Assembly: GCF_964275005.1 (NCBI RefSeq)
Contig: NC_092688.1
Span: 22,325,903-22,389,902 of the forward strand
Direction of reading: 5' to 3'
Source of the DNA: Diadema setosum
Taxonomy: Eukaryota > Echinodermata > Echinoidea > Diadematoida > Diadematidae
Length of the DNA stretch: 64,000 nt
In this document: in pieces, positions 1 to 64,000 of the stretch
How the letters are laid out: the number at the start of each line of letters is the position of its first letter
Position numbering within the stretch: position 1 is the first letter of the stretch
Program-made: the position numbers and the translations under genes
Notes under the pieces: generated by a model
Databases searched by the model: none
What the model was told of the DNA's origin: nothing
Seen by the model: the letters and a program-made list of their open reading frames with translations, nothing else

Positions 1-26
1 TATTATACAATGCAAGTGTGAAAATT

Positions 27-116
27 CAAACTGGCCTGTCTATAGTGGCCACCTATCTATAGTGGCCACTATTGTTCTTTCCCCTTGGATGGCTGCTATA
101 GACAGGTTTGACTGTA
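27..116. mobile_element. pogo/Tigger-like TIR element, short relic
   Basis: The motif CCTGTCTATAG occurs near the left side (about 34-45). Its inverse CTATAGACAGG occurs near the right side and leads into TTTGACTG followed by TA. Termini of the form TA-CAGT...AAACCTGTCTATAG are typical of Tc1/mariner-pogo nonautonomous elements. No coding capacity is seen. The left end is degraded, so the start is approximate. Confidence 0.4.
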
Positions 117-1350
117 CTATATATAAGCATGTGTTCTTATCACTTAATTTGTTAGGTTTGGCTGGGGCAGAAATACTGCAAAAAGATCAATGATTTTGAT
201 GAACCTCTTCATTCTTTGCCACTATCAGCTATATTGTTTCAGAGTGCTTAAAGTACTACAAATATGCCAAGGTGGTTTCACACATTTTCGGTTTACAGGT
301 CTAGAGTCCATACAGTTTGTCAGGTTTGATTGAGGCATTTCTTGGTTTTGGTTGTTTGTTTTTTTTTTTTTTTTTAAAGGGCTGGATGAGAATCTATAAC
401 GTTTGGATACAGGTAAATGCTTTTTAGACCTTGCATTCCCATGTCAGTGGTCTTACACAGCTACACAGGGGCAATTGCTTTCTTTAAAATGAGACAAATC
501 AGTAAATGCAAAGAAACATTGTTAGTGTCTACACTAAATTGCAGTTCTTTCACATGATATAAAATTTCCTTTTTAAGTTGAAACAACTCACTAAGGCATC
601 ATTTTTTTTTCCATATGTGCATGTTTATTCTTTACCTTTGTCCCAAGTTTGAAAATTTGGTGTGAAAATTCTAGTGCAATCTGATGCTTTGTATTTAACC
701 ATTTGTTTCATGTTAAGAACTGGCTGCAAATGTATTGTTAAAAGTGATATGTTTTTAGGCATTTGTATAAGGAAGAGGTCAGTAATGCTATAAACAGTAA
801 CCTGTACACCTATGCAACTTTTGTATAAAGTTATTTGAATGTATTTTGTATGTGACTGGAAGTGGTAAGCCGATAAGAACACTTCTTATTTTACTGATAG
901 TGTGGAATAATAGGTGCTTCCTTCGTGGGACAATTTTAACCTAAATTCCAAAGCACAATACTTGGAACATGTTTATGAATGAAATTTGTGAATTTACAGT
1001 GGTTTACTAACTATTAAGCTAAAATCTAACTGGTTTGACTCTAAAATACTGGCTCCAAGACTGAAGGACTGACAGTTCATCAAACCACTGAGATTGAAAT
1101 AGAATTAAATGAATTATTATCATTATTATGTAAATGTGATGCTTTATGTTTGGTTTCTAGTGTTGTTATGCCAACCATTTGGAAAATGTGTCAAAGATGT
1201 TTTCTACCTTGATTTTACTGTATTGTAGTAATTTAAACACAAAAATATAGTTTTTAGACTCTCTGTGGTAAGGAATAAAGCTTTAAAATATCTTGAATGC
1301 TCTGTTCTTTGCCATGACCACTTTTTTTTTTACTCTGTTTTGATTTGTTA
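117..1350. other. AT-rich stretch with no recognisable gene
   Basis: No ORF here looks coding. An AATAAA hexamer lies at 1,274-1,279. It could end the 3' UTR of a plus-strand gene lying left of the window, but nothing else supports that. Confidence 0.4.
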
Positions 1351-1510
1351 CAGGGGCGGATCCAGGAATTCCGTAAGGGGGGGGGGCACAAAATATATTT
1401 CTGGTGCCACTTCGGGTTTCATTGACTAACAAGTAAAAAAGAGCTTCAGCGCAATTTTTTGGTGCCAAAAATTAAGGGATGCCCCCCCCCCCCCTTTTTT
1501 TTTTTGGAGT
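1351..1510. mobile_element. hAT-like MITE of the CAGGGGCGGATCCAGG family
   Basis: It begins CAGGGGCGGATCCAGG and carries internal G-runs and C-runs and the phrase TTTCTGGTGCCAC. Relatives lie at 11,761-11,972 and 18,921-19,079. The right terminus is not clear in this copy. The CAGGG-type end resembles hAT elements, but the superfamily is inferred from termini only. Confidence 0.45.
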
Positions 1511-2507
1511 TATTATGTAATCAGATTAGGACCTACGGACATTTCACATTATACTTTCTACATTTCTACACATTGTACTGTGCTTAATGTAAAGTTACTC
1601 CCAAGAAATTGTTTACAGTATTTAGAAGCAATTGTACATTCGTCACCAGAAAATTAGATTAGACTAGATTAAGATTAGATTTTGCATTGAAACATAAAGG
1701 GCCAGGAATCCCAGACCAGTTAAAAGTTAATCTAAAAAAGTAACATTTAAAAAGCATAACAGTGAAAAATTCATTAAAATCGAATGAAAAGTAATTAAGT
1801 TAAATGTCATTTAAACATTCACTCATATTTTTGCAAAGCAGTTCCCAAGCAGTTGATATGAATATGCAAATGAATGAGCTGATGATATCATCACCTTACT
1901 AATTTCAGTTTATCATGAACAAAAACAAAACAAAACGAAATTTAATTCAAGTTGACTCAAACACTAATGAACCTCATTTCATTTTCATAATTAGGCCTAA
2001 ACGTACTTTTCAAATAAAAATCTGTAAACGCTTTAATCATGGTATTACCAAATTCAATAAAAGTGTAATTTTAAACAGTGTTATTTCTGGCTGAATTATA
2101 GAAGTTCAAAATATTGATCAGTCAGATTACAGTTTTGAGATCAGGGTATATTTGCATCTGACCAAAACAGAAATTTCAGCAAAAAAAAAAAAAGAAAAGA
2201 AAAAAGAAATTAAAGATTTTATGTACGAACTCTAGATTGTAAGGTGAAACCATCATCAACTCGGTATTTTGCATTTTCACATTGACTATTGAAGAACTGT
2301 TTTTCATGAAAATTAACAGATTTTCATATTACACAGTGTATCATAACTTCCCTGTTTTCTCCATTTTAGTCAAGTTATCATTCTGTTGTGCTTGTTAAAT
2401 CTTATTCTTTCTTTTCAGACTAACTTTAAACTGGTCCAGCATTTCTTTTTTAGAAGGAATTTCAGAATTAAAAAAAAAAAAGAAATCAGTAGGGCCTAGG
2501 CCTAAAT

Positions 2508-2515
2508 ATTATATA

Positions 2516-2573
<58 letters not shown>
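2508..2573. repeat. (AT)n microsatellite
   Basis: An almost uninterrupted AT dinucleotide run. A second run lies at 2,871-2,911. The two bracket a fragment of about 300 bp described separately. Confidence 0.9.
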
Positions 2574-2574
<1 letters not shown>

Positions 2575-2866
2575 TGAAAGAAATTAGACTGAGGCAGACG
2601 TTACTCTCGATCTTGAGTCTCCCTTTTATTCAGTCAAGCTTTCGGCCAGTCATCAGGCCTTCCTCAGGATCCACCAACAGAATAGTTATCTGAATAACCT
2701 GATGTGTCATTAATTATGTAATGCAATTTTTTACCAATTTTCTGAATTATTTCCTTTACATACACAAATCACTCATTCAATTCAATACAAATATCCAATC
2801 TAGCCTCATCTCATCATCAAAATAACATCATATATCCAGAAAATATATATGAATAGATATCTCTCG

Positions 2867-2870
<4 letters not shown>
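2574..2870 (-). mobile_element. Penelope-like or other retroelement tail fragment (tentative)
   Basis: Read on the minus strand this stretch contains CCTGATGACTGGCCGAAAGC (about 2,639-2,658), which holds the CTGATGA and GAAA boxes found in minimal hammerhead ribozymes. An AATAAAAG lies just downstream. Hammerhead-like motifs are known in Penelope-like retroelement termini, and the element sits between two (AT)n runs. There is no coding sequence to confirm the family, so the call is tentative. Confidence 0.25.

Positions 2871-2911
<41 letters not shown>
2871..2911. repeat. (AT)n microsatellite
   Basis: A pure AT dinucleotide run, the partner of the one ending at 2,573. Confidence 0.9.
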
Positions 2912-2915
<4 letters not shown>

Positions 2916-4784
2916 GCCTTCAATGGTACTGTACAAATTGATCGTGTGAAAGTAACGAATTGCAATGTATGTAATGACATTGTGCAAATATAGGGATGAA
3001 AAATCATGTCATCCCTGTGGCGATGTGAGTACACCCTCCTCCTCCTCCTCTCCCCCCCCCCCCCCCCCCCCCCCCCCCTTCGTACGTGACAAGGCACATC
3101 AAGTGAAGAGCAGTGCGACCTCGGTTGACCGTTGCTAGGCACACACAGCCATTGCCAAAAGTGAACGCCTTTACATCAATCGACAAGCAATCCGTACATG
3201 ATCGGGAAATTCAATTAACCTCCTCGGCACTAGGAATTTCGCCCAGAACTTTCTCGGAATGTGCCGCATTCCATGAGGATTGACCTTCTGTCCAGATTTA
3301 CACTCTGGGTTTTGTCTGTTGTGGGTTCTAACAGAGGTGATTTGTGGTGTGCAGAACGTCAATTTCAAACTTGCGCCCAAAAGAGAGAAAACAAAAATGC
3401 GGAAATTAGAGTTTGGATCGTAAGCCGGGGTTGTTTACATAACTACAATCTCTTCATAAAAATATGTTATTGTAATTACCGGGAGAAGGGATACATTGTA
3501 TTGATATGCGCACTGATTCAATCTTGCTTGCACGTCCAAAAGCGTGAAAATGATACGATTCTTTTCCATATTTAGTCAACTCGTGCAACGTCATGAGCGA
3601 GATTCACTCCTAGGTACATTTATCTTCAAGTTCGGTCCATTTCACCTTTCCACGGTTTTTTCACTTTAGGAGCTAAAGAATTCCTACTTCTTATTATTCT
3701 TGTCTATTCGACTGTTTGTTTCTGATATACATAATATTGTCATCTATAATATGGCATACATTAAACTTAAATGTATTCGACTAATTGCGCCCTCCATTAT
3801 TAAGTACATGCATGTCCATGCATGTTCTTTGTTGCGTGTTTACCCCTGGTTTGATGTTGTGTTCATTTAGGTTGGCTGGCTTTGCTGTATTTCAGCCACG
3901 GACTAGTTGAACAATAACAATTTGTTGAAACCTGTATCCTAGGTTGGTAAGCAAAAATAGATGAAACAAAAATATCTGCATGTCTTCCCTCTTTCATCAA
4001 TTATGATATTGCATTTTTAAGTAAATGTCTACTTTTCCTCCTCCAACTCCTCTTCCTTCTTATTTTTTTTTTCCATAACGTCAAAAATATTGCTATTATG
4101 ACAAGTGTATAGTTAGCCTAGAGAACTACTTCCACTAACATAATATATCCAGGACCCATCTAACAAATACACTTGCAATCATTACAATGTTTGCTTGTTT
4201 GTTTGCCTGCTTGTTTCTAGTGAGAGCCTAGATGAATCGATTCTGGCATTTCCTAACCAAGATATAACAACAAAAAGGTTGTAAATAAACTACAGTGTAT
4301 TGACCTATTTCATAGGTTTTCAAAGAATATGCACTCAATGTTAACATTTAAATACACTACAATGTAGTAGATAAAGGAAGATAATGCACACCGTAATTAA
4401 AATGTTATTCCTCGCCTTGTCCACGTTGCTGTGATGAAATCAAACTTTGACCTACAACAACTAGAAAGATATCAAAATCTGAACTTTCACGTGGTCTTAC
4501 AGAACAATGGTATTGGTGGCAAACACTTATGCGAATTAGATACATTTACGATGACACGCCAACAGAAGTCCCGAATGCCCATCCAGGCGTCTGCAATGCG
4601 TTTCCTTGATTGCCGTTGAATAGAAAAGGGCAGTATGATATTTACAATGATAAAACACTTGATACTCATGATGAATAAATGTGCACAGATGATGTCATAA
4701 TGCCCCTCAGCTAATGTGCATAAGTACTTGCGATCAATAGCACCTATTGATAATAGCTCAACCGATATAATTATCATCAAGTGA
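2912..4784. other. Gene-free stretch with a long poly-C run
   Basis: It contains a (CTC)n-to-poly-C tract at about 3,035-3,078. ORFs across this tract are low complexity. From about 3,080 to 4,780 I see no domain, RNA gene or clear repeat. Confidence 0.4.
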
Positions 4785-5120
4785 TTCCGGTTCGTTATAT
4801 TCCGAAAGTTCATTATTCATTAATTCTTTAGTCCAGAAATGGTAGAGTTCGTTGATCCGGACTTTAATTTTGTGGCGTTATTCTGGAGGTTCGTTAGTCC
4901 GAAAGTGGCGTTAGGATCGCTATTCCGACAGTTCGCTGTAATCCGAATATAAGATAGGCCTATGGTTCGTTAGTCCGGAGGTCCAAAAAGGAAATATAAG
5001 GTTCTTTAATCCAAAAATGAAAATGAAGAAGAAGAAGAAAAAAAATACACGTGCGTATTGTGGAACTTTCCGAACGAACCTGAATTGTTTTCAGATTAAC
5101 GAACCGTCGGACTTATGAAC
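4785..5120. repeat. Degenerate minisatellite of TTCGTTAGTCCGAA-type units
   Basis: Variants of GGTTCGTTAGTCCGAAA recur many times: for example near 4,789, 4,849, 4,892 and 4,967, with inverse forms near 5,070-5,112. Spacing is irregular and the units are diverged. No coding role is suggested. Confidence 0.6.
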
Positions 5121-5271
5121 ATCATTTCATTTTCGTAATTAGGCTGACATACTTTCGGAAGTAACCGCTCTTAATCGTGGTGTCACCAAATTTGATTTGA
5201 TATCCGGCGATTTTTTTCTTTTCTCCTTTGGTTTCCTTTTTTTTTTTAATTTACCAAAATTCAATTGCCCC

Positions 5272-5643
5272 TTAAAGGAATGGTATTTGTTGAGGTGAGG
5301 AAAAAAAATACTTTATGAAATTTTAAAAAGCATATATACAATAATTATTCTAAGAGGAATTCAAAGTTAATTTGATGGAAATCGGTTTTGAAATGGTCGA
5401 GATATCCAAAAACAAAGTAAAGCAAAGAGGTCCTTATACTGAGATCGCTTTGTTTTCAATCTCAGCATTCTTAAAACCAATTTCCATCCAATAAACTTTG
5501 AATTCCTCGTAGAATTATAATCATGCTCTTTCATATTTCATAAGAGGTTGCTCATGATCTCAAAAAAAAAAAAAAAAAAAATCATCATGAAAAAACGTTG
5601 GAAATCTAGCCTCATATCAACCGAAACTGTGCCATCCCTTTGA
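5272..5643. mobile_element. TTAA-flanked foldback MITE, AGGGATGGTACAGT family (old copy)
   Basis: It starts at TTAA followed by AGGAATGGTA and ends with the inverse CCATCCCTTT. The interior matches the better copies at 22,760 and 40,924, for example GAGGAATTCAAAGTTAATTTGATGG and its inverse on the other arm. This is the most diverged of the three copies. Confidence 0.6.
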
Positions 5644-6535
5644 TAGACACGCACAATTCATAAGTGCTCCTACTCACCTTTTTTCATCCACAGTGCTGCA
5701 AGAATCTGTCACTACATTCAAATGCTTTGCAATCATTACACATGTTTTTGTGATTGAACAGTATGTGACTCCCCTCCTCTATCCCTCCCCACCTCCCCCC
5801 CCCCCCCCCCGAACGACAAGTGATGGGGAGATGGAATGATTTTTCTGTTCCTTACAAATCTCCTCGTCTTACGGGAGATCTGCTTTCGTGGGAATGGTGA
5901 CATAACAATGTTTTCCCCAAAAAAGTCCCCCATACAGGACGGTGATGGATGATAACCTGTGGGTAGGTTATTGCATTTTGAGAAAGGCTGCCGATGTTGA
6001 GGAGTGATGTGGTGAGGTCGATGTGGTCCAGGGGAACCACGATGACATGACCTCAAAACTTGAGTCAAGGTCCGCTTGTTTTCCTTTTGATGAATTTGCT
6101 GTCGAATGGATTAATGGAAGAGTCCTAGCCTTGTCTGCAGACACTGTCATTAAATTTTCATCATCGGACGTAGTTTTATCGTAGCAGTTTCTCTCGATCG
6201 AAACCGATCGCGGCGCACCTTTGTAATAAGTATCAGAGCCTTCTATTAACTCTGATAAGTATGTTATTGTCATAGGCAAAAAGGAAAATTCCTGATCACA
6301 TTGATTGACGTTGGATTATCAAGATTGTCTCAGTCATCATAGAAATTTCTTCGTTTTTCATTTGAAATGTACCGACTACATGTTCTAAAGTCCTTTATCA
6401 TGTGCCCCTTAATCAAGTGATAAAGATTGAGCTTATACATGCAAACATTCAAAACAATTCATTTATTTTGTCACGACTGTGTTCTCGACTGACGGGCATC
6501 CTGTGTTCGAAACGGGAGGGGGGGGGGGCAGGCGG
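5644..6535. other. Unassigned stretch with overlapping minus-strand ORFs
   Basis: Minus-strand ORFs of 103-110 codons overlap between 5,736 and 6,279. The one at 5,968-6,279 is not low complexity, but I recognise no family and see no convincing exon structure. A poly-C run lies at about 5,796-5,811. Confidence 0.2.
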
Positions 6536-6682
6536 GGGCACTTCATGAAGCGTTTTGTAAGATATTTTCTTTCTGAAAAACTGCTATAAGTTACTGAAAT
6601 CCTTGCATCTGATTGACTGAGAGCAAAGAATTAATTTGTCTGACAAATTTGTCGGACAAAACGCTTCATGAAATGCTCCCCA
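6536..6682. mobile_element. Short hairpin MITE
   Basis: Inverted repeats TTCATGAAGCGTTTTGT at 6,542-6,558 and 6,656-6,672 are perfect over 17 bp. Weaker extension outward (GGGGCA.. and ..TGCTCCCC) continues beyond them. The interior is about 100 bp and non-coding. Confidence 0.7.
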
Positions 6683-9386
6683 GAACGTTCAACGCGACTC
6701 ACCAAATGAGGGCGCTAGATAAAGTTAAGGCCCAAAAGGTCTAACGTTTCAAGAGCTCTTCCGTGGAAGTAACGAACACTTACGGACGCATAATTTTATT
6801 GACCGTGAAATAAAAGTGAAAGCAATTCACTTAATTTCGCCTTCATGATATGTAATTAACAGATTCCTTTATTCAGAATTCCAGTGATAAAAGATTATTA
6901 TAAAGTGTTTCAGAAAAGTTTAGAGCACATTATTGGTGTACCCTCTGTAGTTTTGATGATAGAATATTTTATGTGTATGAAATCTTACAGTACTACACCT
7001 AAAGAGTTTTTGAAAATAGAAATGAAAATCTAATCCTATGACACACAGGATTGTGTGATAGTGAATATCATCTTCAACTACACTTAGGGTGGGATGGGGA
7101 GAGATAAGAAGTATTTTACTTGAACAGAGTGATTTTTTTAAAAAGTCACTCAATGTTTAACCCTAACTTACCTGGGCTATTTAGCGAGCTTGAATTCCTG
7201 GGGGGGGGGGGGGGAGGGCACAATGCCCCCCTTCAGATCTCGGCCGTTGATCGCGCGATTGCCGCAAAATTTTGCATGAACATAAAGCCGGATGTAATCT
7301 ACAAGACTGTTGAGTTAAGTTTTCAAAAAATTTGCATTTTCTATTTTGAATTTATTAATTATGCAAATATATGCAAAAAAACTCATTTTCGTGAGTAATT
7401 GGCTTATAAAAGCTTACGGAATGCTGATTCTTGGTGTAAATATTCCTAGTGACATTCTGAACATTTGTGCGTAAAAAAAAAAATCAGTATCAAAATTAAT
7501 TTCTTGTTTTTTATTGTTTTATCAATTTTAAAGTATTTCCATGTTTTTTCGAACTTTTGTTTTAGTTTTTTCCGCAGAATTTGTCATACACATTTTTTGA
7601 AGCATAATCACACTAAAATAAATTGATTTCAGTCATCAAAATTAAAAATATGAATCTTTATATGAATTGATTGAAAAAACACAATTTGTATTGACTTTGT
7701 ACACAAAATCACGTTTTTGAACAATTTTGGGGTTGACAAAAATTTTTTGAAGGAGTGTGGCTTCAGAACGGTATGCCTGGGCGCAACAAATTTGGTCTCA
7801 AAAGTTGTGCGAGACTTGAAAGTAAAAAGTCAGCGAGCGGCGCGGTCAAAATATTTTGCGCGCCGGAATGGTCGCGGAATTCGTTGAGGGGGGGGGGGGC
7901 ATTATGAGTTCATACTCTTCACACAGTTGCAAAGATTGTATATTTGGTAAAACTGACTACATGTACTTCAGAACTACTTTTAGTAATGAGTACATGTATA
8001 CGAACTTTCTGGTAATTAGGTTGTGCATTCATTTTCCTCTACCCTTTGTAAAGTGCATAATGAGTGTAAATGACTCTTTTGATAATATAATTTATAGTCT
8101 GCATTGAATGACGAATGAACACAAGTACACATATGTTTCTCTTATCATTAACAGCTGGTACTAAAGCAAATCATTTTAATTCTAGATGCATAGCATTTCA
8201 GCCTTATATCAAAAGAAAAAAAATCTGACATTTTAAGTACTAATTGAGCACACTACATCACAATATTCCATTCATGATTTAAAATACAACAAATGGAATA
8301 CTTGTAACAATTGCTGACTGTGTGTTTCGTACAAATTTATTGACATACATGTAAGTAAAAAAATATAAACAAGTTTATGAGTTTCAAGAACATAGCATAC
8401 TGTCACATTACAATGCAATTCAGTACAATTCAATACAATCTAATACAATACAATACACATATTTCTCAACTCAGAAGGCCTATACAACACATTGTATGCA
8501 TACATACTGCAGTTGATGAAAAGGCATGAAAAATTATGTGGATGTACGTCAGCATTATGCCCCATCATTAGTGAGTAAATACACAAATCAAATCAAATCA
8601 AAAGATACATGTACATCAACATTATACATCTATATGAAGAAAAAAAAAACTTTTTTTTTCTGTAACTAGTTATCAACATTGCACATAAGAGTATGCAAAC
8701 CTTGATAACAAGATGACTGAACAAATCATACTCTTTGGTAGTCAGAAACAAAAAAAAAAAATGTACTCAATATGACTGAGAACTGACAAGCATATGAAAA
8801 ATATTGATTGAGCTGTATCAAAAGACAAATGAGAACATCTAAAAAACAAAAAGGGAATCTAATTCGTCTCTTCTTTAAAAGACATCAACCTCCCATTATG
8901 AGTGCTTACATTAACTTCTACCACATTAAAGAAAGTCGGTTGCAAGATATCATGGCTCTTTGTTTGAATCAATATTGTTCTTTGCCCACTTGAATACATT
9001 TGAAAACCATAACTAGCGCAGGCCTGCCAGAATAGAATTGGCCATCAGCAAATATGTGCACCAAAGCATACACTCATCGGTGAACAGTTAACTCCAGTTG
9101 AGCCTGATTCTTCAGCTGTGTGTGTGCTTCCTTGGTACAGGGGTTTTTGAGCCAAGGGCAATTATACATGATCAAGATGTACACACAATGCTCGGAATCC
9201 AGCCCAGCAAGCATTGCACCGGGCTCAAGCAGTTGGAAACTAGCTGACAGGAAATTTTTCGTTGTTCCCCGTGAGTTTTGCACAGGTACAAACACCCATT
9301 TGTCCTATTAAGTATGGACAAGTACACATATAGCGTGCATACATATCATCAAAGACTGACATTACCATCATCAGTAGGTAGCTTGT
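6683..9386. other. Gene-free stretch, possible distal ARSA 3' UTR at its right
   Basis: Poly-G runs lie near 7,200-7,215 and 7,888-7,898. I see no protein domain. An AATAAA on the minus strand (8,336-8,341) is a candidate poly(A) signal for the ARSA gene. That would imply a 3' UTR of about 2.3 kb; transcript data would be needed to accept it. Confidence 0.3.
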
Positions 9387-9452
9387 TTAACCCATTCCAT
9401 ACTGAATGGACTTGACACACAGGCCACCAGATTCCTGTATGGAACGGGTTAA
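9387..9452. mobile_element. 66-bp TTAA-flanked hairpin
   Basis: TTAA-CCCATTCCATAC is followed by a short spacer and GTATGGAACGGG-TTAA. The ends are near-perfect inverted repeats with CCC/GGG next to a TTAA site, as in piggyBac-type termini. It is tiny and non-coding. Confidence 0.5.
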
Positions 9453-9684
9453 CTGAAACTACATTTCTATAATTCAAATGGTGTGGCATCATTCTATCAC
9501 ATCTTTAGAGTTTGAAAAAAAAAAAATCTTTTACATGTGAGACTTAATTTTGTCATATATCATTGTTAATTTAAGTTGGCAGCACTATCTTAATTGCTAA
9601 AGTCACTACTGATCCTTCAATTGGCAACACATTTACAAAGATAAATGTTAATGTTTCTGTCCCAAAGTGATACCTTCTTGTATT

Positions 9685-9719
<35 letters not shown>

Positions 9720-10688
9720 TTTTTTTAGATAAGATGATATTCTGCAGATTGGATGCATTAAACCAGTTCTGGCTAATCTGTCTATAGTAAAGGATGCACA
9801 ATATCATAGAGTTGCCAATTTCATGAGAAAAAAAAAAAGATAATTTCAGCCAAAAAAAAAAAAATCATTCCAGGGACTGATGAGTTGACATATCATTCAC
9901 ACTAGAGACACCATTAATGCTCATATTGTCCATGACAAGGCAAGAATTGTACTGTTCAATACTTCAACTATGATGATCAAATCCCTCCATGCCACATTGT
10001 TCACTGTGCGTTCAAGTTTGAACCATACATTACATCTAACCATGGTAAAACTGGGGAAAAAGCGCACACAAATCTACTGGGATGTCTCTGCTTATTGTGC
10101 AATCTCTATATGTGCCATAAATACATGCATGATGCATTAAAATGAAAAAAAAAAACCAAAAAACACAAGCACTTTAGCTAAAAATTTACATACATGTATC
10201 TCCACTGATCTCATCCCATGCTTTCTTATGAATTCATATTGGCTTGCATGAAAAATGCCCCAGATCAAGTGTATTTTCTGAATAATTATCTTTAACATCT
10301 ACAATGTATATAGTCAGAAAGCAATTTTGCTCAATGAAACTGTCAGGATAACTGCAATTCACTGTCCTTATGGAGGGAGAATTCTACTTCAGAAGATCTG
10401 TCTTTCTTTTTTTTTCAAAAGTACTATTAGTGTATACAAGTGAATATCAGAGTATACCCACTGTTATTTCTCCACTGACAAGTACATGTTAACATAAAAG
10501 TAACTACATACCCAAATTCAGTGGAAGTTTTAACTCACTGAAAATGATTCCTGAGTATACTGGGGCAGGTGCCCTTGGGAAATGCATGCTGTATGTGGTT
10601 TATAGCAAAATCAGTCTGTCCTCAATGGGTTAAATTAATATACTCTAATGTTTATGCATGTACTCCTAGGAAGCCATAGGTGTGCAAA

Positions 10689-13600
10689 TCATCTGTGATC
10701 TACTCCATCACTGTCTGGTATCCAGTGTAGATGCCCATCATGGGTGTGGCCATTTAGGGTGTGGTCACTTTGTGTGCGGTCCCGGTGTGATGAGGAGCAG
10801 TGGCAGCACTGGGGGAAGGGGGTGCAGCCAGGGTTACAGCAGGGCTCCAGGTTCTCATCCTCTGGTTTCCGAGTCTGGGACTGGGCCCACACCATACCAG
10901 CATCCAGCTCCGCCTTAAGCTGTTGGATTTCAATAGAGTTTAGCAATATATCACTGACTGGGGTTACTCATTTCAACAAGCCATAATCAATAACAGATGG
11001 ACAAAACAGACTTAGGTTTTGGAGGTGTAACATTATTTCAAAGGCCCCGTGAGCATCCACCAAATTGTGTTGAGAGATTGAATTAGGCATTAAAGTAATG
11101 TACATCAATACCCAGGCCAAATTCTTGCTCTTAGATAGAAGGGTCTTGTCAATCAAGAAAGTATGATTATTGATTTCATGATGGAATATACCTATCACAT
11201 ATGTTGTCTTCTAGTATATGTATGGCTTCTTATAGGTAACTATCTTGAGTTTTCTTCATAAATTCTCCCAATGTCAATGTTCAAGATATATCATGGACAC
11301 CATGCTCTAAGACTTTTCTCTCAAATGACTTCATTCTAAAGAAAAATCATGAAAAAGTATAGTTTTGTTGATTAGCACACATAGGTCATTAGACAATGCT
11401 CTACAAAAAAAAAACGTTTCTATAGGCCTGAGACCTTGATAGGGAATTAATCTGAAGGACAGAGAGAGAAACAGAGATGGAGCAAACCTTGGTGATCTGG
11501 GCGATTATGTCTGGATAGATGGTGCTGTTCAACAGGTTGTACTGCTCCGAGGCATCTTGGTGCAGATCGTAGAGGAGAGGGGGTATGTGCTGGGTCCGCT
11601 TGGCCGTCGAGACGCAGTCCCTGTCTGACACTCGGCTCTTGCCCCACCCCTGGGTGTAGAAGTGGGCCTTGTACTGCTTCCAGCGCAGGGCGTACATCCC
11701 AAACTTGGGGTTGGCATTCTCCGGGTAGTAACTGTAACTCTCTCTTGCACTCTGTGAAAGTAGAGGTGGATCTAGGAATTTCGTAAAGGTGGGGGCGCAA
11801 AAAAAAAATTTCTGGTGCCACTGACGGGTTTAGTCAGCCGACACCAATTGAAAATTAAAAGGGTGGGGGGGGGGGGCAAGTGCACCTTTATCATTATTAT
11901 TATTTTTTTTTTTTTTTTTTCAGAAAAATTAAGGGGTGCCACTCCGATGCGCCCTCCCTGGATCTGTCACTGGAAAGGCACAGCAAAATTGATGATTCAA
12001 GACTGGGTCAAAAAGATTATTTTTTTTTTTAACTGCTCACAGACTATCAGAAAGCAGGACATGGAATGAGAACTTTCTTGGGTAGTTCTAGCTCCATGGG
12101 TGGACATTGTCAAAAAAAAAAAATATATATTTCAGGTGTTTTCATGCAATGGTGAATTCTATTAAATCAAGATGCTTAGGACAGCAATATTTTTCTCAAA
12201 TAATGACCTGGTCGTAAATCCTCTTGGCCTGTATTGGGAAGTCTATCATTTTCCCAATGTTCTTTCAGGAGCATTGTAGCAAGTAATTCGAGTGAGGGTA
12301 ATAATGACTGCTTTACCACTAAAATCCTCTTGAACTAATGAAATATCATGTTGTTGCTTTGTTGTTGTTTTTTTTTCAAACTCAGCCCACCATATCAAGA
12401 AAAATTGTGTCATAGATATATTATGTTTAAAAAAATCAAATCTTGATTGGAAAATATTTTCACAAAAACAAAATAATGTATTGATGTTTGGTACAATGAT
12501 GTTCACCTGTATACATTTACCTGTAATATATTGCCGATTTCTAGATTTCTTATAGGCAAATGCATTTACTGGTAATCAATTGATAAATCAGTAATGGATG
12601 TTAATCACAGTTTTGCTTTGTTCATCACAGTATAAGTTTCAGTGAACAAACTTTGAGAAAAGTAGAGGTATGGCATACTTGATACAGCAGAAGACTACAC
12701 ACAATGAAGTCAAGTTGACATACTGTATATATGTCTATATTTTTGCGCAATAGACCGGTTTACTAATGATATGCATAATGACGTCAACCCCACGCGACCC
12801 TAGTGATTGTAACTAGGTCGGGCAAGCGAAATAAGCGCGGACGCGCGCGCCACACTGTTTTTGCATTCACGCGTGTATTGTCTACGATCATTACTCGCTG
12901 CGGATTATCGACAACTTTTGTTTGCTATAATCTTGCTTTGAGATGGCGTCAGCTTCAAGTTCTAGCCAAAGTTCGAGCAAGCCATGGAAGAATTGGACAG
13001 TTAAGGAATTAACTGAGTATTTGAGGGATATAGGTGTGAGCACAAGCGGCTATAACAAGGTGAAACTCATCAAACTAGTGCAACTGCCGTAGCCGATTTG
13101 GATTTGCCCATCGATCCCGACCTCTCCCGGGCGGACACCGGCCGGTCACTGCAGGAGAAGCTCGCTCTGGTAGGCTGCTCGTTCTCCGATCCTAACAAGC
13201 TCGCTGGGTTTACATCCAACTTTGACAAATTTTGGACTCTTTGACGTGTTCAACTACCTGATCATCAATCGGACTGACTATGACTGTAAAAGCTAAAGGG
13301 ATACAAGTCATTTGACGACTACCGTCTTTTCGCGGATGGGAGTGTTTCAAGCCTGAAGTTCAACGAGGTTTCGGACACGAGCCCTTTTTGTGTTTTCCTT
13401 AGTGAGGTTAGGCCGACCGGACATACCTCAACAAACCAACGTACCAGACCTGGGTCGTGATGAATAAGTCAACGGGGGAAATAAATGTTGCCTACTGCGA
13501 ATGTCAGGGAGGTTAGGTCTATCATTGTTTTTGTTTTTAATTTTAGGTCTACGTCTACGGTCTAGATCTACTCTAGATCTAGTCTATAGGGCTAGGCCCC

Positions 13601-16600
13601 TAGGCCCTAACTGTTATTGTTAATAGAAAAATAGGTCAAAATCGCCATTCTATTTCATGAATTTTAATCAGTCTGAGTCTAACTTATAAAAAAAATCCTT
13701 GGAAACATATCGATTATGAGAGATTCGCTGTCTAGTTTAGATTTCACAATCAATCATAATGCTTAGAATCATTGAAGTTTGAAGTGATGCGGTCATACTG
13801 TTGTATGTTCCGTAGCAGCAGTGTTTTCCACCCATTTTCAGAACTACTGAAGACGAAATCGAAGCCAAAATTCAACAAAATCGAAACTATAGTCCAAATT
13901 GCGTTTGATCACAGCAGAATCTTCCCTCATCTAAGGTTGGGAATTGATTTAGAGCCACACAAAATGCCACGAGGTAAAGTCGAAGTTGATGCATCTTACA
14001 CATGTACACAACATACACGTAAGTCTACATGTGGGGATGTATCGGGAACGGCTGCAGCAGCCGACGTTGCAGGCTCGCATCCTTTGTTTGCCCGAGGTTG
14101 CGGCCGTGTGCAAAATTAAAGATCTGTGCATACATTAGTAAACCGGTCTATTAATTTTCGCACTTAGCTGCTCAAAAACATATATTGCGGGTTCTTGAAT
14201 TTGTGCTTCACGATTGTCAACCAATTCAGAATGTGCAGAAAAAAATGGTGAAGATATTTTCATGGGTTTTAGAGTTCGCACTAGCCAAAAGTAGCATGAA
14301 AATTAATGCGCCGAGAAAATGAGTGCGTTTACAGTAGCTTTGCAACTGATTGACAAATTGCCCTACATCAACGTACGCCCATGATTTTTTATCATGGCTA
14401 CTACTAAAACACTGATCAATTCAGTGCTTATTTACGTTGATGTAGGGCAATTTGTCAATCAGTTGCAATGAAAACATCTCGACGGAAGAACTTCATAAAT
14501 TTGAATAACAAAGCAGTACCCGCTGCATGCTATAAGGATTAGAACCAACACTTGCTGTCGGGCGAAAGCTCGGTGGTCTAGTGGAGATGACGCCTGTCGG
14601 TGATCAGGAGGTCGTGGGTTCGAATCCTGCTCGAGTATGTACGCCCATGATTTTTTATCATGGCTACTACTAAAACACTGATCAATTCAGTGCTTATTTA
14701 CGTTGATGTAGGGCAATTTGTCAATCAGTTGCAATGAAAACATCTCAACGGAAGAACTTCATAAATTTGAATTACAGTAGCTTGTTAGTCAAGTTATGAT
14801 CTGCACATACCTCACTTGAGTTGAACAAAACAGGGCTCATGTCCACTCCATCCAGCGTGACATTGCTGGGCAGTTTAGCTCCGGCCAGTTTGGCCACTGT
14901 TGGGAGAAGGTCAATCTGAGCAGTTAGCTGCATCGTCCGTCCAGGGCTGATGCGGCCAGGCCAGTGGGCGATGCCCGGCACACGCATACCGCCCTCGTAG
15001 GTAGTGCCTTTGCCACATTTCAGCAGCCCAGCATTGCCCCCTCTCACTTCTCTCATGAGGCTTGGTCTTAAAACAAACAAACAAACAAACAAACAAACAA
15101 AAACAAAGGTGATTGATTATGAGTACATCAGTACATCTTGCTTATCACTGGTAATCACTAATACATGTATCCACTACTAAATGATTCATGATTCATCTAA
15201 AGCCTGCCTCACACTGTGCAATTCTTGCGATACGAGGTTGCATCCCAGAAATTGCCAGATAGCGCACAGTGTAGGGGGTCTGTGATAAAACAACCAGCGA
15301 TTTTTTTTTTAACATCCTGCAAAGGAGACAGCAGCGATATCGCACAGTGTTGCACTGAAACGCATCGCAGTCTATCATGTACAGTTAAAATTGCATAGTA
15401 TGAGGCGTCCTTTAGATGAACTACATCAAAGGCAGTTTACTCATTTTGCAGGCTTCAATGTATCAGCAGTACTGATAGTAATTTTACACATAATGATAGC
15501 ACTTGCAATCATGATATAAAGTTGTTTTTACATGCTTCTAGAATGTTCAACCTAGAGATGGACTGTTTATGAAACTCATAGCAGCCATTACACTTTTAAT
15601 TTGACAACTGACGTCTCCCTTGGTGGGGTGTTGCTGGATTCTCTTCCAGCAATTCCATATATATGACATGGAAACGCTGAAAAGTATTGCCCAAGTGAAA
15701 TCCTTTTCCCTGTCTTTGTTTACTGGTAAGTAAAGGGCCCTCACATTACAATGAACATGGTTCATTAAATCATTATCAGAATATCACTAGCCGATCTTTG
15801 ATGCAAAATCCCCTTTGGTTATAACAAAATTTTGATTGAACAAAAGGAAACTATCAATCCCAAGGACTTTGTCATAACAGTGGTCACCTGTTTTACGACT
15901 TATAACATCACATATCATCATGGGAATTGTTATTATGCATGTTGTGCTTGTGTATGAATCTAGCCTGCATCAAAAGAGATGGACTCACCCATTATCTGAT
16001 GTGAAGAAGATAAAGGTGTTTGACGTCAGCCCACTTTCTTCAAGCTGCTGGAGCACCTGCCCAACCCCCCAGTCCAGTTCAGCCAGAGAATCTCCAAAAG
16101 TCCCCCTCGTGGTGCTGTTTCTGAATGCCTCGCCGGCAAACTGAGGGTGATGAGTGTGGAGGAATGCGTAATAGAGGAAGAAAGGTGTGGCCGATGACGC
16201 GCTCTCGCGGATGAATTCCTTGGCGGCTGCTGTCAAGCGCTTCCCAATGGTGGTAAGGTTTGCGGGCTGTTCGACAATGGTTGTGCCATTATAGATGGGG
16301 CAGGAACTCATCTGTGTTCTGCAGTCATCGTAGCACGATGAATTAGGGTAGAAACATCTGGACAAAAGAAGAAAGCCAGGAAATTGACCAAATCATGCTA
16401 GCTACTTCTAAAGATGATCACAAGTATTTTGATGGAAAAGACTTGGCCTTAGAAGGCAATAACTTATAACTGAAGTACCAAACATTTGTCGAATTTAAGA
16501 TTCCAGTCTACATTGTATAAACTGACCCACTGCATACTTATGCTGAAAAATGGAAAAGGAGTTTGTAACACTACTTATTAACAGACCCAATGAAACAGAT

Positions 16601-19600
16601 ACATAAGTATAGGAATATATGTGACCCTGCATCACAAAACCAACAAAAAGTCGCCAGACATGGAGTTTTAGTTAAGGGCAGATATTGAAAGAGCAGATTC
16701 TAAGCTTTAAAATGATGTATAACTCAATTCAAATGGACTCTCCTAACCTATCTAAATATTGGAAAGAAAGTACACACTCTGGAAAGGTTTGAACTGATAA
16801 AAGAGGCTCTGAAGTAAAGGGTCTATTCAAGCGCAAACTGTGCTGGCTGTGCGATGAATGGGACAAAAAAAAACAGGATGTAAACCAAGTTAGCACCAAC
16901 AATGAAGGGATTATCAGTTTAAGCTGAAATTGAGCATGCTCAGTTAACACATTCTGTCCATAATAAATGCCAATTTTCAAAGTAGAAACTGAAGGGTGTG
17001 TAAAGGATTTTAAAGAAATGAAAAGGGACCTCTCAAGACGTACCTAATCGCACTACTCCACAAAAAGGCGTTGTAGAAAAACTGTTGAAAACACACTTTC
17101 CCGTTCGTTTTATGACCCCAAACTTATGAATGATGTAGACAAAGAATAGCTCTTTCAGAAAGTATGAAAAACTTAAGATTGACTTGGTTGACCTGTTTCA
17201 CCCCTTTTAGGTCCTCACACAAAATCAAGGGCTGCGACTTTGTGTTCGTTTTGTGATGCACGGTCACATATTTTTGTGTTTGACTCGCTCTGCCACGGAA
17301 AAACTTGTTCATGCACTTATTTCTTCACGCCTTGATTTCGGTAATGGTTTGTTTTTCAATCTACCAAACTCACAAATTGCCCCATTACAAAAGCTACAAA
17401 ATGCCGCTGCACATATTGTTTCTTTGTCAAGTAAACGCAGTCATATCACCCCTATCCTGAAGAGTCTTCATTGGTTGCCTGTACAGGAGCGTATTCGGTT
17501 TAAGATGTATTCTTTTGGTTTATCACGTTATTGAGGGAACAGCTCCTGATTACAATGTTTGTTTGTTTCATCAATACCAACCTTCACGAACTCTTCGATC
17601 CTCAACTTCAGGTCTCTTACATATTTCGTTTTCTAGGAAATCTTGGGGGGAACGAGCTTTCACTCACACTGGACCAACACTGTGGAATTCACTTCCTCGT
17701 GAGCTGAAAGACTCCAGCTCCATAACATCTTTCAGGAGTAATTTAAAATCCTATTTGTGTTAATAGCAGTGCCTTTTGAAGACAGACTTTCATGTCTTTT
17801 TTTTTCTTCTGCTTCTTCATCTTCTATTACGGTGACGTACTTGTATCTTCAGTACATGTACCTGTTTACTTTGATGTAAAGCGCCTTGAGCATTTGATCA
17901 AAGTGGAGAATGGGGCTATAGAAATTGTATGTATTATCATTATATGGTTGGTAGAGATATGCAAACAAACACTAGCAACAAATGTGATATTAAAAAGAAG
18001 GTATGAAGAAATAAAAGACAAGTTAAAAAAAATCAAACAAATAACATTTCAGCTGCACAGACAGACTGAATATTTAATGGCTGGACAGAGAGGCTGAGAG
18101 ACAAGCATAAAAACTAATGCAAAATTTAAGATTGATTAAAAAAATATATTGAATATATACATTGGGAATTAAATCCCATTTTTTTGAAACAGGGGATATT
18201 TATTACAAAAATGTTAAAACCAAATTTACAAGCCAAAATAAACTAACAGAGAGACTCACACTGAACACGGGCAGTAGTCATGCGAGTATGGCATGCCGTA
18301 GTAGTACTGGAAACCCTGGGATGTTGGTAGGTACGTCCCTGCCTCCCCTACCCCTAGATGCCACTTGCCCACAATGCCCGTGCGGTAGCCGAGGGGCTGC
18401 AGCACCTCAGCAATGGTGGTCTCATTGTGCGGCAGACCTCCGGAGGAAAGTGGGTCAAAGACTCCAGGATACACACCGCTGCGGATGTGATACCGGCCCG
18501 TCAGTATGGCTGCCCTGTGAATGAAGCCAGGTCACTAAAAGTAATTAGAACCATATACCATACTTATGGGTAAACGCAGCCTAGCGGGTAAACTCGGCCC
18601 CCGGCGCACGCATTAATACAACTTGTTATTATGCACGCGCGGGGGGCCGAGTTTACCTGCTAGGCTGAGTTTTAATACCCATAACTACGGTAGTTATGAC
18701 ACCATCATCATCCAGGTTTTAATCTGGGTTGGACCCCGATAACGGGGATGGTGGCCGGATTTTCCTCACGCTGACAGCAACTTCTTTCACATCTTTTCAC
18801 TATCTTGCCTGATTTGGAGGTGTTCTCGTTTTTCTCAAGCAAGCCTTCCCAAGCTTCTCCCTTCTTGTCTCTGCCATTTGAATTTACTTACTTTTAGATA
18901 AAAAAGTATGTTTATTTTCACAGGGGCAGATCCAGGAATTCCACCATAAAGGGGAGGTGCCTTTACAAAATTAAAGGGGGCACATGCCCCCCCCCCCCAT
19001 TTTTTATTTATTTTTTAACAAGAAATTAAAAGAGGGGGCGCACGCCAAGTGCACCCCCCTCTACGTAGATCCACCACCGTTTTCATATTCTTATTTTTTA
19101 ATCATTCCACAAATTTAATGACAACTGCTGTTCATGCTATGCTAATCCAGTCAAGAAAGCTAGGTAAATTTAAGTAATTTATTAGTACAAAGTATTCTTC
19201 ACGTTGTGGGGATGATATGTTGATCTACTATAAAACGTCCATATTGTGTTCCCTCTTGTTTGGAGTAAATTTAGGTCTCTAGATAATCATGAGATTAATC
19301 GTTTTGGGGGAAAAGACGAAAAAGTTGGGAACTTTCTATAAATACCGTTAGTGCACCAGTTTTCGACAGGACCCAGATTTCGACACCCAGCAGATAATTC
19401 TTATTAAATTTTATACTCAATACAAACGTCTGACTTCAACAATCAACCAAGTTATCAATCACATTTCTAGTCTTATATAAACACCGTTTGTCACTCGTCA
19501 TCATAATCTGACGGTAGAATATTTAGGAGAAAAGCAACACAGTGTCAGCAGAAATTTTGATGTCGGCCATTTTCAGGGGTTCAAACAATATGACGCATTT

Positions 19601-20514
19601 TGTATACATCGCCGTAAAATGAAATTCACCCATGCCGGTTATCTTACTTTAGTATCAGTTTGTTTGCCAAATCCTGATGTTTGATTTCATAATCGTCTTT
19701 AGTAATTTCATGGCTGAATTCGTGATAAATGAGCAAACTTGTAGAAAGAGTTGGCTTTGAGAATGTGGCACCAGATTTCGACATTCCCATAATAAGACAC
19801 GTTATAGAGGAAACAACAAGTTCTTGCGCCGGTAGTTTGCTGGTTTGCGTCCACAATGCAGTGTACGCATACTGTACGCGCCACGTGATTTCTGTGTGAT
19901 GCGCGCTGTGATTGTGTCGAAAAATGATGCTGGGTGTCGAAATCTGATGCCAGCGACAGCGTGAAGGAAATCGCTAAAATTGAACACGAGTGCATTCAAA
20001 TTGGAATTCGTTCAAGGCATATTATTATTGGCCTTTGTAGCTCAACTTCATATCGAAATTCCGAGGTAAAACGGTGCAGTATTGATGGTAAACAAGGAAA
20101 TGTGCTAAAGTGTCGAAAACCGGTACCCTTACTGTACATGAGGTTATTCTGGGTTTCTCTTTGAAGGTACACAACACGTGCGAGTTAATTTATCTTTCTT
20201 TGACAGCAGGGATGTGTGTATGTGACGTACTAACTGCGACCAGCCCCAACGCGTTGGGGCTGGTCGTACCTGGACGGACTGCAAACAGGAGCGGAAGCAT
20301 AGAACTGAGTGAACCGCAGGCCCTGCGAAGCCAAACGGTTGAGGTTCGGCGTGGAACTCGTCGGGTGTCCGTACGACTGCAAGTCGCCGTAGCCGAGGTC
20401 GTCAGCATATAAAATTATTATATTTGGTTTCTCCTGAGCATGAGCATAGCCATCCTCGATCATTACAGATGAGATACATGACAACAGAAGGAACAGAGTT
20501 GATTTCGAATCCAT
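10689..20514 (-). CDS. ARSA: Arylsulfatase A-like lysosomal sulfatase, six coding exons
   Basis: Predicted 539-aa hydrolase that removes sulfate from sulfated substrates (cerebroside sulfate in the vertebrate enzyme), acting in the lysosome or secreted. Exons: 20,270-20,514; 18,260-18,514; 15,989-16,357; 14,811-15,066; 11,488-11,751; 10,689-10,919. All introns are GT-AG and phases match. Start M at 20,514 gives a hydrophobic signal peptide (residues 1 to about 27); an in-frame ATG also lies at 20,580. Active-site residues are all present: D38, D39, C78 and R82 in the CSPSR formylglycine signature, K132, H134, H160, H236, D288, N289, K309. The cysteine-rich C-terminal block ([15 protein letters not shown]) is the ARSA hallmark, separating it from ARSB or GALNS. 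N-glycosylation sites include NETT, NGTT and NLTT. The signature arginine codon is split by intron 1. The least certain junction is the exon 6 acceptor at 10,920. Human ARSA has 507-509 aa. Confidence 0.93.
11761..11972. mobile_element. hAT-like MITE abutting the ARSA exon 5 splice acceptor
   Basis: Left end TAGAGGTGGATCTAGG and right end CCCTGGATCTGTCACTG are inverted relatives of CAGGGGCGGATCCAGG. GAAAG occurs immediately outside both ends (756-760 and 973-977 of the 11-kb block), a possible target duplication. Only nine intron bases separate the element from exon 5. Confidence 0.65.
12749..14152 (+). mobile_element. TIR element carrying a decayed SAP plus SWIM-type gene
   Basis: Perfect 20-bp terminal inverted repeats AATAGACCGGTTTACTAATG bound 1.4 kb. 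If the outermost TA pair is a target duplication, the TIR proper starts GACCGG. Inside are a short SAP-domain frame and, 400 bp on, a SWIM-like segment, both plus strand. The element sits inside another MITE in ARSA intron 4. No transposase is recognisable, so it is nonautonomous or degraded. The element family is not known to me. Confidence 0.6.
12943..13510 (+). pseudogene. Relic of a SAP/SWIM zinc-finger protein gene
   Basis: The frame from ATG at 12,943 encodes 49 residues, starting MASASSSQSSS and followed by a SAP-like DNA-binding helix pair ([15 protein letters not shown]...KVKLIKLVQ). Further coding-like segments in shifted frames follow, ending at about 13,450-13,510 with [20 protein letters not shown]. 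That matches the first half of a SWIM zinc finger (CxC before the missing CxH). SAP plus SWIM proteins of this layout are common in marine invertebrates and often continue into a YqaJ-type exonuclease domain, which is absent here. It is interrupted several times and is not a functional gene. A splice donor after the CxC segment is possible. Confidence 0.55.
14341..14776 (+). repeat. tRNA-derived SINE, partly duplicated and folded back
   Basis: A tRNA-like head (about 14,556-14,635) has box A TGGTCTAGTGG at 14,574 and box B GGTTCGAATCC at 14,617. A 136-bp tail follows (14,640-14,776). The same tail, almost identical, lies just before the head at 14,374-14,509. A 33-bp inverse of part of the tail lies before that at 14,341-14,373, so the layout is inverse tail, tail, head, tail. 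The tRNA part lacks a convincing acceptor stem, so it is a SINE rather than a tRNA gene. Its end is 34 bp from the ARSA exon 4 donor. Confidence 0.75.
15067..15105. repeat. (AAAC)n microsatellite beside ARSA exon 4
   Basis: AAAC tetranucleotides run directly up to the exon 4 acceptor. Read on the minus strand this gives (GTTT)n, which serves as the pyrimidine-rich tract in front of TTAAG|ACC. Confidence 0.7.
15194..15418. mobile_element. 225-bp MITE in ARSA intron 3
   Basis: The left end CATCTAAAGCCTGCCTCACA and the inverse of the right end, CATCTAAAGGACGCCTCATA, are imperfect inverted repeats extending to the shared GCAATT. The interior is non-coding and repeats the CGCACAGTGT motif. Confidence 0.6.
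16618..17270. mobile_element. 653-bp TA-flanked MITE in ARSA intron 2
   Basis: Terminal inverted repeats of about 36 bp start TATGTGACCCTGCATCAC on the left and TATGTGACCGTGCATCAC on the inverse of the right, and continue to AAAGTCGC. TA at the tips suggests a mariner-type target. There is no transposase ORF. It abuts the L2 fragment that begins at 17,271. Confidence 0.75.
17271..17945 (+). mobile_element. L2/CR1-type LINE 3' fragment in ARSA intron 2
   Basis: Two plus-strand frames (to about 17,534, then 17,515-17,763) encode the conserved C-terminal tail of L2/CR1 reverse transcriptases: [30 protein letters not shown], then LRSSTSGLL and [20 protein letters not shown]. One frame change near 17,525 breaks it. 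The 3' UTR ends with the L2-like GCGCCTTGAGCA and ATGGGGCTATAGAAATTGTA. It is 5'-truncated, lacks the catalytic domain, and lies opposite to the ARSA transcript. Confidence 0.8.
18556..18691. mobile_element. GC-rich hairpin MITE in ARSA intron 1
   Basis: TACCATACTTATGGGTAAAC and the inverse of the right end TACCGTAGTTATGGGTATTA form the tips. Longer inner arms around GGTAAACTCGGCCCCC pair as well. It lies 41 bp from the exon 2 acceptor. Confidence 0.65.
18921..19079. mobile_element. hAT-like MITE of the CAGGGGCGGATCCAGG family
   Basis: It starts CAGGGGCAGATCCAGG and ends with GTAGATCCACCACCG, the inverse form. An internal poly-C run and AGGGGGCGCACGC are shared in style with the copies at 1,351 and 11,761. 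It is in ARSA intron 1. Confidence 0.65.
19343..20136. mobile_element. 794-bp nonautonomous TA element, copy 1 (ARSA intron 1)
   Basis: Ends are TA-CCGTTAGTGCACCAGTTTTC and, inverted, TA-CAGTAAGGGTACCGGTTTTC, continuing GACA. TA on both tips and CAGT termini point to Tc1/mariner-type mobilisation. It is nearly identical to 55,611-56,406 throughout. The minus-strand ORFs it carries do not resemble a transposase. Confidence 0.8.
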
Positions 20515-20620
20515 CAGTCTTATGGGGTCGCTGAAATGGTGCGGTTTAATACTGTAGCAGGGAATCACAATATCACACACAGCGCTAGCGCACGGCTGTG
20601 TCTGCTTTGGGTAATAGAGC

Positions 20621-20629
<9 letters not shown>

Positions 20630-20655
<26 letters not shown>
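20630..20655. repeat. (GT)n microsatellite upstream of ARSA
   Basis: A GT dinucleotide run about 115 bp upstream of the ARSA start codon. Confidence 0.85.
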
Positions 20656-20691
20656 CGCATATCATGTGACTGTACTGGTAGAGAGTCAGGT

Positions 20692-20715
20692 GACTAAAGA
20701 AACTTTAGTTTCTTT
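20692..20715. promoter_or_regulatory. Perfect hairpin upstream of ARSA
   Basis: CTAAAGAAAC, a 4-base loop, then GTTTCTTTAG: a perfect 10-bp stem about 180 bp upstream of the ARSA ATG. A regulatory role is possible but unproven; it may also be a MITE tip. Confidence 0.3.
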
Positions 20716-22448
20716 AGCAGTTGGGGGATGCCGGGGACTCGACCGTCTCTTTTCCCATTAAGACAGGTGGAAAGGGATAGGGCCACTCCAAATCCTTTCC
20801 AGATAATGAGAGCATAATCACACTGACATGTTGAATGATGTATTAAAGCAAAATGAGCAATTAAAAGGAGGTACAGACATGGTGCATTGTCAATAAATTA
20901 ACTGTCAATTTGAAGAAAAAACAAACAAACAAACTAGTTATAGGTGATAAGTTAATGACCAATCCTCAGTTCTTCCTCTTCTTCAACTCAAGGTTAGCGA
21001 CCACAATCATTAAGTACGTCGATTATTCTGTCACTATTGTAGAGGGATTAGCAGTGCACTTTGCATAATTTTTTTAAATGATTAACTTTGATGATGATTG
21101 ATCATTGCAAATAAAAGACTCGATTTCAGTATATAAACTTGGGGAAAAAGTAACAAAACCGGTCAGGCAATAATGAGGCCTAACGGTGTGTTAATTTCAA
21201 GAGTCTCTGGACGCAGTTCTTATAGGAATTCAACTTCAATTTCAATAATTGATGCGGAAGGACCAACTTCGATAGATTGATAGATGCATTAGGCGCAAAA
21301 TTGGTTTGAAACCCGGGAGTGCCCCCCCCCCCCCTCCCCTACTTTTGAAAACGCTCCGCACCGGCCCTGTTTTAGGTTACCGTACAATGTTATGTGCCCA
21401 GACATATTCTCATGCTTTATAGTATATAGGCATAGGCCTACCGGTATTACAATCACAAGGATACCGAGGTACGGTACTTTAAGGGATTGGAGTTTGTGGA
21501 CTGGTTAGAAATGCCGCCTAAGTTCTGGCACAGAGATTGGCAGGTATATTATCATAAGAGCAATTAGGATCCTACATTTTCTCGAATTTAAACAAGTTCT
21601 ATAGGCCACTAAGCTAGTCAGAAAAATCTTCACAAACTTGCCAACATTGTACCTATACGATGTACACAAAGGGCTTTTATGAATCATTATAGTATTACCT
21701 ATGGAACCATTTTCTTAAGGCAAAGAACACTCCATTCTAAGACTCCCTGAAGCATCTTAGAAATGTAAAACAACTGATTGTACGCATTCTATGAAGCGAA
21801 GTTTTGGCAAATTCAGTATTCGACAGGCAAAAACAAAGTTTTCTTTTCGTAAAATTGTAAGATTTCATTTATTATCAAAGATAGATGATAAAAAGTCCAT
21901 TATATACTGAATTGATACAGTTGCTGTCTTTCTTTTGTACCTCATGTGTACTTTGATGGTTTCTTCTTTTTTTCAATGCAGATAATCATTAGTAGGGCCT
22001 ATATTGTAGGCCCTACTGGACTCATTCTCGACTAGCACATCAACGCAGTAACTTTTGGTTCTCCTTTTAACAAAATAACGCTTTTTTTAATGAGCTATCA
22101 AGGTAAATATTATACCGGATGCATATATGCCCCCCCCCAAAAAAAAAAAAAAAAAAAAAAATACTACGGGACCCTCCGGAACAATTGAATCCAATTTCAG
22201 GGTGATATGAAACTGTATTAAGGCCTATCCAAATCTTACAGAAAATCCTATCCGATTTGCTTCAGTGGTGAAAGAGAAATGAGGAATTTTGTACTAGAGC
22301 ATGTCAGGATTCCCTATCCACCAAGTTCTGTCCATCAATCATTATGCAGTTCCAAGAGTATCTATAAGTGTTTCTAACCTAGAAGAAACAGCTATATAGG
22401 CCTAGACCAATGACATCATGCTTTCGATCCACATTTCTCCTTGACCAC
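20716..22448. other. Gene-free stretch upstream of ARSA
   Basis: At 21,316-21,372 a poly-C run followed by the inverse of CAGGGCCGGTGCGGAGCG is one end of the MITE family also at 23,284 and 30,653. Poly-C/poly-A runs lie near 22,130-22,161. I see no exon. Confidence 0.4.
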
Positions 22449-23202
22449 TTAAAGGTCCAGTTTACCTTTGGGAGCAGTGATTTCGAAAAATGTTCAAGAT
22501 ATCACATTTGATGCATGTGTGTAGGTCTGCTGTATCATAAAACATCCTACCATATTAAATATTTGCAATGAAACCTAAAATATAAGGAGATATCAGGGTT
22601 TTTCTTCATAAACCGTAACTGTATACGGTTTAGTCTGGAAACATCTTTATTATAACTATTGTTCACATTTTGTGTATTTAACAACACTTAACATCGATTA
22701 TACGGATTCAACTTTTGACAGTGGTCGTTTCTATCCCTAACTCACATTTTAGAACTATTTTAAAGGGATGGTACAGTATTGGTGGAGACGAGAATTGGGC
22801 TTTTAACTTTTTGTGAGATACCAAGAAAACACTTATGATATAGTACAGAGCATACCATTTTAAGAGGAATTCAAAGTTTATTTGATGAAAATCGGGTTTG
22901 GAATGACTGAAACATCAAAAAACAAAGTAAAACAAAGCAAGCGTAATAAAGTGTGGGTCCCACACTTTATTAGAATCGCTCTTTTTTGGATATCTCGACC
23001 ATTTCAAAACCAATTTTCATCAAATTAATGTGGAATTCCTCATAGAATTACATGCTCTTTCATATTTCGTAAGAGGTTTCTCATTATTACACCAAAAAAT
23101 GTTAGAAACCTGAAATTAGGTCTCAACCAAAACTGTACGATCCCTTTAAAGCACTATTGATGGGTTTTTGTTTCATCTGCAAATGGTAAATTATGCCTTT
23201 AA
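22449..23202. mobile_element. TTAA-flanked MITE (AGGTCCAGTTTACC family) split by a second MITE
   Basis: Left tip TTAA-AGGTCCAGTTTACC; right tip GGTAAATTATGCCT-TTAA. An uninterrupted copy in the opposite orientation lies at 57,305-57,683. Compared with that copy, this one is interrupted at CTATT|TTAA by the element at 22,760-23,149. Confidence 0.75.
22760..23149. mobile_element. TTAA-flanked foldback MITE, AGGGATGGTACAGT family (nested)
   Basis: TTAA-AGGGATGGTACAGT on the left, ACTGTACGATCCCT-TTAA on the right. The centre is palindromic (AAGTGTGGGTCCCACACTT) and both arms share GAGGAATTC-type blocks, so the whole folds as a hairpin. Other copies are at 5,272 and 40,924. Confidence 0.8.
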
Positions 23203-23283
23203 CCGAATTGAATTGGGTTTTCTGCAGAATATAGGTAAGATGACTATAATATTTTTAGACTCAATTGATTCCCCGATGTAGAG

Positions 23284-23577
23284 CAGGGCCGGCGGGGCGT
23301 TTACAAAAGTGGGAGGGCCCACTTCCGGGTTTCATGGAAAAAAAAGTCGTATCCTCAGCTCATCTCTCCCCTTCCACTTCTGGGTTTCTTCAGCTGGCGA
23401 GCAAAGAAAAAAAAGTCTTCAGCGGAAAAGCATAACCGTATCGCGCTCACACTTCAAGATCTCTATCTACAGTGTATTTCTTCTTAGTTCCACTTACGTA
23501 CTTCCACGTTAAAAAAGTGGGGGGGGGGAGGCCGAGCCCCCCTCCTCCCCCCCCCCCCCCCCCGTTCCGCCGGCCAT
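23284..23577. mobile_element. hAT-like MITE of the CAGGGCCGGCGGGGCG family
   Basis: Left tip CAGGGCCGGCGGGGCG; right tip CGTTCCGCCGGCCATG, its inverse. Internal text (CATCTCTCCCCTTCCACT, CGCGCTCACACTTCAAGAT) matches 30,653-31,096. Long G and C runs lie near the right end. Confidence 0.7.
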
Positions 23578-25076
23578 GTATAGAGAGAGAGATTTAGGCC
23601 ACCACACTCACGCCAATACTCACCACCACACTCACGCCCTTGTCTTTTGCAGTGCTATTTTTTCATTTGCTACTCTGAAACACATGTCGTTGAAACGAAA
23701 CAATTTGTCACCTTTATCACGCCAGGTGTTCACATAGGCCACTTTCGTTTGAGGCGTAATGTATGTACCATCCTGGCCTTAGTGAGAAAGATTATCAGCC
23801 ATTCACAAGTCAATTTGAAAAGTGATAGTCAATGTGTATTAAATGTTTCATACGGTATCTTCTGGCGACGAAGCCTTGCGTAACACTCCATCGTCATTCA
23901 CAGTCGGCTGGTCGTTGCCCCAGCTGCATCATTAGACTGTTAACATAGATTTGCAGTATGAAGTCCTCGACTTTGCACATGAACTCTAAATGCCTTGCAC
24001 GTCATAAATTTTGGTATATTAATTTTTGAAGATGTAGGTCCAATGTGCTGTGTTTGCATACACAGTGACATGACTCATGATAAGGAAATCCTATGTAACA
24101 ATAGAACAATCTTTTATGTTACTGTTGTTAAACAACTGTTATTAAAAGCGGGTTTTAGGGCCACTTTAAAACTTGGCAGTGAATTACGTTAGCTATAACA
24201 GAAGTCAATGGTTTTCGCCCCAACCGTCCTCCATACACTGTATAGCATCTTCCGACGCTCACATTCCTTGAAATTCTTTTTTTGTTGATGTTTGTACATC
24301 CAATTGCTTTATTTTCTTTTCTTTTCTTTTCCCGCCACCCACAAACGATAGCCTCCAAGCCGTTTAAACTGTTGGCTACATCCACACACATTATGAAGAC
24401 GCTCATCGTAATTTACGTAAAAATAGACTCAATGATTTAGAGCTCGCGGGTCATTGCTCTACTCCCCTCGTTAATTTCAATGCTGTTTATTAGTTCTAAA
24501 ACCTGAAGTAACGACTGGCGTGAGCACTATGAAGAATCCCTTACGTCACATTCTTTTGAGTTTTGCCACCCCGGCTCCAAGAGTGAATAGTTTGTAATTT
24601 AAAGGTGAATTTTATTCTTTGGAACATTACTATTGTGTGTTGAAATGGGGACACGTGTCATCGTAATATTATGTAACGCATTATTGCTGTATGATAGCTA
24701 ACAGGTTCTTTTGCCTGCTCCTTGGCTTCTGCTGTTACACTATTTTGTTCTTTTGTTACTCTGCATAACACATGGTCGTTGATACGAACCATTTTATCAT
24801 CTTTGTCATGTCACGTGCTACAGGTCTGTATTCTTTTGGGGCATTATGTACGCACAATATCTTGGCCTCGATAGAAAAGCTTAAATCAAGGACTCTCGTT
24901 ATTTATAAATCTATTTGGAAAGTGAGAGTCAATGTGTACAACAATACCTCATAGTATCTTTTGGCAATAAAGTCTTACGTAAGACACCATCGTCGCTCAC
25001 AGTCAGGTTGATCGTTGCCATATAGCTACTATTACTCATAGTATAAAGTCTTTGATTTTGTGAATGAATTCTATTA

Positions 25077-25079
<3 letters not shown>

Positions 25080-25112
<33 letters not shown>
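25080..25112. repeat. (AT)n microsatellite
   Basis: An AT dinucleotide run inside unit 2 of the 1.1-kb array. Confidence 0.85.
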
Positions 25113-25118
<6 letters not shown>

Positions 25119-25389
25119 GAAATGAACTATGATAAGGAAATTTTACAGTAGAACAGTTTTTTTTTCTCCAATGCTACTCCTGTTAAACAATTGAATGTTT
25201 GTTTTATAAAAGAAACAATTATTTTTTATTAGCCACTCAAAATCATTTCATTTCAGCCATTTCATTAAGTAATTATATGTGGGTTATTCTGAAACTTGCT
25301 AATGAATCACGATATATAGCATAGCTTCTTCGCCCCAACCGTCCTCCATAGACTGTATTGCTTTTTTCGACGGTCACGTTCCTTGAAGT

Positions 25390-25428
25390 CGTTGTTTTGT
25401 TTTGTTTTGTTTTGTTTTGTTTTGTTTT
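25390..25428. repeat. (TTTTG)n microsatellite
   Basis: Repeated TTTTG pentamers inside unit 2 of the 1.1-kb array. Confidence 0.8.
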
Positions 25429-26299
25429 CATCTGATCCCTTTATTTTCATTTCCCGCCACTCATAAATAATAGCCTCTAAGCTGTAAAAGCTGTTGGCTA
25501 TTTTTCCACAAACATTATAAAGACGCTCACTGTAATTTACGTAAAAATAGACTCAATGACTTAGAGTTGACGGGTTATTGCTCCACTTCCATCGTTAATT
25601 TCAATGCTGTTTATTTGTTCTGAAACGTGTAAAAACTGGCTTGAACACCACGAAGAGTCTTTTACGTAACAATCTTTTGAGTTTTGCTACCCCGGCTCCA
25701 AGAGCGAAACGTTTGCGATTCAAACGTGAATTTCGTTTATTGTAACATTACTATTGTGTGCTCAAATGGGGACACGTGTCATCGTAATATTACGTAACAA
25801 AGCATTGTTGTTTGATAGCTAACAAGTTGTTTGGCCAGCTCCCTGGTTTTAGCTGTTATATTACATTATTCTTTTGCTACTCCGAACACACGGTCGTCGA
25901 CACGAAACATTTTGTCGACACGAAACATTTTTCATCTTTGTCATACCACGTGCTACAGGCCAGTTTTCGTTTGGGGCATTATGTACGTAACATCCTGGCC
26001 TCGATAGAAAAACTCAAATCAATGACTCGCGCCATTTACAAATCTGTTCGAAAAGTGAGAGTCAACGTGCCAAACATATTTTATTCGGTATATCTTTTGG
26101 CAACGAAGTCTTACGTAAAACACATCATTGTTATTCATTTATGGTTGGCTGGTCGTTGCCTTACTATTCAAAGTTGCTTAGTTCAATCTTTTGCACATGC
26201 GGCTGCAAAGTTTCACCCTTTCAGAGGGTGCTCACCTCTTATGAGGTATCCGACTGGTATTTATCCCTAGGTTAATTTTAATATACCAAGTTGCGTCTC

Positions 26300-29200
26300 A
26301 GTTAGCTGTATCTTAGCTTGTCTCTTTTGAGGGAAATTAAAAACCAGAGATTGTTGTACTTTCCGAAACGTATGAAATGACTATGGGCTACTGCCGCCCC
26401 CCCCCCCCCCTTTGGGATTTCTGTGACGTAGGAGACCGGAGGTGTTTAGTGATTATTGATTGCGAGATAATTATATATGCATATATACATGTAAATGTTT
26501 GATATCTTTGAAGAATAATTCAGTGACATGGATGATTTCTTTTCCTGCCAAACAAATGTATATCGGTAAATAGCTGATTGTTTACATTTTTTTCTTGTCA
26601 GTGGGAGCTCTGTCCACTTCCACTCTCCACTGCCTAGTACATGTAGCACACGTCCTTGCTTGTTGAATAAGTTCATGTTAGGCATTGTACACGAGGCAAT
26701 GGCCTTGTGTACCATCCGCAACGATGTTGATTCTGTGTCATCTGTGTTCATGTTCGTTTCCCTGTTTTGTGTGTGTTTCATGTTTCTCTGTACGCATTTC
26801 GGTTTCCTTTCTTCTTTTAGGTCTGCATACCCCCACGTAGCTGCTGAGCTAGGACCAGACGGGAAGCCAGCTATTAATTCCCGAATGTTTTATATTTTAA
26901 CCCATGGCTAACGCAACAAATTTTGCTTTTAATTCTTTGAATAGTGATGAATTCTATAACACAGTAAGGCACTCTGAATCTGATCATGTAAATATTATTT
27001 CCAGTGTATATGAAGATTACATATCCGATAAATACAATACCTCAGCACAAGAATTTGAATATAACCTTGACTCAAATGATCCAGTCCAGAGTCCATCGTG
27101 TGTTTATTTGACCGAAAATCAGTATAAAAATCGGATCACGAATACAGTTGGTGAAAAATTTTTGTTAGCTCACTTTAACATACGCAGTATCAACAAAAAT
27201 TTTGATAAGTTGCGCTTACTCTTAGAAAACCCAGATCATAAATCTTGCTCCATCATAGGGTTAACAGAAACATGGCTGAACTCTAATATCAGTCATTTAT
27301 TTTCTTTACCCGGATTCGAATTTGTATTTAGAAATAGAAGCGAGAGAGTTGGTGGTGGAGTTGGTTTGTACATCTCGAAAAAATTTAAATATATCATACA
27401 TGAGGAGATTAGTGTTATGAGCGATGTACTTGAATCCCTTTTTATTGAATTGATAAATCCACATGGAAAAAATATTATGATTGGCGTAATTTACAGGCCC
27501 CCTCGTTCGAATTTAAATGATTTTTTGACTGTTTTGCAGGATTTAGTACAAAATCCCATGATACTTAATAAAGATACATTTTTGATGGGCGATTTTAATA
27601 TCGATCTCATGAAATGTAACTCCCAAAACACTTCAAAAGAATTTGTAGAAACATTAATGTCTGCTTCGTTTTTACCATTAATCTCCAAGCCTACCCGTGT
27701 CGCCAGCCAATCGGCTACCCTCATAGACAACATCTTTTGTAATGTTTTTCCACTTCCTGAGTCTGGTATCGTCCTCTCAGACATCACTGACCATTTTCCT
27801 ATATTTGCTCAGGTACCAATTAAACTGAATAAACAAAATAATTATTATAAGCGTCGTAAGATTACTGCAGATAATCTTATAAGTCTTCAAAACAGTTTAA
27901 AAGAAATCGACTGGTCTTCTGTATACAACACTACAGATGTCAACTTGTCTTACGACTATTTCATATCTACTCTTACCTCCGAAATCGATAACCATATTCC
28001 CCTGCGTAATACAAAAAATAGATATAAGCAAATTCCAAGACTCCCGTGGATAACCCAGTCTATATTACGATCTATAAACAGGAAAAATAATTTGTTTTAT
28101 AAATATAGATGTAATCCCACTGAAAAAAATAAGAAAAAATATGTTTCATACAAAAACACACTCACCAAATTATTACGTACGCAGAAGAAAATGTTCTATG
28201 TGAATCAGATAAGCAAATACAAAAATGATATTAAAAACACATGGAAAACATTAAAGAATGCTATGAATATATCTAACAATTCATCTAATATTTCTGAAAT
28301 TCGGTGGGGCAATGCCTCCAGCAACACTCCCGCTGGCATGGCGGAAATTTTCAATGACTTTTTCTCTTCAATTGGAAAAAATCTTTCTCAAAATATTCCT
28401 CTTTCTAGTAAATCTTTTAATGATTTTTTAGATACACCTAACTCCAAAACTATATTTTTTGACCCAACATATAAAGAAGAAATAATAAAGATTGTTGCTA
28501 ATTTAAAAGAAGGAAAAAGTCCTGGCCATGACGGAATTGACAACTATTTGATAAAAAACATAATTCCTCAAATAGTGGATCCCTTAGTACACATTATCAA
28601 CTCATCACTTACAACTGGCCATGTGCCAAATAGCATGAAAATTGCGAAAGTAATTCCTATTTACAAGAAAGGGGAGAAGGATGATGTCAATAACTATAGA
28701 CCCATATCTCTATTATCTTCTATTTCTAAGATTCTTGAAAGAATAGTTTATATCAGGACAGTACGTTTTCTTAAAACCTGCGACATATTCTCAAACTTTC
28801 AATTTGGATTCAGGGAAAATCACAGCACAACACACGCACTACTTGCCCTCATCGACAAAGTCACACAAGCACTCGACACACATTCACACACAATAGGTAT
28901 CTTCTTGGACTTCTCCAAGGCCTTTGACACGATTAACCACGGAATACTTCTCGCCAAACTGTCTCATTATGGAATACGTGGAAAGGCCTTGGAGTGGTTC
29001 ACGAGTTACCTATCAGAAAGATCCCAATTTGTATATGTTAACGGCTTTGACTCTCAAAGTAAAACAATTGCATCTGGTGTTCCACAAGGGAGTTTATTAG
29101 GCCCATTGTTATTCATTATTTATATTAATGATTTTCATAGATCCTCGGAGAAACTATCATTCATATTATTCGCGGATGACTCTAACCTTTTTTTTTCTCA

Positions 29201-30652
29201 CCCTGACCCAAACATTTTAATAAGAACAGTCAATGAAGAACTGAAAAAGGTTATACAATGGATATACGCAAATAAATTGTCATTAAATATTCAAAAAACA
29301 AAAGTTATGCTTTTTAGTAATTCTTTAGATAGCCTCCCAGACAAAATAACATTTGATATTACTCCCTTAGAAGAAGTTTCTTCCTTTAAATTTCTTGGTG
29401 TTTGCGTCGATAACAAGCTTTCATGGAGGAATCATATTGATAACATATGTACAATTATATCCCGTAACATTGGCGTAATGAATAGATTAAAATATTATCT
29501 TCCTTCATCTGCATTATTAACTCTTTATTCTAGTTTGATACTACCTTATTTAAACTACGGGATTCTTGCTTGGGGTAATACATATCAGATGTTACTTGAT
29601 AAACTTCTTTTACTGCAAAAGAAAGCGCTTAGAATTGTTTTTAATTTACATACCCGAGAACATACAGATGCTTTGTTTTCTGACCATAAAATATTAAAAG
29701 TAAATGATTTGTATGTGTTTCAACTTGGCCAGTTTATGTTTAATTACAACAGTAACTTTTTACCTAAAATATTCCATGATTCATTTCATCGAAATTGTCA
29801 TGTTCATAACTATCCCACGCGACGATCCGACGAATTTCATCTTCCACTAATGAGAACCGCACATGCCCAAAATACATTTCTTTATACCGGACCCAGACTT
29901 TGGAATAACTTAGATAATAGTTTAAAAGATTCCCCCAAATTTGTTACATTTAAATACAAACTCAGAAAATATTTACTTTCTACCTATAATCTTAGATAAT
30001 TTAAATTGTTTTGATTCATGCTTGAGCCTTCACCTGTCCTGATGTCGCAGCACTTGGCGTGTTCTGTGTGTGCAGACTTCTCTTCTTTCTTCTCTCCTCT
30101 TCCTTTCCTGTCTTTTGTTCCTCGTAGACTTGTATTGTTACCGTCTTCTCTCCTCTCGGTACTGTCTCGCGTCTTACAGTGTATACGTGTGGGTAATCGA
30201 ATGTGTGTACGAACGTGTTGTCCTTGTCATATTTTCCCGGTACACGTGGTTCAGTGAGCAGTGTCCGGGCACTAGCATTGGTATTCTATATTTTTTTCCC
30301 AACCGGTGTATCTCAAAATAATTACATGTATATTGTTATAGAATAGTATATAATTTACTCATTATTTGTCTAGCGATCCACGTCCGACAAGCTATGCTTT
30401 TTAGTGGATCACTATTTTCCATAATCGAATTCATTTTCCGCTCTCCCACGAAGTATTTATACAGTGTTTTCCTAAATATTGTACATGTTATATGTTGTTC
30501 TATAACTTGTCTCGTATATATATTACATGAATCTTTTGCAAACGTTTGAACAATATTTCATCACATGTATACTTTGTACTATGTTTTTTTTTTTTTTTTG
30601 GATTTTCGTTGATTGGAAATAAACTATGATTGAATTGAATTGAATTGAATAT
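26300..30652 (+). mobile_element. CR1/L2-group non-LTR retrotransposon (LINE), apparently intact second ORF
   Basis: The element includes the 1,031-codon ORF at 26,904-29,999, a 3' UTR of about 650 bp, AATAAA near 30,620 and a terminal (TTGAA)n run (30,630-30,650). Short 3' repeats instead of poly(A) are usual for CR1/L2 elements. The 5' boundary is not seen; 26,300 is a guess placed after the tandem array breaks off. No ORF1-like protein is visible upstream, so it may be 5'-shortened or a one-ORF type. Confidence 0.7.
26904..29999 (+). CDS. LINE endonuclease/reverse transcriptase, 1,031 aa
   Basis: Uninterrupted ORF. Residues about 87-305 form an APE-type endonuclease: AHFNIRSIN (N92), LTETWL (E122), GVIYRPP, MGDFNID (D230, N232) and SDITDHFPI (D296, H297). 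Residues about 575-830 form the reverse transcriptase: IPIYKKG, NYRPISLLS, LDFSKAFDTI (D669), GVPQGSLLGPLLF and FADD (D758, D759). The C-terminal part (YPTRRS, GPRLWNNLDNSLKDS) is the conserved tail of the CR1/L2/jockey group. It nicks target DNA and primes reverse transcription there. The start at MANATNF gives about 86 residues before the endonuclease; a start further upstream is not excluded. An open frame of this length suggests a young, possibly active copy. Confidence 0.9.
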   Translation: MANATNFAFNSLNSDEFYNTVRHSESDHVNIISSVYEDYISDKYNTSAQEFEYNLDSNDPVQSPSCVYLTENQYKNRITNTVGEKFLLAHFNIRSINKNFDKLRLLLENPDHKSCSIIGLTETWLNSNISHLFSLPGFEFVFRNRSERVGGGVGLYISKKFKYIIHEEISVMSDVLESLFIELINPHGKNIMIGVIYRPPRSNLNDFLTVLQDLVQNPMILNKDTFLMGDFNIDLMKCNSQNTSKEFVETLMSASFLPLISKPTRVASQSATLIDNIFCNVFPLPESGIVLSDITDHFPIFAQVPIKLNKQNNYYKRRKITADNLISLQNSLKEIDWSSVYNTTDVNLSYDYFISTLTSEIDNHIPLRNTKNRYKQIPRLPWITQSILRSINRKNNLFYKYRCNPTEKNKKKYVSYKNTLTKLLRTQKKMFYVNQISKYKNDIKNTWKTLKNAMNISNNSSNISEIRWGNASSNTPAGMAEIFNDFFSSIGKNLSQNIPLSSKSFNDFLDTPNSKTIFFDPTYKEEIIKIVANLKEGKSPGHDGIDNYLIKNIIPQIVDPLVHIINSSLTTGHVPNSMKIAKVIPIYKKGEKDDVNNYRPISLLSSISKILERIVYIRTVRFLKTCDIFSNFQFGFRENHSTTHALLALIDKVTQALDTHSHTIGIFLDFSKAFDTINHGILLAKLSHYGIRGKALEWFTSYLSERSQFVYVNGFDSQSKTIASGVPQGSLLGPLLFIIYINDFHRSSEKLSFILFADDSNLFFSHPDPNILIRTVNEELKKVIQWIYANKLSLNIQKTKVMLFSNSLDSLPDKITFDITPLEEVSSFKFLGVCVDNKLSWRNHIDNICTIISRNIGVMNRLKYYLPSSALLTLYSSLILPYLNYGILAWGNTYQMLLDKLLLLQKKALRIVFNLHTREHTDALFSDHKILKVNDLYVFQLGQFMFNYNSNFLPKIFHDSFHRNCHVHNYPTRRSDEFHLPLMRTAHAQNTFLYTGPRLWNNLDNSLKDSPKFVTFKYKLRKYLLSTYNLR

Positions 30653-30724
30653 CACGGTCAGCGGAGCGTTTTCAAAAGTGGGAGGACCTACTTCCGGCCC
30701 GGTTTCATGAGCTCAGAAACAAGG

Positions 30725-30755
<31 letters not shown>

Positions 30756-31096
30756 TCCTCGGCCCATCTCTCCCCTTCCACTACCGAGTTTCTTCAGCTG
30801 ACAAGCAAAAAACAACAAAAAACAACAAACAACAACAACAACAAAGTCTTCGGCACAAAAATATAACCTTTATATAGATTATATCGCGCTCACACTTCAA
30901 GATCTCTCTCTATTTCTTTTTAGTGTCACTTACGTACTTCAAAAAACGTGAGGGCCCAAAGTGATGACACCTTATGTATTCCTTTGTATGGTGCACAAAA
31001 AGCAGGGGGGGGGGGAGCCCCCCCCCCCCCCAGTTTTGCCAAGGAGGTCACTAGGCCAGCTCGCCCCTCTATACCTCCTTGGTTCTGCCGGCCATG
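30653..31096. mobile_element. hAT-like MITE of the CAGGGCCGGCGGGGCG family, second copy
   Basis: It begins CACGGTCAGCGGAGCG, directly after the LINE tail, and ends GTTCTGCCGGCCATG. It shares its interior with 23,284-23,577 but carries longer poly-A and (CAA)n expansions and extra sequence near the C-run. Confidence 0.65.
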
Positions 31097-31744
31097 AGTA
31101 TGAGAGTCAAATCGAACTTGTATCGTTACGGCATTAATTATCGATCACCTGGACTCATGCTGGCGAAAATATAAGAGGCAAAATGATATCACCATATCAT
31201 ATCACATATTCGGATGGGTTGAGTAACAAAGGAGCTTCGCCAACTTAAAAACAAAACAAAAACAAAAACAACAACCAAGGATCTGATAACAACAACCCTC
31301 TACGCATAGTGGAGATCAATGTTGCATTATCTGATTTATCAAAGTCCGTTGATCAGTGTCCGAGCTTGCATCCATGATAGGCGATATAGGCCCTATATAC
31401 CCGTTTATACCCATAATACATGTATACAAATAGTTTGAGAGACGATATAAATGGTGAACTTGAATAAAATATTTCGTTTATCAGCTTATTATACTATAAT
31501 AAATGTTTGTAGAATGATTCGAATCTCTATACCATATATGAGAGCTCAGTTTTGTAATAGGAAGATGAACATTCATGCTAAACTTTTTTTGCGCCAATTG
31601 TTAAAAAAAAAAATGATAAAGTTCGAGCAGTTGATCGCAGTTTGAGTTTAATCTATATGATTGTTTGCAATTATCGGAAGTTTTTGATTTTGCACAATCC
31701 CAAGTTCAGTCAATGTTGTTCTCTTCGGTCATAATGCCAGCAAC
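31097..31744. other. Intergenic stretch upstream of DNAJC30
   Basis: AT-rich with scattered short A-runs and C(A)n runs. I see no gene or TIR element in it. Confidence 0.4.
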
Positions 31745-31757
31745 AGGTCAAAGGTCA
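31745..31757 (+). promoter_or_regulatory. Perfect DR1 nuclear-receptor motif upstream of DNAJC30
   Basis: AGGTCA-A-AGGTCA, the consensus direct repeat with one-base spacing bound by RXR heterodimers, HNF4 and COUP-TF. It lies 154 bp before the start codon. With 13 specified bases a chance match is unlikely, but binding is not shown. Confidence 0.45.
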
Positions 31758-31783
31758 GAAGAGTCGTCATTTACTATCTCGCA

Positions 31784-31881
31784 GCTAGCTAGCTAGCTAC
31801 GATGCGGGGACGCGGTACGTACACACATGTACAGTGTACGTACATTTCATTACGTACGAGTACGTATACGTACGGTGATGA
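31784..31881 (+). promoter_or_regulatory. Palindrome-rich probable promoter of DNAJC30
   Basis: GCTAGCTAGCTAGCTA is followed by dense TACGTA-type palindromes (TACGTACGAGTACGTATACG) just before the coding start. No TATA box is evident. The position supports a promoter or 5' UTR; the exact start of transcription is not visible. Confidence 0.3.
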
Positions 31882-31911
31882 CCCGATAGTGACGCAAATT
31901 CGCCGGTTGTA

Positions 31912-33138
31912 ATGGCAGGTCAATGGAGAAAAGCTGCCCAACAATGTTGGCAAGGGAGAATTACTTCTAGATATGGCTCGGCCAGATATCAAACAGAGGA
32001 GTTCAGACGGCATTTACCCAGCTATCAACGAAGATTATTTGGGTTGTTTTGTCCCTCTCTGAGTAAGATACTGCTGACATCTCAAGACTTGCCGGCTTAT
32101 CGCAGCACGCATGGACTCACTGACACCACCGCACTCGGTGCAACTACCCCCGCGGAACTCGCGGCGAGCCCCGTGCTGTGTGTAAGTAATGATGCTGCCA
32201 AAGCCATCACCGTGCTAGGTGTAGGCCCCCTAGGTGTGTTGACAGGAACAAAGTACTCTGGTTGTAAATTAAGTTGTGCAGAAGAAATGTCGAAACATGC
32301 TAGCCAGACAACTTGTTTCAAGAATGAGGGTAGCTCTAACTGGTATCATTCAACACATAGACAAAGACAACAAAGTCAATCTTTGTTGGGCATTCAACAG
32401 AAGTTCAATCATTCATACAGAAAGCAGCATGTTCAAAATTTTGCTTCTTTGAGTCGTGCTGGACCTTGTCATCCCGCTGAGGATGTTTACTCAGGGACTT
32501 TGAAAAGGCAATATGCTGCACCTTTGCTCTTGATGCATGTTCGCTGTTATAGGCCTAATCCAAGGAAACGGGACAGGAACTATTATGAAGTGCTCAACAT
32601 TACACCGAATGCCACACAGGCGCAAGTCAAGGAAGCATTCTTCAAGCTGTCCAAGGTCTATCACCCGGACAAAAATGCAGGCAGCAAAGAAGCTCAACGC
32701 CAGTTTTCATCCATCAATGAGGCATACAGTGTGCTCGGTAACCTCACCTTGCGCAAACGGTACGACCGCGGCACGTTGAACCAGAAAGACATCTACGGAG
32801 AGGTGAAAGCGGAAGAAGCAGATAAAGCCACGTTCTCTGGTGAAGCCACGTACACGACCGGGGGCATACCGTTTCACGTGGAAGCCGAACGGCAGGCTAA
32901 GAAGATGGATGCCTTCTTTGAGAGTCACTACAAGGCTGCGCGGGAAAAAGAGCAACAGGACCGACTTGACCGTCAGCGGAGAATTGATGAATACATGGAG
33001 CTCCAGAGCAAGGCAAAACACTCGCCCATCATCCTGGCAGCATTCATCATCACCGCCATTGGCCTGGCAGTAAAGAGTGTCATCTATGATACTAAAGTGG
33101 ACAAGAAGCTAAGAGCAGCTGCAAAGGGAAAAAAGTGA
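31912..33138 (+). CDS. DNAJC30: DNAJC30-like mitochondrial J-domain protein, single exon
   Basis: 408-aa ORF. The N-terminus (MAGQWRKAAQQCWQGRIT...) is rich in Arg/Lys without early acidic residues, as in mitochondrial presequences. The J domain is about 223-290 (NYYEVLNIT, HPD at 251-253, then INEAYSVLGNLTLRKRYDRG). The C-terminal region carries charged helices and one membrane span at about 371-392, followed by a lysine-rich tip. J domain plus C-terminal membrane span, with no G/F or zinc-finger region, matches DNAJC30, an inner-membrane J-protein tied to ATP synthase and complex I turnover in mammals. The mammalian gene is also intronless. It is longer than human DNAJC30 (226 aa) because of a 120-150-residue linker of unknown role before the J domain. 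The start is supported by an in-frame TGA at 31,879 upstream. A GTAAGT at 32,182 has no in-frame partner acceptor that I could find. Confidence 0.85.
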   Translation: MAGQWRKAAQQCWQGRITSRYGSARYQTEEFRRHLPSYQRRLFGLFCPSLSKILLTSQDLPAYRSTHGLTDTTALGATTPAELAASPVLCVSNDAAKAITVLGVGPLGVLTGTKYSGCKLSCAEEMSKHASQTTCFKNEGSSNWYHSTHRQRQQSQSLLGIQQKFNHSYRKQHVQNFASLSRAGPCHPAEDVYSGTLKRQYAAPLLLMHVRCYRPNPRKRDRNYYEVLNITPNATQAQVKEAFFKLSKVYHPDKNAGSKEAQRQFSSINEAYSVLGNLTLRKRYDRGTLNQKDIYGEVKAEEADKATFSGEATYTTGGIPFHVEAERQAKKMDAFFESHYKAAREKEQQDRLDRQRRIDEYMELQSKAKHSPIILAAFIITAIGLAVKSVIYDTKVDKKLRAAAKGKK

Positions 33139-33844
33139 CCAGTACAGATAATTTTCAATGAAGTGTAGCCCATCTGAGTCAGTAAAACATTACATCAATG
33201 CACTGGTGTAATGTTTGAGCATAACACAGTATTTACATGATTAGCTATCTACACTACAGCCTAGATGGTAATTTGCCCTTTTGTATTGCACACAGTAAAT
33301 CAGTATGTTTGATTGTTAAGTACACAAAGTGCATATTATTCAATATCAAGTTATTTGTGTACAATTATGAAATACCATGTCAAACCGCATTTTGTCCACG
33401 ATTATTAATGTTTCAGAAGAAATGGCTGGATGTTGCATGTTGATTATTAAAGTGTTATGCTCAAGCAATAACTTATCAACAGTGAAGCTTTTGATAGTGT
33501 CATATACTGAAACAAAGGCAGCATGGCATGCCCTTTTAACTGTTTATAATCATATACACTGTAGTAATGAGGTAACTAATTTCTGCACTTTTCCTTTCTA
33601 GTTATGATATCTTCTTTGCTGTAGAAATGGATGGTGTAACCACAATTTGGTATTACCATCAGGTGAGTTCACATGAGCCACCTTTCTTACTGTAGGAAGC
33701 TTTTCTTTTCTTTCTCTATTTTTTATTAAGGAGGTACAGTATATTTGTTAGCAGGAGCCATTATTGCTCTGTAATCTTCAATGGTTAAGAAGATTTGTCT
33801 CGAGAGTGCTCTGACCAAAGTCAGACCAAACCAGCTCAGTGTGT

Positions 33845-33877
<33 letters not shown>

Positions 33878-34494
33878 CAAAGAGAGAATACATTATATAT
33901 CTTGGTCGCTGGTTCTAGTCCAATTTAGAACATTTTTTTTTTTTTTTTAAACACCATTATGCATGTACAAGTGCAGGTACCTACATGTACATGTACCAAA
34001 TCAAAGTCTGTAGATTGAATGTCAACCGTCGAAATCATTGTTTAAACAATTTTTAGTTGTACTTTTTATGTACCATTGTACTTCAGTCTTTTGCTTGGTT
34101 TTTCACTTGTTTTCTTTGTTTTTAGATTGAGGCCATCTGTACAAATTTGCTAGTTATGATGTTGTTTGCCAAACATTGTTTTAAAGCCATCTCCAGGGTT
34201 GTTTTTGTCATTGATTTCTTCCATGAAGAAAACAAATGAATCACCTTTAATAGTGACAGAGTATCACTGAAGACCTATAGATCTTACTTACTGTGTATAA
34301 TTCTCCTAAATAGATAAATAAGAGCAACATTTCAATGCAAAATTGTGACAGTCAAACTGAAATTTTGGTACACATTTCACATGAAAAATTATGTAGAATT
34401 ATTCATATCCCTGACACAATTATAGTTTTGTCTAGAAGGCAGATACCAAGAAAATTATTCCCTGCATGACCAAAGAGGTATGATGTATATGATC
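33139..34494. other. DNAJC30 3' UTR and downstream DNA
   Basis: ATTAAA near 33,443 is one candidate poly(A) signal. Long A- and T-runs lie at 33,846-33,874 and 33,931-33,948. No other gene is seen. Confidence 0.35.
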
Positions 34495-34600
34495 TGGGCC
34501 CCGTTTTATCAAAAGATATAATGGATTATAAATTTCCTTTATCACACAGGCTGCCATAGACTTACGATAGAAATCTACTCTTCATGAAACAGGGCCCTGA
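34495..34600. mobile_element. 106-bp MITE with GGGCCC tips
   Basis: TGGGCCCCGTTTTATCAAAAG on the left pairs with the inverse of CTTCATGAAACAGGGCCCTGA on the right. Elements with GGGCCCcGTTTcATgAA tips are common in deuterostome invertebrates. Confidence 0.6.
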
Positions 34601-35603
34601 GTCATGCTTGACTACATATCTCAGTGAATTTACTACATGTACGTCTATTTATCTGTCACTCCGAAGAAATATGGCCTGACTCGTGCACAAAGTTGTGATC
34701 GTCAACAAGTCAGGGTACTACAGGGAAACCTCATTACAACAGAATTTCCATGTGATAATGGGTATAATCATATCTCATTTCAGGGATAAAACAAAAGGAT
34801 AACAAAAGAATGGGACTCTGCATGAATAACCTCATTACAGTGTACATGTAGTTTGTATATCAGGTGTTACTGTATCTCACTGTATCTGACCATGTCATAC
34901 AGGTGTACAGGTTCCACTGTATCGAAGGAGACTTTCCACTTTCCGCCTATGGTTGGAGTACAGTCAATTTTCTGTATGGCTTTCCATAATTGTCACTCAT
35001 TCGTTTGTGTGGTACATACAATGTACATGTATGTGCAACATACTGCAACATATGAGAAAATGGCTGGTCTTATATACTTCAGATTTGCATTTCTTAACAT
35101 TTCTGATACATTGTACTGTATTTTTGTGTCAACTGTTGTACAGTAGGTCCATGCCAACAGACAGCAACAAGTTACTGTGAAGATATTTCGACTAGTCATC
35201 CAAGCTCTTCAGTGGAAGCGTGCTAAGTTGTTTAGGTATTGTCATATATCTTGAAGTGAGACACCCCTGCACACGCAGTGACAATGTGCTTGCCACTGCA
35301 CCATCCCCTTTTCAGAACAGAAGTAACTTACAGTAGTGACAGGGTATTCAGGCTCTGCCAAATGACTTTTGTCAGATAGTCTGCGACACTACATTGGACA
35401 CCAAGTATAGATGAGATTCTGATTAAAACTGATTCTATTGAAGAACACTCGCAAGATTTGGCATGGTTCTTGTACGCTGCACCATGTGGTCATGAATAAC
35501 TTTTATTGTGTACAGGGAAAAATGATTTGATGGAGATCTTCCAAAGTAGAGTGTATTGCTACAATGAGTGAGTGAAGTTCAGATACTGCACAGTAATCAA
35601 AAC

Positions 35604-35800
35604 TACTGTATACGCCGAATACGTTGCGAGGTTTTTATTTTCGCGGATTTCGAGAGTCAGGTGCTCTTCTCAAAATTAAAGACACGCAAAAATATTGACT
35701 CTGATGCCGGTGTGAATGTGACGTACACATGTAAACTTCTCCATTTAGTACATGACTTCACGATCACGAATTTACATTGTAACCACTCGTGAAAAATTCC
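35604..35800. mobile_element. TACTGTATACGCC-family element fragment
   Basis: It begins TACTGTATACGCC, as does 63,813. The interior (ATTAAAGACACGC, ATATTGACT, GTGACGTAC, CCATTTAGTACATGACT) matches the inverse of the 63.8-64.0-kb copy. The right tip is not clear. Confidence 0.55.
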
Positions 35801-36838
35801 TGTCCCATCTTTATCCACATGTTCTCCAAATATTCACCAGATACAATGTCGGCTTTCAGACTTTAAAGAGTGTTAGTTGTACGGACTTGAGGCAAGGGCA
35901 GTGTTGAATGCCATGGTGAAAATGAAGCACCAGATAATCGCCATCAATTATAACTGAACAGGGTTGGTCAATGTACCATACCAGGAACCCACTTAGACTG
36001 TCATGCCATTTCATAACAAGCAAGATATTGTATTGATAGCATGTACCCATTAGTAAAACCGTGATGTTTACCTCTCTGTAGGGCATAATTACAAAGTTGT
36101 CATTCAGCCTATTGAATTGAGATAGTTCAGACTTCTTTTAAGTGGAAAAATCTCTTGTAACAGTGTCATGCTGTATGATACAGCCATAATGGGTTTTATT
36201 CATTTTGAGAGTAGAACTGGCTGCTACATGTATGCAGGGAGTTGAAGTACAAATGTAATAGGAAGTGCTACCTCCAGTAGAAAATTTATGTTCATACAAG
36301 GGATTTACAGTAAAAGATGTGTGGCTCATACTGCATGATAAAATAACAGCTTCTAACCATGGAGGCTGTTCCTGTTCCTAGCTTCAAGCAGGTTCATGAG
36401 CTGGTGTAATATTTGTGACTCCGCAATCTGAATTCAGTCATGAATATTGAACACTGCATTCTGCTAGGCAGTTGTTGTTGGTAAAGATAGGAAGTGAGAT
36501 TAGTAAAGATAGCCTTAGTGCAAGGCTTCTTTTGTGTTTTATGCTGCTGTGAGAACACAGCAGAACACAGTAAAGATGGAATGAGGTAAAATGTATGTAT
36601 ACAGTGTACATTTTATGCAGTTTCCTCATTCTAAGCTGTACGATGTCTTCTTACTGCTGTGATATTTTAAATTTTCAGAGTAATATAAAGAATGTCCTTT
36701 GATATATCATCAATATGTGTATTGTGCAAATCATGCTTGTTTGAGAGTTACCTGTACATGTACATTGTATGTGTCTTTGTGTGTGCATGTGTGAGTGTGA
36801 TGCATACCTTGGTATGTGCATCAGTAAGAGATTGTGTG

Positions 36839-38379
36839 TTACGGGAAACAAAAACCCAAATATAACACTGTTTGATGAATGTGTGCCTGACAAATATATC
36901 TCTTTTTGGAAGGATTCTTGTCCACCTCTCGTTAACTTCACTCTCGATTGGCAAAAAATACACATGCTTAATTTCAAATGCACTATTGATAGTCGTTTTA
37001 GATCATTTTATTTTAAAATTTTCCATAAGACAATTGCTTTTAATGCGTTTTTATTTAAGATAAAAAGGAAAGATTCTCCCCTTTGCTCATTCTGTAATAA
37101 GGAACCTGAAACGATTGTTCATGTGTTTTGTGAATGCCCAGTGGTAAATCTTGTATGGGATGATCTATTGTTAACAATAAATAGAAAACAGTCCTCCAAT
37201 AGAATCATCTCCTCTTTTGAAAAAATATTTGGCATTCAGGCTGACACATTTTTGACTTTTTTATTTCTTGTATTCAAGTATTATATCCATTGCTGTAAAT
37301 TTAGTAGTAAATTGCCTAATATTGTGGAATTCAGAGCTCGATTAAAAAAAATTAAGGATACAGAGTATTTTCTAGCAAAAAAGAAAGGTAAACTCCCATT
37401 GCACTTTAAGAAATGGAGATTTGATGTTTAGAGTATTTTTGCTAGTCTTTCATGTATCTGCTAATCTATCTTATGGGTAATACCATGGAAACGTACTACA
37501 ATTGTACTTATTACAATACCCTTGGTGCCGTGAGGTTTCGTTTTCTCATATTAGTTCTTCTGTTTCATAAGTATGCAGGTATTTGTACCAATACTTAATA
37601 TGGAAATGGAGATCATTTCATCGGGATCAAGGTGTTAGACTGACTTGTCAGATTTCTGTTTTTGTACATGTATTTTTGACTCTTATGTTCATAGTTTCCA
37701 CTATATATAATCTGGAAACATTTCTTATAATCATGTGAAAACTGCTCTATCTAATCTTGTAAATATTTTGATTTTGTTTGAATGATTTGTTGATTTGATC
37801 AATAAAGACTTAAAGAAAAAAAAAAAAAAAAACCCAAATATAAATGTGGATTGAGTGAAAGCAGCAATATTAATTGATCTCATCAGTGAAAGTTGATGAA
37901 AATGGGACTTTCTATTCAAGTGTTATGAATTTTTAAGTTTTGGTCCCATAATTGCTGGACGAGGAGACTACTACAGTACATGACATCATTATGAACAACA
38001 TAAAGAAAATTCAACATACATGTATTTTCATTTTATTAGCATTATGAAAAAGCACTTGGCATGCCTCTTTCAGGAAGCAGAAGGAATGATATTACCCTTG
38101 ACATAATCGGTCAGTAGCTTGTTGATGGAATGAGTACTTTCCATGAAAAATGATTTTTTTTTTTTTTTAAATTTTCCAGATATTTTCCTTATATTGTCCA
38201 CAACAACATCATGAAATGTAATAGTCTCCTTATTCAGCAATTACTGCACTGAAAATTAAAGAATTCATAACTTTTGAATCGACCGTCCGATTTTCGTTAA
38301 GCTTCAGCTGATGTGATCTGTACTATAATCGCTACTTTCACTCAATCCAAATTCATATTGGGGTTTGGGTTTCCTTTAA
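36839..38379. mobile_element. TTAA-type foldback MITE, TTAAAGGAAACCC family, split by a LINE
   Basis: The right tip read inward is TTAA-AGGAAACCCAAACCCC; the left tip is TTAC-GGGAAACAAAAACCC. Inner arms of about 150 bp pair imperfectly: GATTGAGTGAAAGCAGC against GATTGAGTGAAAGTAGC, GTTATGAATT on both, GAGGAGACTAC against AAGGAGACTAT. Without the LINE insert the element would be about 560 bp. Confidence 0.65.
36851..37843 (+). mobile_element. 5'-truncated L1/Tx1-type LINE with 15-bp target duplications
   Basis: AAAACCCAAATATAA occurs at 36,851-36,865 and again at 37,829-37,843. Between them is a LINE 3' end. The frame from 36,866 to 37,431 encodes a zinc-knuckle tail typical of L1/Tx1-type reverse transcriptases (CSFCNKEPETIVHVFCECP, residues CxxC...HxxxxC, then VWDDL). 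A 3' UTR of about 390 bp follows, with AATAAAG and a poly(A) tail at 37,814-37,828. The endonuclease and catalytic reverse-transcriptase parts are missing. The reading frame upstream of 36,866 is host DNA read by chance. Confidence 0.85.
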
Positions 38380-38745
38380 TCCTGCACAGTAGACACTAGT
38401 TAGTTTCTGCTGTGTGTGTATTTATGACACAATATCTTATCCACAAATGAACCCCCAAAGGAAATCATCTTTACGTAATATCAGTAATTCTACGCAATAT
38501 TCTGAAAGAAACCAGCATGCAGTAAAAGAGACGATGATAGTGAATGTACAGAGTTTTCGGCTCGAGAGTTTGAAGTGCCGTTTCAAGGAGGTCGTAACTT
38601 TCACCCCGCAAAGTACTCCAAATTCTTTGAATAGAACACTGTATGTTCCCTACAAGCCATCATATTATGTACACCATTGTTTTACATTGCTAGACACTCT
38701 CAAATTACACACTATAACAAGGGCCTTTCCATCGGATTCCAAGAT

Positions 38746-38940
38746 ATTTGCTCCTGCGACAATATTGCTCCCATAAGATATCTGCACACTTTATTAGCCA
38801 AACATGAATTATACCCTCAAACATAACCCTATAATCCTAATTTTCTTATCAAACCATAAAACCTAAAACCCTATCACAACCCTATTCCTAACCCTAAATC
38901 CTAGGAGAAAATAAGACGAGCAATTGTCACAGGAGCAAAT
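38746..38940. mobile_element. MITE with telomere-like interior
   Basis: ATTTGCTCCTGCGACAATAT on the left pairs with the inverse of AATTGTCACAGGAGCAAAT on the right. The interior holds degenerate CCCTAA-type units (ACCCTATAATCC, AACCCTAT, TAACCCTAAATCC). Confidence 0.65.
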
Positions 38941-40600
38941 GTCATGTCGCCTTCCATTGATGTCATGATATTTAAAGTATAGTCTACATTGTACTTACGA
39001 GAACATATCTACAGTACTTGCCCTACAAGGTAGCCTGAAAAATCTGGTAAGGACCTACTAAGTATATGAAAGATGAGCATTCTGACCCCCCCCCCCCCCC
39101 TTTGTTCGCTGGTGTTGACACTGTTGTATCCCAGGAATAATGCGGTCACTCACTTCCAAAGAGTATAGAAGCGGCGACAGTGTGCTTCTTTGCTCATTAC
39201 TCAACTCGTTTCATATACCGTTATGATAGGCTGCCCTCTACTGGCAGGATTTGTGCTAAACTAGGAAATCATACTCCTATGCATTTATCCCGTAGGAATC
39301 ATTTATCAATCAGACATGTGTTGCAACACAATACAGGAACAGAATGAATCGTCATGGTGTGAGAAGTGACCAGTGTAGTGTGGAATAATCAGTTTGTTAG
39401 CCAAGTAGACTGGTTGATGTGTAGCTGGATGGATCACGATTGACAGTGTATGTGCAAACAAGTAGTGAATGACACAGTAATAATGAGGACATAACATAAT
39501 TATGGTATTTAACATCAAATACCTTTGATAATAGTGAAGTTTGTTGCCATTTTCTTGTACGTTGGACATGAAATCTAGAGTAGCTTTACTCTCTTTGCTG
39601 TCTTCTTGTTTTCTTCAGATCTATGTACAATATAACCTAGAGAAACATCAGTCTCATAACTTCGACTGTAACATATTATTTGATAGCACTTGGTTTCTGT
39701 CTTCTGTAGCTAAGTGGTAACTTATTTTGATGAAAATTCTGCCCTATTTGGAAGATGTCAAGTTTAAGTGATTAACTCATCACTATCAATGCAATAAAGC
39801 TTTCTTACAAGAAAAACAGATGGACACAAAGTACCAATATTCATGATCACATGATTTCATTTATTTCACACTCACCACTGTGATTGATTATATCAAGTAC
39901 GATAATCATTATCATACACAGAGAATATTTGATATCAGTGTACCAGGTCAACCCCACAATATCAACCTGAATAAATCGTGAATCGTGGTAGGAAAATATG
40001 ATACGGCGTGTATATGGAAAAAAAAAAAAAGGATCCCTTGATTTTAACAACAATCTGATCAAGTCAGTTCAGCTTTTCTTTGTACAAGTCTTCCAGAACT
40101 TGACAAGCTCTACTAAAGTTTTCACGAATATCACCACCCGCAATTTGGGGAATTAGTGCTTGATGCTTAGCATCTCCAAATTCTGAATCCAACCACAACA
40201 AACAGTCTGTTGGGCCAAAACATTACCATCATAGAAATCTTTAACAAACTAGAGCTGGTCATTGTATGTGAGGCTCCTCGCAAGGTTCTAGTACACATAC
40301 ATTCTAATTATAAACTGAACACATTTGAACTGTCCATACACACAGTAGTCTTAGATTATCAGAATTGATAATTGAATATGATGATAATGCAGCTACAACA
40401 TACAGCACATAATGGATCACTAGAAGTACGGTGGTTTGCTATTGATGTTCACCATTTAAAGGGATGGTTACGCGAAACAAATGCTTGCACCGGGTATCCA
40501 ACTCCACTCTATACTTTTCATACAAATATGTAAGATAGACATTTAAGGGGCATCAAGTACCCCTCTACGAGAAACCAGTTTACACTTGGCATGTATACCG
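38941..40600. other. Gene-free stretch
   Basis: A poly-C run lies at 39,087-39,100 and a poly-A run at 40,019-40,030. I see no coding or RNA gene. Confidence 0.4.
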
Positions 40601-40828
40601 AGGGCTCTACACTAACTTTTTTCCAATGGTGGCCCATTTGGGCTTCTAAAATCTTTGAGTATGAAATTTTGGTGGCCTGAAATAAAAAGAAACATACCAA
40701 TACATTTTGAAATTTTGCTGCCTGATCAGGCAACCAGATGATGACCTTTTTGGAAATTTCATGACACGACATCAATTTTCAGTGGCCATGGGCAACCGGG
40801 CCACTGCCGATGTTGAGCTTTGTCTAAT
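40601..40828. repeat. Interspersed repeat, family A copy 1
   Basis: Shares with 48,151-48,394 an ordered set of blocks: AGGGCT...ACTAACTTTT, GGTGGCC, AAAATCTT, CATTTTGAA, CCTGATCAGGCAA, TGGAAATTT, and CAGTGGCC with TGGGC at the end. About 230 bp, non-coding. Confidence 0.6.
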
Positions 40829-40923
40829 AGATGGGGAAAAAGCGCCATGATATGTAAACTGAATTATGTAACACTGTCAGACACACATTTTAATGACTTG
40901 GGGGGGGGGGGAACCACAGGAGT

Positions 40924-41316
40924 TTAAAAAGGGATGGTACAGTACTGGTGGAGATGAGAATTGGGCTTTTATATTTTTGTGAGATACCAAGAAAACACTT
41001 ATGATATAGTACAGAACATACCACTTTAAGAGGAATTCAAAGTTTATTTGATGAAAATCGGGTTTGGAATGACTGAAACATCAAAAAAACAAAGTATAAC
41101 AAAGTGATCGTGATAAAGTGTGGGTCCCACACTTTATTAGAATCGCTCTTTTTTGGATATCTCAGCCATTTGGAAACCAATTTTCATCAAATAAATGCTG
41201 AATTCCTCATAGAATTACATGCTCTTTCATATTTCATAAGAGGTTTCTCAGTATCCCACCAAAAAAAGTTAGAAACCTGAAATTAGGTCTCAACCAAAAC
41301 TATACAATCCCTTTAA
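40924..41316. mobile_element. TTAA-flanked foldback MITE, AGGGATGGTACAGT family, third copy
   Basis: Nearly the same sequence as 22,760-23,149, including the central GTGTGGGTCCCACAC palindrome. Tips are TTAA-(AAA)GGGATGGTACAGT and ACTATACAATCCCT-TTAA. Confidence 0.8.
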
Positions 41317-43617
41317 GCAATAGAGTATATAACCATAATGCTGTCTCATGTCTGGCCCTGGCATTGTGCACAATTAGTTTGCTAAAGGTAATGAAAAGCT
41401 TAGTCTTAGATCACATGTCTGCACATACAGTGTCAATGGCCACTTCAGTACCATCAAGTGATACTGGCTTTCAAAGACACAATTAAATTGAAAGTAACAA
41501 AATTCATTAACACTCGGTATTGGAGGTGGAAAAAATGGTAATTGAGAACTTGGGTATGAATAATGCTTTTGTGAAGATTAATGATGATATCCTTGTGAAA
41601 GTTACTCAGACACTTTGTTGACAAATTTCTGAAAATAGCACCCTGTAATTTTGGCTCCCCTATCTAATATTTTAGTTAGTTAGTTTTCACTTTATTCACA
41701 TGGAGCCAAAATCTGGTGCAAAGAGAAGGCATGTTGATGCTTACCTACCTAATTGTATACTTAATCTTTGGATTTAGAAGTAATACATTCAATAATTCTT
41801 TTTTCTTCTTCTTCTTCTTCTTCTCTTTTTTCTCCCTATAATGACCAGAGCATACTCCTGTTCATCCCAAATAAAGGGATACAGGGTGCTCAATGTATAT
41901 GACTTTTGCTCACCACCAATGTTGGCTACAATAAAATCACCTTTGTATGAGTTTGTCTATGAGACAAGTGTTCATTATACAATCTTTACACAATGTCATT
42001 GATCCAGTATTGTGCAAACCAAAGTTTCTACTGGTGTACAAGTTACAGCCATTGAATGACTACTGTAGTCTTGAAAAATGGCCAGTTTCTACAACTGCTC
42101 TATTGCTGGTATTTCACGAGGTAATGAAATTTGCCGAATTCTGTATCTATTTTACACATTTTACACAAGGTTCAATGAGATATGAAATCTACTTCATAGT
42201 TTAACCCCCCTTTAAATGTTTAATAAACAAGGCATAAGTCAAATGTGGATTCACTGGCAGAGGAGCCTTATGCAAGATTGATTGTTAAAAAAAGAAATAA
42301 ATAAGAGGGGAAAAGGAAAAACAACAACCCAAATGACAATACAAGCTGCTAAAAAAAAAATAGCCTGGAGGCAAGGCTAACCAGTGTGGTAATATATGGG
42401 TCCATTGGTGTATGTATGGACACACCATACTAGATACTCAATACAGAGTACCAGCCGAGTACTGAGGTGTGATATCGTAGTCATGATCCGCCATCGAAAC
42501 TGGTTCTAAATAACATCACGTATACCACGTATCTGTGAACACAACGGTTGCTGATAATGCTTGCACCCCATTCCAACCCACTGCCCAAAGCCTTTTGCGT
42601 GGATATCTTTTATGGAACCAGCACTATGCTATGACACAAGACTGTGACATCCTCACTTCACTAATTCATACTATCTGATCTGACACACAAATATACCAAT
42701 CATAACATGGGTCAGAATGCCACAAGCAAAATGAAGCAAATGAATTCAGACACCATAACAATTCTTGCACATGGTTGAAACTGCTCTGCATTCAAGCATT
42801 AGCAAATGGTCAGGACTACATGTATTCTACAATCAAAGAGAGTAAAATTCTTTGCATAAGTCACCTCAAACGGTAAACACCAGTCCTCTAACTGATGATC
42901 ACTGGTGAAGGTGACTATCATGGGTAAAGATTATAATGATTCTTGTGCCTCCAGCTACTACTTCAATGAGTGTGAACAATGAAACAAATCCTCTGTTGCA
43001 GCTCAAGGCTACACTAGTATATAAATTATACAAAATATATGCACAGAAATTGTCAGTCGTAGATTAAATATATACAATGTACATACACACACACACACAA
43101 AACACATCTGGACATGCCATAATATTGGTATATGAATGATAAAGAAGCGCAAAATCACATCAAAAAGTTTGTCATAAAAGGGGAAAAGCCAATGGAACAA
43201 TTACCCAAGTCATGCTCAACAATCCCTAAGCATTTGTAGTGCCAAAAATTAATTACAGGGGGGTGTCTTCTTTTTTTTTTTAAATTTTGAGAGCAAAGTA
43301 AGGACAAAGAATCATTGATACATGGAGTGTATGCAACAGAATGCAATCATCATGCAATGTGTTTGAAACACATTTAACATCATAGTATACCCAGGGAGGT
43401 GGATTCTACCACTGTCCCATCAGAAACAACAACAACAAAATCTCCTTCTTTGGATCACATAGAATTGTCAAAATAGCCTCTTCACATGAAATTACTGGTT
43501 ACTACATAAATGTGACAATTTATTTATCCTTGATAAACATTTCAACATGTCCCCAATATAATGCTAAATGGACAGAAGTTAATTGGAATATTTTCAGTTG
43601 GACTAATTGATAAATGT
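41317..43617. other. Gene-free stretch
   Basis: A (CTT)n run lies near 41,802-41,823. I see no gene. This may include downstream DNA or distal 3' UTR of the VPS37 gene. Confidence 0.35.
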
Positions 43618-44049
43618 TTAAAGGTGCATGGTCCCGCTGTTTTAGTCAAATGCGTACGTGGGCGCACGGCGCAAGTTTCCTATAGAGACCTACACTATCG
43701 ACTCCTCTTTAGCGCTTACGCTTTGGCCCACTTCCCCGAGTCCGAAGAAGTCCGATTCACTGTAGTCAGTGGTCGGATCACAGTTCACCTCATGATTCGG
43801 CTGGGGGGATGACAGCTTTAGCAAACTTCTTTTGTGATGTCATAATAAGAAGCACATATGCACGCACTCTGGCATTACTACAGACTGCGCGATGTGCAGA
43901 GAAGACAACGTAAGCAACGTTACTTAGCAACGCCTACGCACTTTACTCTTGATAACAGCTAAACTTCGGTAATCTTCGTATCAATGCTGACAGTGATCGG
44001 CAGTATCATCAACAGCGCCCTCTACACTACCAGGACTATGCACCTTTAA
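43618..44049. mobile_element. 432-bp TTAA-flanked MITE, AGGTGCATGGTCC family
   Basis: TTAA-AGGTGCATGGTCC on the left; GGACTATGCACCT-TTAA on the right. The interior is GC-richer than its surroundings and non-coding. Same TTAA-AGG layout as the elements at 22,449, 22,760 and 36,839. Confidence 0.8.
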
Positions 44050-44783
44050 TATAAGACCTATGATGATCACCATTATTTCAAGGCATATCATACATGTAAG
44101 ATCTCTGTAGGCTTGAAACAAGAGAATAGAATAATGCAATTAAAAATAGAGTGTTTCTACTATTTTTGTTTTCAACAACTAAGTACAGAGGCTGTCAGTT
44201 CCATATTCTGGGTAAGGAACAAAGGATCATTTCACGTCATATGACATTTCATTTGATTTTAATTTAGGATCTATAAAAAAACAACAACAAAGATTGATTA
44301 TCATTAATGCACCCATATCAATTGCTTTATATAGTATATACTGATATCCCTGCAATATGCAAACATTCCCTGGCAAGAACAACTCAAATTCAATCACATT
44401 TCCATTTGTACCATGAAGATCCATAAATGAGAGTAATGCAAAACAATGGCTTCCTAATTGATTCTTCATAATCATAAAAGCTAAGCCTGCTATAAAGTTA
44501 GAAGAGTGGAACCCTATGAATTTGGCATATATATCTATGTACCTCTTCATCTTAATCTTTTTCACACAGAGAGCAAAAACAAACAGCATATGTATATGAT
44601 AGCTGCTTTCACCTTGTGTCATATTCTTTCTCTGTCCCTCCAATAAAGGGACAAGAAGAAAATCTTTGTTTCTTAAATATTTCATCATACATTGTACATC
44701 ACAACATGAAAACAAAGGCTTTTCAGGGTACTTGTTCTGATTCTCTTATGACTACTTGAAGGAATTAAATTCATCTTTGAGTA

Positions 44784-44811
44784 AATGTATGTATGTATGT
44801 ATGTATGTATC
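44784..44811. repeat. (ATGT)n microsatellite
   Basis: Tandem GTAT tetramers. An (AG)n run follows at 44,912-44,936. Confidence 0.85.
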
Positions 44812-45279
44812 CAAAAGTATTCCTAAAGCTTAAGATTAGTACTTTGATCTACAAAATATGATATCAAAAATGCTTAAATGGATAGAAAGAGATAGGTAGA
44901 TGAGAGAGATAAAGAGAGAGAGAGAGAGAGAGAGAGACAGAAAAAACAACAACTAGCAGATAAAGACATTGATAGCAAAACCCAGTCTCAGTAGCTCTTT
45001 ACCCTGACTAGATACTCAAAGAACATTTTTTTTTTTTTTAATTGAAATGAATTAGAAAAAAAAAATGCCCACAAATGTTGCATTGAAAACAGTAATACAC
45101 ATACTGAATCAGGTTATTCCCCTCTACAGTTAAAAAGAGGAACATTTTTTACACAAAAGGGAAGGTTATTTTGATTAAAGGTAATGAAATGCTGAATAGA
45201 GCAAACATCTCTTAGAAAATGAAATCAACATCACGACAGTATGGCCATGTCGATTTCAGGAAGATATGTGACACTGCGT

Positions 45280-45720
45280 CCTATCAGTATAAATAATAAT
45301 TCACAATATTTATAAAGCGCTTACCACATCAAAATGTCTCTGAGCACTGAGAAGAAAGGAAAAAAAAAAAGGAAGAAAGAAGATACAATGTAAGTTTTCA
45401 GAACGTTCAGACATATATTAACGGTGTACAATTACCCCCTGCACATTCATTGTACTAAGGCATGAGACTATTGAACGAACAGATAAGTTTTTAGCATAGA
45501 CTTGAATTTTTCTGTCTAGTCAGTTTGTTTGACACATTTCAGGTAGATTATTTCACAGCTGAGGGGATGCTGACTGAACAGATTGTGAACAGTAATATTG
45601 GACATTGGTAGGAGGGACTATCAAAAGTGATTTATTGTTTGACCGCAAATTACGGTAGGGTAAGTATTCCGTTATTTGCTACTGAAGATAGACCAGTGCA
45701 GTGTTTCTCAAACATTTGAA
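45280..45720. repeat. Probable interspersed repeat with TATAAAGCGCTTACC start
   Basis: AATAATAATTCACAATATTTATAAAGCGCTT and TCTCTGAGCACTGAG resemble the tails of L2-like LINEs and their SINE partners, followed by a non-coding segment with TTATTTCACAGCTGAGGGG. There is no second copy in the window, so the call is based on style alone. Confidence 0.3.
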
Positions 45721-46833
45721 AGATAACAAGAGAATGTTACAGTTAATTTATTAGTGAATTCTCCGCATACACTGCTAAACCTAAACATGGGAGCTTAGTA
45801 CAACAGTCTGATATACGCTGTAGAAAAATGTAAACAAATGGCCTACTTTCTTAAAGACTGGTACAAGTGTATTAGTTCTCAAAGTCCAATGATACACGAG
45901 GCTCAATAGGTTTGTGATTGGTACACAACTGTTTCGATGACACTGTCTACTGATTCAAGACACTGTAACCTGATTTATTCATTTTCTGTAATAGCATTAA
46001 TGCCATATTCTAGTCAAAATAATCTTTCAGGAATAACTATTCAATAACTCATATGTATACATCTGACACTTAAAGACACATAAAGCAAAGATGTCTTTAA
46101 ATGAAGATAACCTGTGATAGAAATGCTATGCAAAATGAAGCAACAATTTTTTTCTCTCTCTGATAGTAAATCACTGATTGCAAAAAATGTATCAAATTTG
46201 TTGCAGTCAAGGACAATATTTCTGACTTTCAAAAAGCTGATAGAAATGATTGAAGCACATGCCATTATTACTAGTTTTTTTTTTTTCGATTCCCTCACCC
46301 TAATATGGGTTCCTCTACACACAGTATGTTCTGTTTATTTTTTGATAACACCTTTCATGATACAACCTCTGTCATTATAAAAATATTGAATGTACATCAA
46401 TGTCCTATGTTCATCTGAGTACATTCGAAGTTTGTACTATGCCTGTAATTTTCTGCATCTGAAGATTCACTTTCTTAGTCCTTGAAACCTAAAAGTGTCA
46501 ACCCAAGGGTGCATTTTTCCTATCCATGCACTGCTGGTGTCAATCTGCACTGGTGGGTGACATTGCAATACGATAGGTCATGCCTGGATGCCAGTAAAGG
46601 TCAATGAATCTTTGCACTGAAGCATCATGGCAATCCAAGAGATACTCCAAGAGGGAAGCTGGAGTCTTTCAACTACTCGGGACTAACTGCATCGTCCATC
46701 CCTTCTGTGTCACAGGTGGAAGTGTGTGTCATTGTCCTCACAACCCGACTGACACCATTGGGTGATACATTGTACCAAGTGTCACATCCCCTGGTTGAGC
46801 CCTTCCTTGTCTGATCAGCAGCAGCAGCTACTT

Positions 46834-49800
46834 TTATTGAGGGTACGCTGGCAGTGTGGGCATCTGCACCGCACCACCATAGGAAGTCCACCCGCTGCTC
46901 TGGGCTGCTCCTACCCCCGCCCCTTGAGGAAAATATCCCGGCTGGTGTGCGTTTCCATAGCTACCAGTCCTTGGTGGGAGAGCAGGGGCGGGGCGGGTAG
47001 GAGACGGAGCATGGGGCATCGCCATGGACGACGCCATGTTATGAGACGGGGTTGGGGTAGTGCCGACGGCGCTGGACTTCAACAGTTCTTGCATTTTATC
47101 AGACTTGATGCGACGTATGTGCGCAAGCATGCGCCGATCACTGAACTGTTCTAAAAAGTCCGTCAGTGGGATGTTTCCGCTCAAAAATTCCTCGGCAATC
47201 TCCTGCAAAGTGTGTGAAGATATGAAACAAACAATGTCATTTACAGCAGCCACCCACTGTCTCACGTTCATAAAATAAAGAATATACTGATGTTGCATCC
47301 ATTTATACATCACACAGGAGCACTGCACACTCATCCATTTCTACAGAACTAACAATACTGACTATTCCTAGTTCATTCTTTATGTAGAGTGGTTTATGTC
47401 ACAGTTTTATGTGTTTGCATGTTTCCCTTTCTAGTTGAATATGTCTGTGTGAAGAACCAGTCATTCACAATGGCTACCCACACAACGCAACACATATGGT
47501 TTCTTGAATAACAATATTGATTCTTTATCAGTGATTTCTATTTCTTTTAATTTTGCCTGCTTGTTCTAAGTTCTGATACTACATTTATTTCATGCTATCA
47601 ACATTCTCAGAGATGCTTGCTCACTCTTTAATTCATTTCTCAAATCCATACCAAACTTTATAAAGTACTGTTGAATATGAGTAGAGGAGCCTGTTACATA
47701 ATCAAGACACTAACCTCTGATTCCTCCTCTGTCTTGGTAGCAGCCGTCTCCAGCATCACCCGCGTTGCATCCACAGAGAAATTCTCATTCAAGGATTCTG
47801 CATATGGGTTTATAGAGGGAATAAAACAATCATGAAATGGCACAGGCCCATCAAATTCTCTTCACGTTGAACATGGCCACCTTCATCAGATTTCTTCTTG
47901 TGGATTCTAGTCTTCATTTACAACATGCATTTCAAGAATTCACGCATGAAACACAATTCACTCTTACAGCACAATCTAGCAGAATAGTTTTGAGGATGTT
48001 ATCTAACTGTGTACATTTTACCATCATTGCTTTGAAATTCATTATGATGATGGTAGTATTGATGATTATTATCAATACAATGATGATAATATGATTGCAA
48101 TAACAGTCAATATCGTCACTATAATTGTCTATAATCATCACTGCTGCCACAGGGCTAACTAACTTTTACCTCTGGTGGCCTGTTCAGGCCACTAAAATCT
48201 TGAAATTTTGCCTGAAAATCTTGCATGAAAAAGAAATGTAGTGGCTTGGAGTAAACAGACACATAACAATCCATTTTGAATCTACACTGCCCAATCAGGC
48301 AAGTAAAAGATCGAGCCTTTCTGGAAATTTGATCACCCCATATCATTTTTTAGTGGCCCTGGGCCCTGGGCCCCAGGCCACCGATAGTAATGAGCCTTCC
48401 ACCACAACTGCCACTACTTCTCTACACCCAGATTTCTGACGTCATGCCCAGTGTATCCAGACCTAATCTTCTCCTGTCCATGTCGTATATCTCCCGCAGC
48501 CTCTTGGCCTCTTCATGAAGGTAAGCCAGCTGTACGCGCCCCTCACTCAGTCTCGTCTGTCGCGACAGGTTGAAGTCGGCCAGACTGCGGTTCTCGGCCA
48601 TGGCCATCTCCTTGTCCACTTGCCTCTGTTTGTTCTGCGGTGCACAGATTTAAAACATGTACACAAAATTGATTTTAGGAAAGGCCTACAATGTATACCG
48701 TAAGTGCACAGAAAGCTATTTAAAGTGTAATTATGCTAACAGCACCAGGATGCAGCTGATCTGTGCTTCTGTACGTTGACATTGCATTTGATGATGTGCA
48801 TCCACAATATACAGGAATCTACAGTTTTGCTTTTTTTTTTGTATGTGTTGTTGTTGTTGTTTTCTCCTGGGACTAGTTTAATTCATGGACCTTACGTTCT
48901 TAATCACCCCTTCAGTTGTATACTTAATGTAACTAGAAATGTCGCTTTGGCGACTGGTATGCCTCCGCCATAATGCATGATTTTCCTAATAGGTCTAGAT
49001 AGTACATGTGGACACTGTGTGATTACATTTTCACAAAATTGGCAAAATATTGGAATGACAAGTTTGTCACAAATGTGTTGAATGTTCACCTTCCTTGATG
49101 TAGGTTTAATTGGATGAATAGGAGAGCATGTATCTAGGGATTTAAGGACTTTAACTTGACTTTGACCATTCATACATTTAGGCATTGAGTAATTTTCAAG
49201 GTACAGGTGTGGAGAAAAAGTGCAATTTCTGAATTGAATAGTAAATTGTTTCCATTTTCATCTGGCCCTTGACCCTAAAATTCATAAGATAATTACTTCC
49301 AGGTAGAACATGCATAATATGTACTAAGTTTCAAGGTAACTTGAGCCACTTCCGAGATATGGAGGAAAAAGTTAGTTCAGCACTTTCACTTGATCTTTGA
49401 CCTTTTGACCTTTGAGGCAAAAAGAGAAAAAAAAACTTTCCAGAGAATTTCTATTAGGTTACACACGCATACACCAAGTGTAAAAAAATAACCCTGCTGG
49501 CATTGCATAAATATGAGGGTAATAGTAAAATTTTGAAGTCTTGCACTTGACCTTTGACCCCTGACCTTTGACCCCATGAACCCTACATTCTCTAGATAAT
49601 CACTTCCAGTCAGTACATGTATATACTATGTTCCATGAAGATACCTTGAACAATTTTCCAAGGTACGGAGAAAAAAAAGAAGTTTTAATATTTTTACTTG
49701 ACCCTTTGACCTTTGACCTTTGACCTCATGACCCAAACTTTCACCAGAGAATCTTAATTGGGTAATACATGTATACACTCAGTTTCAAGAAAATCTCTTC

Positions 49801-52800
49801 AGGCATTCAATAGATATGGTGGAAATAGTGAAATTTTATGTATTTGACCCTGACCTTTTGACCTTTGACCTTTGACCTCATGACCCAAACTTTCACCAGA
49901 GAATCTTAATTGGGTAATACATGTATACACTAAGTTTCAAGAAAATATCTTCAGGCATTCAATAGATATGGTGGAAATAGTGAAATTTGATGTATTTGAC
50001 CTTGACCTTTTGACCTTTGACCTTGAGCATGTGCACCCAAAAGTTGATAGGCACAACTTCACCCCCTAATACACATACATGCCAAGTTTCATTAGGATAC
50101 CTCAACAGGTTTTGATAGTTACCTTGTCCACAAAATTCATTACGGACGGACGGAAGGACGGACGGACGGACGGACGGACGGACGGACAACCCGAAAACAT
50201 AATGCCTCCGGCACCACTTCGTGGCGGAGGCATAAAAATCTGACACACAATGTTGTATTTGTTGTATTTTGGTGTCAAATTTTTGCCTAATATGCATATT
50301 TTCCATGTTCTTTGTTTTTTAGGTATTATATTGCATTCAAAAAAAAAAAAACATGAATGGATGAATGAACCCTGATGAACTGCATTTAATAGTGTCTGTA
50401 GACAGAAAGCTTGGGAAAAAGCACCATAAATTCAGCCACTGTAAACTTAATCACGTACAATTTGTATGGAATAATACATGTAAAAAGCTATAATAAATCC
50501 AATGAATAAAAAAAAATGGAAGAAAACAAAAATATGAGTGGATCTCCATCACAGCTGCCAGAAAAAAATTGTATCAGTATCCAATTCAGTGCAGTAGGTT
50601 GTGATGCACTTTTTCCACAAGCTGTAATCAAAACTCATAGCAGACAGATTCAAGTATATCATATATCAATGATGTATCAAAACAGCAACCACACACACAA
50701 CACCTTTACTCTTGATGGATAATGATAGTATGAACAGAAACAAAGACCTTCAGTTTTTAATACAAAGCACAGTAAATCAATACACAGACTACTATACCTC
50801 TCAGAAACAAAAGGACACAGCACACAGATGTAATATGTGCCAGTACAACTACCGGTATAAGTTTATGCAGCTGTTGGTATACATTGTTTGTACATCATAT
50901 GTACACTGTTTGTGCATGATCATACATTGTATCATGTGCAAGATATTCTTCCCTTGAACATTGCATAAAAATAAAATTGATTTGCTTTTAACATGGCATC
51001 ATAAGTTTCAATGACTTCAATACATTTAACACTGGAGAATTACATTGTACGGTAAAACATATTTTCGCGGCATGAAATTTTTAGCAAATTGGAACCGACG
51101 GCCTTTTTTCGCGGCATGAAATTTTAGCGATTTGCCTCTAACATTCAATGCATGTATAGTGTAGGCAAGAACTTTCACATGCATTTTAATTTCGCGAATC
51201 TTGGCTCTCGCAAAATTCGTGAAATTAAAATGCACGCGAATATTCCTTGTTTTACAGTATGTCAGCATATTGGACACCAGTGCAGCTCATAATTTATCAA
51301 GAGTTCCACTGACTCCAACCTGTACGAACAGTCAATATGCTGATTGCAGAATGAATTTCAGATGGCTATTCCACACATTGAGGAGATAAAAACAGCATCC
51401 AAAATAATAATAATAATAATAATAATGATAATAATAATAATAATAATAATGATAAAATAATAAATACAAATATTAGTGTTTCCTCATATGAAATGCAGTC
51501 ATTTCATACAATATATGCATATTAACAAGACATTAATGCTTTTAAAGGCTTCTCCATCAGACGGGCACCTTGCAGAAAAAGAGCCCACATCTCAACTGAT
51601 TGAGACCTTTGCTTCTTTGCCGTGGCTGACATGTGAATTACACATTGTAACAAGTGTGACAAATTGTTGGAGTAATCAACTGCTCACTGTTAGCACATGA
51701 TCAGCAACACTGAAAGAGATGGATAATGCAGATTTCCCTGTGCATACACTGTCATGTTTGATATCACATTAAACATCCGTAATGACTGGAATATGCATGA
51801 CTTCTTGGCAGGAAGCCTGCCGTGTGAAGGAAAAGGTCATTAGAGTAGTTCTGGTGCAGTCAAAAGCTCTCTCACTTACAGAAGCTGTATCTGTACTACA
51901 TCTGTAGCACTGCTGCAAAGGTGCATACGCTGGATACACCTTCACAACCTTATTTCCTCCTTTATTTCAGGGCATACTGTACATTGTACATGTACGTATG
52001 CTTCAAGTTATTCAAAATGCTTTCATAACACAGCACAATGCTGTATGCCTTTGAAATACATAGTTTTGCGCAAATTTTATCCCACTTTGTTGCAGGTACA
52101 TACATGTATATTGTATAATTTGTATTTTTCAAACTTCCTGAATTCTTATACTACAAGTGAGACTCTGCCTGGGACTGGAAACCCAATACCTGTGAAACTA
52201 CAGAGCTGCAAGTTAACACAACATCTCTTGAAGAAGGAGAACCCGTACATGTAAAAAACACTTGCGAATAAAATGTTTACATTACTGAATGAATCAAAAC
52301 TGAAGCAGGCATGACACTCACTGATATTGTCTCTATAAAACTTACTTTCTTTGCACCTTGTTTCTTTCCTTTTACGTGATTCATGCTGCCCTGCTTAGCC
52401 CCGTTTGATATCTTCTGGGAGAAATGTCGACAAAGTACTTGGATACTGCGCGCGGTATTGAAAACTTGACTGTCCTCAGTGCAAGACGGTTCTAGTATGC
52501 ACTACGACTGTGTCCCTGTTCATTTGTGAAACTGACACACTGCCGAGAAGAGCTTGAAGCCTGTGGGAGGCGCAGTGAGACATCACATCCTATCAGGACT
52601 GTGTAAGGGGCAGGATATGATAGCCTTCTCACAAGACTCAACCCTGTTTAAGTACAGAATCGAGCTCTACACCTACATATGTACAGTTGTACACTGTATT
52701 TCAGTTTGGGCACTGTTTTTCATGTTAATGTCTATTTCAGCCATAACTGTGTGTCTATTAAGAATTAAATTCATGTATTGACATACTGTACATTTGTACA

Positions 52801-55800
52801 TTGTAGCAATGCACCTGACTCATTGCATAACCCACTGAATCATCTCTTCTTCCGATTCTGGAAGCCCCCAGTTATGGTCAACATACAATATAAGGTCCAG
52901 TGTTTTAAAACTTAAATTGGTCTATAGTCAAAAGGAACCATCAAAAATTGGCTTTTAAAAAAGGGTAATGTTAAGGCTTTACATGCTGCCTGACTCCACT
53001 AGTCTTCTGATTTGTGACTTTAATATTCTCCACGTACATTGTACGCATGGACTCTTTGGTTCCATCATTCCTGATAATGAAAGTAGTGCAAAATTAAACA
53101 CAAACATTACAAAGTTTTAGTTATGTAGTGAAGAGCAATCCACACAAAGAAATGTAGCCGGCATCAACATTCATTTTCACACAGTGGAGAGCACTGTTTT
53201 CGACGGACTATTGACGTACATGTACCCTTCATTTTCAGACATGGCTGCAATTCACTTTAGTTTTACATCAATACTCTAAAGGTCTCCTTTTTCTAGGCCT
53301 TCTGCCTACAGTACATGTACATGTACACTGTAGATAACCTTTTACATATCTACATGTACAACACGTTCCTCGGAAATTGCGCTTGGCACAGGATAAATTT
53401 ATCATGAAATGCAATGTGCCAAATCCAAGATCACAATGTCTTCTTCTACCTCAGCAGTGAAAGATAGTCCCCATAGTCCATCTATCCGTCCTTTCAATGT
53501 AATGTACAATGTAACTATAATTGTGCTTTAATACAATGGCACTTTGCCCAATAAAATGCTAAATCCTTCTCAACCTTCTGTAATCTGAACATAAACATCA
53601 CATAACAATTAGTGCAGTGTATAAACTGGAAGGTCAACGTATACAAACAAATTGTTGGGGACATCCCCATTTCCTGTTCACAGGAAAAAAAAAGAAAAGA
53701 ATGGTGGTCTGCAGAAGGGGTAGTGAAACCTCCAAATTTGACGATGACCAGAAGAAGAAGGGGCTACCCCCACTCTTGAAACATTGTGCTATCACTCACC
53801 CCATTCACAGTGCACATTGAAGTAAACATCATGTGAGTAGGCAGCAATTGTGTATTTGCACAGTGTGAAACACTAGCATCCAACAGCTGCATCACAGCAG
53901 TTGATAGTCACAATACCTCCAGATAATACTGTACATTGTAGTTAAAGACTACAGGCTTCACTTCAGATTAAGATTATTTGAAATTTCTACAATATGATGA
54001 GGCTACAAATGTACATGTACCAATGAGAATGACTATGAAACTTATAAATGCATGGTACATGTATCTCTCCTTACAAAGTTCTGCACTTTACTCTCTTTTT
54101 AAAGTTCAAAAATGTAAATTGAATCATACTGTTCTATAAGCAGGAAACAACACTGCAACTGTATTTCATCTGGATAAAAGTGAAAAGAGAGAGGAAAAAT
54201 CACTCTCTGCAGATGTCTACAGAACAAATCCTGCTGGGATTCTGTCACAATACAAAAACTAGTAAAAATGACTACCATTTTCTGAAGCTGACACAAGGAG
54301 GCACCATGAATGCTGAACAAAGCCTTCTGTAAACAACATGATGCAAAATGGTATCTGACATTCTTGACTGTTCTTACTTCACTCTTTCACATGTGCACTT
54401 TCACACTGTCAGCTACCTCAACAAACTTTGCACAATCATGATGATGTGTATTTCTAACAAAAAGCACAGTTTCAGCTGCTTACATTTTAAAGGGAATGGT
54501 ACACTCTACACACCTACACTGTACTACCTGTATACTGTGCACGTATGCCTGTACAAACTGTCCATGTACAGTGTACCAAGAACAAACTTACTGTACCGTA
54601 AACATACAGTACCGGTACTCTTACATGTAGATCATTACAGCTACATTTTGTGCACTACTGTATGTAACTTCTAAACAATCAACCCTCATTTTTCCCCTTC
54701 AATCATCTTTAATCAGAGTACTGGTACTCGTGACATCAAATTTCATGCTGTACGTTCTTGCAAAATAATTATGATTACATGTGCAAACTACACTTGTACA
54801 TAGCAATGATGTCATCGCAATACAACTCTCCCATTGGTTTCATGAAGCTATCTTCTGTTTTAAAAAAAAAAAATGTCTGTAAAGAAACAACTACATTTAT
54901 GTACAAAGTGTAGGAACCCACACCCTTTAAAAGTTGACATTGCCTAATTGACATACATGTAACTCAAGAACATGCTGATACGTGTTGTACAATAACTGTC
55001 TTCTTGAATCCAGTTCATGTCATGGCAGTTAGAGAAAGAATACATTGTACACTGTACAAGCTCAGGAATACCACACAAGTGAAAACATGACACGGTTTAC
55101 CACATCTGATTTACATGTACAAGTACCCGGTAATGTGTGCTTTGAGAAGATAGAAATCACTGTGTACCGTGGTACACATGTACCGTACATGGGAACACAT
55201 GTCACAGGCATGAATTGGAAAAACACACAGGCTTATACACTGAAATTCTGTAGATCCTCTGAATACTCTCTGTCCCATTTTCAGTGAAACTTTTGCTGTT
55301 CCGTTAGTTTGCCCTTTTATCATGGTCGACTTGACCATGAAATATGGATTTTTAGATTTTCACTTTGACCATTAAATTTGCCTAGATAGTAGAATTCTGT
55401 GAGAGGGTTAAAGAACCAAACAGCTTTACTGCAGAAAAAACAAAAAACAAAAGAAGGAAAATGGGAAAGACAATCACAGAAAGCCAGAGATAATGCATAC
55501 ATTTTACATCCCAAGGATTTAAACCTATAAAAAAAGCTTTCAACTGGCACACTGGATAATGGAAGCAAAAACACAACAATGTTTACTGAATATCTACAAT
55601 GTACATAAAGTACCGTTAGTGCACCAGTTTTCAACAGGACCCAGATTTCGACACCCAGCAGATAATTCTCATAAAATTTTATACTCAATACAAATGTCTG
55701 ACTTCAGCAATCAACCAAGTTATCAATCACATTTCTAGTCTTATATAAACACCGTTTGTCACTTGTCATCATAATCCGACGGTAGAATATTTAGGAGAAA

Positions 55801-58800
55801 AGCAACACAGTGTCAGCAGAAATGTTAATGGCAGCCATTTTTAGGAGTTCAAAACAATATGACGCATTTTGTATACATCGCCGTAAAATTAAATTCACCC
55901 ATGCCGGTTATCTTGCTTTAGTATCAGTTTGTTTGCCAAATATTGATGTTTGATTTCATAATCGTCTTTAGTAATTTCATGGCTGAATTCATGATAAATG
56001 AGCAAACTTGTAGAAAGAGTTGGCTTTGAGAATGTGGCACCAGATTTCGACATTCCCATATCAAGACACGTTATAGAGGAAACAACAAGTTCTTGCGCCG
56101 GTATGATTGCTAGTTTGCGTCCACAATGCAGTGTACGCGTACTGTACGCGCCATGTGATTTCTGTGTGATGCGCGCTGTGATTGTGTTGAAAAATGATGC
56201 TGGGTGTCGAAATCTGATGCCAGCGACGGCGTGACGGAAATCGCTTAAAAATTGCGCGAGTGCATTCAAATGGGAATTCGTTTAAGGCATATTATTATTG
56301 GCATTTGTAGCTCAACTTCATATCGAAATTCCGAGGTAAAACAGTGCAGTATTGATGGTAAACAAGGAAATGTGCTAAAGTGTCGAAAACCGGTGCCCTT
56401 ACTGTATAAAGTTCTTTCCTCTTCAATACACAGATGCAGTCAGACACAGTACAATATTGTTGTTGACATTTTTTGTATGTAAACACAATACTTTTCATAC
56501 ATGGCAGCTTTATGCTACAGTGTAGAATATTTGTAGTGATACAATGGTATACATTGTATGAGCTGTGTTTGTTCCTGTTGTTGACAGACTGAAATGGTGC
56601 TGCAGTCCAACCCACATGGCATGCAAACAAGAAATGACTCAGAGTTTCTTGTATGACCACAAGTCTTGTGCCATATGGAGGAAACTACCTGTACACGTAC
56701 ATGTACACAGGTATCGTATTACTAATCTGTGAACAACCACTAGATTACAAACCAGCTTTGGGTTATGTCAGCTGAATTGAATGACATGCTTTTATATTCT
56801 AAGACTTTAAAGATTTTTGTTGTTGCACTACTGTACAGATTTAAACAGGATTCCTGCACCTTTTACAATAGAATCCATGACTTTTCCATGATTTTTCCAC
56901 ACAAAATTTTAGAAATCCATGACCCCTTTTTTGGACAGTAACTTCAAGACAACATGTCACATTCTATTTAATAGTGGTTAGTGTTAAATAAATGGAAATT
57001 AAGCAGTGTCCATGCAAAAGTGTTTAGTGTGTTGTACGTGTACAGTATACCACATCAACACTGTCTGTGGCAGAAAAGTTGGTTTGACTTTGTTCAATGA
57101 AATGTTTTCCTCAAAAACAGAATAACATTGCAAGAAAGAAGACCAGTTAAAGGCAAAAAGCAAAAACACTAATCTATATCTTCTTCCATAATTTTCCATG
57201 ATATATCCATAATTTCTCATTTTCCATGATTTTTCCAGGCGTGGAAAAAATATTTTCAAAATTCTACGACTTTTCCAGGTTTTCAATGACCGCAGAAAGC
57301 CTGTTTAAAGGCATAATTCACCATTTGCAGATCAAACAAAAACCCAGCATTGGTGCTTTAAAATAGTTCTAAAATATGAGTTCGGGATAGAAACAACCAC
57401 CGTAAAAATCTGAATCTGTATAATCGATGTTTAAAAAAAGTATTGTTGAATACGCAAAATCTGAACAATGGTTATATAAATAAAAATGTTTCCAGACTAA
57501 ACCATCTACAGTTTATTGAGAAAAATACTGACATCTCCTCATATTTTAGGCTTTATTGCAAAAATCTTACATGGCAGGATGTTTTGTGATTCAACAGACG
57601 TTGTACACATATATATATGCATTGAATGTGATATCTTGAAAATGTTTTAAATCACTGCTCCCAAAGGTAAACAGGACCTTTAAAGGTGGGAAAATGACAA
57701 AGTTTCTTCGGAGCAGAGATCATGTAAGGCGGAAGGACAAAAATGCTATACAATGTACATCAATGTCTCTTTTCACACCTGACAAATGACGGTACATTGT
57801 ACATTGTACATCCCACTTTACAGTTTAGAGTCCAACTACACTGTACACTTATACCACAGTACTGGTAACCACATTTTGTGGTTTCGTGCTGAGCATGTTT
57901 TTTAGGTATTGAAGTTCGCTGTTCTGTGTTAGGGTTCTACTAGAATATATGTATATTACTATTAGATAGAAGAAAAACATAATACATGTACACGATAGAT
58001 TGAGCCCTACTATGGTCACATACGTGTACCATTACATGTCAGTTTCAGAATCATAGTTTCTGTATCGCTAACTGTATGACTGATCCTTACAAAGTCCTGA
58101 CACATTTAATACAGAAAATGACAGAGCGCTCCAGTTACTCATTAAAATTGACACTTTGTGTGCATACAATGTGTATTCTCTAGAAAGGATTTTGTGCATA
58201 CGTTATTTGATTTTGATCCTTTTCAACAACATGTATTCTCCCTGTATTTATGCAGTAAAATTCAAAGATGCCAATACACAGAGGACAATAATATAGTATT
58301 TAATCTCTGCAGCAAGTATCCCTCAAGCAGGATTTACTGTACAGCAAGATAATTTTGCTGCATGAAATTTTCGCAAATTGGAGCTCACAGCCTTTTTCGT
58401 GGCATGAAATTTTTGAAAATTGCCACTGGCATTCCATGCATACAATGTAGTGTAGATAAAAAATTTTTGCATGCATTTTAATTTTGCGAATCTCAGCTCT
58501 TGCAAAATTTGCGGAATTTAAATGAATGCGAACATTTCTGGTTTTACAGTAATGAGTCACAGCCAGTCCTACAGGTGCATGCAGTGTTACACATTGGAAA
58601 AAAATCCTGATCTCATTCCTCCCTTGTGCTGTAAATCTCATAAATTACTTGGCCATCATACAACACCTGAATCACACTTGGTGGGAGTAAAAGAAGAAGA
58701 AAATAAAAAACTTTTACAATTACTGCCTCAGTACTGAAATACACTGCACACTGTACACTGTATGCAGCATTTGACCTTGGCATATTGACCCAGATAGTCC

Positions 58801-60213
58801 AATTTAAGATGATGATATATAAGTGGAGTACTGTAAAAGTAGATATTTTCGCATGACTAATTTTTCGCACTCGACCGAATAAGAAGAGTTTTGCATGTTT
58901 TTAATTCAGCGGAATCAAGACATCAAGTACTGGAACATATGGCAAGCATAAATATTCACATGCTTTCATTTTCGCGCTAGTTTCTGGTTGCGTGAAATGC
59001 GCGAAAATTTCAACACGGCAAAAATTTCCACTTTTACAGTAATTTGGTACCCTATTACTTTAATTTACAATGTAGACTAACATTTTTTTCAGAGATACTT
59101 CAACAAGTACGGTTGTATTAACTTCTGTCACTTATGAACAGATTATCTACCAATATCGTACCACAAAAAAATAGACATTCACAGTGCATGTACAGTGTAT
59201 GATGGCTTTTCCTGGCACAACAAACCAATTTTAAAACTACAGTCATCCATGTTGGTGTGATGAAATGTCAAAAGATTGTAAAATCCACACACACGTCATA
59301 ATGTCAGTGAACATTACCCACATCACAGTCATGAGAGAGAGAGAAAAAAAAACACTACGGTCAGTTTCATTGGAAAGCATTATATCCAACATCCACCTTT
59401 TTGCATAAGAACATATAAAATTGAGCAAAAAAAAAAAAAAAAGGGATTCCATCCTGATGGAAGCCTGTTTTCTTTGCTCAATTTTTCACTAAGAACTAAT
59501 GAAACAATATCAAAAGAGAGCACATTTTCTTTCAGTTGAGGTAAACACTTGCCTTTCAATCTTGTCATTTGAAAATGTAAGTTACAGTCACTCCTCATAT
59601 TGTACAATCGTAAGTCTACTTTGCATTTCTCGAACAATAGAAAATAAAAGGAAATTTCATAAAATTTCATATCAAATGAAAAGTACACATTTCTTCCACT
59701 ACCGTATACTTTAATACATGCCGAGGATAATATTATATACTCAATCCACTCGTTTTCTAAAGGCACGCTTTGTGTCACTGGTACTCACCTGGTTGGCGTC
59801 ATGTATGAGAGCATTGAGCTTTTCATCAGACTCATGTAATTCCTGCAAGCCGGCCACTGACAAGTGCTCTAGAAGGGGGAATTCCCGTGGACCTCTGCTG
59901 GCTCCTGCCGCCCCGCCCATGGCCGGTGTGGAGGGAGATGCTGACGGAGGGGTGGGGAAGTTGGATGGAGAGGGGTGTGGGTAGGAGAGTCTGGGTGGGT
60001 TCTGGGGTATGGATGGCGTTGGCATGGCCATGGCTTGGGGTGGGGTATGATGCTGCGACTGGTTGAAATTGTACGGGTAACCGTGACTGCTATACATGGC
60101 TACAAGTTGTCACAGATCACGATGAGCCAATGTAGTGTGGATGGGCAGACTACAGATGCTGCTCCCACAACTCAGCTGGAGCTGGCCTTTGATGTATGTA
60201 CCGATTGTTTCAC
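46834..60213 (-). CDS. VPS37: VPS37-like ESCRT-I subunit (VPS37B/C type), four coding exons
   Basis: Predicted 310-aa subunit of ESCRT-I, which sorts ubiquitinated cargo into multivesicular endosomes. Coding exons: 59,789-60,097; 48,463-48,634; 47,715-47,797; 46,834-47,202. Junction phases match. The first exon extends as 5' UTR to an acceptor at 60,213, so an upstream non-coding exon must exist. The start M is fixed by an in-frame TGA 15 bases upstream. Residues 1-70 are Pro/Ser-rich; the Mod(r) domain is about 74-232 with DKEMAMAENRSLADFNL (compare NRSLAEGNL in human VPS37s), a charged helical stretch, and FLSGNIPLTDFLEQF with AHIRRIKSDKMQEL. A Pro-rich tail (235-310, PTRPAPALPPR) fits VPS37B/C; there is no UEV domain as in VPS37A. 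Odd points are the Pro-rich N-terminal extension before Mod(r), an 11.2-kb first coding intron full of repeats, and a stop codon inside AATAAA. Confidence 0.88.
48151..48394. repeat. Interspersed repeat, family A copy 2 (VPS37 intron 2)
   Basis: Same block order as 40,601-40,828, ending in TTTAGTGGCCCTGGGCC. It lies 69 bp from the exon that starts at 48,463. Confidence 0.6.
48940..50234. mobile_element. Element with ATGCCTCCGCCA ends and a TGACCT-repeat array
   Basis: Left end: GTCGCTTTGGCGAC hairpin, then TATGCCTCCGCCA at 48,958-48,970. Right end: TGGCGGAGGCATA at 50,222-50,234, which also closes a hairpin with ATGCCTCCGG at 50,201. Between them are at least five units of about 150-156 bp, each with TGACCTTTGACCT-type direct repeats (near 49,390, 49,547, 49,700, 49,845, 50,000) and TTTCAAGAAAATCT or related phrases. 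A (GGAC)n run at 50,150-50,187 precedes the right hairpin. No ORF. It lies in VPS37 intron 1. Confidence 0.7.
50235..51047. other. VPS37 intron 1 sequence, nothing recognised
   Basis: Unique-looking AT-rich intron with short A-runs; no repeat copy or exon seen. Confidence 0.35.
51048..51259. mobile_element. TACTGTAAAA-family MITE with TTTTCGCGG-rich interior
   Basis: TACGGTAAAACA on the left and TGTTTTACAGTA on the right. The interior repeats CGCGGCATGAAATTTT and ends with TTTCGCGAATC and GCACGCGAATATT. Close relative of 58,335-58,551 in the same orientation. Confidence 0.7.
51402..51460. repeat. (TAA)n microsatellite
   Basis: TAA trinucleotides with a few TGA interruptions. Confidence 0.85.
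51461..55610. other. VPS37 intron 1, long stretch rich in ACATGTAC and TACATTGTAC
   Basis: Palindromic motifs such as GTACATGTACATGTACACTG (53,311) and TACATTGTAC recur at high density. No exon is recognised. TTTAAAGGGAATGGTACA at 54,487 may be a solitary tip of the TTAA-AGGG family. Confidence 0.35.
55611..56406. mobile_element. 796-bp nonautonomous TA element, copy 2 (VPS37 intron 1)
   Basis: Same sequence as 19,343-20,136 from tip to tip with scattered substitutions and short indels. TA flanks both tips (TA-CCGTTAGTGCACCAG and CTTACTG-TA). Same orientation relative to the plus strand as copy 1. Confidence 0.8.
57305..57683. mobile_element. TTAA-flanked MITE, AGGTCCAGTTTACC family, uninterrupted copy
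   Basis: Tips TTAA-AGGCATAATTCACC and AGGTAAACAGGACCT-TTAA. It is the reverse complement of the element split at 22,449-23,202 and contains the intact site TTCTAAAATATGAG...AATAGTTCT where that copy is interrupted. Confidence 0.8.
58335..58551. mobile_element. TACTGTAAAA-family MITE
   Basis: TACTGTACAGCAAG on the left and GGTTTTACAGTA on the right. The interior (GCATGAAATTTTCGC, CATTCCATGCAT, CATGCATTTTAATTTTGCG) matches 51,048-51,259. Confidence 0.7.
58829..59041. mobile_element. TACTGTAAAA-family MITE with perfect tips
   Basis: TACTGTAAAAGTAGATATTT on the left pairs with the inverse of AAATTTCCACTTTTACAGTA on the right. The interior differs from the 51,048 and 58,335 copies, so it is a sister subfamily. 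Confidence 0.75.
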
Positions 60214-60352
60214 CTGGAAATGAAAGAACAGAGTACATCTTTCATGCTATCTCTATTTTTATGTTAGGAAAAAGTATGGAATGATGCACAATCACGAACA
60301 AATGCTGAGAGAATAGATTTGCTGAGCTTGCAAGCACTATAAAGGACTTAGA

Positions 60353-60870
60353 CCCCGTTTACAGTGCGGCCGAGCCCAGCCCCGCTTCAGTGTAAACGCG
60401 CAAAAGGCCAAATGCGAGGCCAAAATTGGCCTCGCATTTGGCCTCGCTCTGTAGGTGGTCTCGGCCGCGGCCGAGCCGAGGCCGAGCCCGGCCTCTTCTT
60501 GGTGTAAACGCAAACTGGGCCAAATGCGCGGCCAATTTTAGTCTGGCTTCCAGACCCTCTGCCCGTACTATTTCGTCATTCACGATATTAATCCCCTCAA
60601 CGTGGAAAACTAGTATACACCTGTAGTTTAAGGTGGTTTTGTCCTGCAAAGGATTTTTCCTTCGGCAAAGGCCTTTGCCCGAACGGCGACTTCGTCGCCA
60701 CGGAATCCAGTTGGCAAAGGGTCTGAAAACCAGGCTATACCAAATTGCATTTGTTTACAAGCAGAGCACCACTACGACAAAATATTGAAAAGTTTGAGTT
60801 AAAAGCGCGGCCGAGCCCAGCAGTGTAAACGGACAAAATTGCGAGGCTCGGCCGCGCAAATGAGGCAGGG
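60353..60870. repeat. GC-rich foldback repeat with a nested MITE
   Basis: GTTTACAGTGCGGCCGAGCC and GGTGTAAACGC bound arms rich in GGCCGAGC and GCCTCGCATTTGGCC, which pair with each other. A second MITE with tips AGTCTGGCTTCCAGACCC and, inverted, AGCCTGGTTTTCAGACCC sits inside at about 60,540-60,738. It lies 140 bp upstream of the VPS37 5' UTR exon and is far more GC-rich than its surroundings. Confidence 0.55.
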
Positions 60871-60984
60871 CTCAATGCCCACTCAACAAACGTGGCCGAG
60901 TGAACGTGAACATGTATTGCATTGCTAGACGGAAATGCGGCCTTGTAACGACTGATGTCGCTATGCCACTTCTGGCAACTTGGG

Positions 60985-61140
60985 AAAAATACATCCCGTA
61001 GACATAACACAGTCTATAGATAATCGGCTGGTTTTGATACCTTGCCTTTAATCACAATTTTTAGTGTGATGACGTCATCAAAGTACAAAACAATGACACG
61101 GACTTGAAAGACAATTGTTCAAAGTACAACACATCCGTTG
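60985..61140. repeat. CRE-containing repeat segment, copy 1
   Basis: CCCGTAGACATAACAC, TTACC/TTGCCTTTAATCA, GATGACGTCATCAAA and GACTTGAAAG occur in the same order at 62,690-62,845. The palindrome TGACGTCA is a consensus CREB/ATF site. Confidence 0.6.
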
Positions 61141-61234
61141 TCGTCATTACATACTATGATTGGTTTGACAAACTCAGCCTGCAAAATTTTGCAGCCGTCG
61201 AAGCAATGTGGTCTCTAACACAAAACAAAGGGAT

Positions 61235-61235
<1 letters not shown>

Positions 61236-61270
<35 letters not shown>
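61236..61270. repeat. (TG)n microsatellite
   Basis: A TG dinucleotide run of about 30 bases. Confidence 0.85.
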
Positions 61271-61272
<2 letters not shown>

Positions 61273-61375
61273 CAATTTGTAGGTGCGTTTATATACGAAC
61301 GTGATTTCTACATGGACGAATGTGTAATACACCATTGAAGAAAAAAAAGTAAAAGAACAAAGTATTCTGTTTCGT

Positions 61376-61460
61376 GCTCTTATGGGGTTCAAACCCGCAC
61401 GTGTGCTACCTCACGTCTCTGAGACGTCGCCTTTAACCTCTCCGCCATACATCTCGACGA
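61376..61460 (-). repeat. tRNA-Leu-like pseudo-tRNA or SINE head
   Basis: On the minus strand: box A TGGCGGAGAGGTTAAAGGCG, an anticodon-like arm ACGTCTCAGAGACGT whose loop centres on CAG (Leu), a long variable region, then box B GGTTTGAACCC. The acceptor ends do not pair, so a working tRNA is unlikely. Confidence 0.45.
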
Positions 61461-61631
61461 GAAAATATGAGGAACGTGAGCTTTTGTACACTGTTACATG
61501 TGAAAGATGAATCAGGAATCGTTTCGTCAACATTCCATTCTCATTTTCAGTTTTAAGCTACAAAATTGTCAACCTGATGAGGAGATTTCACAAAGTACAA
61601 CGAAAAGTAGAAATTACGCGGTGCGTAATAT

Positions 61632-62556
61632 AAGTCCCCGCCAGAAGTAGCATTTTGTAGCAAAATGTACAATATAGGTCAGAAATCAAGGTCAAAGGTC
61701 AACAAAGTCAAAGGTCAAAATTCTGTGTATAAGATGTGAAGCCCTCACCTACTATGTAGTGCCATCACATAAAGCAAACGGAATCGAAATCGGGTTAGAA
61801 ATGGCAAAGGAGTAGCATTTTGTAGGCAATGTACAATATAAGTCAAAAATCAAGGTCAAAGGTCAAAGAAGTCAAAGGTCAAAATTCTGTGCAGAAGCTT
61901 TGAAGCCCTCACCTAGTGCCATCACATTAAGCAAACGGAATCGAAATCGGGTTAGAAATGGCGAAGGAGTAGCATTTTGTAGCAAAATATACAATACAGG
62001 TCAGAAATCAAGGTCAAAGAAGTCCAAGGTCAAAATTCTGTGTAGAAGTTCTGAAGCCCTCACCTAGTGCCATCACATAAAGCAAACGGAATCGAAATCG
62101 GGTTATACATGGCGAAAGAGTAGCATTTTGTAGCCAATGTACAATATAGGTCAAAAATCAAGGTCAAAGGTCAAAGAAGTCAAAGGTCAAAATTCTGTGT
62201 AGAAGTTTTGAAGCCCTCACCTAGTGTCATCACATAAAGCAAACAGAATTGAAATTGGGTTAGAAATGGCGAAGGAGTAGCATTTTGTAGCAAAATGTAC
62301 AATATAGGTCAAAGGTCAAGGTCAAAGGTCACAACTGAAATTCTGTGTAGAAGTTTCAAAGCTCCCATGTAGTGCTATCATATAAAGCAAACAGAATCAA
62401 AATTGGCTCATAAATGACAGAGAAGTAGCAAATTGAACATTTTGATCACACACGGATGCACACACAGACGGACGGACAGACAGACGGACGCACAGACACA
62501 CACACGTACGGAGCCCGATTCATAGTCCCCTGCTCGAACTCGTTCGGCGGGGACAA
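61632..62556. mobile_element. Element with GTCCCCGCC ends and an AGGTCA-repeat array
   Basis: Left end AAGTCCCCGCCAG at 61,632; right end CGGCGGGGAC at 62,545-62,554. The right end also pairs with GTCCCCTGCTCG at 62,525 as a terminal hairpin. Five units of 148-164 bp start with AGTAGCATTTTGTAG (61,647, 61,811, 61,968, 62,119, 62,276). Most carry AGGTCAAAGGTCA. A GACGGACGGACAGAC microsatellite precedes the right hairpin. No ORF. Confidence 0.7.
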
Positions 62557-62689
62557 AAATGCATAATTACTGCAGCTTATTGTCTGAGCTACAATATACT
62601 AAAGTTTCAGAGAAAATGGAGCAAAGTCAGCTGAGATAAAGGTGCTTAAACGTTGTCAAGTCAATGCATGGTTTATAACAAAATCACCT

Positions 62690-62845
62690 CCCATAGACAT
62701 AACACGTAAACTTGTCTGATTTCGAGTCTTTACCTTTAATCAAAACTTAAAGTATGATGACGTCATCAAATTTCAAAACCATGACATGGACTTGAAAGGC
62801 AAATGTTAAAAGTACAACATATCTGAATTTGGGATAATACTGAGC
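62690..62845. repeat. CRE-containing repeat segment, copy 2
   Basis: Matches 60,985-61,140 block by block. Further relaxed CRE-like sites lie at 62,934 (GATGACGTTATCGAG) and 63,475 (GATGACGTCAGAG), so this may be a larger decayed element reaching to about 63,680. Confidence 0.6.
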
Positions 62846-63653
62846 TTAAACAATAGAGATATGAGCAAATGAATGTCAGAAACAGTACCTCAAAAAATTT
62901 AATTCAACTTTTTTGATTTTAGATGACGATATGATGACGTTATCGAGTTTACCTGGCAATATTGATACTTGAAATGTTACTATGTTGTATTTACAATTCA
63001 TATGCTTTTGAGCTATGGCAAAATAGACATGTTTTTTCACTATATTTGCAGAAAGACGTGTGCGCGGATTTTTCACTTTGACGCCAGTGCATTCCTTTGT
63101 TATAGGTCAAAACTGATCAGACATCAATGGATATTGTTACTTCATGTATCAGGAATCCAAATGAGTCGAAAAAATGCATTTTCATGTTGCTTACATGCTG
63201 TGCATGCGAAAATGCGCGGACGGACGCGTACGCGCGAAAATGTTTGAAATGCTTAAAATTGTCTAAAACTTCGAGATTTCCCATTGGGAAGTCGTTTTGA
63301 GCCTTTTAAAATTTTGAGGAATGCGTAATGATGACCTGGGTAATTAGCATCAAAAAGTAAGATCAAGCGTGACGTGAACTTTATGTCCAACGTAAATGAT
63401 ACAGAAATGACATTTAGTTATGAAGTTATGTTCGATCATGTGACCTGGCCCAAAAATCACAAAATGGTGCCTAGATGACGTCAGAGATATGTTCTTGTCA
63501 TGAAAAGCTTATTGTGGCTAGATATTGTCATGAGATATGTTGACTGAAAATTTCATGTTATTCCGCTATGTCATTGTTGAGATATTCACAACACAAAATT
63601 GTCCAGAAAGAAGAATTAAAAAAAAAATAAAGAGAGATTTTGACAATCACAAT

Positions 63654-63680
63654 AGGTGATACGCTGATAGCGTATCACCT
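63654..63680. repeat. Perfect 12-bp-stem hairpin
   Basis: AGGTGATACGCT, loop GAT, AGCGTATCACCT. Possibly the right terminus of the decayed CRE-containing element to its left. Confidence 0.7.
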
Positions 63681-63812
63681 AATTAAATGCAATTTAACCC
63701 TCAATTAAATGCAGGATGACAAATCAAAGCAATGGTATCAATCTGTAGTTTGAAATTATCAACTGCTGTCAGGTGTCCAACAATAGAACACAAGCATTTG
63801 ATGATGGGTGTA

Positions 63813-64000
63813 TACTGTATACGCCATATATTTTGCGAGTCTAAATTTTCGCGAATCAGGAATTCCCGACGATTTTGCGAGTGGATAAATTCGCGATCGT
63901 GGAGTCTTGTACTGAATGGAGAAATGTACAATGTACACGCGTACGTCACATCCACATCGGGACCACAGTCAATATTTTCGCGTGTCTTTAATTTCGCAAA
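63813..64000. mobile_element. TACTGTATACGCC-family element, cut by the window end
   Basis: It starts TACTGTATACGCC, then TTTTGCGAG and TTTTCGCGAATC. Its far part (ACATCCACATCGGGACC, TATTTTCGCGTGTCTTTAAT) is the inverse of the interior of the copy at 35,604. Confidence 0.6.

Follow-up and report, generated by a model that had tools for sequence, protein, structure and literature searches.

Two repeated elements in the window (the whole stretch of DNA that was analysed, 64,000 nucleotides), here called E1 and E2, very probably represent two large families of non-autonomous Helentrons (HINE, Helitron2-type rolling-circle elements), with one copy of each. Read on the minus strand, which is their biological orientation, both present a 5′ subterminal inverted repeat (subTIR) that folds with an inner copy, a (GTCC)n microsatellite, central repeats of ~150–158 bp, a 3′ subTIR, a palindrome, and insertion at TT. 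The terminal hairpin, the period and the GTCC microsatellite need no new explanation, because the HINE/Helitron2 plan has been published; the plan that E1 and E2 share is an ordinary one, and its class is already known. The HINE account does not explain the presence of the same AGGTCA array in two families that are unrelated in other respects.

Architecture of E1 and E2

The 5′ and 3′ ends lie at 50,233 and 48,932 in E1, and at 62,554 and 61,597 in E2. The modules are as follows.

48932..50233, minus: E1, complete non-autonomous element assigned to the Helentron type (HINE), 1,302 bp; flanks diverge there in 38 of 40 sequences
50202..50233, minus: E1 5′ subTIR ATGCCTCCGCCA and inner complementary copy (5′ hairpin), from fold energy and genome count
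50142..50187, minus: E1 (GTCC)n microsatellite, reading GGAC in plus orientation, from TRF
49388..50130, minus: E1 central repeats of ~152 bp bearing AGGTCA arrays; the element strand reads AGGTCA
48959..48970, minus: E1 3′ subTIR TGGCGGAGGCAT, 27 bp from the 3′ end, from sequence and copies
48932..48954, minus: E1 3′ palindrome GTCGC-CAAA-GCGAC and tail ATTTCTAGT; all 38 copies have the palindrome
61597..62554, minus: E2, complete non-autonomous element assigned to the Helentron type (HINE), 958 bp; boundaries from 39 of 40 sequences
62525..62554, minus: E2 5′ subTIR GTCCCCGCC and inner copy (5′ hairpin), from fold energy
62447..62498, minus: E2 degenerate GTCC/GTCT-type microsatellite, from TRF
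61646..62424, minus: E2 central repeats of ~157 bp bearing AGGTCA arrays; the element strand reads TGACCT, opposite to the E1 arrangement
61634..61642, minus: E2 3′ subTIR GGCGGGGAC, 37 bp from the 3′ end, from sequence and copies
61597..61628, minus: E2 3′ palindrome (TTACGC/GCGTAA) and tail; all 39 copies have the palindrome

The initial annotation had described a hairpin formed by the right end with its own inner copy, and a microsatellite just before that end, and both are borne out. Folded as DNA, the 5′ hairpin reaches −11.8 kcal/mol in E1 (as good in 0 of 200 shuffles) and −9.6 kcal/mol in E2 (2 of 200). The microsatellites, evident in the sequence and from TRF, recur across copies: GTCN runs 12 bp or longer are present in 38 of 38 E1 and 35 of 39 E2 copies. 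The left ends, however, had been misplaced: the true ends lie 27 bp (E1) and 37 bp (E2) outside the ATGCCTCCGCCA and GTCCCCGCC boxes, and the left end beyond the box contains a second palindrome in each element. The 3′ subTIR is thereby internal to the 3′ palindrome, the folds of which are modest; at −6.1 kcal/mol in E1 and −5.2 kcal/mol in E2 they improve only a little on shuffled sequence, which does as well in 12 and 17 of 200 cases, respectively.

The tandem units that had been proposed are real. Five AGGTCA-bearing blocks in E1 are spaced by 156, 152, 152 and 152 bp, and further, more degenerate repeat blocks extend from the central repeats toward the left end; TRF reports just 2.2–2.5 copies of 152 bp. 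For E2, TRF gives 4.4 copies of 157 bp, to which a degenerate fifth unit is added. Across copies the period is narrow, 151.3 ± 2.4 bp for E1 (48 of 50 spacings in the 100–220 bp class) and 156.9 ± 3.3 bp for E2 (30 of 73), where 42 of the 43 spacings outside the class are near multiples such as 315 and 472, corresponding to a missed anchor. The statement that the two elements share no obvious sequence holds for the units outside the AGGTCA block, where a search for homology on both strands gave none, but not for the tails, both of which have ATTTCTA beside the palindrome.

Pfam domains are absent from the seven frames tested in or overlapping E1 and E2, and the description of both as mobile, non-coding, many-copy elements on one plan stands. 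A location of E1 within a VPS37 intron is plausible, and a Mod_r match lies ~1.7 kb from E1. A generic HINE-plan finder run on the window returned 30 rows, of which five were E1 and none made a convincing case for a third element; E2 was missed because its inner copy is weaker. Likewise, a scan of the analysed stretches for the TAGAAAT-plus-hairpin tail that E1 and E2 share did not find a third family, the lone other hit being an E1 copy.

Copies, boundaries and insertion sites

With up to three mismatches allowed, the 34-mer head of E1 has 5,082 matches across the 913-Mb genome, compared with 0 for the reversed control. Boundaries were compared in the 40 best-scoring of 2,704 E1 candidates and the 40 best-scoring of 2,171 E2 candidates, a choice that favours full-length copies. 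In these, the ends are consistent: both are present in 38 of 40 E1 and 39 of 40 E2 sequences, the flanks diverge exactly at the ends, and the 5′ subTIR begins at position 0 in every copy (38 of 38 and 39 of 39).

The right flank begins with AA in 38 of 38 E1 and 38 of 39 E2 copies, and the elements insert into TT or T-rich targets that are not duplicated, the As at the junction leaving an ambiguity of 1–2 bp. Flank duplications vary in length from 0 to 7 bp; those of at least 4 bp are A-runs in eight of eight E1 cases and two of four E2 cases, the remaining two being AATA-type (L060 and L071). An empty site is provided by a nested copy (L065, the same locus as L045) in which E2 lies within E1 at GTTTAATT, since uninterrupted E1 copies supply the unoccupied sequence; here too, As common to both flanks make the junction ambiguous by 1–2 bp. 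At another locus (L047) an E2-like tail directly follows an E1 head. Furthermore, one E1 copy (L022) bears an E2-like 3′ tail, which suggests that E1 and E2 ends may have been exchanged.

The AGGTCA arrays

AGGTCA and its DR1-type pairs, which the initial annotation had pointed out, are far more frequent in both elements than chance would give. E1 holds 15 AGGTCA and five DR1 (best of 500 dinucleotide shuffles, five and 0) and E2 holds 18 and five (best of 500, six and one), compared with 25 and one in the remaining 61.7 kb of the window. At the analysed loci, 461 DR1 fall within E1/E2-like DNA vs two outside, in a test that excludes 18 of the 71 motif clusters on C1, namely those without an exact E1 head; arrays are thus hardly found outside E1/E2 in the analysed stretches. 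Genome-wide, there are 3,667 AGGTCA triples and 0 matches to the reversed control. Viral contigs have the triple in six stretches and the E1-type hairpin pattern in 0, an uninformative comparison. Each unit contains AGGTCAA heptads in a degenerate array, and DR1-type half-site pairs would arise from them incidentally.

Relative to the element ends, the AGGTCA blocks of E1 and E2 are on opposite strands, and in that opposite-strand arrangement they align over 34 columns with a score of 49, compared with a maximum of 34 among 200 shuffles. It is possible, if somewhat doubtful, that the block passed between HINE families by template switching or recombination, so that the likeness would reflect descent of a short block and not convergence. 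The alignment score is in line with such a transfer, as are the nesting and adjacency of the two elements (L065/L045 and L047) and the E1 copy with an E2-like 3′ tail (L022). Against it, the units have nothing in common outside the block, and a good alignment between repetitive heptads does not require shared ancestry.

A functional reading, for which the half-site letters are the starting point, is that the DR1 arrays are kept as portable receptor platforms, at which binding of the RXR, HNF4 or COUP-TF type would help the element or the host; a benefit to the element may lie, for example, in germline transcription or open chromatin. This is unlikely, even though the same half-site array occurs in two families with otherwise unrelated units, in opposite strands relative to the ends as orientation-independent binding would permit, and in 3,667 genomic triples vs 0 for the reversed control. 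The E1 block differs less than the rest of the unit in nine of 10 unit pairs, in two of them by merely 0.01–0.02, but the effect is seen in only six of 10 E2 pairs, and the block was defined through the motif itself. In individual copies no selection on half-sites was detected, substitutions being no different from those in random 6-mer sets: 180 of 1,000 such sets for E1 and 232 of 1,000 for E2 were at or below the observed value, in a test that used 34 of 38 E1 and 12 of 39 E2 copies after a length filter. In addition, a degenerate heptad minisatellite yields the same spacings. A literature search on Helitrons together with AGGTCA or receptors returned, among the matches listed, no report of receptor sites in HINEs. 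A wider proposal, in which unrelated Helentron families of this animal would repeatedly have gained or kept DR1 arrays because receptors bind where the elements move, and would use this occupancy for their own spread, is quite unlikely. The arrays of E1 and E2 probably have no dedicated receptor function.

Known relatives and the mobilising enzyme

Among the closest published counterparts are the Cg_HINE elements of Crassostrea gigas, in which, according to the available text (PMC7492417), families that differ in every module have a common plan. As in E1 and E2, the 5′ subTIR, normally 11–12 bp, has a complementary inner copy, a short microsatellite is present (GTCC, GTCY or GTCK in several elements), central repeats of mostly 140–180 bp form short arrays, and a 3′ subTIR and palindrome are combined with a T-rich target without duplication. 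Unlike E1 and E2, the oyster elements have other end sequences and units, as judged from the text alone. The same source describes Pearl elements of bivalves, small mobile elements that resemble E1 and E2 by description in their short arrays of ~160 bp units; DTC84 and MgE are named beside Pearl as related systems, and are likewise compared by description only.

Helitron2, in the portion of PMC3627910 drawn on here, has a 5′-ATIR 0–2 bp from the end that folds as a hairpin and a 3′-ATIR inside a 3′ hairpin, and some Helitron2 elements insert after Ts without duplication, all as in E1 and E2. Its 3′-ATIR lies ~20–30 bp from the end, a range that includes the 27 bp of E1, whereas the 37 bp of E2 is longer and falls just short of the 38–60 bp seen for the 3′ repeat of mite HINEs. 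DINE-1/HINE elements and Helentrons are described (PMC4067079, in part) with subTIRs, a 5′ inverted repeat partly in the subTIR, a 3′ stem-loop, a microsatellite, a preference for TT and, in some, tandem repeats; microsatellite and central tandem repeats are common in HINEs and not universal. DINE-1 has a conserved core. Its likeness to E1 and E2 is one of description, and the same applies to the sea urchin Tsp elements cited there as DINE-1-like.

A canonical Helitron (Helitron1), with 5′-TC, CTRR-3′ and insertion between A and T, does not fit ends of the type ATGCC…/GTCCC… and …TAGT/…TTGT with AA/TT flanks. It is also very unlikely that E1 and E2 are classical cut-and-paste MITEs, bounded by short inverted repeats at their termini and duplicating AA/TT. 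The inverted repeats of 9–12 bp look terminal, similar copies are many, and the As common to both flanks of the nested copy leave 1–2 bp of ambiguity, but the repeat reaches the terminus on one side only and on the other lies 27–37 bp inward, with a palindrome beyond it, the flank duplications have no fixed length (0 to 7 bp), and the asymmetry is common to E1 and E2, as described for Helitron2 and HINE elements (PMC3627910, in part). That E1 and E2 form a previously undescribed class, as the initial annotation suggested, is hardly credible: neither family was found in print by its end or motif letters among the matches listed, as judged from titles and the opening of abstracts, a weak point since such sequences are mostly in figures and supplements, and the features of the plan match those already published between 2013 and 2020 for HINE (PMC7492417, PMC4067079) and Helitron2 (PMC3627910), as far as the available text of these sources extends.

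For the Helentron families to which E1 and E2 very probably belong, mobilisation would take place in trans by a rolling-circle mechanism. An autonomous Helentron would supply the Rep-helicase-endonuclease, which would nick at the ends, copy a single strand and integrate it between two Ts. The 5′ inverted repeat would fold on itself, and the 3′ inverted repeat, pairing with the 5′ one, would together with the 3′ palindrome mark the end of replication (the Bao and Jurka model, PMC3627910). The ~150–158 bp repeats and the GTCC microsatellite would be cargo of the kind usual in HINEs, with replication slippage or recombination accounting for its expansion.

Helentron proteins are present in the genome. 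There are 49 matches to PF14214 (Helitron_like_N), of which 31 span profile positions 2–4 to 190–191 and 21 are in open frames of more than 3,000 aa. In the copy examined, the following locus, OTU, DUF6570 and a C-terminal Exo_endo_phos domain are also found; the available text of PMC4067079 gives the C-terminal endonuclease of autonomous Helentrons as a Helentron hallmark.

C1:14829700: autonomous Helentron copy, frame of 3,401 aa at 14823613–14833816, from the PF14214 match

E1 or E2 ends were not recognised around this locus, one of the 49, in 11.9 kb upstream and 8.2 kb downstream of the frame (searched stretches 14811700–14829700 and 14833000–14842000), which held partial matches at chance level (one 9-mer with one mismatch and one 14-mer with three); an autonomous Helentron with such ends was therefore not found in the surroundings of this one match. 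A hairpin at C1:14819279 and a matching box at 14837454 were considered as termini of the Helentron and not retained, as the hairpin belongs to a longer palindrome and a second copy aligns through 14837119 without an edge. For the oyster Cg_HINEs, too, no autonomous partner is tied to the elements in the available text (PMC7492417).

The main addition made here is two abundant, well-bounded HINE families, the element class itself being known. Given the abundance of E1 and the 21 long Helitron_like_N frames in one genome, the animal is well suited to the question of which enzyme mobilises HINEs. What goes beyond the known class is the AGGTCA heptad array, present on opposite strands in two otherwise dissimilar types of unit. 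If receptors bind these arrays, the spread of E1 and E2 would have left receptor-site clusters by the thousand across the genome.

Boundaries, copies and target sites of E1 and E2

The edges of the two AGGTCA-array elements, E1 and E2, were taken from a comparison of copies across the eukaryotic genome (912.7 Mb, 102 contigs), using for each family the window copy and 39 further loci, drawn from the best 40 of 2,704 candidates for E1 and the best 40 of 2,171 for E2.

Elements, with edges from copy comparison
E1: window 48,932-50,233, element reads on the minus strand
E2: window 61,597-62,554, element reads on the minus strand

The tandem units, AGGTCA arrays, GGAC-type microsatellite and right-end hairpin described in the initial annotation are real in E1 and E2, and the elements themselves stand, with their orientation corrected to minus and their left boundaries moved outwards. 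Among these best-scored copies, identity runs 27 bp (E1) and 37 bp (E2) further to the left than first annotated and then ends sharply, each extension consisting of a small palindrome and a tail. Both ends were located in 38 of the 40 best-scored E1 and 39 of the 40 best-scored E2 sequences, and the loci L022 and L045 (E1) and L056 (E2) were left out of end-based counts. The 34-base sequence at the E1 5' end (head) occurs 2,539 + 2,543 = 5,082 times genome-wide with at most three mismatches; its reversed control gave 0.

The right flank opens with AA in 38/38 E1 and 38/39 E2 copies, with a tendency to AANAA, and an A stands directly before the left end in 34/38 and 36/39, respectively. Flank duplications of at least 4 bp are found in eight E1 copies, all of them A-runs, and in four E2 copies (two A-runs, two of AATA type). 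The fetched loci L045 and L065 are one locus (G000:C1:14,957 kb), where an E1 copy is interrupted by E2, so that E2 moved later than the insertion of that E1 copy. Uninterrupted E1 copies provide the empty site, GTTTAATTGG, and the filled site reads GTTTA-ACAAGG...GGGGAC-AATTAG, the As leaving an ambiguity of 1-2 bp. A few other spanning matches (queries L015 and L016) proved to be gapped matches inside the same loci and were not counted.

The sole gene evidence near E1 is a match to Mod_r, a domain of VPS37, at window 46,837-47,340 on the minus strand (30.5 bits, cut-off 30.1); no VPS37 match was found in nine other frames from the Mod_r profile search or in ten further frames. A position of E1 within an intron is possible. 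The window also holds a dispersed repeat with inverted arms (AAAGTTTATTTGATGAAAATCGG...; 5347-5521, 22762-23149 and 40928-41316), and a direct repeat of about 800 bp (19340-20136 and 55608-56406; 94-95% identity, 36 kb apart) that is likely a transposable element. A 138-bp segment is doubled at 14373-14510 and 14639-14776 (99% identity), and between its copies lies a tRNA-like Rfam match (14567-14638; 33 bits, E 0.0048) unreported by ARAGORN. Direct repeats of 82% identity flank E2 (61028-61135 and 62716-62823), perhaps an older tandem unit that E2 entered.

Element class and candidate enzyme source

On the minus strand both elements, bordered by TT at the 5' side and T at the 3' side, run from a 5' inverted repeat that folds with an inner copy through (GTCC)n and central repeats to a 3' part composed of a 3' inverted-repeat copy, a palindrome and an ATTTCTA-containing tail. 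The 5' repeat begins at position 0, and the 3' palindrome is found, in all 38 E1 and all 39 E2 copies. Folded as DNA, the 5' hairpins reach -11.8 (E1) and -9.6 kcal/mol (E2), with 0/200 and 2/200 shuffles as good; the 3' ends, at -6.1 and -5.2 kcal/mol, show a modest gain over shuffles (12/200 and 17/200 as good).

This plan, from 5' inverted repeat to 3' palindrome, is that of published HINEs, the non-autonomous Helentrons or Helitron2-type rolling-circle elements. For oyster HINEs, PMC7492417 describes a 5' subterminal inverted repeat (subTIR), usually of 11-12 bp, with an inner inverted copy, short microsatellites (GTCC, GTCY or GTCK in several elements), units mostly of 140-180 bp, a 3' subTIR with palindrome, and T-rich targets. 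Bao and Jurka report Helitron2 elements with the same asymmetric repeats; in their suggestion, 5'/3' pairing determines where replication ends (PMC3627910). Thomas et al. link DINE-1 with Helentrons, and similar elements of sea urchin and molluscs are cited there as well (PMC4067079). E1 and E2 are thus very probably HINEs. Since their plan is the published one, the class is already known and the initial proposal of an undescribed class falls away. The different ends conform to the literature, as oyster families on one plan can be unrelated in all modules, according to PMC7492417.

Two loci juxtapose parts of both families. L022 (G000:C8:13503223-13504539) is an E1 copy with a shortened palindrome and a 3' tail resembling that of E2 (ATTTCTACTTTT), which suggests, from sequence likeness, an exchange of ends between HINE families. 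The right flank of L047 holds an E1 5' head, five As and the start of an E2-type tail (AGTAGAAATTACGCGGTGCG), probably two HINEs back to back.

The genome contains 49 matches to PF14214 (Helitron_like_N), of which 31 cover profile positions 2-4 to 190-191 and 21 lie inside open frames of more than 3,000 aa, so the Helentron lineage may be recently active. In the one copy of the 49 examined (G000:C1:14823613-14833816; parts in L089, L091 and L092), a 3,401-aa frame places OTU and DUF6570 upstream of Helitron_like_N and Exo_endo_phos at the C-terminal end, and a C-terminal endonuclease is a mark of Helentrons according to PMC4067079. No E1 or E2 ends were found in the surroundings of this one locus.

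Distribution and meaning of the AGGTCA arrays

Genome-wide, an exact triple, AGGTCAAAGGTCAAAGGTCA, which is a longer AGGTCA run, is found 1,843 + 1,824 = 3,667 times (control 0). The first 100 listed triples all lie on C1; set against the 85 exact E1 heads listed there as far as 16.82 Mb, 73 of these triples have a head at most 1.5 kb away, with side and strand as expected (chance about 0.4%); among those listed, 53 of 71 triple clusters were near a head and 55 of 85 heads had a triple. In 224.7 kb of fetched loci, 461 DR1 pairs (AGGTCA-A-AGGTCA type) fall within E1/E2-like DNA (104 kb) and two outside (120.5 kb); as these loci were picked mostly for E1 and E2, the counts show motif-poor flanks rather than absence from other elements. 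Once the AGGTCA block had been masked, the units of E1 and E2 gave no alignment above shuffles on either strand, and in element orientation the motif reads AGGTCA in E1 and TGACCT in E2; only one short block, lying on opposite strands, is therefore common to their units.

The short half-site gaps seen most often (E1: 1 and 2 bp; E2: 1, 10 and 7 bp) fit a degenerate heptad AGGTCAA, and the arrays may be a heptad minisatellite passed between HINEs or expanded in them. Unit pairs are closer in the AGGTCA block than outside it in 9/10 comparisons for E1 and 6/10 for E2.

The AGGTCA DR1 is a site of the RXR, HNF4 and COUP-TF receptors, and the arrays may instead have been retained through putative receptor binding; for Alu repeats, receptor sites are reported in two papers. 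Substitution is 0.0075 in half-sites versus 0.0109 elsewhere for E1 (34 of 38 copies after length filter) and 0.020 versus 0.026 for E2 (12 of 39), with 180 and 232 of 1,000 random 6-mer sets, respectively, at or below the observed half-site value, figures that are no proof against binding because the copies are young. What is new here is the two families and the AGGTCA block common to both.
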